Source: Vitis vinifera (Eukaryota > Streptophyta > Magnoliopsida > Vitales > Vitaceae). From it: DNA of 64,000 nt. Position 1 is the first letter of the stretch, and each line of letters opens with the position of its first letter. The notes under the pieces were generated by a model, which saw only the letters and a program-made list of their open reading frames with translations, made no database searches and was not told the DNA's origin. A program made the position numbers and the translations under genes. The stretch lies in assembly GCF_030704535.1 (NCBI RefSeq), contig NC_081810.1:434501-498500 (forward strand). The letters run 5' to 3'. This document shows positions 1 through 64,000 of this stretch, piece after piece.

Positions 1-486
1 AAGAGTGTTTTTAATAATAATAATAATTTAAATAAATTTTAAAAAAAACTTTTTCATATATTTTATTTATATAAGAATTTCTACTTAAGCATAGGAAAAT
101 TGTAAATTTATAAATTGCATATTCCAAATATAATCCACATTCAAAATTGCTCAATGCCTGCCATATAAGATTAAGATTCTAACATGTGAAAAAGTATTAA
201 AATTTGTTAATTATGAAATAGATTCATTTTGAGAATTTTAAGTCATACTGCACTACGTTTGTGACATTCTTGTACTAACTAAATTGTTAACAAGTTATTT
301 GGAATCATTCATTATAGGAAATAATGCTAAAATAGCTTGCAATGGTGTACTAAGAGTCTAAGACACACTTTTAATCTTTAGTTTTTTCTTAATCTTTAGG
401 TGACGGTTGCATATATTTATTATTTTTTACTTTTAAAAATTTATATAACATTTAGGAAGTCTAATATAAAAATAAATAAATAAAAA
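1..486. other. AT-rich intergenic DNA
   Basis: Very AT-rich sequence with no open frame of note and no recognisable RNA gene. It precedes the inverted-repeat element that starts near 487. Confidence 0.6.
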
Positions 487-1467
487 GTGGGATTTGATTC
501 ACTAATATGAAAATATATGAAAAAAAGAATCTCAAAAATTTTAAATCATTATTATATTCATCTATTTAAATATAATTTGAAAGATATGTACTTTTTAATG
601 ATTCATCTAATTATTCTAAAAAATGTTATTTTACTTGTCATGTCATTCAAATCAATTGACAATTAGATTCCTTAGATGTTTTCCTTCATTTTAGATATTT
701 TATTATTTTATTATTTGAGTTTTTTTTTTCTTTCTAGAAACGAATATATCATAGGATTCTTATTTTAGTTTCTTAAAAGTTTAGGAAATATTATGAAAAA
801 AAATTCTATTTAAATAAGATTAATATTTTTTTTATTTCCTAAAATTTTAAGAGGAAATATTGTCAAACAAATCCTATTTAATCATAATTCCTAATTCAAA
901 AAGTAATAAGGTTGTTTATTAAATAATAAATTTAGTAATATGTAATTATTTTAATTGTGATTAATTTATTTAATATAAAATAATTATTTATTTATTTTTA
1001 TACTTATATATCAAAGTACAACCATATTGTAAATCATTTTATATTCGAAAAACTCTTACAACAAATTTTATTCGCTATTATATTAAACAATTATTAATAT
1101 TAAATAATAAATATAAATTTGTTATTGGTTTATTTATTATTGGGAATATGGATTTATTTTTAACTTATTAATGTTAGAATAAACTCTTCTTTTTTTTTTT
1201 CCCAAATTCTTACTTTATAATGTTTCTAGAGAAAAAAAATTTCCTAAAGAAAAAAATATCTGAAAGAAATGAAACATATACATGGAGGAGTCTAATTATC
1301 AATTGATTTAGATGACATGGTGAGTAAATAAACATTTTTTAGAATAATAATCATTAAAAAGTGCATGTATTTCAAATTATTTTTAAATAGATGAAGATAA
1401 TACTAATTTAAAATATTTAAGGTTATTTTTTTTCTAAATGTTTTCATATTAGTGAATCAAATCTCAC
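487..1467. repeat. Long inverted repeat, MITE-like element
   Basis: The segment 487-671 returns as an imperfect reverse complement at 1284-1467. For example, GATTTGATTCACTAATATGA on the left arm is read from the opposite strand at the outer end of the right arm. The arms are about 185 bp and the AT-rich centre about 610 bp, with no coding capacity. This fits a non-autonomous terminal-inverted-repeat transposon. No target duplication could be fixed in such low-complexity flanks, so the superfamily is open. Confidence 0.6.
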
Positions 1468-2525
1468 ATTTCAAAAAAATAAAAAATAAAAATCAACTTA
1501 CCTTCATACTTAACAATTACTTGTAAAACATATTTTATTTTTAAAATTATTATCTTTCTAAAACTTATATTTTATAATAGGATTTCTTCCTATGTTGTGT
1601 TTTAAAATTTTGATAAAAAAAAAAAATTGTATGTAAAGTTTTATTTGATAACTGTTTTCGAAAACAGTTCTCTTATATTTTGTAGAACAAATGACTGTTT
1701 TGGTATCTAAAATATTTTTAATTCGTTTTCTATATTTTAAAAATAACTTTTATATATAATACTTTATTTTTAATCATTTTTCATATTTATATAATTATTT
1801 TTTTAAAACAACATTATTAAAAAACAACTAAAATATGTTATTTGAAAATATAATATTTTTCATTTTTGAAAAACAAAAAACAATTTTGCCAAACATGTTT
1901 TATTGTTTTTTTTTAATTTTAAATAACATAAAATTAATTTAAAAAAATGTTATCAAATAGATCCTAAATAAGACTATGAGTGTGTTTGAAATGCTTTTAT
2001 AAATATTTTTAATACAAAAAATATTTTTGAATAAAAATAAGCCATTTAAAAAATTTAAGAAAAAAATTAAAAAATCACTTACAATGTTTTCAAAAAAAGT
2101 TTTGATGAATCTTTTAAAAATATTTTAAAAAAAAAACATTTTTACTAAAAGCATTTCAAATGGAAAACACCGCTAAGTGCATTCTAAAATATTTGAATAT
2201 AAATTAAAAATTTGATAATGTTTTTGATATGTAATATAACAATAAAAAAAAAAAATTAGTTTCTCTTAAAATTACTCCCAAGATTGCACTAGAATAATAA
2301 ATAAAAGAATAAAAAGTAGAACAGACCTTTTTACAAGGAATAGAAAAAGGAGATAAAAATATAATAAAATTAAAGGGAAGTATACTTACTATTTTAATAG
2401 TGGATTAATTAAGGGAAAAGGGGAATTAGAATAAAGTTTTTATAAGGAATGAAAGGAGGAAAGAAACAAAAAGGAAAGAGAGGAGAGAGAAAAAGGAAAA
2501 GGAAAAAAAATGCATAGAGCATTTC
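1468..2525. other. AT-rich intergenic DNA upstream of the PUF gene
   Basis: AT-rich, with many A and T runs. The purine-rich stretch at 2445-2510 (repeated GGAAA/GAGAG) directly precedes the Pumilio leader and may belong to its promoter. No TATA box can be assigned with confidence. Confidence 0.4.
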
Positions 2526-3610
2526 ATGCATGGGGGGTTATATGATGATGATATGGTGGATTTGGGTATTGTGGAGTTGGTTTGGTTTGGTGTTTGGAGT
2601 TTATGTGAATGTGGAAAATGCCAATGCCCAATGCAAATCCCCTTTGACACATTGATTCATTTCATTCATCCCATTCATCCACTCCTTGCTTTCCTTCTTT
2701 CTTTCTCTCCTTTGAAAACCTCTCCTTCTTCTTCACGCCTCCTCAACTCATGACCTCACCAACAACAACACCTACACTCCCACTCCCTTTGCATTTCTCT
2801 TGATTTTCACCAAAACCCCACCTCCTAAATCCTCCCTTTTCCATGTTCCCCTGCCCATTACTCTTTGGTTTTCTGATTTCATCACTGGGTATGTCTTCAT
2901 TTGCCATTGCTTTCTCTGTCACTGCTCTTTGGATTTCTTGTGTGCTGTTTCCCGTTTTGCCCTTTTTGTTGTTGGGAATCTGGGGTATGGCTCTTTTGAT
3001 GATCAGTGCTCATCCGATCACCTGATTGTACCCGATTTGGTTTGTTTTCTGTGTTGGACGTGGAATTCGAGGAACTACAGTGTCATAGCCTTAGAAGAGT
3101 CTGATGATGATGAAAATGGCGTCGAGTCTTCTTTTGGGGTTTTTTTGACATTGGGGTTTTAGCAATGTGTGATTTCTTGATGGTGTTTGATCAAGTTGGA
3201 CAAATGGGTTTTCATTATGAAAATGATATTTTGTTTCTTCAATCTTCTTTTCTAAGAATTCTGGTATGATTAATTGATCAATTGATTTTAGAGTTTGGCT
3301 GCATTGATAATGTGTTTGGAGCAATTGATATTGTGAGATTTGGTATCAATGGTGTTTTTCTCTTTGAGAATTGATTTTGCCTAGAAATTAATGATTTTGC
3401 GAAGTTTTGCTAGTCGAGAATTAATTTTGATAGAACTTGTCAAGTTTGTAACCATGGTTAATAGATTTGATAAAAATTAGTTTAATATTTATTGAGTTTT
3501 TGGATTGTAGGTGAGGTTTCGGGATATGGAACTGTGTTGCATTGAAGTGTATTTCTGTTGATCTGCATTGCCTGCTAGATTTTGCTTTTTGCTCGGTTTG
3601 CAATTACAAA
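2526..3610 (+). promoter_or_regulatory. Probable 5' leader and leader intron of the PUF gene
   Basis: A CT-rich stretch at 2690-2740, typical of plant 5' leaders, lies upstream of the start codon. A good acceptor (TTGGATTGTAG|GTGAGG) ends at 3510. GGGTATGT at 2889 is a plausible donor, which would give a leader intron of about 620 bp. Short open frames at 2526 and 2800 begin in this leader and could act as upstream ORFs, but they show no family resemblance. The transcription start is not determined. Confidence 0.4.
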
Positions 3611-6600
3611 ATGGAAGGAAGAACTGAACTTGATGAAATTGAGAAGCTTCTTGGTGAAATACCTAATGCTACTTCGGGGCATCAACATTTCGAGGAATTT
3701 GGACAATGCAATTCTGATTTAAAAAGACAGTCTTTGGGTGGTAGCTTTCCCATTGAGCCATCCATACCCGTATGTGTGAATTTCCCTAAAAGGTCTCTCA
3801 ATGAGAAATTCCAAAATTATGGGAGTTTGGATGAGGGGAAATTATCAGTGAATAAAAGCATTGAATCAGAGGAACCGAGTCTACCTGATGACCATCTCTG
3901 GATATCTGCATTTGCAGAATTAAGCTTTAAGGATGGGGTGAGAATGGAAGCTGTGTGTTCTCCTTTGGTTAATTATAAAGCCTTACCAAATCAAACTATT
4001 TTATTTCAAGGGCAATGCCCTAATAGTTTAAAGAGAACCTCTTCCAATTTGGATCCTCAGGTGATGGTTGTTCCCTCTTCCCAATCACCAAATCCTCCAT
4101 CTAGTGCTTTCAATAATTTTGATGTGAAAAATAATAGCCAAGAAAGTTCAAATTTGCTAAAACTCAATGTACCTGAACTCAAGAAGCAGCAATTTGGTAA
4201 TTACCCACCAATTGAAAATTTTTCCAATACAGAGCCATTACCTCATGGAGTGCGAGGTTTTCCGTTCTTTCCAAATGTGCCCGTTCCTGGTGCTGGGTTT
4301 CCTGCTTATTTACATCCACAACAGTTAGGCCAGCATAAATTTGATTGGATGCATGTAGAAAAGGAACATTACCATAAGTTGCATCAGCAGTACCGTTACC
4401 AGGTTCAGAATATGGGGCGGGGAGCACAGCATCCTATTCAAGCAAATGGGAATGTCGCAACTAGGCTAGTGAGTCAGGAGATGAGGCAACCATATTTTGA
4501 AACCCCCCACCAATTTGAAAAATCTCATCAAGAGTCATTTTGGAACAAATATAGAATAGTGAAAGGTTTAAATGAATCCAATCCTGGTCTTTCCTCCACA
4601 GATTTTAATGCAATCCATGTTTTGGACAAAGTTGGGAAAATGACTATTCCTGAAAAGATTCTAACAAGATCAAATGGATTGAACTCTCTTAGAACCATAA
4701 AATTTGGGTCCATCAGAGAAAATGAAGCTGGTACCCATGTCAATCAAAATGGAAGAGTTATACCAAATGGCCATTTCCGCCAGAGGTTATCCTCTCCAAC
4801 TGCAGGGCACTTACAGTTAGATAGCTTGTGCACTTGGAGTTTGTCAACTGATACTGCACACCTGAAGACTAATATTTTGAGGCCACAGCCTCAAAAATAT
4901 AATTCTGTGGATGAAGTTGTTGGTAGGATATATCACATGTCAAAGGATCAAAATGGATGCCGCTTTCTACAAAGAAAATTCACAGATGGTTCTCCTGAGG
5001 ATGTGCAAAAGATTTTTCTGGAGATTATTGATCACATTGTTGAACTCATGACAGATCCTTTTGGAAATTATCTTGTTCAGAAGCTGCTTGAAGTGTGTAC
5101 TGAAGATCAGCAGATGCAGATACTTCATGCAATCACTAGAAGAGCTGGAGACTTGGTTAGGATTTCATGCAACATGCACGGGTTTGGTCTCTATCTTCAC
5201 ATGCAGTCTCTTTGCATAAACACGTTGAGACATTTTTGGTCACTTTATTCTTGTAATATGTTTAGTTATCTTGTGAACTTTTATTCCCAAATGCAGGACA
5301 CGGGCTGTTCAGAAGGTTATTGAAACCCTTAGGACTTCAGAGCAGTTTTCCATGATTGTTTCCTCCCTCAAGCCTGGTATAGTGACTTTGATAAAAGACA
5401 TGAATGGTAACCATGTTGCCCAATGCTGCTTGCAGAACTTAATGCCTGAATATAGGGAGGTAAGGAATGATCATGTCGCTTTATGCATGTTTCTTGGAAG
5501 TTTAAACATGATAAAATATTGAAAAGGTCAAAGAGGGATTTTAGTTCCATAAATTAGTAGGTTGAACAGTGATAGAGCTTCATGCAGCTTGTCTCAGGTT
5601 TGTTGCATTTGAGGAGTGTTTGGATTTAACTCTCTTTTGTGTATTTGAGAAGGGTATCTTGGAATAAGATCCTTGATGTGCGATTGAACATTGTATAAAA
5701 ATCAAATCCTAATAAAACATAATATATAAATTCATATCCATGTAGCCAAAATTGAAACCATTTTAGTATGGATCAAGCTCATGAATGTAACAGAGCCTCC
5801 AATAGGGCTTGGGCTGAGTTCCCGAGCCTAAAACCCATATAGGAGGAATGCTGCAGTTGTGGTGGATATACTTGAGTTTGGAGTACTATATTTGCATGTA
5901 TCCACAATCTTATTTGTGTGAAAGGGTAATGTTCAAATATCAAATTGTCAAATTATAAGGTGGACAACCATGATATTACCCTTTATATGCCAAGTGCTGG
6001 AAACTTGACCATATGTTACTACCTTATATTTTGTTTTTCTGTGCAGCATTCTTATAATATAAACTCCTCACTATTGATCAACAATTTTTTTCATTTTAAG
6101 AAACCTAATCTTGTTTATTATGTTTGTTATCTGTCTTATCTTTGCTGTTTTCGAGCAAAACTATCTTCCCATTCTAATTTTGTGGTTGGACATATGAGGA
6201 GTTTAAATCATTCCGACTTGTCATTTCTTTAAAAAAAAAGAAAAAAGAAAGAGGTTTTGAGTGAATAGCATTGGAATAATTCTGTTGCATTGAATAAAAC
6301 ATCCCTGAAATATCAAAACACCCATACAGGGATAGATCATTTCTAGTGTGATAATAGATCAATTTCTTATATATATATATATATATGTAGCAATTCCTCT
6401 CTAATTATCTGTTTGTGCTTTCAATTGCTATGGAGAGCAAAATGGAACCATATCATTGCTTGTGATTTCCAGATAGCTTTTAACTGAAGAAATTATATTT
6501 TCACCATTTTCTTACCTACATGTTGAATTTTACAGTGTATTAAAATTATAAACTAAACCAAGTTGTAACATTGAATTTCACACTCTCAATATTTTCTTCA

Positions 6601-9600
6601 GTGATGATTGAAATTTGACGCTCGTGATGGTTTCTTCTGCAGTTCCTTTTTGAAGCTGCAATTACCAATTGTGTTGAGCTTGCGACAGACCGTCATGGCT
6701 GTTGTGTGCTTCAGAAATGCCTTGGCCATTCTGCTGTTGAACAAAGAGATCGTATAATCTATGAGATTACTTCAAATGCTCTGATTCTTTCCCAGGATCC
6801 ATTCGGGTACTTATTTTCTTTCAAAATTCTCCTATGCTATCTCATAGAGAGATTGCTCATGTGTTTACGGAGCTGTGTGATTGTTTCCATATCACTCCTT
6901 GTCTGGGTGTTTGGATGCACGGTCTACACATCCATCACTCTAAGACATGGATTAATGTGACTGTCCATGATGAAGGGCAGATATGGCCATGTATAGGGTA
7001 AATTGGCTGAAAAGGTATTCCTTTCCCCAGACAGATGGTGTAAAGCATTTTTCAGTTGAGTTGAGTTGATTTGAGTTACTTGAGCACAGTCAGACCATTT
7101 ATTCTTTTATAGCATTTAAATTTAATTGTGTTTTTTGACATTTGTCCAAAATGTTCCTACCTGAGAATAAGAAGTCTTCTGTTTCAAGACACAAGTTGGG
7201 AACAAGTTCATGTTGTCGATTGTCCATAAGTCTTTACACTTAATTGATAAAGCTTTTCAATTCATTCTTACAACTTGTTCTGGTTACAAGGGTACATTTT
7301 TGTGGCAATATCTAGGATTACATTCTGGGTTCTGTGTTACTATAGGATATCCACATTCATCAACCAAAAGGATGGGTGGTGAATGATGATATGGAAGGAA
7401 AATCTGGTTTTAGACTCAATTGAAGCTTTTAACTCTTCAACAGTAGTACATGAAGTTGCTAGTGTTATCTCCTGTGATGGTTTCAGTGGATGGCATGTTG
7501 ATTACTGTTGTTTCCAGATGCTTGTCTCATAATTCTCTTGTATGTAAATCATATGCTTGTTGCAGGTTTGAGCATGCCTCATTTTTTGAATCTCATACAA
7601 TAGTGGTCTAAGTAATATATAATGAAGGATTTGGATGTTTCAATGTAAATTCCAAGTATAATAATCAGCAAAGACAAGGTAAACCAAAAGTTAAAATTGT
7701 CATTGGAAGTATGTTGCTGAGATACTTAAAGATCAACATGAAAGGTGCTGGGCTGATTAACACTTCATAGCAAGCCACTTCAAACTTCTGAAGGAACAGT
7801 GCACAGTCATGTTGGTGGATTGGGATACATGAATAGTGTACCATGTGCCTCAGGTGCACGTAGTTAATGTATGGGGCAGGGGTTGGGCTGTGGTGGAAGG
7901 GGGAATTTAGATATTGCTCAAGCAAAAGGGTTGTTAGCAGATTTCTCTAGAATCCATTCACCTTCATCTATACCAGATTGAATATTACAAGCAGTGGGGT
8001 TTGTTTGCAGATCTGTGAACAATTATGGCAAAGAGCTTTAGAAAGTGGTTAAGTGGATTTTCAGATAGCTTAGTGATACTGCAGTTTTGGTGCTGTGTTT
8101 TTGTGGATAAACAGAATTAGAATACATTAATACGTTGATTTAAACATGGTAGGGGATGTTAGTGCACAAAAAGCATTAGAAGGTATCTATTTCTTCTGGG
8201 CATTGTAGTATTGACCAAATAGAGGGCTCAAGGTTGCAATGTGCCAGACATAAGATGTCAAAAAGAAGTGGTTTAGTTTTCCTTATTTTTTTGGAAAACT
8301 TAGATTACTAATCCCTCTTCTGGAATGAAAATCTCCCTCTTTTATACCCATAGTGGAGTATGCCCATTCTTACATTTTAAGTGACAATGGGGGTGAAGGG
8401 TGTCATGGGTCACTAGATACTCTTACTAATAAAGGTGCTTTTCTTATGAAAGAACAATAATTCCCATTGGGGGAAAACTTGTTTCACAGGACTGCCTAAA
8501 AGAGACTTCTAGTATTAAAAATATGATGTAACTTAATCAAGGACCATGGCAGAAAATCCTGACAGAAGTGAGTGTGTTGCTGCAAGAGAAGCATGCTAGG
8601 CAATGGTATGGGTTACAGCTCTCATGATAGAGTTAGGTGAGCAACAAGAAAATTGCAAACTATTCAGTGAGATTTGGATGCAATTCATGTGGTGAGGACT
8701 CAGTTTTTCTTCAGAATATGAAATATATAGACATCATGTACACTTTTATGATCATTTGGAGGGTGGAAAAGATTCATACAAGTCAAAACCCTGCAGATAC
8801 ATTAATGAAGGTGGTTATAGTGAAAAAACTGAAGCCTTGTTTAGCTTATTCAATCCAATTTGTGATATTTGATTTAGAATATGTCCAGATTTAGGTAGAC
8901 TTCATCTAGTTGGGATCAAGTCCTTTTTCGCCTATTGTGTATAATAGGTTTCTATCCATATCCTTCACTTCTTGAAGAGATTCTCTTGATAATCTGAACC
9001 AAGGATTATATAAAATGAAATATCCATTTTGAAATTGATAATTGAAATTGAACTTAGATAAACTTATTCAGGATTCTTCTGATTGGGATCAAGTTTTGAT
9101 CCTGACATATATAATTGGATTCAAACTCAGACCTTGCAAGGATAGCAACCAATCTAACTGTTTACAGCTCTAAGCTAATTCTATGGTGAGCGAGCTTAAG
9201 AACCTCTGCTTTGGGTATGAGGGATGAAGTGTATATCGCTCTCCTTTCAGGGATGTCTTTGATATTTTGGCAAAGATCGTGTAATAAGAAATACAGACCA
9301 TATATCATTTTGAATTTGATTTATAATGCATCTTAATGAGGCATCCAAATACCAAATTCCATAAGCATGATTGGATCTCTTGGGCTTAGAAATATTGAAT
9401 TCTTTTGTGCAGGAACTATGTTGTGCAATATGTTTTTGAGTTTCCATGGGCGATAGTGGATATTCTTGATCAATTGGAGGGTAACTACGGGGACCTGTCC
9501 TTACAGAAATATAGCAGTAATGTGGTTGAGAAATGCCTGCAACATGCGGGAGATGAACATCGCCATTGTATTATCCAGGAGCTAATAAATAACCCTCGAA

Positions 9601-10372
9601 TAGATCAAATAATGCAAGATCCATATGGCAATTATGTTATCCAAGCAGCATTGAATAATTCAAAGGTCAGTATCCCTTTGCAAGTAGAAAATTAGGATTG
9701 CATCATATAATTTCAGATCAGTTAATTGTTTCTTCTTTTTTTTTTTTTTTTTTTTTCATTTTATTTTATGTGGATGTGTATTTATATCTTTTTTTCACAT
9801 GTGTCATATGAGTCAAAAAATTATCTCTATAATCCTTTTTTTTTTTCATAATAATGATATCCCATTTGTTCTAAAAATCCCAGTGGAAGTTGTGGTATGT
9901 TTCATTTTTGTTGTTTTATAGTTCCTGATGGAACCCTGTTCCGGTTTCGAGGCTTAGATGGAAGCAAGATTTAAGACAGTTACAGTTTGCAGTCTGGAGA
10001 GTCATTGCAGGAGATGGAAACAGGAAGAAAATATGTTGTGTTATATGAAAAAAAAAAAATCCGTTTTCATTGATGGTTACATCAGTCTGAGAAACAGGTT
10101 TCCTTAAATGTCAGATTTGTTTTTAATTTCCAAATGTAGGAAACCCAGGAAGTTCTTTAAATGTAGATGCTTACCATAAAAATTAAACAACCAGCTGATG
10201 TTGGGAAAAATTGAATCTTACCAGTTCTGAATTTGCCTTGATGGTATGTTCTCTTGTTGAGCAGGGAGCCATTCATGCTGCACTTATCGAGGTCATAAGG
10301 TCTCATGTTCATGTTCTTCGCACCAGTCCATATGGGAAGAAAGTCCTCTCATGCACTAGTCTGAAGAAATAA
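3611..10372 (+). CDS. Pumilio/PUF-domain RNA-binding protein (APUM12-like)
   Basis: Cytoplasmic post-transcriptional regulator expected to bind 3'UTRs. Exons: 3611-5181, 5297-5459, 6643-6806, 9413-9665 and 10265-10372. All junctions are GT-AG and in phase, giving 752 aa. ATG 3611 is chosen because the protein then opens MEGRTELDEIEKLLGEIP, a conserved plant PUF start; the frame upstream has no ATG. Residues 1 to about 430 are low-complexity and Asn/Ser/Pro-rich. Eight PUF repeats follow, with RNA-contact motifs in order: GCRFLQ, GNYLVQ, GTRAVQ, GNHVAQ, GCCVLQ, GNYVVQ, SNVVEK and GNYVIQ. By the known PUF code these predict a UGUA-type element. Repeat 5 carries Cys where Arg usually stacks. The C-terminus (YGKKVLSCTSLKK) ends just after repeat 8, as in the family. 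Intron 3 (6807-9412) is long and holds Copia debris. The subfamily assignment is by resemblance only. Confidence 0.9.
5460..6642 (+). other. Intron 2 of the PUF gene
   Basis: Bounded by GAG|GTAAGG and TTCTGCAG|TTCC. It contains a short AT dinucleotide run near 6370-6386 and no recognised gene or element. Confidence 0.7.
7620..8900 (+). mobile_element. Decayed Ty1/Copia fragment (RT end to RNase H) in PUF intron 3
   Basis: Broken frames on the + strand match the order of a plant Copia polyprotein tail. At 7770-7870 there is a stretch like the end of the reverse transcriptase, including GYMNSVPCAS where the family has EYMSxVPYAS. A KVVKWIFR-like stretch follows near 8040. At 8730-8830 comes the end of RNase H (KYIDIMYTF, then HTSQNPADTLMKVV). 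Stops and frameshifts are scattered throughout. No LTRs, gag or integrase are seen, so this is an old truncated relic carried in an intron, in the sense orientation. Confidence 0.75.
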
Positions 10373-12363
10373 TTTATTTGTATGATCCTAACCATCCTTC
10401 CTAACATAGTTTTCAAGCTTTGTCATATTTATGGGGTCACTGCAGCCAAATCTTTCTTTTAACTCTAGTTTCTTTTGTTCCATAGGTTCCTGTAAATTTT
10501 GTAATAAACAGGTAAAGGATTGCATTGAACTCTTCTCCTTCGAGATTCCAAGGTTTTGAAGATTGAACTTGAAAAGAAAGAAGTTCGAAGATGCCTCAAT
10601 AGATTCATCTGAATGGACAGAAGGTGCCATTTTATTTGTTTGTCCCCTTTGGAATTCAGATTCCCTTGGAACTATTTCAGAGCAATTTTTCTGTTGCATA
10701 GACCAGCATTTTTTTTTCTTTTTCTCTTTTGCCATAGAAATAAGTGAGATGCGAGGAAATGTAGAGTTCTAACTTATGAGGAAACTGTTTGTATCATGCT
10801 GGGGGGCTTTTCAAATGAAGCTCTTGGCTTTTGGCAGATGGTTGCAGGCTAGTCTGGCCTTCATGCCAGACATTCTATTGATATGTACATCCCATGTTTA
10901 TAGGTTGCTTTGTTTAAGTTCTCCTAAATACGCTTCTATTATTTAAGCTTGTACCCTCCATTTGGTTCTTTGGATGGTCATTCCTCAACAAATGAGGTGA
11001 TTCATTTGTTCTTTTACTTGAAGAGACTTTGGAAGTCTGTACGCAACTGGTGATGCAGAAGCAATGGGTGGTTGTGAACTTGTGAGTTGCACTATGGGGT
11101 GTTTGGTCCTCTTTGTGGGGGCTTGCTCTGATGGGGTTTTGGGTGGTGGTCTAACGAATGTGGATTATGGTTTTTGTTTGAAGGTTTATATTGAAATGAT
11201 GAGTGGATCGAGCTCTTTGAGTAGGCATAATTTTTGGGTAGTTTAAAATGAGCATAATGCAGGTAATTTTGGGGCCAATCACTCTGATCTACAACATTGT
11301 CATAAGAAGGCAACTCATGAATTGAGTGCAGGTTTGGTTGAGTAATAATAATGCTAGCACAACTTATAAAAATTACATATCAGTGATGTGTTAGTCTGCT
11401 GATATGGCTAAGCATTTAGAGAGAAAGTAGAGAAAGCATCTTTTTTGAACATTTAGCCTATGTTTGGAGGGAAAACATGAAGGAAAGGTCACAGAAAGGA
11501 AATAAAAAGAAGATTTAAATTAATAAAATATGTTTGAATGTTATATTTAATTAATTAATTAATATATACATATTTTTTTTTTACATTTTTCCTGATAAAT
11601 CAAATATGAGAAATAATTTTTTTAATACATATTTTTTTTTCTCTGTTTTTAGTATATTCCAGATCAAAACAGAGTCACAGGAAAATGCCACTCAGTAGTT
11701 TAGTTGAAGTGGGGTAAAATTACAAAGAAATGTGATTTGAGCACAAGGTCCAAACAAATGAAGCCTTCACCTAGGTGAAGGGACAAGTAAATGAGGCTTA
11801 TTTTGATTAGTCATCACTATTTTGTATGGTACCAAAAAATGGTGTTTTGATGCCATAGAATAATCCTAAAATTTATTAAATTGTGTTTTAACAATGAGGA
11901 TTGATATGCTCAAGGTAGTTGCTTTCATTTTTTGCTTACCTCATTCTTCAATAATGTTTTTGGCAAGCCTAACAATGGTCGATATTTTGCAAGAATTTTT
12001 TCTTTTTTTAATTTAAATTTTAATGATTGAGGAGAATCTAAGTATTCCAAAAAAATAGAATAGAAGAATTTCATAGGGATGCTCCAAACAGTTTGAAGTT
12101 TCCAGTCACTCATACAATGAAACGTGGCAACACAACACAAGACTCCCCCAGAGCCACTAGTGATTTACCTGTAATCTAAGCCTATGGCTCATGCCTCTTC
12201 TCTCCCTCCTTCTCTCTCTTCCAAAAAGTCTCCCCCCAACTGCCCAACTCCCTCACCACTCACCACTCACCACTCACTCATCTACATATTCTTCATCATC
12301 TCTCACCTCTGAACGCTACACGAAAACCCCACTTTCAGCAACTCAATTTTGATCACATACACC
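10373..12363. other. PUF 3' region and intergenic interval
   Basis: The first several hundred bases are presumably the PUF 3'UTR. The interval 11450-11660 is AT-rich with T runs. From 12180 the sequence becomes CT-rich (CTCTTCTCTCCC...), with a short tandem of CACCACTCAC at about 12250-12280, and leads into the next gene. Several short open frames on both strands show no family resemblance. Confidence 0.5.
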
Positions 12364-14950
12364 ATGTCTTTAGCTCCTAGTAGTTATGCATCTCTCTATT
12401 CTTCGCCACCATTGCCTAGAACAGTACCCATGAGGCAGAGCTCATTTTGTAAGCTTCCTTGTTCCAACCATTCTTCAATCCCCACTGGTTTGATCAGTTT
12501 TTGCAATACCCACTTGGTGAAACCCTCCATTTTGGTGGTTAGAGCATCAGAGACTGAGCCTTCACAGACCTCCAAATCTGAGAGTGAGGAAGAGAAGTAT
12601 GAAGAGTATGAGGTGGAATTGGTGCAGCCTTATGGGTTGAAGTTTGCAAAGGGCAGAGATGGTGGGACTTATATTGATGCCATTGCTCCTGGGGGATCTG
12701 CTGACAAGACTGAGATGTTCACTGTTGGAGATAAAGTACTTGCCACCAGGTTTTGTTTTTCCTCTCTTGCCATTTCAATTCATTCTTTCAAAAGCTATAA
12801 AATGGTTCAAAAATTGTCTAAAATTGGCTTCAAAATGAGCATAAAAAGGGATCCTTTAGACAATGGAGAGGAATGAAAAGCAGAAAAGTTGTCTGGGTTC
12901 AATTACTTATCAGTATTCTATGAATTCTGTACGAGAATTATGGACTTATATAGGGGTGAAGTTGCTGGACTAAGTAAAGAAAATCAAGGGTGTGGTGTGT
13001 TGGTCACAAATTTGGTCTGTCCTTAGAGAATTTCTGGGTTTTCAGTGTTCAGGATGATAATTGGCATTAGGGAAGAAATGAGCAGGGGCATACCATTTAA
13101 TAAGATGGAACTTGTTTCTTTTAAGAAGCAAGAAGGGAGCTGAATTGAGACCATAGGAATTTGGGATTAAGGATTTGTTGTGTGAGCTGAGAATGGCTTA
13201 GGGGTGCAAAATTTAGGTCTTGTAGCTAGTTCTCTAGATATTTCGTCTTGTCAGAAATTTCTAAAAGCTCAAAATTATGGATACATAGGCTTTCATTTAC
13301 GTTTCATTTTCTTGATGGTTTTTTTTTTCTCTGTGTTTTCTTATAATTATCTTCCTTTTTCTATTTATGCTTGTTTGTCATGGATCCATGGTTGAGACTG
13401 TGATTAAGAAGTTGTAGAATGCATGCAGTGCAGTATTTGGGACGGAAATTTGGCCTGCTGCTGAATATGGGAGGACGATGTACACCATCCGCCAGAGAAT
13501 TGGCCCATTACTCATGAAAATGCAGAAGAGATATGGTGAGCCCATGATAATTCCTGATTTTCTGTACAATAATCTTCAATTCAAGACTCATTCAGGAGAA
13601 CACGCATATGCACAAGCAGAAGCATAAGAACAAGATCATTTAGAGTTTGAACTGTATTAAATTTGAAGAAAATTTTTGTCTGAAACTTATAGCTTATTGA
13701 TCATGTCATATTGTTTCCAGGGAAGGTGGATAATACAGGTGAGTTGACAGAAAAGGAGATTATCAGAGCTGAGAGGAACTCTGGTGTAATAAGCAATAGA
13801 GTGAGGGAAATCCAAGTGAGTGTTGGCCTTTTCAATTCAGCAATGTAAAATCCTATTGAAGATGATACAATTTCTGTCCTTTGCTTCTTCTTCTTTGGGT
13901 GAAAGTAATATGCCAATATGGCACTTGAAACTTGGAATAATGGCAGATGCAAAATTACCAAAAGAAAATGGAACAGAAGGAACGCAGAGCAAAGGATCTA
14001 CGTGAAGGTCTTCAGCTCTACAGGTGAGACTCTGGAAATTTAAATCGACTCTTTTCTAGTCTTGTTTTGTTGTGTTTGGATTTCTTCCCTTCATTTTCCT
14101 TTTCTTTTTGTTCTGCTCTATAATTATGCATATAACTAGGAGGGCAGACCGCAGCTTTTGTCACAAATTTCAATCTGAAACTGTTAGTCATTCTAAGTGT
14201 CTGAAACTTTCCGTGACAACAAGATTTCATTTTTGGTGACCCAGGAAGCATTTTTGGGCTTATCCTTCCTCTTTCAAGGGGCTCTTGATGTATGGTAGTT
14301 TTCAGGATTATAGGTGGTTGAAGTTTCATGCATTCTAACAGTACTGTTTTTTCTTTGATTACAATAAAAGGAGTGCCAAATATGAAGAAGCACTTGATAA
14401 ATTTGAGTCAGTATTGGGATCAAAACCGGACCCAAATGAAGCTTCTGCAGCAAGTTATAATGTCGCCTGTTGTTACTCTAAGCTTAATCAGGTACAATTC
14501 ATTTTCTTGTTCTAATTTTTATTTTGTCATGCCAGTATCACGGAGCAGGAAAAATTTGGGACAGTTCATATGTTGTTTTCCTATTATTCATGCAAGTCCA
14601 TGCTGTTTCTTAGATATTATTCAGTCAGAATCCATTCATTTTCCTTGCTTTTTTTCGACAGATACAAGCTGGGCTCTCTGCTCTTGAAGATGCCCTGGAA
14701 GCAGGATACGAAGATTTCAAGGTAATTAAAAGAATAATAAAAAGTATTGTGATTTGTTTACACCGTAATGCTTATAAAACTATCTCAACTGCTGCTGCCA
14801 TTACAGACAATCCGGACAGATCCTGACCTTGCCAACATAAGAAAATCTGAGGAGTTTGAGCCTTTGCTCAAAAGGTTTGATGAATCATTTATCAACGAGA
14901 ATGCCATCAATGCCATTAAATCCCTGTTCGGCTTGCTCAAGAAGGAATAA
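12364..14950 (+). CDS. Chloroplast PDZ-TPR protein, MET1/ZKT type
   Basis: Homologue of the thylakoid-associated MET1 protein (Arabidopsis ZKT), which helps assemble and maintain photosystem II supercomplexes. Exons: 12364-12749, 13429-13535, 13721-13815, 13947-14023, 14371-14491, 14662-14721 and 14807-14950. All are GT-AG and phase-consistent, giving 329 aa against about 335 in Arabidopsis. Residues 1 to about 60 are Ser/Pro-rich with few acids and end in VVRAS, a typical stromal transit peptide. A Glu-rich linker follows, then a PDZ domain from about residue 83 (YGLKFAKGRDGGTYIDAI, GGSADKT, VGDKVLA). A Lys/Glu-rich helical segment comes next, then TPR repeats (KYEEALDKFESVL, ASYNVACCYSKLNQ, GLSALEDALEAGY). 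ATG 12364 is used because the transit peptide begins there. CT-rich leader sequence lies just upstream. Confidence 0.92.
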
Positions 14951-15845
14951 AGACATGAATGAGCTTCACCGATTTAAAGGGCTGCTTTGATGCTTGCATT
15001 GGAGTGCACAACAATGCTGACACAGAGAAGGAACCAACCATCTGGTACTTAAAATTGGTGGTTTCTTCTGTTCAATTCTGTCTATAGCTTTAGATCAGGA
15101 TGATTTTTGAAAGAAGAATTTGCTTATTTCAATTGTTTCTCATTAGCCTATTATCTGTAATTTTCTTCATGGAAAGGTTAAAGGAATTTATAAACAAAAT
15201 TTTTTGATCATCAAGATCCAATGCTTCGAATTCACATACAAGCAAGCACACACATACTCACTCGTTCACAAACTTACAACGGTTGGTTTGATCCTACCAT
15301 CCATGTTTCATTTATTGTAGGACAGATACCTTTGGATATGAGTATGCATTCTGACAGGGCAAAATACTACTATACACATGGCTCATAGATCCTACTATAC
15401 GCACTTGTCTTTATACATGTTTCATTGTACTGGATACCAGAGAGGGAACAAGGGTAACTGGCATGAATTAGAGTGGAAACTTTACACCCTATGTGCGCTA
15501 GGACCCAACCTTGGTCTGGCTCGTGCCTGCCTGTCCTTGACCTGCTTTACATCCCTAGTCACTGCCACTAGTGATATGTGGCATGTCCTGTACATATATA
15601 GAAGAGGAAACCATAGTTGCCTGGGATATAAGAAAAACTTTTACCAACAGAATCATTATTAAGATAATGGCATCATATTATATAACTCGTGAACAATTTT
15701 TATTAGTTTTTACAGTGTCATCTGCAGATTGAATGATCCATTACTCTAAAAATGCCGATTCTGAATATGTAAAGGGCTACAATGCTACTAACCAATTTGA
15801 GGCATACTGATTTAATAAACTTGTGGAAGTGGTACCAAATTACAA
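14951..15845. other. MET1 3' region and intergenic interval
   Basis: Ordinary sequence downstream of the MET1-type stop. It probably holds the 3'UTR over the first 200-250 bases. Nothing else is recognised up to the GC-rich element at 15846. Confidence 0.5.
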
Positions 15846-16207
15846 GGGTCTCCAACGGGCGGGCCGGGCCGTAAATAGGAGGCCCACGGCCCATCTCGGG
15901 CAGGGCCGAGCTAAAATGCTAGGCCCGCGCCCGGCCTATGAGCCCGCGGGCGGGCCGGGCCGCGGGCTTTTTTAAATAAGCCAAAATGGCTTTTAAATAA
16001 AGGAAGGAAGAGGGGGGGATTCGAATCCCTCCCCTCAAGCTTAAATTTCAAGGCTCTAACCAACTGAGCTACATTTCTTTTGTGCTTATTAAATGAGTTA
16101 GTTATATATATATAAAAATATAGTATATTATTTTTTTTTAAAAAATTAAAGGCGGGCCTACGGGCCGGGCCGTGCCTAAAGCGGGCCGCGGGCTTTTTGG
16201 AGACCCC
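15846..16207 (-). mobile_element. Short non-autonomous element with tRNA-like core and 13-bp target duplication
   Basis: The element is flanked by a perfect direct repeat, TACCAAATTACAA, at 15833-15845 and 16208-16220. Its ends are inverted: GGGTCTCCAA on the left and TTGGAGACCCC on the right. Both arms are strikingly GC-rich (repeats of GGGCCGGGCC), unlike the surrounding DNA. The core at 16010-16080, read on the minus strand, holds a Pol III A-box (TAGCTCAGTTGG) and a near-perfect B-box (GATTCGAATCC) about 35 bases apart, with tRNA D-arm and T-arm pairing. A 13-bp duplication and an internal Pol III promoter suggest a SINE; the terminal inversions suggest a DNA element. The class is unresolved. 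Confidence 0.7.
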
Positions 16208-16275
16208 TACCAAATTACAATCATAATAAGGTAATGTACATAAGCTTTTTGCTGACTTATATCTCAAGCCTAGTA

Positions 16276-18033
16276 TCAATGAGGATGAAGACGGATAGGA
16301 AGTCCTTCCAATGGTGCAAGCATGGGACTGTGCTCAATTTTCTCATCAGGATTCAGTAAATCCCAAGTGAACCTTTTCACTATGTTGTGCATAAACACAA
16401 GTATTTGTAGCCGAGCAAACTCTTGTCCCAAACACATCCTAGGCCCCCCTCCAAACGGAACATATGAAAATGGGGCAGGTCCTGCTCCTTCAAACCTTGA
16501 AGCATCAAAGTTATCTGGATTTCGGAAGAAAGCTGGATCCCTCTGTGTTGAACCAGTACCCCAGTAGAGCTGCCCAGCAAAGCAAGAAAACCAGTTGTTT
16601 AAAACACTAAAACACACAATCAGTAGAAAATTCCATGAAGAGCAATTCCACAAGGAAGGAAAATGTGGTTCTTGACATCACTCAAACTTTATTTTCTCAT
16701 CTTCCTGGTTTCAGAATAGAATTCAGTGGTAAATCCTATTTAAAGATCCAGAAGAGTGAGAGTACCTTCCATCCCTTGGGAATATTATAACCAGCATAGG
16801 AAAAATCAACTAGAGCCTCTCTGAAAGAGCCGCTTGCTGGTGGTGATAGACGCATTACTTCTGATGCAACATGCCATGAGTACCTCATCTTCTGTTGTCC
16901 TTCCATTGCAACAACTCCCCTGGTTCTTTTGACTCTGTAATATCAATTTTCTCTGCATGGAAACCACATAACTCAAAAATTTATCCATAAACTTTGTTTA
17001 AATTGTTCAGGAATGTTGGATCATGTTTGTTATTGGACTTATAATTCTGTGATATTTGCTTCATTAAGAAAGATCAATTCAATCCTTTACTGACCTCTCA
17101 ACACCTTAGCATATACTTCAGGCAATTCTCCGAGATACTTGATGAGTAATGTTATGGCAGAGGCAGTAGTGTCGTGTCCTGCAAAGAGCAGTAGCAGTAT
17201 ATTATCAATAATCTCCATCTCGGTCAAAAACCTTCCACTTGCATCTGCAGTTACAAGCAAATGTGACAGCAGGTCTTGTGTAGCTGATGCCGTTTTCTCT
17301 TCCAAGGCCACTCTTCTTTCCATGGGCATGACTCGAAGCTCCTCCCTAATTGCATTTGCAGCTTTTGTTGCATAGTAAATTTTGTGCCTGGGAAGTTGAT
17401 GGGGAAATCAATGATCCCTTTGAGAAACACATTGAAGTGAGCTGCTAGCTTTGAAATATGTCCTGGGTCATCCATGCTTGCAAATAAGCGACATGCCAAC
17501 TCAAATGTGTAGAGCTTGATAATTGGGTACACTTGCATCTCCTCGTTTCCTTCCCATTGAGTCCTGATATGGTGTTGGGTCACCAAATCCATTGTTTCCA
17601 CATACCTCTTGAGTGCATCAGGATTCAGAAAAGTCAGCAGCATCCTTCTCATCCTCTTGGCTTCATCACCTGTTGCAGTAACCAAACATGACCTGAACAG
17701 CTTCCTCACTGAGCTCGGCCACCAAACTGAGACCAGCTTATTCTCATTCCCAAACAAAAACTTGTTCCCAGCTGGTCCACAGAACACCATCATGGGCTCT
17801 CCAAGCAGCGAGGTCTTAAAGACCCCAGAGTCATATTTATCCATCCTTTCCCTTATGAATCTTTGGGGTTCTCCATCCTCACCTGAGCGGAGAAACACTA
17901 GTGTCTCACCTATACGAGGCCATCCTAAGCTTCCTGGAGGAAGGTTTGAAAACTTTCCTGCTTTGAGGATCTTGGCAATGAAATGAAGAGAGAAAAGAGC
18001 GAGAATTACTGCTGCAATGAGTGCAAACTCCAT
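16276..18033 (-). pseudogene. Cytochrome P450, CYP716-like, with two frameshifts
   Basis: ER-anchored haem monooxygenase of the CYP716/CYP85 clan, whose members commonly oxidise triterpenes such as beta-amyrin. Exons on the minus strand: 18033-17095, 16952-16766 and 16569-16276. Landmarks in order: an N-terminal membrane anchor, the proline hinge NLPPGSLGWPRIGE, the I-helix AGHDTTAS, the PERF-like region ([10 protein letters not shown]), and the haem loop [16 protein letters not shown] with its Cys ligand. The protein ends in LPIRLHPH. Two lesions break the frame. One base is missing at 17378-17384, just after INFPGTKF. Another is missing near 16893-16898, between QWKD and [13 protein letters not shown]. 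Everything else aligns without internal stops, so the loss is recent or the two bases are assembly errors. The substrate cannot be read from sequence. Confidence 0.85.
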
Positions 18034-18063
18034 GGTTGTTGAATGGTTGAAGAAGCAAAGCTG

Positions 18064-18071
18064 CTTTTATA
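18064..18071 (-). promoter_or_regulatory. Probable TATA box of the P450 locus
   Basis: On the minus strand GATATAAAAGCAG lies about 35-40 bases before the ATG at 18033. If used with the usual 25-35 base spacing, the 5' leader would be only a few bases long. Confidence 0.5.
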
Positions 18072-18379
18072 TCATTCATTACCATGCATATCTAGATCTT
18101 TTTTCCCTGCAACCTTTCACATTCTGAAACTTTACCCTCAAGGCATAGTGTACAAATTCAATTTGAATGGTAGTACTGTATTGAATTTGATTAAAAATTC
18201 TTAGGATTCATAGAATTGTATGAGACACTGATGAATAAAATTATTCAAATAATAGTTTCTGAATTTTATTTCAATATTCATACCATAGGTTTTAACCCTC
18301 GAGTCTTGACAGCTACATTACTAAATAAATAAGGAGCCCATTGAAGTCTACTATTTTTCCTCGTATACCACAGAAGTTG

Positions 18380-19440
18380 AAGAATATCATTTATAGCATA
18401 TAGGTCCAAATGCCGGGTCAAAATGGGCTTTGGCACATGTTGCTGCTTGGGGCAATATGGACAGACAATGAGACAAACCACAAGCATTCTGCCATAACTC
18501 ATCAGATATTGGGGTTCAGTAGGCCTAAGAGAGGGTGAAAACATTAGTTTGGTCATGGGGTTTGCAGTTCAACATTGACCTGAGGCAACCAGCCTCCCCA
18601 AGCAAGTACTAGGCAGAAGGAAGATCAAAGTTACAGGCAAGGAAAAGCGATGTAAATTGAATATGAAGCAAGTTCTCGGCACAAGTTTTGAATGGACTTC
18701 ATTTGAATACTAATGCCGTGGAATATAAATAAAGGGTTGCTGGTTTTGCTGTATTTAGGAAAAAGCTTTGCTTCTCTTGAGGTTTTGTACCACAGTTGGG
18801 TGGGCTTTATCCTCTACGGAAACAAACAGCAGACAATGTGGGGTGAGTGGTGGTGAAAACATTAGTTTAGTAAAGTGGCTCTGCATTTTCCATATTGACC
18901 TGATCAGATTAGCCTTCCTAAGGTAGAACCAAGGTTACAGGAAAGAGAAAGATATAAAAAACATATAGTGCTAGAGGTATAGGTCCAGTGGAAAATTCAT
19001 TAGCGAATCAGCCAGGATAAGTACATTACAACGTTGAAGGAGACAATTGAAACCTACTATATTTCTTGTAAGACAAGGCAATCCGATTTATAATATAAAT
19101 AGAGTCTGTCTTTCTGGGTAGTCCTGGAATATGAAGAAACAAACAAAAAAACAACTCGCAATTAGCAGTCAGAATATTGAGGTAATGTGTCTCCTTCATG
19201 AAGCTTAAATGAGGGTGTAGACATTAGTTTAGTAACAGGGTACTTGTATTTCCATATTGACAAGACCAAATGATCATTTCTAGGCAAGTATTAGGCAAAA
19301 GGAAGATGAAAATTACAGGAAGGGGAAAGGGAAAGTGATGCAAATTGTATAATATAGTACTAGGAGTATAGGTCCAATGGAAAATTGAGCAGCAAATCAG
19401 CCTACATTATTGAATAATTATTTGCTTCTAGAACCACTTA
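18380..19440 (+). repeat. Three diverged tandem copies of an RLP upstream module
   Basis: A module of about 320-350 bp recurs with anchors at 18540, 18855 and 19205 (ACATTAGTTTAGTAA-like). Each anchor is followed by a CATATTGACC-like string, an AAGCAAGTATTAGGCA-like string, and GAAGATCAAAGTTACAGG. Related copies occur upstream of RLP-b (25340-25660) and RLP-c (28640-28860). The module therefore travels with the 5' flank of the RLP genes and may hold shared promoter sequence. No coding capacity is seen. Confidence 0.65.
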
Positions 19441-19895
19441 TGGGCCACACAGCTATATATATATATATATTGGAACTAAGAAGAGTTATAAACAGAAATA
19501 TGAGTTTTTCCATGGGTAAAGGTTTGAACAAATAAAGGTAGATTGGCAGTATTATACCCACCTACCAGGCTACCACCCCCAAGAATGAAAATTTAATGTA
19601 ATTAAAAACATTAAGAAAAGATATGAAATTTTGTCAGCTCATATCTCCAGTCAGCCTTGTTGAATCATTTTCTGTTAAAGAAGAAAGAAAGTCAAAGATC
19701 TCGGAATATGCTAGCCAGTGTGCCTTCCCATCTCTTTCCCTCTCCACCGATTTCTGTTCATTGACTTTCAGTCCATGGAATTGACATCTCAGTGAGTAGC
19801 CTGGCTTTAAGAATCGATATATTCATGATCACACTCACTCATCCGCCCAACTTTATTACCATTCATTCAACAGCCAAAGGAAAAAAAACCCAACT
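19441..19895 (+). promoter_or_regulatory. Proximal upstream region of RLP-a
   Basis: Contains an AT dinucleotide run at 19455-19470 and a CT-rich stretch at about 19725-19750. It runs directly into the ATG at 19896 in good context (CAACTATGGCC). No single TATA box can be fixed. Confidence 0.35.
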
Positions 19896-22340
19896 ATGGC
19901 CAACCTAGGTCTGCTGCTTGGATCTATCTTTCTCTCCATCTTCATCCTGCCCTGTCTCTCTTGTCCTGAATACCAAAAGCAAGCTCTTCTCCAGTTCAAA
20001 TCCTCCATCCTTGCCAGTAATTCTTCATTTAACAGTTCCACCTTTGGCCTGGAGTCATGGAACTCAAGTTCGAGTTGTTGTCAATGGGATCAAGTCACTT
20101 GCAGTTCCCCTTCAAATTCAACTTCAAGGGTTGTGACTGGTCTCTATCTCTCTGCCCTTTACACCATGCTGCCTCCACGGCCCCAACTGCCTTCCACTGT
20201 CTTAGCACCCCTCTTTCAGATCAGAAGCTTGATGCTGCTTGACATCTCATCCAACAACATATATGGTGAAATTTCATCTGGGTTTGCTAATCTCAGCAAG
20301 TTGGTTCATCTTGACATGATGCTGAATAACTTCAATGATTTCATTCCTCCTCATTTCTTTCACCTCCGACATCTTCAGTATCTTGATTTGACTAACAATT
20401 CCCTCCATGGTAGCCTAAGTCCTGATGTGGGCTCTCTCCAAAACTTGAAGGTATTGAAGTTGGATGAGAATTTTCTCAGTGGAAAAGTTCCTGAAGAGAT
20501 TGGAAACCTCACAAAGTTGCAGCAGTTGTCCCTTAGCAGCAACCAATTTTCAGATGGTATTCCTTCTTCAGTTTTGTATTTGAAGGAGCTGCAGACATTG
20601 GACTTGAGCTACAATATGTTATCCATGGAGATTCCAATTGACATTGGAAATTTACCCAACATCTCCACTTTGACATTGAATGACAACCAGTTAACCGGTG
20701 GAATCCCCTCTTCAATCCAGAAACTGAGCAAGTTGGAAACACTTCACTTGGAAAACAACTTGCTCACAGGGGAAATTTCATCCTGGTTGTTCGATTTGAA
20801 GGGCCTGAAGAACTTGTATCTTGGAAGCAATAGTCTGACTTGGAACAACAGTGTGAAGATTGTACCGAAGTGCATACTTTCTCGATTATCTCTGAAGTCT
20901 TGTGGTGTTGCAGGAGAAATTCCAGAATGGATTTCTACGCAAAAAACTCTTGACTTTCTGGATTTGAGTGAGAACGAGCTCCAAGGGACATTTCCACAAT
21001 GGCTTGCTGAAATGGATGTTGGAAGTATAATTCTATCGGATAACAAACTTACAGGTTCTCTTCCACCTGTTCTCTTTCAATCTCTAAGTTTATCGGTCCT
21101 TGCTCTCTCCCGAAACAATTTCTCTGGGGAATTGCCTAAGAACATTGGAGATGCAGGTGGCCTCATGATTCTTATGTTGGCTGAAAACAACTTTTCAGGG
21201 CCTATTCCTCAGTCCATCTCTCAGATTTACCGCCTATTGTTGTTGGACCTCTCCAGCAACAGATTTTCTGGTAAGACTTTCCCAATATTTGACCCTGAGG
21301 GATTTCTTGCTTTCATTGATTTCTCTTCCAATGAATTCTCAGGAGAGATTCCAATGAGCTTTTCGCAAGAAACCATGATTCTTGCATTGGGTGGAAATAA
21401 GTTTTCAGGGTCCTTGCCTTCGAACTTGTCTAGCTTGAGCAAACTAGAACACCTCGATCTCCATGACAACAACCTTAAAGGTGATTTACCAGAATCTCTC
21501 TTCCAAATCTCTACTTTGCAAGTTCTGAGCTTGCGGAACAATTCCCTTCAAGGTTCAATCCCTGAAACTATTTCCAACCTTAGTAGCGTCCGAATTCTTG
21601 ATGTTTCAAACAACAACCTCATTGGAGAAATCCCCAAAGGGTGTGGTAATCTTGTTGGAATGATTGAAACTCCAAATCTGTTATCTTCAGTCTCTGACGT
21701 ATTTACCTTCTCAATTGAGTTCAAAGACTTGATAGTGAACTGGAAGAAATCAAAGCAGGGTCTCTCAAGCCGCCACCTTGATATCTACACTCTGTTCGAC
21801 TTGTCAAAGAACCATCTCTCAGGTGAAATTCCAGCTTCTATAGGTGCTCTTAAAGCTCTGAAGCTACTCAACGTTTCTTACAACAAACTGTCTGGCAAGA
21901 TACCAGTAAGTTTTGGTGATTTAGAGAATGTAGAGAGTCTGGACTTGTCGCACAACCAACTTTCTGGTTCAATTCCTCAGACGCTAGTAAAGTTGCAACA
22001 GCTTAGCAATTTAGATGTGAGTAACAACCAGTTGACAGGTCGGATTCCAGTAGGTGGTCAGATGAGCACCATGGCAGATCCAATCTACTATGCCAACAAT
22101 AGTGGGTTGTGTGGTATGCAGATTCGTGTGCCATGTCCTGAAGATGAGCCACCACCATCAGGGTCGCTAGAACATCATACCAGGGATCCATGGTTTTTAT
22201 GGGAAGGTGTGGGGATTGGGTACCCAGTTGGCTTCCTGTTAGCAATAGGAATCATATTCCTTACAGGCTATTTTACCCCACCACCAACAAACAGCAGGCA
22301 TCGTCGACGCCAACAGCGTCCAATCAGGCGAAGAATTTAA
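19896..22340 (+). CDS. RLP-a: intact LRR receptor-like protein (RLP46-like)
   Basis: Single-exon gene, 814 aa. Cell-surface receptor without a kinase domain; such RLPs act with SOBIR1/BAK1-type kinases in defence or development. A signal peptide (MANLGLLLGSIFLSIFILP) is followed by the LRRNT cysteine cap (CPEYQKQALLQFKSS, SSCCQWDQVTC). About two dozen plant LRRs follow, with LxxLxLxxNxLSGxIP spacing. They are interrupted by a non-LRR island (around residues 590-625, IEFKDLIVNWKKSKQGLS). Then come the last LRRs, the NNSGLCG cap with CPEDEPPP, an acidic juxtamembrane segment, one transmembrane helix (GIGYPVGFLLAIGIIFLTGY) and a short basic tail ending RRRI. Many N-glycosylation sites (NxS/T) are present. 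This is the reference copy against which the broken neighbours are judged. The RLP46-like label rests on family resemblance; the ligand is unknown. Confidence 0.92.
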   Translation: MANLGLLLGSIFLSIFILPCLSCPEYQKQALLQFKSSILASNSSFNSSTFGLESWNSSSSCCQWDQVTCSSPSNSTSRVVTGLYLSALYTMLPPRPQLPSTVLAPLFQIRSLMLLDISSNNIYGEISSGFANLSKLVHLDMMLNNFNDFIPPHFFHLRHLQYLDLTNNSLHGSLSPDVGSLQNLKVLKLDENFLSGKVPEEIGNLTKLQQLSLSSNQFSDGIPSSVLYLKELQTLDLSYNMLSMEIPIDIGNLPNISTLTLNDNQLTGGIPSSIQKLSKLETLHLENNLLTGEISSWLFDLKGLKNLYLGSNSLTWNNSVKIVPKCILSRLSLKSCGVAGEIPEWISTQKTLDFLDLSENELQGTFPQWLAEMDVGSIILSDNKLTGSLPPVLFQSLSLSVLALSRNNFSGELPKNIGDAGGLMILMLAENNFSGPIPQSISQIYRLLLLDLSSNRFSGKTFPIFDPEGFLAFIDFSSNEFSGEIPMSFSQETMILALGGNKFSGSLPSNLSSLSKLEHLDLHDNNLKGDLPESLFQISTLQVLSLRNNSLQGSIPETISNLSSVRILDVSNNNLIGEIPKGCGNLVGMIETPNLLSSVSDVFTFSIEFKDLIVNWKKSKQGLSSRHLDIYTLFDLSKNHLSGEIPASIGALKALKLLNVSYNKLSGKIPVSFGDLENVESLDLSHNQLSGSIPQTLVKLQQLSNLDVSNNQLTGRIPVGGQMSTMADPIYYANNSGLCGMQIRVPCPEDEPPPSGSLEHHTRDPWFLWEGVGIGYPVGFLLAIGIIFLTGYFTPPPTNSRHRRRQQRPIRRRI

Positions 22341-25100
22341 ACCAGACTGTTCCAGGTCTTGACCATCTTTGATGGCCATATTGAAAGCTCTGTTTCTTAG
22401 GATAGTGAAGAACTTTGGTGACTAGCATTAGAAAACGACTTTCTTAGTGAATGTGGAATAAACTTGAAAGAGAACTGAAGAAGTGATGGAATATTATAGT
22501 GAGTCATAAATGAAGTGTAATATGTGTAGTTTCATTATGAAGTTTGAGAGAAGTACCATATATTGCATTATCTCAAATAGAAGGATCCCACTTACCAATT
22601 ATGCAGGGCAGTGGTATTCCACCAAACTCTTCTTAATTGCCTGATGTTTTTTTCGGTTCCTATTTATTTTTTGTTATCACTCCAACCCATGTGGAAAGAA
22701 AATGTCCTATTTCTTCTCATAGTCTGTTTCTAAGCAGAGAGGAAAATACCAAGTCATGAATGCTCTGCTGAACATTGCTTCAAACTGGAAATAGGACGAG
22801 GTTTCATTAGTAGATGGTCAGGGAGAAATTAGTCAGAATCAGTTCTCAGTTCTAACAGGACAGTTTTCCTAATAAGGGTGAGCTGCAGAATTGATACTCA
22901 TATCCATATCTACAAGCTACACCAGGGAATGTACTGTTAAATTATTGGGTAAAAGGTCGGTTCAACGAATGAACAGATCATCTGATTCTCAGATTTTCAG
23001 TTGATTACATCTTTATGAACTGAAAATGAGAATGTGGGGGGAATTTTCTAGTCCTAAATTTCCACTGCAATTTGGGACATCGCATATTTTCAAATAGCAT
23101 TTCTAAGCATGCTTTGGCCAAGGTAAACTTGAAGCTCTTATAACACAGACTCACTCTCCCTCTTGGTGGTTCCTCTCTTCTCCTACTTCCTCTTCACTAT
23201 TCTCTTGAGTTTTCTCTCCTCCCAGACATGCCCAAATGTAAAGGAATGCATAGATTCATCACAAATGAGTTTAACCCTCAATTTCTAGACTCTACCCAAT
23301 GGTTAAGAGTCCATGCCATAATTGAACATTTTTTTAAACTTCCTCCCTGCATATAAATTTACCAGCTACAATATTGAGATGAAGGTTTAAATTTGTACAA
23401 GATTTCATAAAGGTCTTCTTTATGAAAATTAAACCTCAGGCATGATCGATGCCAACAATGTTCAATCAGGTGAAGAATTTAAATTGGACTGTTCCAGGTC
23501 TTGACCATCTTTGATGTTCATATTGAAAGCTCTGTTTCTTAGGATGGTGAAGACCTTCGGTGCCTAGCATTAGCAAACAACTTTTTTAGTGAATGTGGAA
23601 TAAACTTGAAAGAGACAACTGAATGAGAATGTGAGGGGAATTTTCTAGTCCTAAATTTCCACTGCAATTTCGGACATTGCGTATTTTCAAATAGCATTTC
23701 TAAGCATGCTTTGGCCAAGATAAACTTGATGTGAGAATGTGAGGGGAATTTTCTAGTCCTAAATTTCCACTGCAATTTGGGACATCGCGTATTTTCAAAT
23801 AGCATTTCTAAGCATGCTTTGGCCAAGATAAACTTGATGCTCTTATAACACAGACTCACTCTCCCTCTTGGTGGTTCCTCTCTTCTCCTACTTCCTCTTC
23901 ACTATTCTCTTGAGTTTTCTCTCCTCTCAGACATGCCCAAATGTAAAGGAATGCACAGATTCATCACAAATGAGTTGAACGCTCAATTTCTAGACTCTAC
24001 CCAATGGTTAAGAGTCCATGCCATAATTGAACATTTTTTAAACTTCCTCCCTGCATATAAATTTACCAGCTACAATATTGAGATGAAGGTTTAAATTTGT
24101 ACAAGATTTCATAAAGGTCTTCTTCATGAAAATTAAACCTCAGGCATGATTGATGCCAACAACGTCGAATCAGGTGAAGAATTTAAATTGGACTGTTCCA
24201 GGTCTTGACCATCTTTGATGTTCATATTGAAAGCTCTGTTTCTTAGGATAGTGAAGACCTTCGGTGCCTAGCATTAGCAAACAACTTTCTTAGTGAATGT
24301 GGAATAAACTTGAAAGAGACAACTGAAGAAGTGAATGGAATACTATAGTCAAGTCATAAATGAAGTGTAATATGTATAGTTTCATTATGAAGTTTGAGAA
24401 AAGTACCAATATTCCATTGAAAAAATTGAGAGTGTAGGAAGTTGAGGAGACAGTGGAACAACAAGGTCAGCTACAACTGTTGCATAATCTCAAAAATTTG
24501 AGAAGGATCCCACTTTCCAATTATGCAAGGCAGTGGTATTCCACCAAACTCTGCTTAATTGCCTGGTATTTTGTTTAGTCATAACCAGTTTTCAGCTATA
24601 ACAGGACATTTTTCCTAATAAGGGCAAGCTGCAGAATTGATACTCATATCCGTATCTTCAGGCTACACCAGGGAATGTACTGTTGTCAAATTGTTAGGGC
24701 CCAAATTATTGGGTAAAGGGTCGGTTCAACGAATGAACAGAGCAACTGGTTCTCAGATTTTCCGTTGATTACACATCTTTATGAACTGAAAATGAGAATG
24801 TGAGGGGAATTTTCTAGTCCTTCTGGAATTTGGGACATTGCATATTTTCAAATAGCATTTCTAAGCATGCTTTGAAGTTTGGCCAAAATAAACTTGAGGC
24901 CCTTATAGCACAGACTCGCTCTACCTCTTGGCGGTTCCTCTCTTCTCCTGCTTCCTCTTCACTTTTCTCTCCTCCCAAACATGGCCAAATGTAGAGAAAT
25001 GCACAAATTCATCACAAATGAGTTGAACCCTCAATTTATAGACTCTACCCAATGATTAAGAGGCCATGGTATAATTGAACATTTTTTTAAACTTCTTCCC
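22298..25100 (+). repeat. RLP-a 3' flank present as three tandem, partly deleted copies
   Basis: The end of the RLP-a coding region plus its 3' flank (GAAGAATTTAAA, then CTGTTCCAGGTCTTGACCAT) starts at about 22298 and returns at about 23441 and 24145. The copies share several hundred bases, including a CT-rich stretch near 23150, 23870 and 24930. Copy 1 carries about 340 bp missing from copy 2. Inside copy 2 a segment of about 107 bp is itself duplicated head to tail (23625-23730 and 23731-23837). No gene lies here; the copies are debris of unequal exchange. Confidence 0.75.
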
Positions 25101-25842
25101 CACATTTAAATTTCCCAGCTACAATATTCAAAAGAAGGTTTAAATTTGTTCAAAATTTCGTAAAGAACTTTATTACCGTATGAAAAAGAATCAGGGTTGT
25201 TACAGTGTTGGAGAAAACTGAATATAAATTGAACACAATGGAAGCTAAAGAAGAAACATGTAGGAAACATGGAAGTGCTTAAGACATTATTTATGCTCAT
25301 CAATAGTGTGATGCACTGAGAACAAAAATAAGGCACTGATAACTTATTTTGCAAAAAGCTTTTACTGTCTTGAAAGCTTGTGCCATAGGAAATAGGACTG
25401 AGAAAGAATGAGTTTCTGGGTAGCCTGGTAATATGATAACACAAACAACAAACAATGTGTGATGTGCCCAACTTATCAGAATATTGAGTTGGTTTGCTCG
25501 TCTCCTTCTGGAGGAGTAAGCAATGTTGAAAACATTAGTTTACAAAAGAGGCCGGCATTTTCCATATTGGCATGACCAAATGAGCCTTTCCAAGCAAGCA
25601 TTAGGCGTAAGGAAGATCAAAGTTACAGGAAAGGGAAAGCTCTGACATTGGATGAGTCGATATGCTTAAGCCGGCCTTGTTATAGGATTTGCTGGTCGAG
25701 TAGAAGGAAAATTAAAAACCTGGGAAGATGCCAAGCAATTGACAATTGACATTTGAGAGCCCAACATCTATGATTTGATTAAGCATATTCTCCCCAGTAG
25801 TTAATACTATTTCACTGGACAAGGAAGGAAACGAACCCAGCA
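25101..25842 (+). other. Upstream region of RLP-b with one copy of the RLP upstream module
   Basis: Positions 25340-25660 match the module found three times upstream of RLP-a (ACATTAGTTT, TTTTCCATATTGGCATGACC, GAAGATCAAAGTTACAGG). The rest is non-coding. An in-frame TAG at 25798-25800 closes the RLP-b frame, and no ATG lies in that frame between it and the signal peptide. Confidence 0.6.
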
Positions 25843-28336
25843 CTGGCCAAGCCAAGCCCACTGCTTCAGTTCTACATCTTCACCTTCTTCTTCCTCTTCT
25901 TCAAGTTGACTTGTCTCTCCTGTCCTGATCACCAAAAACAGGCACTTCTCCAATTCAAGTCCTCCATCCTTGCTATTGGTTATACACTTCGGGACTTCGA
26001 CTCATGGAACGACTCTAGTTCAAGTTGTTGTCTTTGGAATCTAGTCACCTGCAGCTCCCTTACAAATTCAATTTCAAGACCTATTACTGGCCTCTATCTC
26101 TCCTTTTTCATATCTGTGTCTCCAAAGTACCTGGTGCCTTCCACTGTCTTGGCCCCGCTCTTTTGGATTACAAGCTTGATGGAGCTTGACATCTCCCTAA
26201 ATGGCATACAAGGTCAAATCCCAGCACTTGGGTCTGCTAATCTCAGCAAATTGGTTTACCTCAATATGATGGAGAACAAATTCAATGGACCCATTCCTCC
26301 TCAAATATTTCACTTAGAATATCTTCAGCATCTGGATTTGAGTACTAATTCCCTTGAAGGTAGCCTAGCTCCTGACGTGGGCTCTTTTTCGGAACTTACA
26401 GGTACTGAGGTTGAATAACAATTTTCTCTATGGAAAAGTCCCTGAACAGATTAGAAACCTCACAAAGTTGCAAGAGTTGTCACTCGCAGGTAACAAATTT
26501 TCGGATGGTATTCCTTTTTCCATTTTGTATTTGAAAGAATTGGTAGTATTAGACTTGCGTGACAATGTTTTGTCCATGGAAATTCCCACCGACATTGGAA
26601 ATTTATCCAACATCTCTGTTTTGAAATTGAGTAACAACCAGTTGACTGGTGGAATCCCCTCATCAATGCAAAAACTGAGCAAGTTGGGAACACTTTACTT
26701 AGAAAACAACATGCTCACTGGAGACATTCCATCCTGGTTGTTCCATTTTGAAGGCTTGAAGGACTTGGATCTTGGAGGAAACCATCTGAAGTGGAATAAC
26801 AGTGTGACCCTAGTACCCAAGTGTATGCTGTATCAATTATCTCTCAAGTCACTCGGTCTTGCAGGAAAAATTCCAGATTGGACTTCTACACAAAAGACTC
26901 TTGATATTCTGGATTTGAGTGACAACCAGCTCCAAGGAACACTTCCACAGTGGCTTGTTGAAATGGGACTTAGAGGCATACTTCTATCAGATAATGAACT
27001 TACAGGTTCTCTTCCACCTCTTCTTTTTTCTCGAGTAAGACCTATAAGAGTCATTGATCTCTCTAGGAACAATTTCTTTGGAGAGTTGCCCGAAATCATT
27101 GGAAATGCAAGGTCGCTTAATATTCTTATGTTGGCTGGGAACAACTTTTCTGGCCCTATTCCTCAATCCATTGCTGAGATTCCTCACCTGCTACTGTTGG
27201 ACTTGTCCAAGAACAGATTTTCTGGCAACACTTTCCCTGTTTTTGATCCTAAAGGATGGCTTACTTATGTCGATTTATCTTCCAATGAATTCTCAGGAGA
27301 GGTTCCAATGACCTTTTCTCAGGCTACTAGAGTTCTTGCATTGGGAGGAAATAAGTTTTCTGGGGGCTTGCCTTGGAACATGACAAGGTTGAGCAATCTT
27401 GAACGCCTTGAACTTCAAGACAACAATATTTCAGGTGAATTGCCAAAATTTCTGTGTCAAATCTCCACCCTGCGAGTGTTGAGCCTACGAAACAACTCTC
27501 TTCAAGGTTTAATCCCTGAAACTATTTTAAACTTCAGCAACCTCCGAATTCTTGATATCTCAAGCAACAACCTAATTGGAGAAATCCCCACAGGGTTTGG
27601 TAATCTTGTTGGAATGATTGAAGTACCAAATCCTCTATCTTCAATGTTTTATACAGTAAGCCTTATATTATCGAACCCGTCTTGGAGCTATGAAGTTGAT
27701 TTCTCTCTTGGGTTTAGGGACTTGATAGTGAACTGGAAGAAGTCAAGACAAGGTCTCTCCAGCCAAAGTCTTAATATATACACTTTGTTAGACTTATCAA
27801 ATAACCAACTCTCTGGTAAAATTCCAGCCTCACTAGGTGCCCTTGAGGCCTTGAAGCTACTCAACATTTCTTACAACAAACTCTCAGGGAAGATACCAGA
27901 AAGTTTTGGTGATATAAAGAATCTAGAGAGTTTGGACTTGTCCCACAACCAACTCTCTGGTTCAATTCCTCAGACCCTGACAAAGCTGCAACAACTTACT
28001 ATTTTAGATGTGAACAACAATCAGCTGACAGGTCGGATTCCGGTTGGCGTCCAAATGGACACAATGCTGGATCCAAATTACTATGCCAACAACAGTGGGT
28101 TGTGTGGTACGCAAATTCATGTGCCATGTCCTGAAGATAAGTCAGCAGCACCAAAGCCGCAGGAGCATGATAACAAGGAGCTGTGGTTTTTGTGGGAAGG
28201 TGTGGCGATTGGGTACCCAGTTGGCTTCTTGTTAACTATAGGAATCACATTTCTTATAGGCTATTTTTCCCCACCAACCCCTCCAAACAACCGCCACCGC
28301 TCACACTCACATAGAGCGATTAGGCAAAGAATTTAA
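25843..28336 (+). pseudogene. RLP-b: LRR receptor-like protein without ATG and with a +1 frameshift
   Basis: Closest in plan to RLP-a: signal peptide, cap (CPDHQKQALLQFKSS), LRRs, island (GFRDLIVNWKKSRQGLS), NNSGLCG cap, transmembrane helix and basic tail. There are two lesions. First, where RLP-a has ACTATGGCC, this copy has CACTGGCC, so the initiator is CTG at 25843, with G at -3 and G at +4. Second, the T run at 26385-26389 has one base too many, which shifts the frame and ends the first part at 26418. The second part is open from 26411 to 28336 and otherwise complete. Losing one T would restore the LRR frame. Few other defects are visible, so inactivation looks recent; CTG initiation is possible but would not cure the frameshift. 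Confidence 0.85.
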
Positions 28337-29081
28337 ACAAGAAAATTCCAAGACTTTACAAGCTGCAAATTTCCAATAGGATGGTGAAGACCTTTGGTCA
28401 AAGTGTAGGCATTGTATCAAGTATACTTCGGGAATACAGTGGTCAATCATAAATGAAGTGCATCTTGCATGTAAACCTAGCTAGTATCAACATATATAGG
28501 ATATTATTACATGTGTTTTCCTTATCTAAATTCAAGTAATTTAAAAGACTCACTTTGTATGCTTTCCTTAAGGTGAACAAAGCTATTCTTCTTTTATAAT
28601 TAATCAACTTCTTAAATACATAATAATGTTTCAGCCATTCTTAATATTGATTTTGGATTTAGCAAAAAGCTAATACTCTCTTGAGGGCCAGTGGCATAGG
28701 AAGTAGGACTGGGAGAGAATGGGTTTCTGGGTAGCCGTGCGCCAATATGAAGATTTAGTTTGCTGATATTCTAGTCCTATGTATATATATAGGAGTAAGC
28801 AAGTACTAGCTAGGCATAAGGAAGATGAGAGTCCAGTGGAATATATGTTTTAATGGTAAATGTTGTGTGCCTACATTGTAATGCTGATGACTCCAAGAAT
28901 GAAATCTTTAATTAAATTAATTAAAAAGAGACTGAAAATTACAACATTGGATATATAAGATCATATCCTTAAGCTGGCCTTATTATCAGATTTTCCATTC
29001 AAGAATATGTATATCTTTCTATAAATTGATAAGGCATATTCCAGAGCATGCTCACTTTATACTATTTATTCAATATGGAAG
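28337..29081. other. Spacer between RLP-b and RLP-c
   Basis: Non-coding. Positions 28640-28860 contain a shortened, diverged copy of the RLP upstream module (GCATAGGAAGTAGGACTG, TTTCTGGGTAGCC, AAGCAAGTACTAG). Nothing else is recognised. Confidence 0.5.
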
Positions 29082-29430
29082 ATGGCCAAGACGAGCCAAG
29101 CCTGTTGAGTGCTGATTGGATCCATTTTCATCGTCTTCTTCATCTTCCCTTGTCTCTCTTGTCCTGAATACCAAAAGCAAACCCTTCTCCAGTTCAAATC
29201 CTCCCTTCTTGCTATTAACTCTTCATTGGATACCTTTGACTCATGGAATTCAAGTACAAGTCGTTGTCTATGGGATTTGGTCTCATGCAATTCTCCTTCA
29301 AGCACTGTGATTGGTCTCGATCTCTCAGACCTTAATTTCATGCCATATGAACGCCCATTGTTGCCTTCTGTCATCTTGGCACCGCTCTTTTGGATCAAAA
29401 GCTTGAAGGAGCTTGACGTCTCCTACGCCC
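29082..29430 (+). pseudogene. RLP-c: N-terminal stub of an LRR receptor-like protein
   Basis: The ATG at 29082 is in frame with a typical RLP signal peptide and LRRNT cap (IFPCLSCPEYQKQTLLQFKS). Codon 9 is TGA (29106-29108), so translation from this ATG stops at once. The homology runs to about 29425 (LKELDVS), where the first LRR is cut by the start of a Copia-type LTR. A degraded RLP C-terminus beyond the retroelement (32405-32680) may be the other end of the same gene, but most LRRs are missing. Confidence 0.8.
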
Positions 29431-29826
29431 ATTGTTGTTGTGCCCTCTCTGAATAATAGTCTTTATTCTATTTCTAGCTGGAAGGTTGTTATAGAAGGCT
29501 TTTATTCAGTGTGATGCAAGTGTAAGAAAAACACGGTTTCACAACTAGGTTTTCTAGTGCTCTGTTTTAAGCCAAAAACAGGGGGTTGTAAAGGGGGCGG
29601 TATGCTGAAAGGGCTGAGTACGGGTTGTGTTGTAACATTTTTTCTCTCTAGTGGATTGGTTCTTCTATTGCTCTCATGTATGTAGGCTTGGGAAAGCTGA
29701 ACCGCGTAAATCCTCCTGTTATGCTCTTTGTCATTTGCTTTTCTTTCTCATTAGATCATTGATTGTTTGTTCATTGAGAAGCATCATTTTCTTTCTAGTT
29801 TTTAACAAATTGGTATCAGAGCTTAG

Positions 29827-30540
29827 TTGATGTTTAAGATGAGATCAATTAAGAGTGAGATCAAAAGATTCACCGGGAAAAATGATTTCAATGTTTGGAG
29901 AATGAAGATGAAAGTTATTCTGTTTCAACAAGGAGCGAAAGATGCATTGAAGGATGAATCGGAGCTACCGGTCACCATGATGGCAAAAGAGATGAGAAAG
30001 CTTACCATTTGATCATTCTAGTTCTTAGAGATAAAGCTCTTAGAAGAAACTATAATTGAGGGTGTTCGGAACAAGCTTGAGCTACTAACTTTATATGGAG
30101 AACTCACTTTCAAACAGGTTATATTTGAAAGAAAGACTCTATGGATTTAAGATGTAGGAAGATAGATCAATTGCAGATAAGCTTGATCATTTTGCTAAAA
30201 TTGTGCTTGAGATGTCTAATATAGGCATCGAAGTGGATGATGAAGATAAGGCAGTCTTGGTGTTGAACTCTTTGCCTAGTTCGTATTCCAGCTTCAAGGA
30301 AACTATGAAGTATGGTAGGAAAACCTTAACACTTGAAGAAGTTCAAAATGGAGAAGGCTTGTTTATCAAGGGAAGGTCAGATAAGAGAAACAACAAAGGA
30401 AAGGCTTCATCATGGTCCAAATCTCATGGCAAAAGGAGGCATCCAAGGAAGAAGGTAATGCTACAATGGTTTCAGATGGTTATGACTTTGTTGAAGTTTT
30501 GACTATTACCACTAAAAACACGGAGAAAGAATGGGTTTTG
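29827..30540 (+). pseudogene. Copia gag remnant
   Basis: Broken frames encode a UBN2-type Copia gag: RFTGKNDFNVWRMKMK at the start, a central portion around 30203 (VLVLNSLPSSYSSFKETM), and a basic Lys/Arg stretch where the zinc knuckle would follow. Stops near 30010 and 30150 interrupt it. Confidence 0.75.
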
Positions 30541-30559
30541 TCCAACAAGAACTTATTTA

Positions 30560-30880
30560 TGTGATTACCAAAAATTAAATGGAGGTAGTGTTTATTTGTA
30601 TAAGAATAGTAAAAATCAGGTCTACTGATGGGACAGTTAGGTTCCTAAGAAATGTGCCACATGTACCTGATCTTAAGAGAAATTTAACATCTCTTGGGGT
30701 GTTAGATGATGCTAGATACTGGTTTAAAGCTGAAAATGGTTCTTTGAAGGCGTTAAAAGGATCTTTGGTGATCTTTAAGGCTGATAAGATAAATGGGTTT
30801 TACTTTTTGCAGGAGGAGATTCTAAATGATTCTACAAATGTGGCTGTTAGCACTATTTCAAAAAACACTAAGCTATGACA
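30560..30880 (+). pseudogene. Copia GAG-pre-integrase remnant
   Basis: The open stretch contains VRFLRNVPHVPDLKRNLTSL and later INGFYFLQ, the usual order just before the integrase zinc-binding region. A stop precedes it, and the next element interrupts the sequence soon after its end. Confidence 0.75.
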
Positions 30881-30916
30881 TCTCATCATAGAGGGTTATA
30901 GGAAATTGTTAAGTAA

Positions 30917-31804
30917 GGGCTTTTAGAATCGGACCGGTCATTGAACCGGAAAAGTTATCGATTCATGGTTCACTGGTCGGATCAACGGTCGAACCGGTGA
31001 TGTCATAAATATATAATTTATAAATTATTAAAATTTAAAATAATTATAAAAATAAAAATAATAATTTATATATTATTTAAAAATTAAAATTTCATTTTTT
31101 GAAAATAAAAAAATTAGTTTCAAATTTAAAATTTAAATTAAAATCATAATTTTAATTTTAATTTTAAATTTTAAATTTTAAAATTCATTTTTAAATAAAT
31201 ACTTATTTTAAAATCAGAAATTTATTTAAAATTGTAATGTTTTCATTAATTTAAATTAAAATCATAAGTTTTAAACATGAAGTAAAATAAATAAATATAA
31301 AATAAAATAAATAATAGTGAGATGAGGTAAAAAATAATTAAAAAAAAAAATCTTGAAGAAGGGAGGAGAGGGTTGAGCAAAAAGGGGAATAGTTTTTCCA
31401 GCTTAGGGGTTCTAGTGGGGTTGTTGGGGGGAGATGGGGGTTTTCCAGCAACATAGGGTGGGAAAAGGGGGGGTTGGTTTTTTCAGCGCGGGGTGTGGGC
31501 GACGGGCAAAAAAAAAGGCTTTTCTAGCAATGGGGGTTCTAAAAAGAAAAAAAAGGGAAGCTTTTCTAGTGGGGAGAGGGGGGGTTCCAGCGGGGTCGTA
31601 GGGGTCTTGCCGATGGGGAACGACGATAGTGGAAAAAAAAAAAAAAAGTTGAACCGAATAGTTCAAAGGGAGCCGTTTGGTTCGCCGGTCAGACCACCGG
31701 TTTAACTAGTCCAATTTCGATCCGACCACTTTCCGGTCCAATTGACCGAATCAGATTGGAACCGTGACCGGTCGGTGGTTCAACTGGTCCGATTTTTAAA
31801 ACCA
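30917..31804. mobile_element. ACCGGT-rich terminal-inverted-repeat element nested in the Copia element
   Basis: The left end (GGCTTTTAGAATCGGACC) and right end (GGTCCGATTTTTAAAACC) are imperfect inverted repeats. Both subterminal regions are packed with ACCGGT, GGTTC and GAACC motifs. The centre is very AT-rich (31010-31330), then G-rich (31360-31660). No transposase frame is seen. It sits between the GAG-pre-integrase and integrase parts of the Copia element, so it inserted later. The target duplication is ambiguous; CTTTTAG occurs at both edges but overlaps the inverted repeats. Confidence 0.6.
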
Positions 31805-31809
31805 TACTT

Positions 31810-32290
31810 TTAGGCAATGACAAGATTAAAGATTTGGAATTTTGTGAACATTACATTTATGGAAAAGCTCACAAGGTGAAGTTCAGTCATGCAATCCATA
31901 TATAGAACCAAACAAACTTTGGATTATGTGTACATTCAAATTTATGGGGACATTTCTCATGGCAGCAACAAGTACTTTCTTACCATAATTGATGATTGTT
32001 CACGAAGGGTATGGGTGTGTTTGTTGAAACACAAGAATGAGGCATTCAATAGGTTCAAGACATGGAAAAATCTTATTAAGAATCAAACCAATAAAAGAGT
32101 TAAACATCTTAGAACAAATAATGGACTTGAATATTGCAATGAAAAAGTTTGATGATCATTGCAAAATTCATGGCATAGTTTAACATAAAACAGTGAGAAA
32201 ACCCCTCAGCAAAATGGCTTAGTTGAGAGAATGAATAGAACCCTTTTAGAAAGGGTGAAGTGCATATTATCAAATCCAATGGGTGAAGTC
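31810..32290 (+). pseudogene. Copia integrase remnant
   Basis: Fragments in the + frames: a pre-core segment (HKVKFSHAIH), the catalytic core around YFLTIIDDCSRRVWV, a K-HLRTNNGLEY stretch where active copies have RSDNGxE, and then QQNGLVERMNRTLLER. The core motif lacks the usual Asp before Asn-Gly, and frame breaks occur near 32150, so no active enzyme is possible. The downstream reverse transcriptase is absent. Confidence 0.8.
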
Positions 32291-32404
32291 AAGAACCTTT
32301 TTCTTTATCCAATATGGGATATTACAATATACCATTTGGGACAACCTATTATTAACCATACAGACACGTTATAAAGTCGTGAAGGTCTTTAGGTGTAGAA
32401 TTGA

Positions 32405-32680
32405 CAATATAACATGTCATTACATCATGTCCTTACATCATGTCCTAAAAATCAATCACCACTATCAAAGCCACAAAAACATGATAACAAGTAGTGGTTT
32501 TGATGGAAAGAGATATGGATAGGGATAGAGATAGGGATTGGATACCCACTTTGTTTCATGCTACAAATAGTAATCATCTTCTATGTTGACTATTTTAGTC
32601 TCACCACCTTCAAACAACCATCGTGGTAGTCATAGTCACCCACAGCACCACTCAATGAAGCAATGGATTTGAACTAGAAT
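32405..32680 (+). pseudogene. Degraded RLP C-terminal relic, copy 1
   Basis: Several frames together match the RLP tail: CATGTCCTAAA (the CPED cap), CACAAAAACATGATAACAAG (the HDNK juxtamembrane stretch), GGGATTGGATACCCA (GIGYP of the transmembrane start), then CAACCATCGTGGTAG and AATGAAGCAATGG (the basic tail). Frameshifts and stops are frequent. A sister relic lies at 41745-41990. Confidence 0.7.
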
Positions 32681-35253
32681 AGTCCACCTCTTCACAAAAT
32701 TTTCTATCTATGGTGAAAACTTTGGATCCTAGGAAGATGAAGGCCTTTGGTTAAAGTTTAAGCATTGCATCAAGCATAGTTAATTTGGTGACCTAGTATT
32801 AGCAAGCAGCTTTCTTAGTGAAATGTATTGAATTTCCTACTTTAATTTCTTTATTTGTGATGTGATGGTATTTAAGCATCTTTCATGCTAATGTAGAACT
32901 GTTATTCTGAAAGACGAATAAGCATATCAAAGGAAGAAGTAGGCCCCATTTATTAGAAAATTAAAGTTCAAAAACTGGTTGCAGTTTATTGCAAATGTAA
33001 AGTCCAAAAAGTACCCTTTCCCTAACTTACATATTTAGAAAAAATGTTTCAATCCCATATGCATATGCATTTCAATTGAAGTCTAGCCCTAACCCCAACC
33101 CCAAGTTAAGAGCATGCTTTTCAATTTCTACCAAATGATGGCAGACTTCCTTTTTGACTTAGAAAAGTAGAACCATCATCATACGACAATTTCAATTGAA
33201 TTATAGCCCTAACCCCAACCCCAACCCCAAGGTAAGAGCATGCTTTTCAATTTCTACTAAAGGATGGCAGACTTCCTTTTTGACTTATAAAAGTAGCACC
33301 ATCACCATAGGACAATTTCTTTTCCTCAACCCCACGGCAACATAAATTTAGGCTCTTTTAATATCAATAGTTCAATTTAGACTCTCTCTCTCTCTCTCTC
33401 TCTTTCTATATATATATTGTCCTTAAAGTATATGAGTCCAAAGTTCAAACCATTAAAAAATAAAAATAAAAATAATAAAATTCATCAAAATAGGTCTAAT
33501 TGATTCAATTTTCAACAACTACCAAGGTTGTTGTAGTCTACAAATGGTAAAAATCAACTTAATTGATTTGATTTTCATTTTTGTGATCTTCCATCTTATT
33601 AAAAATCAAATCAAACTAATATTTTAGATTTTATATTTCTTAGGATTAATAATTGTTAGATGATGAAAGAGGTTTTTAAATATTTATTACTATATATATT
33701 TTGTAAGCTTTATTGAAATTTTTTATTTTTATTAAGTTATAGTCATATAAATGTCTAAATACATTCATTATATTTTTTATTATTATAAGAATGACCTTCT
33801 AAAGCCACACCCAACCCCATTAATTTCCACGACAAAAGAACCATTTTTATGTTAAATATTTCTTCTACTTTCAAATATAATTATTTTAATTGCATAAGAA
33901 GTTTGATAACCATTTCTCTAAATAATCATCTCCTATTTGCTAATCATTTAAGATTGTATTTTGTGTTTTCAAAAAATAAATCAAATTATATTTTACAAAT
34001 GACTTTTTGATTATATGGTAAAATCTTCTAACAATTCATAAAATACCAAATTTTCATTTTTCACCATTTTTAATTTTATTTTCCAAAACTCAAATTCCAT
34101 GTTTTCAACAATACTAATTAAATAAATTCATTGTTTAATTTTCAATTATTATATCAAACATGTTTTCACTAATTCCATTTTTAAAATTCATTTTCAAAAA
34201 ATATTATTTTCATATATCAAGTAGATTTCAAATCTCGAAAATTTAGTAATACAATTTTATTTTTTGAATTGAAACTTAAAATACAATTTTTAAATTCACC
34301 ATCAAACTGAACTTTAATTTTTTTTCAAACTTTTTTTAAATAAAAAACCAATTAAAAATTCAATGAATTAATTATTTTGGTTTTGAATAAAAGATGCAAA
34401 AAAAAAATATATTAATATTATATAAATTTTCTATAATATAATATTTTCTATCTATGGTCACAACTTTGGATCCTAAGATGATGAAGGCCTTTGGTTAAAG
34501 TATAAGCATTGTATCAAGCAGAGTTAATTTGGTGACCTTTGGTTTGTGATACTTTCATAAAAATGAAGAAGCATTTTTATTTTCTTAATTATTGTGATAC
34601 TTTAAATGAAATCATAAAGTAGTTCATTCAAAATTCTTGTCTTTGATGGTTTGAAACTTTTCTTAATTATTTTCAAAATGCATAATACTGAATTAGTTAT
34701 TTTGATGTCCAATAAATTGAGCATGAAAAAAAAGGAAGCCACATAAAATGAATATATAGTACTACTTAGAAGTAGACAAAAAATTTAGGGAATTAATTAT
34801 TTTATTTTTAGTTTAAAATATCAAAATAAAAAGAAAAAATTCCTTCCTACCTTGAAACTTGGGACCATCAACCATCAAATATTATTGCCGAAGTAATTGT
34901 AACAAGCAAATGCAGTATATATAAAATTTTCATGAAATAAACGTAATATAATATGAGTCGAAAGATGGATACTTGTACTAAATGTTACATTAATCAAAAT
35001 CTTATTGTTAATATTGTCTTTCATTTGGTTCTATATTTAATATTTTTTTTTCTAGAGATTTAAAATTTTGGATCACAGTTTTTTATATTATATAAATTGA
35101 AACATGACTTAAAAACCCAAACATTTCCCATTGAACCAAGTCAACTCCAGAGTCACCTAGCATTCCAATCCAATGGGCTTTGCCATGTCTTTATATTCAT
35201 CCAAGACAGCCTCCATTAATTCACCAGCAAAGAAATTAGCAAGAAACTCATCG
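32681..35253 (+). repeat. Duplicated intergenic block A upstream of RLP-d
   Basis: AT-rich non-coding block that is nearly repeated at 43710-45827 (block C) upstream of RLP-e, at an offset of about 10.57 kb, and partly at 42000-43570 (block B). Shared strings include GGTTTTTAAATATTTATTAC and GACAAAAGAACCATTTTTAT. The string AGAGCATGCTTTTCAATTTC occurs twice within block A, at about 33110 and 33237. A short TC run is at 33381-33405. The last several hundred bases, just before the start codon, are presumably the RLP-d promoter. Confidence 0.8.
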
Positions 35254-38200
35254 ATGGCGAGGCCATGCCCACTGCTTGCCTTCTGTGGCCTTTTCCTCTT
35301 CTTCTTCTTCTTGCCTTGTCTATCTTGTCCTGAACACCAAAAGCAAGCTCTTCTCCAGTTTAAGTCCTCCATCCTTGCTATTACTTCTTCATTCAACAGT
35401 TCCAACTCTCTGTTGCAGTCATGGAATTCAAATTCAAGTTGTTGTCGATGGGATAGTGTTGAATGCAGTCATACTCCAAATTCAACTTCAAGAACTGTGA
35501 TAGGTCTCAAACTAATAGAGCTTTTCACCAAGCCCCCGGTGTCGTCCACTATCTTGGCACCCATTTTTCACATCAGAAGCTTGGAGTGGCTTGACATCGA
35601 AGAGAACAACATACAAGGTGAAATCCCCGCAGTTGGGTTTGCTAATCTCAGCAATTTGGTTAGCCTAGATTTGTCGACGAATAACTTCAGTGGATCCGTT
35701 CCTCCTCAGCTCTTTCACTTACCACTTCTTCAGTGTCTTTCTTTGGATGGCAATTCTCTTAGTGGAAAAGTCCCTGAAGAAATTGGAAACCTCTCCAGGT
35801 TGCGGGAGTTATATCTCTCAGGTAACAGATCCAATTAACTTCATTAATTTAAGAGTGCTTGATCGTTTAGTTACTACTTACTAACTTTAACCTTCATCAA
35901 TGGTAAGCAACTTCTACGAAAGTTTAAAGTTAAAAACAACTTTATTATAACTCCTCAAGTAACCATATTTCATGGTACTTATCACTCCTGATATAAACAT
36001 TCTTAATGAACCACACAACCACTCATGATACTTTAGTTTGGATTATAAATCTTATAGCTTTGGGGTAATAAGAAATACTTGGCATACTCTTAACCAAGAA
36101 GTATTGAATTACAATTATACCTGATATAACACAACTATAAAGTGTATAAATAGTTTAGTAGCAATTATATATAACATTTACTATCTTTAAATATAATTAT
36201 CAGACAACAACATACAAGGTGAAATCCGTTGGTTTGCTAATCTCAGCGATTTGTTTGGCCTATATATGACAGGGAATAACTTCAGTGGATCTATTCCTCC
36301 TCAGTTCTTTCACTTACCACTTCTTCAGTATCTCTTTTTGGATGGTAATTCTCTTAGTGGAGAAGTCCCTGAAGAAATTGGAAACCTCTCAAGGTTGCAG
36401 TGGTTATCCCTCTCAGGTAACAGATTCTCAGATGACATGCTTCTTTCAGTTTTGTCTTTGAAGGGGTTAGAATTCTTGTACTTTAGTGACAATGATTTAT
36501 CCACGGAAATACCCACTGAGATTGGGAATTTACCCAACATCTCCACTTTGGCGTTGAGTAACAACCGGTTGACGGGTGGAATCCCCTCGTCCATGCAAAA
36601 ACTAAGCAAGTTGGAACAACTTTACTTGCATAACAACTTGCTAACCGGAGAAATTCCATCTTGGTTGTTCCATTTCAAGGGCCTCCGGGATTTGTATCTT
36701 GGAGGAAACCGTCTAACTTGGAATGACAGTGTGAAGATAGCACCAAATCCCAGGCTAAGTCTACTGTCTCTGAAATCTTGTGGTCTTGTTGGAGAGATTC
36801 CAAAGTGGATTTCTACCCAAACGAATCTTTATTTTCTGGATTTGAGTAAGAACAATCTCCAAGGTGCATTTCCACAATGGGTTCTTGAGATGCGACTTGA
36901 ATTTTTGTTTCTATCAAGTAATGAATTTACAGGTTCTCTTCCACCTGGTCTTTTTTCTGGACCTTCTTTACACGTGCTTGCTCTCTCAAGGAACAATTTC
37001 TCCGGGGAGTTGCCCAAAAACATCGGAGACGCAACCTCCCTAGAAATTCTTACCTTGAGTGAGAACAACTTTTCTGGGCCTATTCCTCAATCCCTCATCA
37101 AAGTTCCCTACCTAAAATTTTTGGATCTATCCAGAAATAGATTTTTTGGCCCATTCCCAGTTTTCTACCCCGAATCACAACTATCTTATATCGATTTCTC
37201 TTCTAATGATTTCTCGGGAGAGGTTCCAACAACCTTTCCTAAACAAACAATATATCTTGCATTGAGCGGAAATAAGCTTTCAGGGGGCTTGCCTTTGAAC
37301 TTGACCAACTTGAGCAACCTTGAACGCCTCCAACTCCAGGATAACAATCTTACAGGTGAGTTGCCAAACTTTCTCTCCCAAATCTCCACTCTACAAGTTT
37401 TGAACCTCCGGAATAACTCCTTTCAAGGTTTAATCCCTGAAAGTATTTTCAACCTCAGTAACCTCAGAATTCTTGATGTCTCAAGCAACAACCTAACTGG
37501 AGAAATCCCCAAAGAGTCTTGTAACCTTGTTGGAATGATTAGGGCACAAAATTCACCATCATCAATCCTTTCGATAATCGATGTGAGTTATATTGACAAA
37601 TTGTCAACCGAAGAAATGCCAGTCCATCTGGAGATCGAGGACTTGATAGTGAATTGGAAGAACTCAAAGCAAGGTATCTCTAGCGACAACCTTAACATGT
37701 ACACTTTGTTAGACTTATCAAATAACCAACTCTCCGGCCAAATTCCAGCCTCGTTGGGCCCTCTAAAGGCCTTGAAGTTACTCAACATCTCTTGTAACAA
37801 ACTCTCCGGGAAGATACCAACAAGTTTTGGTGATTTAGAAAATATAGAGACTTTGGACTTATCCCACAACAAGCTCTCTGGTTCAATTCCTCAGACCCTA
37901 ACAAAGCTGCAACAACTTACCATTCTAGACGTAAGTAACAATCAGCTCACAGGTCGGATCCCAGATGGTGGGCAAATGGGCACAATGGTATTGGATCCAA
38001 ACTACTATGCCAACAACAGTGGACTGTGTGGTATGCAAATTCAAGTGTCATGTCCTGAAGATGAGCCCCCACGACCGACAAAGCCACCAGAGAATGATAA
38101 TAAGGAGCCATGGTTTTTATGGGAAGGTGTGTGGATTGGGTACCCAGTCGGTTTGTTGTTAGCAATCGGAATCATATTTCTTACCGGGTATTTTACCCTA

Positions 38201-38257
38201 CCACCACCTTCAAACCGTCGACATCGCCCACATCGTCCAATCAGGCGATGGAATTAA
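35254..38257 (+). CDS. RLP-d: two-exon LRR receptor-like protein
   Basis: Exons 35254-35821 and 36204-38257, joined in phase 1 (CTCTCAG|GTAACAG ... TTATCAG|ACAAC), give 873 aa. ATG 35254 is chosen because the signal peptide (MARPCPLLAFCGLFLFFFFLP) starts there as in RLP-a; an in-frame ATG at 35173 would add 27 residues. The cap (CPEHQKQALLQ), the LRRs, an island (LEIEDLIVNWKNSKQGIS), NNSGLCG, a transmembrane helix and a basic tail are all present. The beginning of exon 2 (36204-36416, 213 bp) repeats the last three LRRs of exon 1, so this gene has one more LRR module than RLP-a. The module lacks 6 bases relative to exon 1 (GEIRWFAN where exon 1 has GEIPAVGFAN), which keeps the frame open. Membrane receptor without kinase; ligand unknown. 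Confidence 0.85.
35822..36203 (+). other. RLP-d intron derived from the LRR duplication
   Basis: A 382-bp AT-rich intron absent from RLP-a and RLP-b at this position. Its first bases, GTAACAGAT, equal the coding bases of the Gly-Asn-Arg codons that follow the same LRR in exon 2 (36417 onward). The same intron, 94-98 percent alike by eye, separates the repeated exons of RLP-e. Confidence 0.75.
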
Positions 38258-38486
38258 ACCGGAATATTCGATCCAGGCCGGTCTTTAGGAATTTCATAGG
38301 ATGGCGAAGACTTTTGGTTAAGTAAAAGTATTTGTGTCGAGCAGACTTGGTTGAGCAGTATATTAGCAAGCAACTTTGTGAGTGAAACTTGAAATAAAAA
38401 ATTGAAATAAAGTGCATTTTCTATGTAGTTTCATTTTGTTGATATGCTTGTATGCATAATGCAATTATTTACTTATTTTTCTATTA

Positions 38487-38540
<54 letters not shown>

Positions 38541-40470
38541 GTAAAATCTTATGTGCATTCATCATAAATATGATATCTCATCATTAATTAATTCTATATC
38601 TTAACTCTTATTCATTTGTTTCAAACTATTTTCTCATATTAATAGTTAAGCTAAGAACGGTTTTATTTGTTAAAATTTTTTATTTTCTTTTTAAATGAAT
38701 GAAATGGGTTTAAAGTAATATATAAAAATCATAGTATTTACATTAAAATAAATTATATTTATATCCACCAAATTTCTTTTTATATCTACCTTATTTACAC
38801 ATCCATTTTAAAATATTAATCTTATTAATACATCCATTTTTACAAATATCCAATAGTTCTAAAATATCATTATTATTTTTCTCTTCCACATTCATCTTTT
38901 CTCCCTTTTTCTCTCAAATTTTTCCTTCTCAACAATAAACCGTAAGAGAAAAACATCTCTTAGGGCTCATTTGTTATGTTAATTTAAAAATAAAAATAAA
39001 AAACTTATTTCATGGTGTCCAAACATGAAAGGTCAAACCCTACAAATATCCGACCTTAGTGTGTTGAACATTAAGGATGGAGATGCATGTGTATATTTTT
39101 TTAGGGATAATAGATTAAAAGGAATGATACCATCCTCACTTTGGAAAACTAACCCTTCATATTTTTTCAACTTAAAAAATACTCATTTTGGACAAAAATA
39201 TTCTCAACGTTTTTTCTTTTTCTTTTTTCGCAAAAATCACCTCTTCTTTTAAAACACACATATAAATAGTGAAAGTGTTAAAGGGTATTTACATAAAAAA
39301 TGAATTATTCTTCAAGTCCAAAAATGAGATCTTTTCATCCATTTTAATCAATGAATCCTTTTTTTAAAGTATAATTTGACTATTTCATCATAGGACATTT
39401 TTGTCCTAAAAAATTCATCATTTAGATGGATGTAAAGAAAAATTCTATTGATGCAAGTATAATTTGTCTTAATTTAAATCTGTTTTTTTATTTTCTCTTC
39501 TATTATTTTTTTATCTTCTACTTTTTCTTTCTATTATATTTCCTTCTTATTTTACCTCTAATTGTCTAGAAATCTATCATAACCAACCCTTAATAAAAGG
39601 AAAGGAAAGTCCAAGAAATTTTATTTTTCTTGCTCATGAAGCCCAAGTCTTGGTATGAATGGGCCTTCCCCCGAGGCCCAATTTGTAAATAATAAGGTCC
39701 TCTTCTGCGAATCTCCCCTCACGCATCCTCTTCTAATTTCTTCATGTGAGATGACTTCTCTCAACAATACCATACTTTTTACAATTAAAATTATTTTTTT
39801 AATTAAAATTATTACTCAATTTTTTTCATTTTTCAATACTCATTCATGGCATAGTTTTTAATTTATCGTCCTTATCATATAAATATAAATGTATGATGAA
39901 TGAGCTTATTACTAAATATCATTGACGAAAAATATGTAAATTTATTAATTAATTTTTTTTATATCTACCAAACAATCTTAAAAATTAAATAATTAATTTT
40001 TAAGTCAGTAATGAGAACATAATTTAATCTAAAATTACTTTATCCATATGGAGAAATATTATGGCTTTGCACAGATGAAATTAACCCTTAAAAATAATCT
40101 TGGCTTTTTTCAATAAAAAGGATTCTAAAAGATATATGAAAATTATTTTTAAAAGAAATGTAAATCAAAAGTAAGAGTTTAATAAAAATTGACAAAAATA
40201 TTTTTTTTTTTAAAATTGATAAATAATATTTTTTAAAAAATATATTGTAAATTTTTTAATACTTTTAGTAATTTTATCACAAATAATGGTAAATTTTTTA
40301 TTAAGAATTTTCAAATAATTCAAAATAAAATAACTGAAAATAAATTCCTTTATTTAAAAATTAAAAATTAAAAATTTACAAATTCCAAATCCTATTTTAA
40401 CCCTCTCACACCAGAACCCTACTTCCTCTCTTCTCCCACACCCACCTTCGCAGCTCACACACCCCCACCA
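38258..40470. other. AT-rich interval downstream of RLP-d
   Basis: Starts with the RLP-d 3' flank. It contains an AT dinucleotide microsatellite at about 38490-38535 and long AT-rich stretches. No gene, RNA or clear transposon is recognised. Confidence 0.5.
38490..38535. repeat. (AT)n microsatellite
   Basis: Uninterrupted AT dinucleotides, about 23 units. Confidence 0.95.
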
Positions 40471-40640
40471 ATGGGTGGCGCCGCCCACCCTCTCGTCACC
40501 GTTCAGGTGCTCAAGTCTGATATGGCCACAGACGGCGGCAACGACGTCCCTCTCCCGGATGTCATGAAGGCCTCCATTCGGCCAGACATCGTCAACTTCG
40601 TCCAGTCCAACATCTCCAAAAATAGCCGCCAACATTCCTT
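40471..40640 (+). pseudogene. Fragment of a 60S ribosomal protein L4 gene
   Basis: The first 56 or so codons match the conserved N-terminus of cytosolic ribosomal protein uL4. They contain HPLVTVQ, then [22 protein letters not shown] spacing (here [19 protein letters not shown]), and SNISKNSRQ. The similarity stops after SRQ, close to where the first exon of plant RPL4 genes is expected to end, and random AT-rich DNA follows. The segment is markedly GC-richer than its surroundings. It includes about 60 bases of leader-like sequence (ACACCCCCACC before the ATG). It is probably a transduplicated or truncated copy; the full protein of about 400 residues is not present. Confidence 0.85.
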
Positions 40641-41744
40641 TTTGATCTATATTTGTTTTTTGACGTAAAAAAAATAACACCACCACTACCTCATAATTTT
40701 CATATTAATTACTATTTGTTCCCTTGGGTGCCCACCAGATTCATAATCAGACCCTACATATTTTCAAACATTTGTTGCAACTTTCAACTTTGTTAGGGTA
40801 TAACGAATTGTACTAGAGAGCTGGTTATGGGATAAGTAGTTGAGAGTGTGTTGTAGGGAAGGATGAAAGTGTCGCAATAAATCTGCAGTAAGTGGGAGAG
40901 AAATTCGGCTCGGCTCGGCTCAGCAGATCAATATTTTATCAATATTTCTACATTTTACCCATATTTTGGAGTTTTTCACCAAAATACTTCTTCATAAGAA
41001 AAGAATACCTAGTTTACATCCATTTAAAAAATATTGTTCATTCTAGTTCGTTTCATACACGTCCATATCCACATATATTGTTTTACATGAACTTTTTTTA
41101 GAATAAATGTTGCTACCAGATTTTGAGTTCCAAATTGCCATGTGAATTTATTGATTTTTGTTTCATGCCTTATTTTAAATATTTGTATGTCTTCTCTCTT
41201 ACTTCATACTAGTCATTTCTTATCTCTTAAGCTAATGATATCATCATTTCGTCTTTTCTCATATTCCATGAATCTTGACTCTCACTTTCTCATTTAACAC
41301 TTTTCAAAATTTTCACATTCACATTTTAAAACAATTTTTCAACTTGCACCATTTTTCTTTCCTTAAACCTTAGATAAATTTCAAAATAAAAGTTAAATTC
41401 ATGGCTAGGGCTTGCTTTGGGTCAAGTAAGATGATTGAAGTGTTTTATGGTATATAAATTATATCATATATATGTTATTGAAACACATATTTTGGCTCCA
41501 ATTACTAAACAAATTCTCACACTAGAGTCGGGGTTCTACTCTAATATAATTTATAATGACCCACTCTCAATCATGAAGATATCGTCCACTCTAAATTCAA
41601 TGGTTTCTCACTATTTTAAAATATATCAACAAAGTTAAGAAGAATTCATGTGGGATATTACAATATACCATTTGTGACAACCTATTATTAACCATACATT
41701 GTAAAACCGTGAAGGTCTTTAGGTGTAAAATTGACAATATAACA
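40641..41744. other. Interval between the RPL4 fragment and the RLP relic
   Basis: AT-rich and non-coding. A GGCTC tandem of three units lies at 40904-40920. From about 41648 the sequence matches the segment starting near 32315 (GGGATATTACAATATACCAT), i.e. the left edge of the duplicated relic block. Confidence 0.55.
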
Positions 41745-41990
41745 TATCATTACATCATGTCCTAAAGATCAATCACCACCATCAAAGCCACAAAAATATG
41801 ATAACAAGAATTCATGGTATAGATGGAAAGGGATAGAGATAGGGATTGGATACCCGCTTTGCTTTATACTACAAATAGTAATCATCTTCTATGTTGGCTA
41901 TTTTAGTCTAACCACATTCAAACAACCATCATCGTAGTCATAGTCACCCACGGTACCACTTAATTAAGCAATGGATTCGAACTAGAATAG
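41745..41990 (+). pseudogene. Degraded RLP C-terminal relic, copy 2
   Basis: Parallel to the relic at 32405-32680: CATGTCCTAAAGATCAATCA, AAAAATATGATAACAAG, GGGATTGGATACCCG, CAACCATCATCGTAGTCA. Both copies share the same 5' junction sequence, so the relic was already damaged when the block was duplicated. Confidence 0.7.
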
Positions 41991-43709
41991 TCCACCTCTT
42001 CACAAAATTTTCTATCTATGGTGACAACTTTGGATCCTAGGATGATGAAGGCCTTTGGTTAAAGTATAAGCATTGTATCAAGCAGAGTTAATTTGGTAGT
42101 TAAGCATTTTTTTTGTTTAATTTCTTTGTTTGTGATGTGATGGTAGTTAAGCATTTTTCATGCCAATGAACTTCATGAAAGTATCATGGTCTTTGTTAGT
42201 AGAACCATTTTTTTTGAAAGACGAATAAGCATAGTAGGCCCCATTTATTAGAAAATTAAAGTTCAAAAACTGGCTGTTTATTGCAAATGTAAAGATGTTT
42301 CAATCCCATGTGGACACGCATTCCAATTGAATTCTAACCCTAACCCCAACCCCAACCCAAGGTAAGAGCATGCTTTTCAATTCTACCAAAGGATACCACA
42401 CTTTCTTTTTGACTTGGAAAAGTAAACACCACCACCATAGGACTTCTTTTCCTCAGCCCCACGGCAAGGTAAGCCTTCCTAAAAGTCTCTATTTGACACG
42501 GCTTCTCCCTCTACCGCTGAATTGCAACATCAATCTAGAAATATTATAAATTGAAATAATTTTTAAGATATTTTAATATTAATAGTTATATATACATATA
42601 CACATAAAAAAAAAGTAGTGTATCTTCTCCGTCCATTAAATATAGGAGTGCAAAGTTGAAACCATAAAAAAAATCGAACAATCAATCAAATTCATCAAAG
42701 CAGGTTCAATTGATTAATCAAATTAATATTTTAGAATTTATATTTTTCTTGATATTAATAATTGTTAGAGGATGAAAGAGGTTTTTAAATATTTATTACT
42801 ATACATATTTTGTAAGCTTTATTGAAATATTTTAGTTTTATCAAGTTATAGTCATATAAATGTCTAAATACATTCATTATATTTTGGGTTAAAGTTTTAT
42901 AATGTATTTGCAAATTTAGTTTAATATTAACCTCTTTCTAAAGCCACACCCAACCCCATTAATTTCCACGACAAAAGAACTATTTTTATGTTAAATATTT
43001 CTTCTACTTTCAAATATAATTATTTTAATTGCATAAGAAGTTTGATAACCATTTCTCTAAATAATCATCTCCTATTTGCTAATCATTTAAGATTGTAATT
43101 TGTGTTTTCAAAAAATAAATCAAATTATATTTTACAAATGACTTTTTGATTATGTATATGGCAAAATCTTCTAACAATTCATAAAATACCAAAATTTCAT
43201 TTTTCACCATTTTTAATTTTATTTTCCAAAACTTAAATTCCATGTTTTCAACAAAGCTAATTAAATAAATTCATTGTTTAATTTTCAATTATTATATCAA
43301 ACATGTTTTCACTAATTTATTTTTTAAAATCATTTTAAAAAAAAGGTTATTTTCATATATCAAGTTTCAAGTAGATTTTCAAATCTTGAAAATTTAGTAA
43401 AACAAATTAGAAAATAATTTCTAAATTCACTATCAAATATAACCTTAATTTTTTTCAAACTTTATTTAAAAAAAAAAAACCAATTAAAATTTCAATGAAT
43501 TAATTATTTTGGTTTTCAATAAAAGATGCAAAAAAAAAATTCTATTAATATTATATAAAATTAGGTTATATTTATTATTTATAATTATCTTTGAGGAAGT
43601 CAAAGTCGCGTGCTACAAATATCTGTCATCTCTTTAATTTCCACCAAACTTTTTCTTCATTTTGACTTGCATTATCAATGATAATGGACATTTCACAGCT
43701 TGCAAGAAA
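41991..43709 (+). repeat. Duplicated intergenic block B
   Basis: Diverged copy of block A: RLP 3' flank (ACTTTGGATCCTAGGATGAT), AGAGCATGCTTTTCAATTC at about 42365, then a long AT-rich stretch matching 33640-34420. It differs by many small indels. It ends with about 150 bp not seen in block A. Confidence 0.7.
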
Positions 43710-45827
<2,118 letters not shown>

Positions 45828-46395
45828 ATGGCGAGGCCATGCCCACTGCTTGCCTTCTGTGGCCTTTTCCTCTTCTTCTTCTTCTTGCCTTGTCTATCTT
45901 GTCCTGAACACCAAAAGCAAGCTCTTCTCCAGTTTAAGTCCTCCATCCTTGCTATTACTTCTTCATTCAACAGTTCCAACTCTCTGTTGCAGTCATGGAA
46001 TTCAAATTCAAGTTGTTGTCGATGGGGTGGTGTTGAATGCAGTCATACTCCAAATTCAACTTCAGGACCTGTGATTGGTCTCAATCTAATGGGCCTTTTC
46101 ACCAAGCCCCCGGTGCCCTCCACTATCTTGGCACCCATTTTTCACATCAGAAGCTTGGAGTGGCTTTACATCTCAGACAACAACATGCAAGGTGAAATCC
46201 CGGCAGTTGGATTTGCTAATCTCAGCAATTTGGTTGACCTAGATTTGTCGTGGAATAACTTCAGTGGATCTGTTCCTCCTCAGCTCTTTCACTTACCACT
46301 TCTTCAGCATCTCTCTTTGGATTATAATTCTCTTAGTGGAGAAGTCCCTGAAGAAATTAGAAACCTCTCCAAGTTGCAGGTGTTATCTCTCTCGG
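45828..46395 (+). pseudogene. RLP-e exon 1 (signal peptide, cap and first LRRs)
   Basis: Same 568-bp exon as in RLP-d, with the same start (MARPCPLLAF...), signal peptide, CPEHQKQALLQ cap and SSCCRWGGVEC pair. The donor is TCG|G|GTAAC instead of TCA|G|GTAAC, still usable. If joined to any of the array exons below, the frame runs into a stop within about 12 codons or slightly further. The locus as it stands could therefore make only a short secreted LRR fragment of about 200 residues. Called a pseudogene for that reason; transcription is unknown. Confidence 0.8.
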
Positions 46396-46792
46396 GTAAC
46401 AGATCCAATTAACTTCATTAATTTAAGAGTGCTTGATCAGTTAGTTGCTACTTACGAACTTTAACCTTCATCAATGGTAAGCAACATCTACAAAAGTTAG
46501 AAGTTAAAAACAACTTTATTATAACTTCTCAAGTAACCATATTTCATGGTACTTATCACTCCTGATATAAACATTCTTAATGAACCACACACTATCAGTC
46601 TTAACAACCACTCATGATACTTTAGTTTGGATTATAAATCTTATAGCTTTGGGGTAATAAGAAATACTTGGCATACTCTTAACCAAGAAGCATTGAATTA
46701 CAATTATACCTGATATAACACAACTATAAAGTGTATAAATAGTTTAGTAGCAATTATATATAACATTTACCATCTTTAAATATAATTATCGG

Positions 46793-47006
46793 ACAACAAC
46801 ATACAAGGTGAAATCCGTTGGGTTTGCTAATCTCAGCGATTTGTTTGGCCTATATATGACAGGGAATAACTTCAGTGGATCTATTCCTCCTCAGCTCTTT
46901 CAGTTACCACTTCTTCAGGATCTCTCTTTGCATTATAATTCTCTTAGTGGAAAAGTCCCTAAAGAAATTGGAAACCTTTCCAAGTTGCAGCGGTTATCTC
47001 TCTCAG
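46793..47006 (+). pseudogene. RLP-e array exon, unit 1
   Basis: 214-bp exon of three LRRs (FANLSDLFGLYMTGNNFSGS...). The acceptor reads TTATCGG instead of TTATCAG, so the invariant AG is lost. The length is one base more than the in-frame 213-bp version in RLP-d. Entering in phase 1 gives ...CGT TGG GTT TGC TAA, a stop after 11 complete codons. Confidence 0.8.
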
Positions 47007-47406
47007 GTAACAGATCCAATTAACTTCATTAATTTAAGAGTACTGCTTGATCGTTTAGTTACTACTTACTAACTTTAACCTTCATCAATGGTAAGCAACA
47101 TCTACGAAAGTTAAAAGTTAAAAACAACTTTATTATAACTCCTCAAGTAACCATATTTCATGGTACTTATCACTCCTGATATAAACATTCTTAATGAACC
47201 ACACACTATCAGTCTTAACAACCACTCATGATACTTTAGTTTGGATTATAAATCTTATAGCTTTGGGGTAATAAGAAATACTTGGCATACTCTTAACCAA
47301 GAAGCATTGAATTACAATTATACCTGATATAACACAACTATAAAGTGTATAAATAGTTTAGTAGCAATTATATATAACATTTACCATCTTTAAATATAAT
47401 TATCAG

Positions 47407-47620
47407 ACAACAACATACAAGGTGAAATCCGTTGGGTTTGCTAATCTCAGCGATTTGTTTGGCCTATATATGACAGGGAATAACTTCAGTGGATCTATTC
47501 CTCCTCAGCTCTTTCAGTTACCACTTCTTCAGGATCTCTCTTTGGATTATAATTCTCTTAGTGGAAAAGTCCCTGAAGAAATTAGAAACCTCTCCAAGTT
47601 GCAGGTGTTATCTCTCTCAG
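47407..47620 (+). pseudogene. RLP-e array exon, unit 2
   Basis: As unit 1, but the acceptor AG is intact (TTATCAG|ACAAC), so this is the unit most likely to be spliced to exon 1. It still has the 214-bp frame fault. Its 3' half (EEIRNLSKLQVLSLSG) matches exon 1 of RLP-e better than the other units do, which suggests conversion from exon 1. Confidence 0.8.
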
Positions 47621-48017
47621 GTAACAGATCCAATTAACTTCATTAATTTAAGAGTGCTTGATCGTTTAGTTACTACTTACTAACTTTAACCTTCATCAAT
47701 GGTAAGCAACATCTACAAAAGTTAAAAGTTAAAAACAACTTTATTATAACTCCTCAAGTAACCATATTTCATGGTACTTATCACTCCTGATATAAACATT
47801 CTTAATGAACCACACACTATCAGTCTTAACAACCACTCATGATACTTTAGTTTGGATTATAAATCTTATAGCTTTGGGGTAATAAGAAATACTTGGCATA
47901 CTCTTAACCAAGAAGCATTGAATTACAATTATACCTGATATAACACAACTATAAAGTGTATAAATAGTTTAGTAGCAATTATATATAACATTTACCATCT
48001 TTAAATATAATTATCGG

Positions 48018-48231
48018 ACAACAACATACAAGGTGAAATCCGTTGGGTTTGCTAATCTCAGCGATTTGTTTGGCCTATATATGACAGGGAATAACTTCAG
48101 TGGATCTATTCCTCCTCAGCTCTTTCAGTTACCACTTCTTCAGGATCTCTCTTTGGATTATAATTCTCTTAGTGGAAAAGTCCCTAAAGAAATTGGAAAC
48201 CTTTCCAAGTTGCAGCGGTTATCTCTCTCAG
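48018..48231 (+). pseudogene. RLP-e array exon, unit 3
   Basis: As unit 1: TTATCGG at the acceptor, 214 bp, and the same stop in the entering frame. It is identical to unit 1 over most of its length (KEIGNLSKLQRLSLSG). Confidence 0.8.
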
Positions 48232-48631
48232 GTAACAGATCCAATTAACTTCATTAATTTAAGAGTACTGCTTGATCGTTTAGTTACTACTTACTAACTT
48301 TAACCTTCATCAATGGTAAGCAACATCTACGAAAGTTAAAAGTTAAAAACAACTTTATTATAACTGCTCAAGTAACCATATTTCATGGTACTTATCACTC
48401 CTGATATAAACATTCTTAATGAACCACACACTATCAGTCTTAACAACCACTTATGATACTTTAGTTTGGATTATAAATCTTATAGCTTTGGGGTAATAAG
48501 AAATACTTGGCATACTCTTAACCAAGAAGCATTGAATTACAATTATACCTGATATAACACAACTATAAAGTGTATAAATAGTTTAGTAGCAATTATATAT
48601 AACATTTACCATCTTTAAATATAATTATCGG

Positions 48632-48845
48632 ACAACAACATACAAGGTGAAATCCGTTGGGTTTGCTAATCTCAGCGATTTGTTTGGCCTATATATGACA
48701 GGGAATAACTTCAGTGGATCTATTCCTCCTCAGCTCTTTCAGTTACCACTTCTTCAGGATCTCTCTTTGGATTATAATTCTCTTAGTGGAAAAGTCCCTA
48801 AAGAAATTGGAAACCTCTCCAAGTTGCAGCAGTTATCTCTCTCAG
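48632..48845 (+). pseudogene. RLP-e array exon, unit 4
   Basis: As unit 3 with minor changes (KLQQLSLSG). Acceptor TTATCGG. Its intron starts normally at 48846 but is interrupted at 49017 by the CACTA element and resumes at 61805. Confidence 0.8.
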
Positions 48846-49016
48846 GTAACAGATCCAATTAACTTCATTAATTTAAGAGTACTGCTTGATCGTTTAGTTA
48901 CTACTTACTAACTTTAACCTTCATCAATGGTAAGCAACATCTACGAAAGTTAAAAGTTAAAAACAACTTTATTATAACTCCTCAAGTAACCATATTTCAT
49001 GGTACTTATCACTCCT

Positions 49017-49320
49017 CACTACAAGGAAAAAGATATATGGTGTCATTTATAACGAGTCACCATATACATAAGGTGTCATTACAGCATAGCGTCACCTTCT
49101 CCACTGACACCATAGAGGGTACCAATTGGTGACGTATTTGGAAGTGACACCAAAGTAGATAAATGGTGACCCATTCGGAAGTGACACCATATATTTCTAG
49201 TGATGATAGGGTGTCGCATTAAATGCATCATCTTTGAGTTATGATGTCATATTAAATGCATCACCTTTGAGTAATGGTGTCACATCATTGTAAATTATTG
49301 TGGAAGATATGATTGCTTTT
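49017..49320. repeat. Left terminal and subterminal repeats of the CACTA element
   Basis: A dozen or so variants of GGTGTCA/TGACACC, GGTGACG and GTGACCC within 300 bp. Such motif clusters bind the CACTA-encoded accessory protein in known elements. Confidence 0.8.
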
Positions 49321-49974
49321 AGTTATAGATTTTTGTAATGCTTATGAATTAATAAGTAAGATTAACCTGTTTATATTCTGTCCATAAATATAACAATCAT
49401 ATTATATTTAACTCATTTTTCTGTAATGTTTCTGGAATAACTCATAATACATTGATCATCTAATAATATTTGTATATCAAATGTTCACAAAAAGATAGTA
49501 CATCCACCAAATCAAACCCATCAAAACTAAAAAAAGAAGAGTGAATACATACCAAAACATGATTTACAAATGTTAAAGATCCCAAGATTCATGTATACCT
49601 CCATTTCATAAGCATAAAACCGGCTAACTATAAAATGACATAAAAGTCCCATCTAAAAATCTAAATTTCTCAGTACTAATTAAAGTAACATTTATGTCCT
49701 ACAACGTATGACATAAGAGTTGCATTTAAAAACCCAAAATCTTGTTGCCTTCTTCTTTCTTTTTATTCTCCATTCCACCATCCCAAAAGTGTATACCTGC
49801 ATTACATAGTTTAATGAGTTTTATAGATTTGTATTGAAGAAAATAAACATGGATCGATGTTATCATAAATGAACAAATCTAAGAACTATTTTTTTTTTTC
49901 AAATAGAAACATTATTCAAAGAGTACCTATGGAAAAATTCATGTAGTAGCTAAAGGACTCACCATGCATGGTGA

Positions 49975-52900
49975 TCATGATGCATCAACATGATTCATGA
50001 TTAGTTGTAGCACAAAAGTAGCCCATTCTCCTCTAATTTCATCGAACTCTACTTGAGAATATGTTTTTTTACCACCAAACTGAAATCAAATAAGAAAATA
50101 ACATTAAAATGCATAACATTTGGAAGCCTAAAACTATGTACAATTCATTAAATTTGTAATACCTTTGAAGCAATAATTGTAGGATAAAAAATTATCTCTT
50201 TTATGAATCTCATAACAAAGTAGCCACATTCGAACCCTCCTTCTTGCCTTGGACACTAATCGATCAATTATAAAATAACATTAGTACTCATATATATAAA
50301 TGGTGCAAATGCATAAGCTAATGTGTAAAGAAAATTTTTTGGATGTCACCTGCACTAGTTGCCAAGATGGCTCCCTCTTAGATGTTTTCTTTGCAGATAT
50401 TCGAAGAGCCCTATGTAAATAAGTTCAATGGGTACATTTTTAAAATAGGTAAATGTTATATGTTTTAACATATATATAGATAATAAAAAAAATGTGTTTG
50501 AGATGAATGTATTTTAAAAAAATAATAATAATATAGGAAGAACTTACATGTTTACGATATCCTTTAAGTCCTCACATGGTTTGTGATGCATAGGGTCAAG
50601 ATAGTGGACTATCATTTTCCTTGGCTCAATCACTACCAAGACCCAATGAAAGCTAAAACATTAAAAACAAAAGTAGCATATAATTAGAAATATAAATCAA
50701 TCATAAAACCTCAAATTAAAGTATAATATTTGTCACTTACTCGGGGTTGTAGGGTATGAAAACATATTTAGCATCTTGGCACTCCATTAAGCGTTTTGAC
50801 AACAATTGTGCTCTTTTCTCTGTTTGAGGAGTACTAAGGCCTGCTCGTGATATTGTAAAAGGATTAACAAATATAAATTGTGATTCCTTTTTGGCAATAT
50901 GTACTTGATCATGCATGTGCCTATTATTGTATCAAAACACCAAAAGAAAATTATCATTAGTCATATCCAATCTTGTTCAACATGGGCAACTCATTAAAAA
51001 AATAAAAACAAATGAAAATAAAAGGTGCACACCATAAATAGAAGGAGATGCAGTTTGATGACACCTCCAAAGATGAAATAATGTATTCACAATCCTCTCT
51101 AGATATATATGTTTGAAATTCGACACCGAATAGTGAAATGGGGAGCTGTATTGGGTATGTCTTGTCATTACCAAGGCAACCATCCACAAATTTCTGAAAA
51201 TTTTTAATGACCGAATGATTTTGAGGCTTAGATTTTCGAATAATTGGTGTCTTCACTATCTTCTTCTTTCCTTTATCCAACACCTATGAAAAAGGAAGGA
51301 ATGTTAGATATATATACTCTTAAACAATAAAATACCAAGTTACAATCAAATTTACTATAGGCATAAAATGACATACCTGGGGATGTTCAGTTTCAAGTAT
51401 GACAAGGCTTGTTGGCCAGTCAAGCTCAAAGCCAATAGCATCCCCAACATTGATAATCTCATATGGATTTGGAAATGGGAGTCTAGCATCTGGCTTGTGT
51501 GCAACATTTATTACAACCAACCTATTTGATCCTTTTTCTTCTATTAGTGTACCAGTTGCAACAACATTTCCTTTTCTTTCCACTGCTAATTTGCATTTAA
51601 TTACCTTCAATACAACAAATAATATCATTTACATAGGCTTTATATCACTTATATTAATCTTGTATTATTAGTAAGTAAATGCATACCTTGTGTTTCAGTG
51701 GTGGTTCTGGTGGTTGGGGCTCTTCTATCATTTTAAACATTGGTTTTTCTGCTACAACTGGTTGTAAAACAAGTTGTTGTCTCATGTTATTACTACCCAT
51801 ATCAGAATGGGGTGTGGGGGGAGACATAACTTGTCTTGTTGCAGCATCTTCCATCTCCTTTCGTACCATTTCCCATATTTCTTCTTTGATTTTTTTCATG
51901 TCATCAGATGGTTGATGAAAGTATGAGCTAGGCCTAACCAAACGGTCTTGACCTACCACACGTCCTGGATGATCAGGCTTACCCAATGCTTGACCTAATA
52001 TGTCATTTGGACCAGGTGGAGGTAGTCCAGTCTCCTTAGCATTTTCTAGTAATTCATCCTACAACAAAACATATATTAGTAATAATTTGATGAAGATGAT
52101 TTACATATCAATCAAAGACAACCAATTCAAGGTAGCTAGAAAATGAATTGTTTTAATACAAAGGATAATAGACAAATTGGTGTATAACATAAATATGTTT
52201 TGTTCTAAAAGGCATAAATATGCTAACTTACTATCATGTTAATCACTGGCTCTGTAATCTTATTAAACTTTCCTTTCTTCTCACGTGCTTTCTTCCATAA
52301 AACACTTCTATCAACCCTACCAATACTCCCTTCTGCTTGTAGCTATAAAAATTTTAACAATAAAACTCATTAGTTCAATATGATCAAGTTAATAAATGAC
52401 ATTTAAAAATTGGAATAATTTTCCTATAAACAAAATATATACTCCATTTTTTTACAAAAATTTTTACTTACTATATCTTGCTCAAAACGTGCATATCCTT
52501 TTCTTCCAAGATAATGATTGTAAATGTGTTTATCTCTTCTCGCTTTCTGAACCTTGCGATATTCCTAAAAAATATAGACACAAAATTAGTACATGGTGAA
52601 ACTATGTAAATGTAAAAATTGAAGATGTATTAAAAATAATGCTTAACATTAAAGTGTTCAGAAAGTCTATCTTTAACAAACTGTCTCCAATGATCCTCTT
52701 GTATGAATGGGTAGATAGGAGGTGGCTTTTTCAGCTTTTCTGGGTCATTCTTGAAAGGTAATATATATTTCTTTGTCAACTTGTACTTAAATGTTCGAAA
52801 CCTGATGCCCATTAGTAGGAAACAATTCCTCTTGGAATTTTGATTCACATTAAAGCTTGTCTACAAAATAGCAACCCATGTTAGCTCATGTTAATGAATG

Positions 52901-53194
52901 CATACAATAATTATATATGAAAGCTATAGATAGACTTACCATGATCAAATCCCATAACTTCTCCTTAGTCTCTTTAGGGACTTTCCTCCAACTCTCAACA
53001 ATTATTGGCACATGGGTTCTAGTTATTGTACCAAGATAACTACTTAGTTCAACTGAATTTTCCCCAATGTGACTACCAAGGCTATTGTATTCAATCTTGA
53101 GCTTTATCCCTTTACTTCGATTTTTTGCAATCTCTGGTTTCAATGTACTACCTCTATGCTTTACTTTTGGCATTTCCTCTTCTTCTGGATCCAT
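49975..53194 (-). CDS. CACTA-encoded Transposase_24-like protein with C-terminal Ulp1 cysteine protease
   Basis: Twelve exons on the minus strand: 53194-52940, 52860-52648, 52564-52472, 52342-52232, 52058-51687, 51604-51377, 51283-51033, 50920-50741, 50652-50548, 50410-50350, 50255-50163 and 50079-49975. All introns are GT-AG and the sum is 2067 bp, 688 aa without a stop. The N-terminal part (exons 1-5) resembles the plant Transposase_24 (Ptta/En/Spm) family: WRKVPKETKEKLWDLI, EDHWRQFVKDRLS, HYLGRKGYARFEQD. Exons 8-12 form an Ulp1/C48 peptidase: His in DFHWVLVVI, Asp in HYLDPM, Gln in CPRQEGG and Cys in FECGYFVMRF, all in the right order. Ulp1 enzymes cleave SUMO. The role in transposition is unknown; it may counter SUMO-dependent silencing (inference). 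Confidence 0.85.
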
Positions 53195-53743
53195 ATTTGT
53201 GTGGAAGATATCAAGTAAATGTGCAAACTAGTACTTCACCAACAAACCTGTAAAATGACTCAAAAGCAAGATTAGTATATCCTTGCATATATTTCCTATA
53301 ATTAAATTGGTCATTCACAAATATAGTTTTTGAAATTTTATTTCAAAGTTTGTCTTGTTTTTTGATTTCTTATCAATAATGAAGAATTTATTTGTGAGGA
53401 TAATAATAAAATAAATTAGTGCATATATAGTTTCAATTATTATTTATAGTTTTAATGAAAAAGAAATTTAGGAATGAGAGTTTCAAGTTATGTGAGCATA
53501 AAATCAAAACATGATAATAAAAAATAATATAAATCTAGTTCCATGGACAACAAAAAAGATAGTTAAATGAAGATTGAAGTGGTACCTTTGAATAACATAT
53601 GTTTATGATGCATGAAATCAATTTAGGATGATCAATATATATATATTATGAGCAATATATAGAAGCTAAGCTAATGTGCAACTCATGAAAACTAATAAGT
53701 GAAATGCCTTATTATATCTCATGTCAAGGGTACAATATATTAT
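53195..53743 (-). other. Spacer between the two CACTA genes
   Basis: AT-rich and non-coding. It holds the 3' end of the transposase gene and the promoter of the Ulp1-fusion gene, or they may be parts of one transcript. No TATA box can be fixed. Confidence 0.45.
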
Positions 53744-56700
53744 TTAATTATTTTCAATCCATATGCCCTCACAGTCTTCTCTCATGTATATTGCATCTGA
53801 TTCATCCATAACGTCAAATGATTCAACTTCTGGCATTGAACTTATAAAGGGGTGATGTTCCATGCAATTATCGGTGAAGTCATCCAGTCCTTCCATGTTG
53901 TTGAAATCTTTTGGAGGAATTGAGAGAACTATTGACCATTTGGGATCAAGTTGGTCTTCAACATAGAAGACTTGCTTGGCTTGTGATGCTAAAATAAATG
54001 GATCCGATTTATGACCAATTTTGGAGAAGTCAACTAATGTGAACCCAAGTTCATCCACTTTTATACCATTCTTGTTGTCAACCCAATCACACTTGAAAAT
54101 TGGAATTTTGAACATGTTGTAATCAAGATCCCATATCTCATTAATGACCCCATAAAAGCAAAGTTCACCAAAAACTGGGTTCTTATCCTTAGAACTGGCA
54201 ATTTGCATAGTCCCTGCTAAAATGCTAACACCACTATTTTGGGTGACGCATGTCATATCACGTTCCTTAGTATGGTAACGACACCCATTAATGATGTATC
54301 CAGGATATTTAACCACCTGGTGAGTAGGGCCATGTGCTAACCACCTAAGCGTGTTGGAAATATCTTGCCCGTTATGGATAGCCTCTTCAACCTGTGTGTA
54401 GTCAAAACATAATTGGAAACTTGTGATGTTTTCAACATATTAAAATAATTTCTGAAAACTAAGAGATTACCTTTCCTTTAAGCCAATACGTAAAACAACG
54501 CATATGTTCTTCTTGCAACCAAATTTGTCTCTTAGATTGTCGAGGGTATTGAGACTTCAACCAATTCATATGTTCCCTATAACGTTATAGACAAGGAATG
54601 CAAACTTAGGATTTCATCATTATGTTATGAAATTATAAAAAAATAAAGGCATATTTTTCTTACTCAATGTATGGTTGGACAATAGTTGTATTCTCTAACA
54701 CATAATGATGTGCTTGTAACCACGATTTATGATCAATGTTGGTTGAACGACCACCAATTATAGGTCTACCAAATTTGTTGTCATAATTGCTACTTTTTGG
54801 AATTCCAATTGCATGAGTCCCTGATAAATATTCAGTACAAAATTCGACAGCTTCCTCTGCTAAATAGCACTCAGCAATGCATCCTTCAGGCCGATTATGA
54901 TTGCGAACATATCCTTTAAGAACTTTCATATACCTCTCAAATGGGTACATCCACCTAAAGTAAACTGGACCACATAGTCGCACCTCCCTTATCAAATGCA
55001 CTGTTAGATGAAGCATAATATCAAAAAATGAAGGTGGAAAATACTTTTCAAGTAAGCACAACGTGACCACTAACTCATTATGTACTTCATTCAATTTTGG
55101 CACATCAACCACTTTTGTACATAATTTATTGAAGAAGATACACAATCTTGATATAGTATATCTCACATGCTTTGGCAAAACAGAACGTAATGCAACTGGC
55201 AACAGTTGTTGCATAAGTGCATGGTAGTCATGAGATTTTAGACCAAACAACTTCAATTCCTCTAAGGAGACAAGATTTCTAAAATTTGAGCAATACCCCT
55301 CAGGGACCTTCAAATTAGACAACGTTTGACAAACTAATTTTTTCTCATTTCTAGATAGTGAAAAACATGCAGGGGGAAGGTAGGTCTTTTTCAAGTCAAC
55401 TCTTGGGAAAAGTTCAGACCTTAAACCCATTTCAACTAGGTCAAGTCGAGCATTAAGTCCATCCTTTGTTTTCCCAGGGATGTTAAACAAAGTACCAATA
55501 ATACTCTCACAGACATTCTTTTCGATGTGCATAACATCCAAGTTGTGACGGACATGAAGATATTTCCAATATTCTAACTCAAAAAGTATGGATTTTTTTT
55601 TCCAACAATTTATGTTCACATCAGATTCAAGAGATTTTATCTTCATTTTTCCCCAAGAAATAGGAATGAGATCAACTTTTTCAAGTATTTCTTCCCCACT
55701 CAAAATTTTAGGAGGAATCCTAAAATCTTGTTCACCATTGAATGCCTTCTTTTGTCTCCGATAGGGATGGTTACGTGGAAGAAATTGTCGATGACCCATA
55801 TATGAGTTTTTCCTGCCATGCTTTAATCTTTTGGAATATGTTCCTTCTCCACATATTGGACATGCATAATATCCTTTCACAGTGCAACCAGCTAAGTTTC
55901 CATATGCAGGAAAATCATTGATTGTCCATAAAAGGATGGCCTTTAAAGTAAAAACCTCACGCAAGTGTGCATCATAAGTCTCAACTCCTTTTTCCCACAA
56001 AGTTTTAAGGTCATCTACCAATGGACTCAAGTAAACATCTATATTTTTACCAGGTTGTCGTGGTCCTGAGATCAATAATGATAACATCATAAACTTCCTT
56101 TTCATGCACAACCAAGGAGGAAGGTTGTATATGACCAGTATAACAGGCCAACAACTATGTCTACTGCTCATAGACTTATGAGGATTTATACCATCTGTTG
56201 AGAGTGCTAGTCTAAGGTTTCGCGGTTCAGAAGCAAAATCAGGCCACATGTGGTCAACTAGTTTCCACGCTGAGGAGTCTGATGGGTGGCGTAGTTTACC
56301 ATCACATTCTTTATCCTTGGCATGCCACATAAGATGTTTAGCAGTTTCTGAAGATTGGAACATCCTTTTGAATCTAGGGATTGGTGGGAAATACCACAAA
56401 ACCTTTGCAGGAACCCCCTTCTTAATCTTCCCCCCTTCACTGTTTATCTTCCACCTTGACTTTCCACAAGTTGGGCATGCAATAGCATCCTTATACTGGT
56501 TTCTATACAAAATACAATCATTAGGACATGCATGAATTTTTTGATATTCCATACCAAGAGCACTGAAAGTCTTTTTGGCTTCATACATGGACAACGGCAT
56601 CTCATTATTCAATGGCAACATATCTCCAAGCAACTGAAGCAATTCTGAGAATCCTTTGTCAGACCAACCATAACGTGCTTTTAAGTTGTAAAGTTTTACC

Positions 56701-57131
56701 AATGCTGACAACTTTGTGTATTTCATGCATCCAGGATATAAAGGTTTTTCTGCATCTTCAAGTAACCTTCCAAACACTTGGGGATCATTCATACAATTAA
56801 CTTGTGCAGCATTAACCATATCTATTGTATCAGCAACATCATTATACTCGCATTTGTCATAACGTTGTTGTGAGACATTTGAAAATCCTCCACTGGGACC
56901 CTTTTCTCCATGCCAATACCATACTCGATAACTGATATCTATTCCATTAAAGAACAAATGCTCTCTAATGACTTGAGGAGTTTGACATAACAGATTTCCA
57001 CAACGTAAGCATGAGCATTTTATAGAGGTATGGTTGGTTGAATGTGCTAATGCGAAATTGATAAAGTTTTCAACTCCTTCATCATACTCAACTGACCTTC
57101 TATCTTTTGACATCCAATCTCGATTTTCCAT
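53744..57131 (-). CDS. CACTA transposase, TNP2/TNPD type
   Basis: Catalyses excision and insertion of the element. Exons on the minus strand: 57131-54664, 54576-54471 and 54391-53744 (GT-AG, 3222 bp, 1073 aa, no internal stop). Domains in order: the transposase-associated domain at the N-terminus (WMSKDRRSVEYDEGVENFI, then CPC-like Cys pairs CSCLRCGN); a zinc-binding region (CPNDCILYR, ACPTCGKSRW); the Transposase_21/TNP2 core (LALSTDGINPHKS, VIYNLPPWLCMKRKF, ISGPRQPGKNIDVYL); DUF4218 (PVHLIREV-like VHLIREVRLCGPVYFRWMYP, then ERYMKVLKGYVRN); and DUF4216 at the end (DLDYNMFKIPIFKCDWVD). The ATG at 57131 fits the family start MENRDWM. The DDE/D residues cannot be assigned by eye. Length and layout match intact plant TNP2 proteins. 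Confidence 0.92.
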
Positions 57132-58617
57132 TTCAATTAAAATAATGGAATATATATCCTATACAAGAGAATTGCAAAACTTGTTAATATTAAGAACAAA
57201 AAAATTTAAGTACATCTTTTTTCAACATAATATTGGATATATTTAAATAACTAAATGTATAAACTTAAATAGGCAAGAACAAAACTTAATATGCATTAGT
57301 ACACAACATAGTTGTCAAAAGTTTGTGAGATAATATACATCAGTATTATGCAATAAAACTTTGGAACAAAATAAAACACATAAGTATACAAAACATTTGT
57401 GAAAAGTTTGTCAAATAACATATGTTTAATTAAACAAGCTTCAAAAGCATAATATATAGAAAAAAAGTTTAAAATATATAAAGATTTAATTACCTTTACG
57501 AGGTAATTTTATCTTCCTTACAATTGATACTATATAAGAGTATGCAATAAATAAACATACACTTACACTTGTAATAACTTCTTTGATACTGACTTGTTTA
57601 CTCTTTGAACCTGTTATAAGAATAATAGATTATCAATATAAAATGTTACAGATTTAAATTATTCTTTTTTTATATACTAGAAATGACACATATCCATAAT
57701 CAACTATCAAGTCATATTTTCAATAATACATTGTAACTTTTCAACTAAATATTCATCTCCATTAAATTAAACTAATAATCTAAAAAAAATGCAATATTTC
57801 AAGTATGAATATGTGTATTTATATATATTACATGCTTCAAGTCATTCATATGACTTACAAATATATATTACATGTGTATCTATAAGCATATTCTTCTGTC
57901 ACCCATGCTAATCAATGTATTCCTTAATCCACTATATACATCAGACCCCCAAGAATCATATATATACCTTTTTTTTATTTAAAACAATTCTTGATAAATA
58001 GAAGCACTTAAATTATGTAAAAGTAGTTTAAATATGCTCCCCAGTAGTTTAAATATATATTACATGTGTATCTATAAGCATGGGTTTGGAATCCTTTTTC
58101 ATGATGATAGTGGAGGAAGTGGGAAGAATTTATGGTTGACTGTGTGCTTTGTGAGGGAATCTTGGAATCCGAAGCTTGCTCTTCCTTAAGGCTTTGCTAG
58201 GGAACTGATCTGGAGGGTCTAGAGGTGGAGATTTTTCCCCTTTTTTGGGTGGGTGAAGGTTGGGGTGGATTGATGGGAAAGGATATTTCAAAACCAATCA
58301 GAAATGGAGAGAATGTATTTTATTGTCTTACTTGTACCACAAACGACAAAAGAGGGGCTCAGAACCAAGTTTGGTTTGATGTTAGGCATGGGAAATGTCA
58401 TTCAAAGGATCATTTTTAGGTCTTCTTTAGCGTGGCAGTAGCCAGAGAAGTGGGGTTTTTTTGTGGTTCAGATGGAGGGAGAGGTCATTGAAACCTAAGG
58501 TTTCTTGCAAGGTTCTGTTGCTAGGAGCTTAAGCTGGTTATAGATTTCGTATCAAGCATTTTAGCAAAAGATTTTGGGATGGATAAGGAGGACAAGTAGG
58601 TCTGGAAGACTTTAAAA
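57132..58617. other. CACTA internal non-coding region, transposase leader side
   Basis: AT-rich leader or intron sequence for the transposase up to about 58070. The part from 58080 to 58600 has a different, GC-richer texture with scattered short open frames and looks like captured foreign sequence. No protein family is recognised in it. Confidence 0.4.
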
Positions 58618-59076
58618 AAGGCGTCCTCATCATTGGTTCTGGAAGTGCCACTCACAATCTGAGGGCCCTAGCTCAATCCCAATAGTGAATCGGTTGTGCC
58701 TTGGGCATATGATCAGTTTGATACCTGGTTGAAAGAAGCTCTCCTTGATGGAAGGTAATCATTCAATTACTATATATATACGCTATTCTTTGCCATAAAA
58801 TCAAGCAACATAAAATAGAGTTGCTCCTATGCATTGAAGCAGCGGCAGTCATTTGTTTTGTTTCATTTTCTGACATTTATATTTACATGTTCGTGTTTAA
58901 GATATGAAGACATAAATCACTATGAAGAGAAGGCACCGCATGCCAGAGAGGCCCACCCATGGCTGGAACACTTCTATCCATTGCATGTAGCCATGGGTTC
59001 CAAACTCATCCACCATAGCTGGAGCCTCGGTACTCTCTCTTATGCCTCTTACCAGTTCACAACAACAGCCACCTGA
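58618..59076 (+). pseudogene. Captured LigB/DODA-like extradiol dioxygenase fragment (two exons)
   Basis: Plant LigB-type class III extradiol ring-cleavage dioxygenase, the family of DOPA 4,5-dioxygenase. Exon 58618-58757 reads GVLIIGSGSATHNLRAL and then, after about 4 extra bases at 58669, a second frame with NSESVVPWAYDQFDTWLKEA and LLDG. A donor (GGAAG|GTAATC) and a 138-base intron follow. Exon 58896-59076 reads [49 protein letters not shown] and a stop. About 8-9 residues are missing after HVAMG. The fragment covers only the C-terminal third, lies opposite to the transposase, and keeps its intron, so it was captured from genomic DNA. The frame break and missing domain rule out enzyme activity. 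Confidence 0.85.
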
Positions 59077-60990
59077 AATTTCCATCATCAAATCTTGTTG
59101 TTCTTCGGTCCTTCCTTTGTGAATAAGTACCGACTCTGTTACTTACATATTAATTCATCCCTGCTTGATTGATTAATATATAACAACCATTATAAGATTG
59201 AAACATGTTATTGGAATTGTCATTATTATAAGTTAGTATTTACGTTTGATGTTCATTCAACCTCATTGAGAAAAATCAGTTTTCTTAGCATTTTGTTTTT
59301 GCTTTCATCAACACTTAACCGAACATGACCTAGGTAAATGTACAAGTGGCCCCAAGAATTGACCTTGTTGGCTTCTTGTTTCATGGAGAGGACCTCATGG
59401 AATGTGGGGGGGGAGGAGGGCAGGATTGGGTGGGTGTGTGGGAAGCCATGTGGGAGAAGAGCCTTACCATGGACCGGTTGATGAGAATGAGGATAATCCT
59501 CGTGAATTGGTCTTGCATGTACAAACAACAGATAGAATCAACAAAGGCTCAATTTGAAGTACTGCAGTCTATGGGATTCCATATCAAAGAACAACCATTA
59601 AAGGAAAAGGGAAGTCACCAACTCAACGTATTAATGAGGATAGCTTGTTGTGACTTTCATCAATATTTTGGACTCTAAGCATCAGACTGTTGAGTCTTTG
59701 ATCAGGGGAGAGAGCTTATACCAAAATTCTAAATATGCAGCCCCTAGGATGAAGGTGTTTGCCATTTTCTCAGGCACATGTGAACCAAGCACCACCTTAT
59801 TTTCCACTTAGATCATGCCATATGAGTGACCAAGAATCTAATCTAAAGCAGCAAGATTTCATGAAGATGTCAGTCATTATTTCATGTCTGAACAAAGTCT
59901 AAAATGGGTAACAAGAGGCTGAAATTAATTTGCTCAGATGAGGCTGAAATGGGCATTAAGTGACCAAGAACTTAATTTAAAATAGCAAATTTCATTAAAA
60001 GGAATTGGCATACAAGAGGAATTTGCTCAATGAGGACGATCCCTTAATGCCCCATGCACATGTACCAATCTGAAAATCTCACTCAAAACAACTTTATAGA
60101 ACTTCCCACTATTTTCTGGGTAAATGGGAATTTATTCTCTCACCCGGACAAGTAATAGAGACACAAACATTCAGCAACGCCCATTATTCTACATTAACAA
60201 ACACACACAATTTAAGGATATTTCTCTTTTGATAAAAGCCATTTTCCTATTGTAAATATAGTAATTTTAAAAGAGATGTGTTTAGCATTCCTAGATTTTA
60301 TGTAGCATGATTACCAACAAGAAAAGGAAAAGGTTGAATTATGGAATATTTATTCTCAAAATAAAAATAACTTAGATCTGTAAAATCTGAAAGCATCCAA
60401 CATGGCATACCATAAACTTAATCAACTATAAATAATTAAAATAAAAATAAAAATATGCAAGTTGCTGTATTTGTGGCTTTTCTATGTTTTTGTATGGTGT
60501 CAGAATTTTCCAATTTATAAAACTTGTAAAAGACAAAACACAAAAATGCTTTTACATGCAAGTTGCTGTATTTGTGGCTTTTCTATATTTACTTAATGTT
60601 TTACTTTTATTTTACATGACCATATATTTAAAAAAAATGTAAAACTCAAATACATTCACGCTGCTACGAAACCAATTACTGTACCTAATATTCCAAGCTC
60701 TTGAAAAACATCCCCAGCCCACAACCAAATCCATTCATAAAGAACAATTACTTTTATTTTTCCCCTCTACACGTGTTGGATATGAAGCATATGAGTCAGT
60801 TAACTTTGACTCAAGGCACAAGAACAATAATGAACACCATTACTCTGATGGATGACGTCCTTTGGACCCATTCCTTAAGGTCTGATTGGAACCCACCCAA
60901 TCAAACAATTGATTCTGGTACTAAAGGCTTCCGTCACTAAACAGTAACAAATTTCCTCAAAATCCTCATGCAGATTAATCCAAAGAATGG
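59077..60990. other. CACTA internal non-coding region
   Basis: No gene recognised. The part 59340-59680 has a G-rich texture and an open frame without family resemblance, and may be further captured DNA. A 33-base string (ATGCAAGTTGCTGTATTTGT...) occurs twice, at about 60456 and 60557. A diverged repeat around AGTGACCAAGAA occurs near 59827 and 59962. Confidence 0.45.
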
Positions 60991-61394
60991 ATTTAAAGAT
61001 TCCGTGTCTCATTCTCACTTAGATACAAACAGAAAAATCATTCCTTTTTTTTTCTCTCTCATTTTTTTAGAAGGGATGAAGATTATGTGGTAATATATCT
61101 CAAATAAAATCTGTACCTATCGTTCTCACACAAATACATATTAAAAATCATTCCTTTTTTCTTGTTTTCCACTTGTTTTTATGGAGTTGATTGTGTGTTT
61201 GGTTCAGATTAAAAAATCAATTAATCTACAGGTTTTTTCTTTTATGCTAGAACTTTAAACCTAAGTTTTTCTTCCCTACAACTCAAAAAAAAAAAAAAAC
61301 ATAAAAACCATAATACAAAAACGTTGAAACAATCAATATAATGACATTAATAAAAAAAAAAAAAAGATGATAGATCTAAGAGATTTTGACTTAC

Positions 61395-61490
61395 CTAGGA
61401 GTCCACAAAGAGAAGAATGTCGGTTGTGAGCGTGTTGACTATGGGTGAGAGAAAAGGTAGAAGAAGATTATGATTTTAATTATATATAGG
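61395..61490 (-). promoter_or_regulatory. Probable transposase promoter and non-coding first exon
   Basis: On the minus strand CCTATATATAATT (61478-61490) is a strong TATA box. About 85-95 bases later CTCCTAG|GTAAGTC (61395/61394) is a strong splice donor. This fits a short untranslated first exon at the transposon end, spliced across several kilobases to the transposase ATG at 57131. The same signals are repeated in the second CACTA copy at 63501-63596. Confidence 0.55.
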
Positions 61491-61619
61491 GTTTGTATAT
61501 TGAGATTTTTTGGATTGTGGGTGTCATGTGGAAACAATGGGCTTTTTATATATTGGCCTTCATTATTAATTCTAAAAGTGGGCTCAAATAGGCTCATTAA
61601 GTTATAATACTTAAAAAAA

Positions 61620-61804
61620 ATTATTTTATATGGTGTCACTTTCCAAAAAATGACACTATTAATATAAAATTAACATCATCTAACTACCTCAATAGAAGAT
61701 TTTTAATATGATGTGTCACCTTTATTAATTATAAACCCTATGGTGTCATTATTTTAAAAGTGACACCATAAATAGTGACACCATAAATTATTTTTGTAGT
61801 AGTG
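61620..61804. repeat. Right terminal and subterminal repeats of the CACTA element
   Basis: Repeated TGGTGTCA/TGACACCAT motifs, including GTGACACCATAAATAGTGAC, end in GTAGTAGTG. The outermost sequence pairs imperfectly with the left terminus: CACTACTACAAAAATAATTT read inward, against CACTACAAGGAAAAAGATAT on the left. Confidence 0.85.
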
Positions 61805-63186
61805 CCTGATATAAACATTCTTAATGAACCACACACTATCAGTCTTAACAACCACTCATGATACTTTAGTTTGGATTATAAATCTTATAGCTTTGGGGTA
61901 ATAAGAAATACTTGGCATACTCTTAACCAAGAAGCATTGAATTAGAATTATACATGATATAACACAATTATAAAGTGTATAAATAGTTTAGTAGCAATTA
62001 TATATAACATTTACCATCTTTAAATATAATTATCAGACAACAACATACAAGGTGAAATCCGTTGGGTTTTGCTAATCTCAGCGATTTGGTTGGTCTATAT
62101 ATGACAGGGAATAACTTCATTGGATCCATTCCTTCTCAGCTCTTTCACTTACCACTTCTTCAGGATCTCTCTTTGGATGATAGTTCTCTTAGTGGAAAAG
62201 TCCCTGAAGAAATTGGAAACCTCTCCAGGTTGCAGCTGTTGTCCCTCTCAAGTAACAGATTCTCAGATGGCGTGCTTCTTTCAGTTTTGTCTTTGAAGGG
62301 GTTAGAATTATTGGACTTGAGTGACAATGATTTATCCACGGAAATACCCACTGAGATTGGGAATTTACCCAACATCTCCACTTTGGCGTTGAGTAACAAC
62401 CGGTTGACGGGTGGAATCCCCTCGTCCATGCAAAAACTAAGCAAGTTGGAACAACTTTTCTTGCATAACAATTTGCTAACCGGAGAAATTCCATCTTGGT
62501 TATTTGATTTCAAGGGCCTCGAGAGTTTGTATCTTGGAGGAAACCGTCTAATTTGGAATGACAGTGTGAAGATAGCACCAAATTCCAGGCTAGGTCTACT
62601 GTCTCTGAAATCTTGTGGTCTTGTTGGAGAGATTCCAAAGTGGATTTCTACCCAAACGAATCTTTTTTTTCTGGATTTGAGTAAGAACAATCTCCAAGGT
62701 GCATTTCCACAATGGTTTCTTGAGATGCCACTTGAATTTTTGTTTCTATCAAGTAATGAATTTACAGGTTCTCTTCCACCTGGTCTTTTTTCTGGACCTT
62801 CTTTACACGTGCTTGCTCTCTCAAGGAACAATTTCTCCGGGGAGTTGCCCAAAAACATCGAAGACGCAACCTCCCTAGATATTCTTACCTTGAGTGAGAA
62901 CAACTTTTCTGGGCCAATTCCTCAATCCCTCATCAAAGTTCCCTACCTAAAATTTTTGGATCTATCCAGAAATAGATTTTTTGGCCCATTCCCAATTTTC
63001 TACCCCGAATCACAACTATCTTATATCGATTTCTCTTCTAATGATTTCTCGGGAGAGGTTCCAACAACCTTTCCTAAACAAACAATATATCTTGCATTGG
63101 GCGGAAATAAGTTTTCAGGGGGCTTGCCTTTGAACTTGACCAACTTGAGCAACCTTGAACGCCTCGAACTTCAGGACAACAATCTT
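61805..63186 (+). pseudogene. RLP-e last exon and preceding intron remainder, cut by a second CACTA
   Basis: From 61805 the intron of the array resumes. The acceptor TTATCAG (ending 62036) is intact and the exon starts at 62037. An extra T (GTTGGGTTTTGC) puts the first 20-odd codons out of frame and leads to TGA. The LRR frame is open from 62062 to 63186 and runs close to RLP-d exon 2 (for example LTGGIPSSMQKLSKLEQL). The internal CTCAGGTAAC of RLP-d is CTCAAGTAAC here. At 63187, in the codons for Asn-Leu (CAATCTT), a CACTA end begins. The island, C-terminal cap, transmembrane helix and tail are therefore separated or lost. Confidence 0.88.
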
Positions 63187-64000
63187 CACTACTACAAAAA
63201 TAATTTATGGTGTCACTATTTATGGTGTCACTTTTAAAATAATGACACCATAGGGTTTATAATTAATAAAGGTGACACATCATATTAAAAATCTTCTATT
63301 GAGGTAGTTAGATGATGTTAATTTTATATTAATAGTGTCATTTTTTGGAAAGTGACACCATATAAAATAATTTTTTTTAAGTATTATAACTTAATGAGCC
63401 TATTTGAGCCCACTTTTAGAATTAATAATGAAGGCCAATATATAAAAAGCCCATTGTTTCCACATGACACCCACAATCCAAAAAATCTCAATATACAAAC
63501 CCTATATATAATTAAAATCATAATCTTCTTCTACCTTTTCTCTCACCCATAGTCAACACGCTCACAACCGACATTCTTCTCTTTGTGGACTCCTAGGTAA
63601 GTCAAAATCTCTTAGATCTATCATCTTTTTTTTTTTTTTATTAATGTCATTATATTGATTGTTTCAACGTTTTTGTATTATGGTTTTTATGTTTTTTTTT
63701 TTTTTTGAGTTGTAGGGAAGAAAAACTTAGGTTTAAAGTTCTAGCATAAAAGAAAAAACCTGTAGATTAATTGATTTTTTAATCTGAACCAAACACACAA
63801 TCAACTCCATAAAAACAAGTGGAAAACAAGAAAAAAGGAATGATTTTTAATATGTATTTGTGTGAGAACGATAGGTACAGATTTTATTTGAGATATATTA
63901 CCACATAATCTTCATCCCTTCTAAAAAAATGAGAGAGAAAAAAAAAAGGAATGATTTTTCTGTTTGTATCTAAGTGAGAATGAGACACGGAATCTTTAAA
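63187..64000 (+). mobile_element. Second CACTA element, one end only (continues past the window)
   Basis: Starts CACTACTACAAAAATAATTT and matches the reverse complement of 60991-61804 almost base for base through the whole 814 bp. That includes the TATA box, the first-exon donor CTCCTAG|GTAAGTC (63596) and the T runs. It is thus the same family in the opposite orientation. The preceding CTT (63184-63186) is the predicted target duplication; its partner lies beyond the window. Confidence 0.95.

What the first reader, a model, noticed from the sequence alone, without database searches (positions are those of the whole stretch)
45828..63186. An LRR exon has been amplified as exon-plus-intron units inside one receptor-like protein gene
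RLP-e has exon 1, four nearly identical units of about 612 bp, each a 214-bp three-LRR exon with its intron, and a fifth such exon beyond a transposon. LRR receptor-like proteins usually change repeat number within a single exon; spreading as separate splice-ready units is unusual. With alternative splicing it could vary LRR number, although the present copies carry frame faults. Unit 3 and unit 4 are nearly the same, so expansion was recent.
Basis: seen in the sequence. Interest (0 to 1): 0.85.

Follow-up and report, generated by a model that had tools for sequence, protein, structure and literature searches.

The report
Copied receptor exons in plant gene
A plant immune-receptor-like gene holds four near-copies of a short exon with its intron, which look able to lengthen the protein two repeats at a time, although a jumping gene now interrupts the gene.

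Summary
The array is real: four head-to-tail units (611/614 bp) between exon 1 and the last exon of RLP-e. Three corrections follow.

(1) The "fifth exon" is the start of the terminal exon. Sister gene RLP-d has the same two-exon plan with one intron.

(2) The 214-bp exons with frame faults are probably mis-drawn. An acceptor 70 bp inside each unit, present in six of six copies with a branch-point-like CTAAT, gives 144-bp, phase-1, two-LRR exons; 16 of 16 combinations are open. No RNA data were available.

(3) The "intron" is an internal piece of a dispersed repeat. A related gene lacks it; another locus keeps the repeat-LRR junction with much more of the repeat.

Each unit starts like exon 2 and ends at exon 1's donor, as unequal crossing-over predicts. 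A 12.8-kb CACTA element in the last exon now breaks the gene. LRR exon arrays are known in Tetrahymena and brown algae: a plant variant of a known kind.

The parts
45744..46395 (+). RLP-e exon 1: N-terminal region (signal peptide by eye, not tested), LRR cap and first LRRs; ends at donor TCTCGG|GTAACA
   Evidence: ORF; its 3-LRR block is 90% identical to that of RLP-d exon 1; LRRNT_2 and LRR hits for the RLP-d counterpart
46396..46862 (+). Intron 1 by the favoured model (donor 46396, acceptor ending 46862); holds the repeat-derived stretch and a 70-nt LRR-like tail with a 5-bp deletion
46863..47006 (+). Cassette exon u1, 144 bp, two LRRs, phase 1/1
   Evidence: open in frame; LRR_8 E 1.2e-7 on 46862-47005
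47477..47620 (+). Cassette exon u2, 144 bp; 3' end and following intron resemble exon 1/intron 1
48088..48231 (+). Cassette exon u3, 144 bp
48702..48845 (+). Cassette exon u4, 144 bp
47629..48012 (+). Example of the intron body: internal 384-bp piece of a dispersed repeat; the same stretch is in the other introns of RLP-e (split by TE1 in intron 5) and in RLP-d
49017..61804 (-). TE1: CACTA-type element, 12788 bp, inside intron 5, 3-bp target duplication CCT; tnp2 transposase ORF 54660-57131 (-)
62037..62107 (+). 71-nt LRR-like stretch before the favoured acceptor of the last exon; frame-broken if read as coding from +0
62108..63186 (+). RLP-e terminal exon, first part; continues beyond the window at C6:510477 after TE2
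63187..64000 (+). TE2: second CACTA-type element, opposite orientation to TE1, 12790 bp in all (runs to C6:510476), target duplication CTT; interrupts the coding exon
35173..38257 (+). RLP-d, sister gene with one intron (35822-36203 or 35822-36272); spliced frame open, 900 or 877 aa

Best explanation
RLP-e is an LRR receptor-like protein gene in which a 144-bp exon coding exactly two LRRs was multiplied together with its intron. The likely ancestral plan was one continuous exon, as RLP-g (and RLP-a) still have. A piece of a dispersed repeat now lies between two copies of an LRR block (shown). Inferred: it entered by illegitimate recombination at a short AGAT match with a truncated RLP fragment headed by that repeat, of the kind still seen at RLP-f. 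The repeat piece can be spliced out because LRR coding DNA happened to carry a donor (TCAG or TCGG|GTAAC, from the codons for S-G-N), a branch-point-like CTAAT and an acceptor (GACAG|GGAAT, from T-G-N) at the same LRR register. From then on the exon-1 and exon-2 blocks, about 612 bp apart, could mispair. Unequal crossing-over inside them added whole intron-plus-exon units, each with an exon-2-type start and exon 1's donor at its end, and a later two-unit duplication gave four (inferred). Each unit adds two LRRs in frame and in register whether included or skipped. The gene probably stayed coding until a CACTA element entered the last exon, so the present allele should make at most a truncated, non-anchored protein. 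Splicing itself is predicted, not observed.
For: Unit anatomy: 4 of 4 internal units begin at the repeat-LRR junction of exon 2 and end at exon 1's donor GTAACAGATCC. At 11 aligned columns both exon-1 copies agree, both exon-2 copies agree and the types differ: 10 (columns 25-97, four of them one deletion) are exon-2 type in u1-u4, and column 213 is exon-1 type; columns 148 and 197 also follow RLP-e exon 1 against both exon-2 copies. Acceptor: the +70 AG is present in 6 of 6 exon-2-type copies, the +0 AG in 3 of 6. +70 gives 16 of 16 open unit combinations, +0 gives 0 of 16. CTAAT lies at -36 of +70 in 6 of 6 copies; no YTRAY lies at -60 to -15 of +0 in the four copies checked; 20 of 153 + strand CAG|G sites of the window have CTRAY at -45..-18. 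Frame-breaking indels (5 bp; -1 G in RLP-d; +1 T in the last copy) sit in the 70-nt stretch. The shared exons of RLP-d and RLP-e differ by in-frame gaps of 3 and 12 nt and 103 substitutions, with one stop, two codons before the end; 1% of random placements leave the rest stop-free. TTGGG in RLP-f and in the five RLP-e copies implies that RLP-d's frame at +0 is derived. Repeat origin: 13 places on other contigs match the intron body; 11 were read and share sequence past both junctions. RLP-g lacks insert and second block. RLP-f has the same junction, with repeat similarity running about 1.1 kb further upstream. TE target duplications and continuing tail.
Against: No transcript was seen. An in-frame AG is not rare: 3 or 4 AGs lie within -30..+80 of each unit, and each has about a one-in-three chance of being in phase. 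The +70 AG also exists in the RLP-f fragment, so it need not have evolved for splicing. The +0 AG is intact in u2, the last exon and RLP-d and would compete, as would AGs at +15 and +44. The exon-1 character of unit 3' halves rests on few columns (148, 197, 213); columns 152, 210 and 220 match exon 1 only because the last copy has private changes, as do 36, 63, 89, 96 and 103 in the 5' half, and columns 133 and 166 (and 205 in three units) follow the last copy instead. The contrast in divergence between the 70-nt stretch and the 144-nt part is 0/69 v 13-14/144 for units (p 0.011 with 13, but confounded by their exon-1-type 3' halves) and only 2/69 v 14/144 for the last exon (p 0.098). dN and dS are both raised in LRR blocks, so conversion between paralogues, which also imports stop-free tracts, blurs dating and weakens the stop-codon simulation.
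Confidence: 0.6

Rival explanations
1. The exons are 214 bp (three LRRs) with the acceptor at the unit start, as the first reader drew them. RLP-e then was already a pseudogene when the array grew, and the expansion is neutral tandem duplication in dead DNA.
For: The +0 boundary is the LRR/repeat junction; it is intact and in frame in RLP-d (900 aa). All five exon-2-type copies of RLP-e share a 5-bp deletion that breaks the frame at +0, so the fault precedes the amplification.
Against: The shared exons of RLP-d and RLP-e carry 103 substitutions, only in-frame gaps and one stop, two codons before the end, which does not look like long decay; 3 of 5 acceptors lost AG; RLP-f has the 5-bp deletion without RLP-d's further base loss, so the ancestor would not have worked at +0.
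Confidence: 0.22
2. The insert is not efficiently spliced in either gene; transcripts end or stop shortly after exon 1 and only a short LRR protein of about 222 aa is made. The units are simply noncoding repeats.
For: Reading through the donor gives a stop a few codons on (ORF 45744-46412, 222 aa; RLP-d 221 aa).
Against: RLP-d's downstream 661 codons are open and RLP-e's terminal exon differs from it only by in-frame gaps, which would not be expected if they were never translated.
Confidence: 0.12
3. The array is an assembly or haplotype-merging artefact.
For: Two-unit blocks D1 and D2 differ at 15 of 1225 columns, a level that two haplotypes could show; period r2 has no private column.
Against: Period r0 has 10 private columns, r1 two and r3 one; the last period is interrupted by TE1 with a clean target duplication; the held genome is 495.6 Mb in 21 contigs, which suggests, but does not prove, a long-read assembly.
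Confidence: 0.06

Closest known systems
Tetrahymena 90-bp-exon LRR genes (PMC6564038; passages read)
   Same: Tandem arrays of exon-plus-intron units coding LRR sequence; unequal crossing-over between exons of one gene proposed as a cause; recent expansions with similar introns.
   Different: 90-bp exons with phase-2 introns in thousands of ciliate genes; here 144-bp phase-1 exons, four copies, one plant gene.
Brown-algal ROCO genes with shuffled LRR exons (PMC11378527; passages read; Zambounis 2012 not held)
   Same: LRR-coding exons in tandem, proposed to vary LRR combinations by alternative splicing.
   Different: One LRR per 72-bp phase-2 exon, with splice variants reported; here two LRRs per exon, no RNA evidence, and a receptor-like protein.
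Tomato Hcr2 / Cf-2 receptor-like proteins (PMC7468133; passages read)
   Same: Plant RLPs whose LRR number changes by intragenic recombination, giving near-identical nucleotide repeats.
   Different: The passages seen describe recombination in the LRR-coding domain and do not mention introns; here intron-separated units change in number.
Internal duplication that multiplies a pre-existing intron, and intron gain by tandem duplication (PMC4974935; passages read)
   Same: Tandem duplication carrying an intron with flanking exon is mentioned there; cryptic coding signals used as splice sites.
   Different: There a gene piece was duplicated in a potato RdRp gene; here the intron body is a dispersed-repeat fragment and the unit multiplied to four extra copies.

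Membership tests
Plant LRR receptor-like protein (RLP) | LRR N-terminal cap, 24-aa extracellular-type LRRs, no kinase domain | tested here: met
   LRRNT_2 and LRR hits and no kinase hit for RLP-a and the two RLP-d exons (the cap in exon 1); LRR hits for the RLP-e terminal exon part; mostly 24-residue spacing
Plant LRR receptor-like protein (RLP) | Membrane-spanning helix and short tail in the present RLP-e allele | tested here: not met
   The hydrophobic stretch (judged by eye) lies beyond TE2; the present frame ends at aa 786 with all four units, earlier with fewer
Tandem LRR exon array (Tetrahymena/ROCO type) | Repeated exon-plus-intron units with equal phase at both ends | tested here: met
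   Four 144-bp units by the favoured acceptor, junctions all at codon position x.33, 16 of 16 combinations open; with the +0 acceptor the blocks are 214 bp and not symmetric
Tandem LRR exon array (Tetrahymena/ROCO type) | Exons are spliced in mature RNA | not testable with these tools
   No plant RNA data in the collections on hand
CACTA (En/Spm) transposon | CACTA termini, 3-bp target duplication, tnp2 transposase | tested here: met
   CACTA ends and CCT/CTT duplications; Transposase_21 E 3.5e-100 in TE1. TE2's interior was not read
Introner (whole transposon acting as intron) | Intron ends coincide with transposon ends | tested here: not met
   In the 11 copies read the repeat continues past both intron ends

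The most novel reading that the evidence does not exclude
Intact alleles of RLP-e make a family of receptors differing by two-LRR steps through alternative inclusion of near-identical cassette exons, a land-plant counterpart of the brown-algal ROCO scheme, started by capture of a transposon fragment as an intron whose splice sites came from LRR coding DNA.
Probability: 0.13. Interest if true: 0.8.

Novelty: new variant of a known kind. Interest (0 to 1): 0.55.

Why it matters
It suggests step by step how an intronless plant receptor gene can acquire an intron from a repeat and then change LRR number by whole exons. States before (RLP-g), at one unit (RLP-d) and after amplification (RLP-e), and a donor-like junction (RLP-f), lie within about 71 kb. 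If spliced, each unit changes the receptor by two LRRs without disturbing the frame, so the link between LRR number, splicing and recognition could be tested in one natural series.

Tried and rejected
Rejected: a whole-transposon (introner) origin of the intron, because the repeat runs on past both ends in the 11 copies read, of 13 found on other contigs. Rejected: a separate fifth exon; it is the 5' end of the terminal exon. Rejected: reading the units with the +0 acceptor in any of 16 combinations. A first count of AG at LRR boundaries was off by one residue and was redone: 10 of 80 LRR boundaries carry AG and 3 of 80 AG|GT at this position, so such motifs are common enough to need no special cause. 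A probability for indel placement computed is not used, because it assumed no coding indels and one search found in-frame ones. Structure prediction was not run: a spliced protein is not a letter-for-letter reading of the window.

None of the titles or abstract openings shown described a plant RLP with an LRR exon-plus-intron array; the lists were partial (12 of 6,587; 6 of 9; 8 of 12), only open-licence PMC papers are held, and most listed papers were seen as title and start of abstract only. The banana RLP survey PMC9025879 (passages) reports 42 of 78 genes predicted intronless; passages of the rose Rdr1 paper PMC3503547 describe no such array.
Full report
What is there. The stretch 45.7-49.0 kb of the window holds tandem copies with start-to-start spacing 611, 614, 611 and 614 bp, and a further copy 13.4 kb on. 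A blastn of one 612-bp unit against the window finds the two neighbouring units at 98.4 and 98.2%, the exon-1 end plus intron 1 at 95.8%, a truncated period at 97.9% and the exon-1 end plus intron of the neighbouring gene RLP-d at 92.0%.

The sister gene sets the ground plan. RLP-d (35173-38257) has exon 1, one 382-bp stretch of the same intron sequence and a long second exon. Joined at the +0 acceptor it is open for 900 aa, and at an acceptor 69 nt further on for 877 aa. In RLP-e the same plan carries four extra units, and the copy at 62037 is simply the beginning of the terminal exon, not a fifth free exon.

Where the exon begins. With the boundary at the start of each unit (+0) the blocks are 214 bp, and every one of the 16 combinations of units meets a stop at residue 230 or 240. 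Three of the five RLP-e acceptors at that place read CGG instead of CAG. I listed all AGs from -30 to +80 of each unit: 3 or 4 per unit, of which only the one at +70 (+71 in the last copy) gives an open frame. It yields a 144-bp exon of exactly two LRRs whose junctions fall at the same position of the codon and of the LRR. With it 16 of 16 combinations are open to the second transposon, and, with the flanks of that element joined in a script, 16 of 16 run on to a stop two codons before that of RLP-d; the two extremes give 880 and 1072 aa. The +70 AG is present in 6 of 6 copies, and CTAAT lies at -36 of it in 6 of 6; no YTRAY motif was found at -60 to -15 of the +0 site in the four copies checked (u1, u2, the last copy and RLP-d). 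CTRAY at -45 to -18 occurs at 20 of 153 + strand CAG|G sites in the window.

The 70 nt before the +70 acceptor behave like noncoding DNA. All exon-2-type copies share a 5-bp deletion; RLP-d has lost one G and the last copy gained one T there. The RLP-f fragment has the 5-bp deletion with the G run intact, so the frame of RLP-d at +0 is probably a later accident. By contrast, the shared exons of RLP-d and RLP-e (cassettes not included) differ by 103 substitutions and in-frame gaps of 3 and 12 nt (a third gap of 3 is the end of the alignment), with a single stop, two codons before RLP-d's end. Random placement of the 101 substitutions outside that tail leaves the frame stop-free in 1% of trials; conversion from coding paralogues would weaken this test. 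Substitution contrasts point the same way but are weaker: 0 of 69 against 13-14 of 144 for units (p 0.011 with 13; confounded because unit 3' halves are exon-1 type), and 2 of 69 against 14 of 144 for the last exon (p 0.098). The evidence is indirect and no RNA was available. An in-frame AG is also not rare: 10 of 80 LRR boundaries in these genes carry AG at this position.

Where the intron came from. The own genome (495.6 Mb, 21 contigs; window at C6:434501-498500) was searched with 45828-49000. Of 30 matches, 13 on other contigs match the intron body. Eleven of these were read: they share sequence past both ends of the intron, and two longer stretches are alike over 2955 bp at 89.9%. The intron body is thus an internal piece of a large dispersed repeat, not a whole element. 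RLP-g (C6:538526-540995) has a single block and no insert, taken as the state before; its own frame appears broken further on. At RLP-f the same repeat-to-LRR junction occurs at C6:516341-516964, and the similarity to the repeat runs about 1.1 kb further upstream, from C6:515250, with another piece from 514651. The left junction of RLP-d/e lies in AGAT, shared by the LRR codons and the repeat as seen at RLP-f; illegitimate recombination there is my inference. Insert plus LRR block was found only in RLP-d, RLP-e and RLP-f among the 30 matches; the tool states that such counts are lower bounds.

How the array grew. Four of four internal units begin at the exon-2-type repeat-LRR junction and end at exon 1's donor, the expected product of crossing-over between the two blocks. 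Of 11 columns at which the two exon types are fixed for different states, 10 in the 5' part (four belong to one deletion) are exon-2 type in every unit and one in the 3' part is exon-1 type. Columns 148 and 197 also follow RLP-e exon 1; columns 133 and 166, and 205 in three units, follow the last copy; several other matches to exon 1 are only private changes of the last copy. Periods alternate in two types at nine columns, three of them one gap, so a two-unit block was probably duplicated. Intron copies differ from each other by 2-8 of about 400 bp and from RLP-d by 4-12 of 382 bp, while 1272 aligned bp upstream of the two genes differ by 14. Amplification and gene duplication are therefore of similar age, and polarity between them is not proved.

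State of the gene now. TE1 (49017-61804, 12788 bp, target duplication CCT) sits in intron 5 and carries a tnp2 transposase ORF. TE2 (63187 to C6:510476, 12790 bp, target duplication CTT) sits in the terminal exon in the opposite orientation; its first 814 bp match TE1's end at 99.9% and its other end matches over 584 bp at 100%; its interior was not read. The tail of the receptor resumes after it and is open to its stop. The present allele is thus broken by TE2 and would give at most a truncated protein without the membrane helix.

Comparison. LRR exon arrays, with unequal crossing-over proposed, are known in Tetrahymena, and shuffled LRR exons with splice variants in brown-algal ROCO genes. 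Tomato Hcr2 receptors change LRR number by intragenic recombination. Duplication of pre-existing introns is also described. What I have not seen elsewhere, in the searches named under Tried and rejected, is the combination in a plant RLP: capture of a repeat fragment as intron, splice signals lent by LRR codons, and amplification of in-register two-LRR exons. That the species is a grapevine is my recollection from the gene content and genome size; no call names it.

Noticed in passing
33900-38257 versus 44470-63186: RLP-d and RLP-e LRR blocks differ by about 10% at both silent and replacement sites (exon-1 block dN 0.096, dS 0.133) while upstream DNA differs by 1.1% and introns by 1-3%: coding diverges faster than noncoding, which suggests conversion from other paralogues.
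   Followed up: partly
49017-61804 and 63187-64000: Two CACTA-type elements of about 12.8 kb, with nearly identical ends, lie in opposite orientation within one gene, 1.4 kb apart.
   Followed up: partly
29109-29450: RLP-c is only a 5' fragment; its receptor similarity ends at 29450 and is followed by sequence that looks like a retrotransposon (the latter label is from my reading, no family search).
   Followed up: no
41758-41907: Fragment of an RLP C-terminus (46% over 50 aa to RLP-a) upstream of RLP-e.
   Followed up: no
43888-43979: Pure CT dinucleotide run of 46 copies followed by a TA run.
   Followed up: no
25906-28336: RLP-b is split over two frames around 26.4 kb.
   Followed up: no
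C6:513429-514227 (L010): RLP-f has an exon-1-like stretch that runs on into LRR coding sequence without the insert and then breaks off, 2.1 kb before a separate repeat-plus-LRR fragment.
   Followed up: partly
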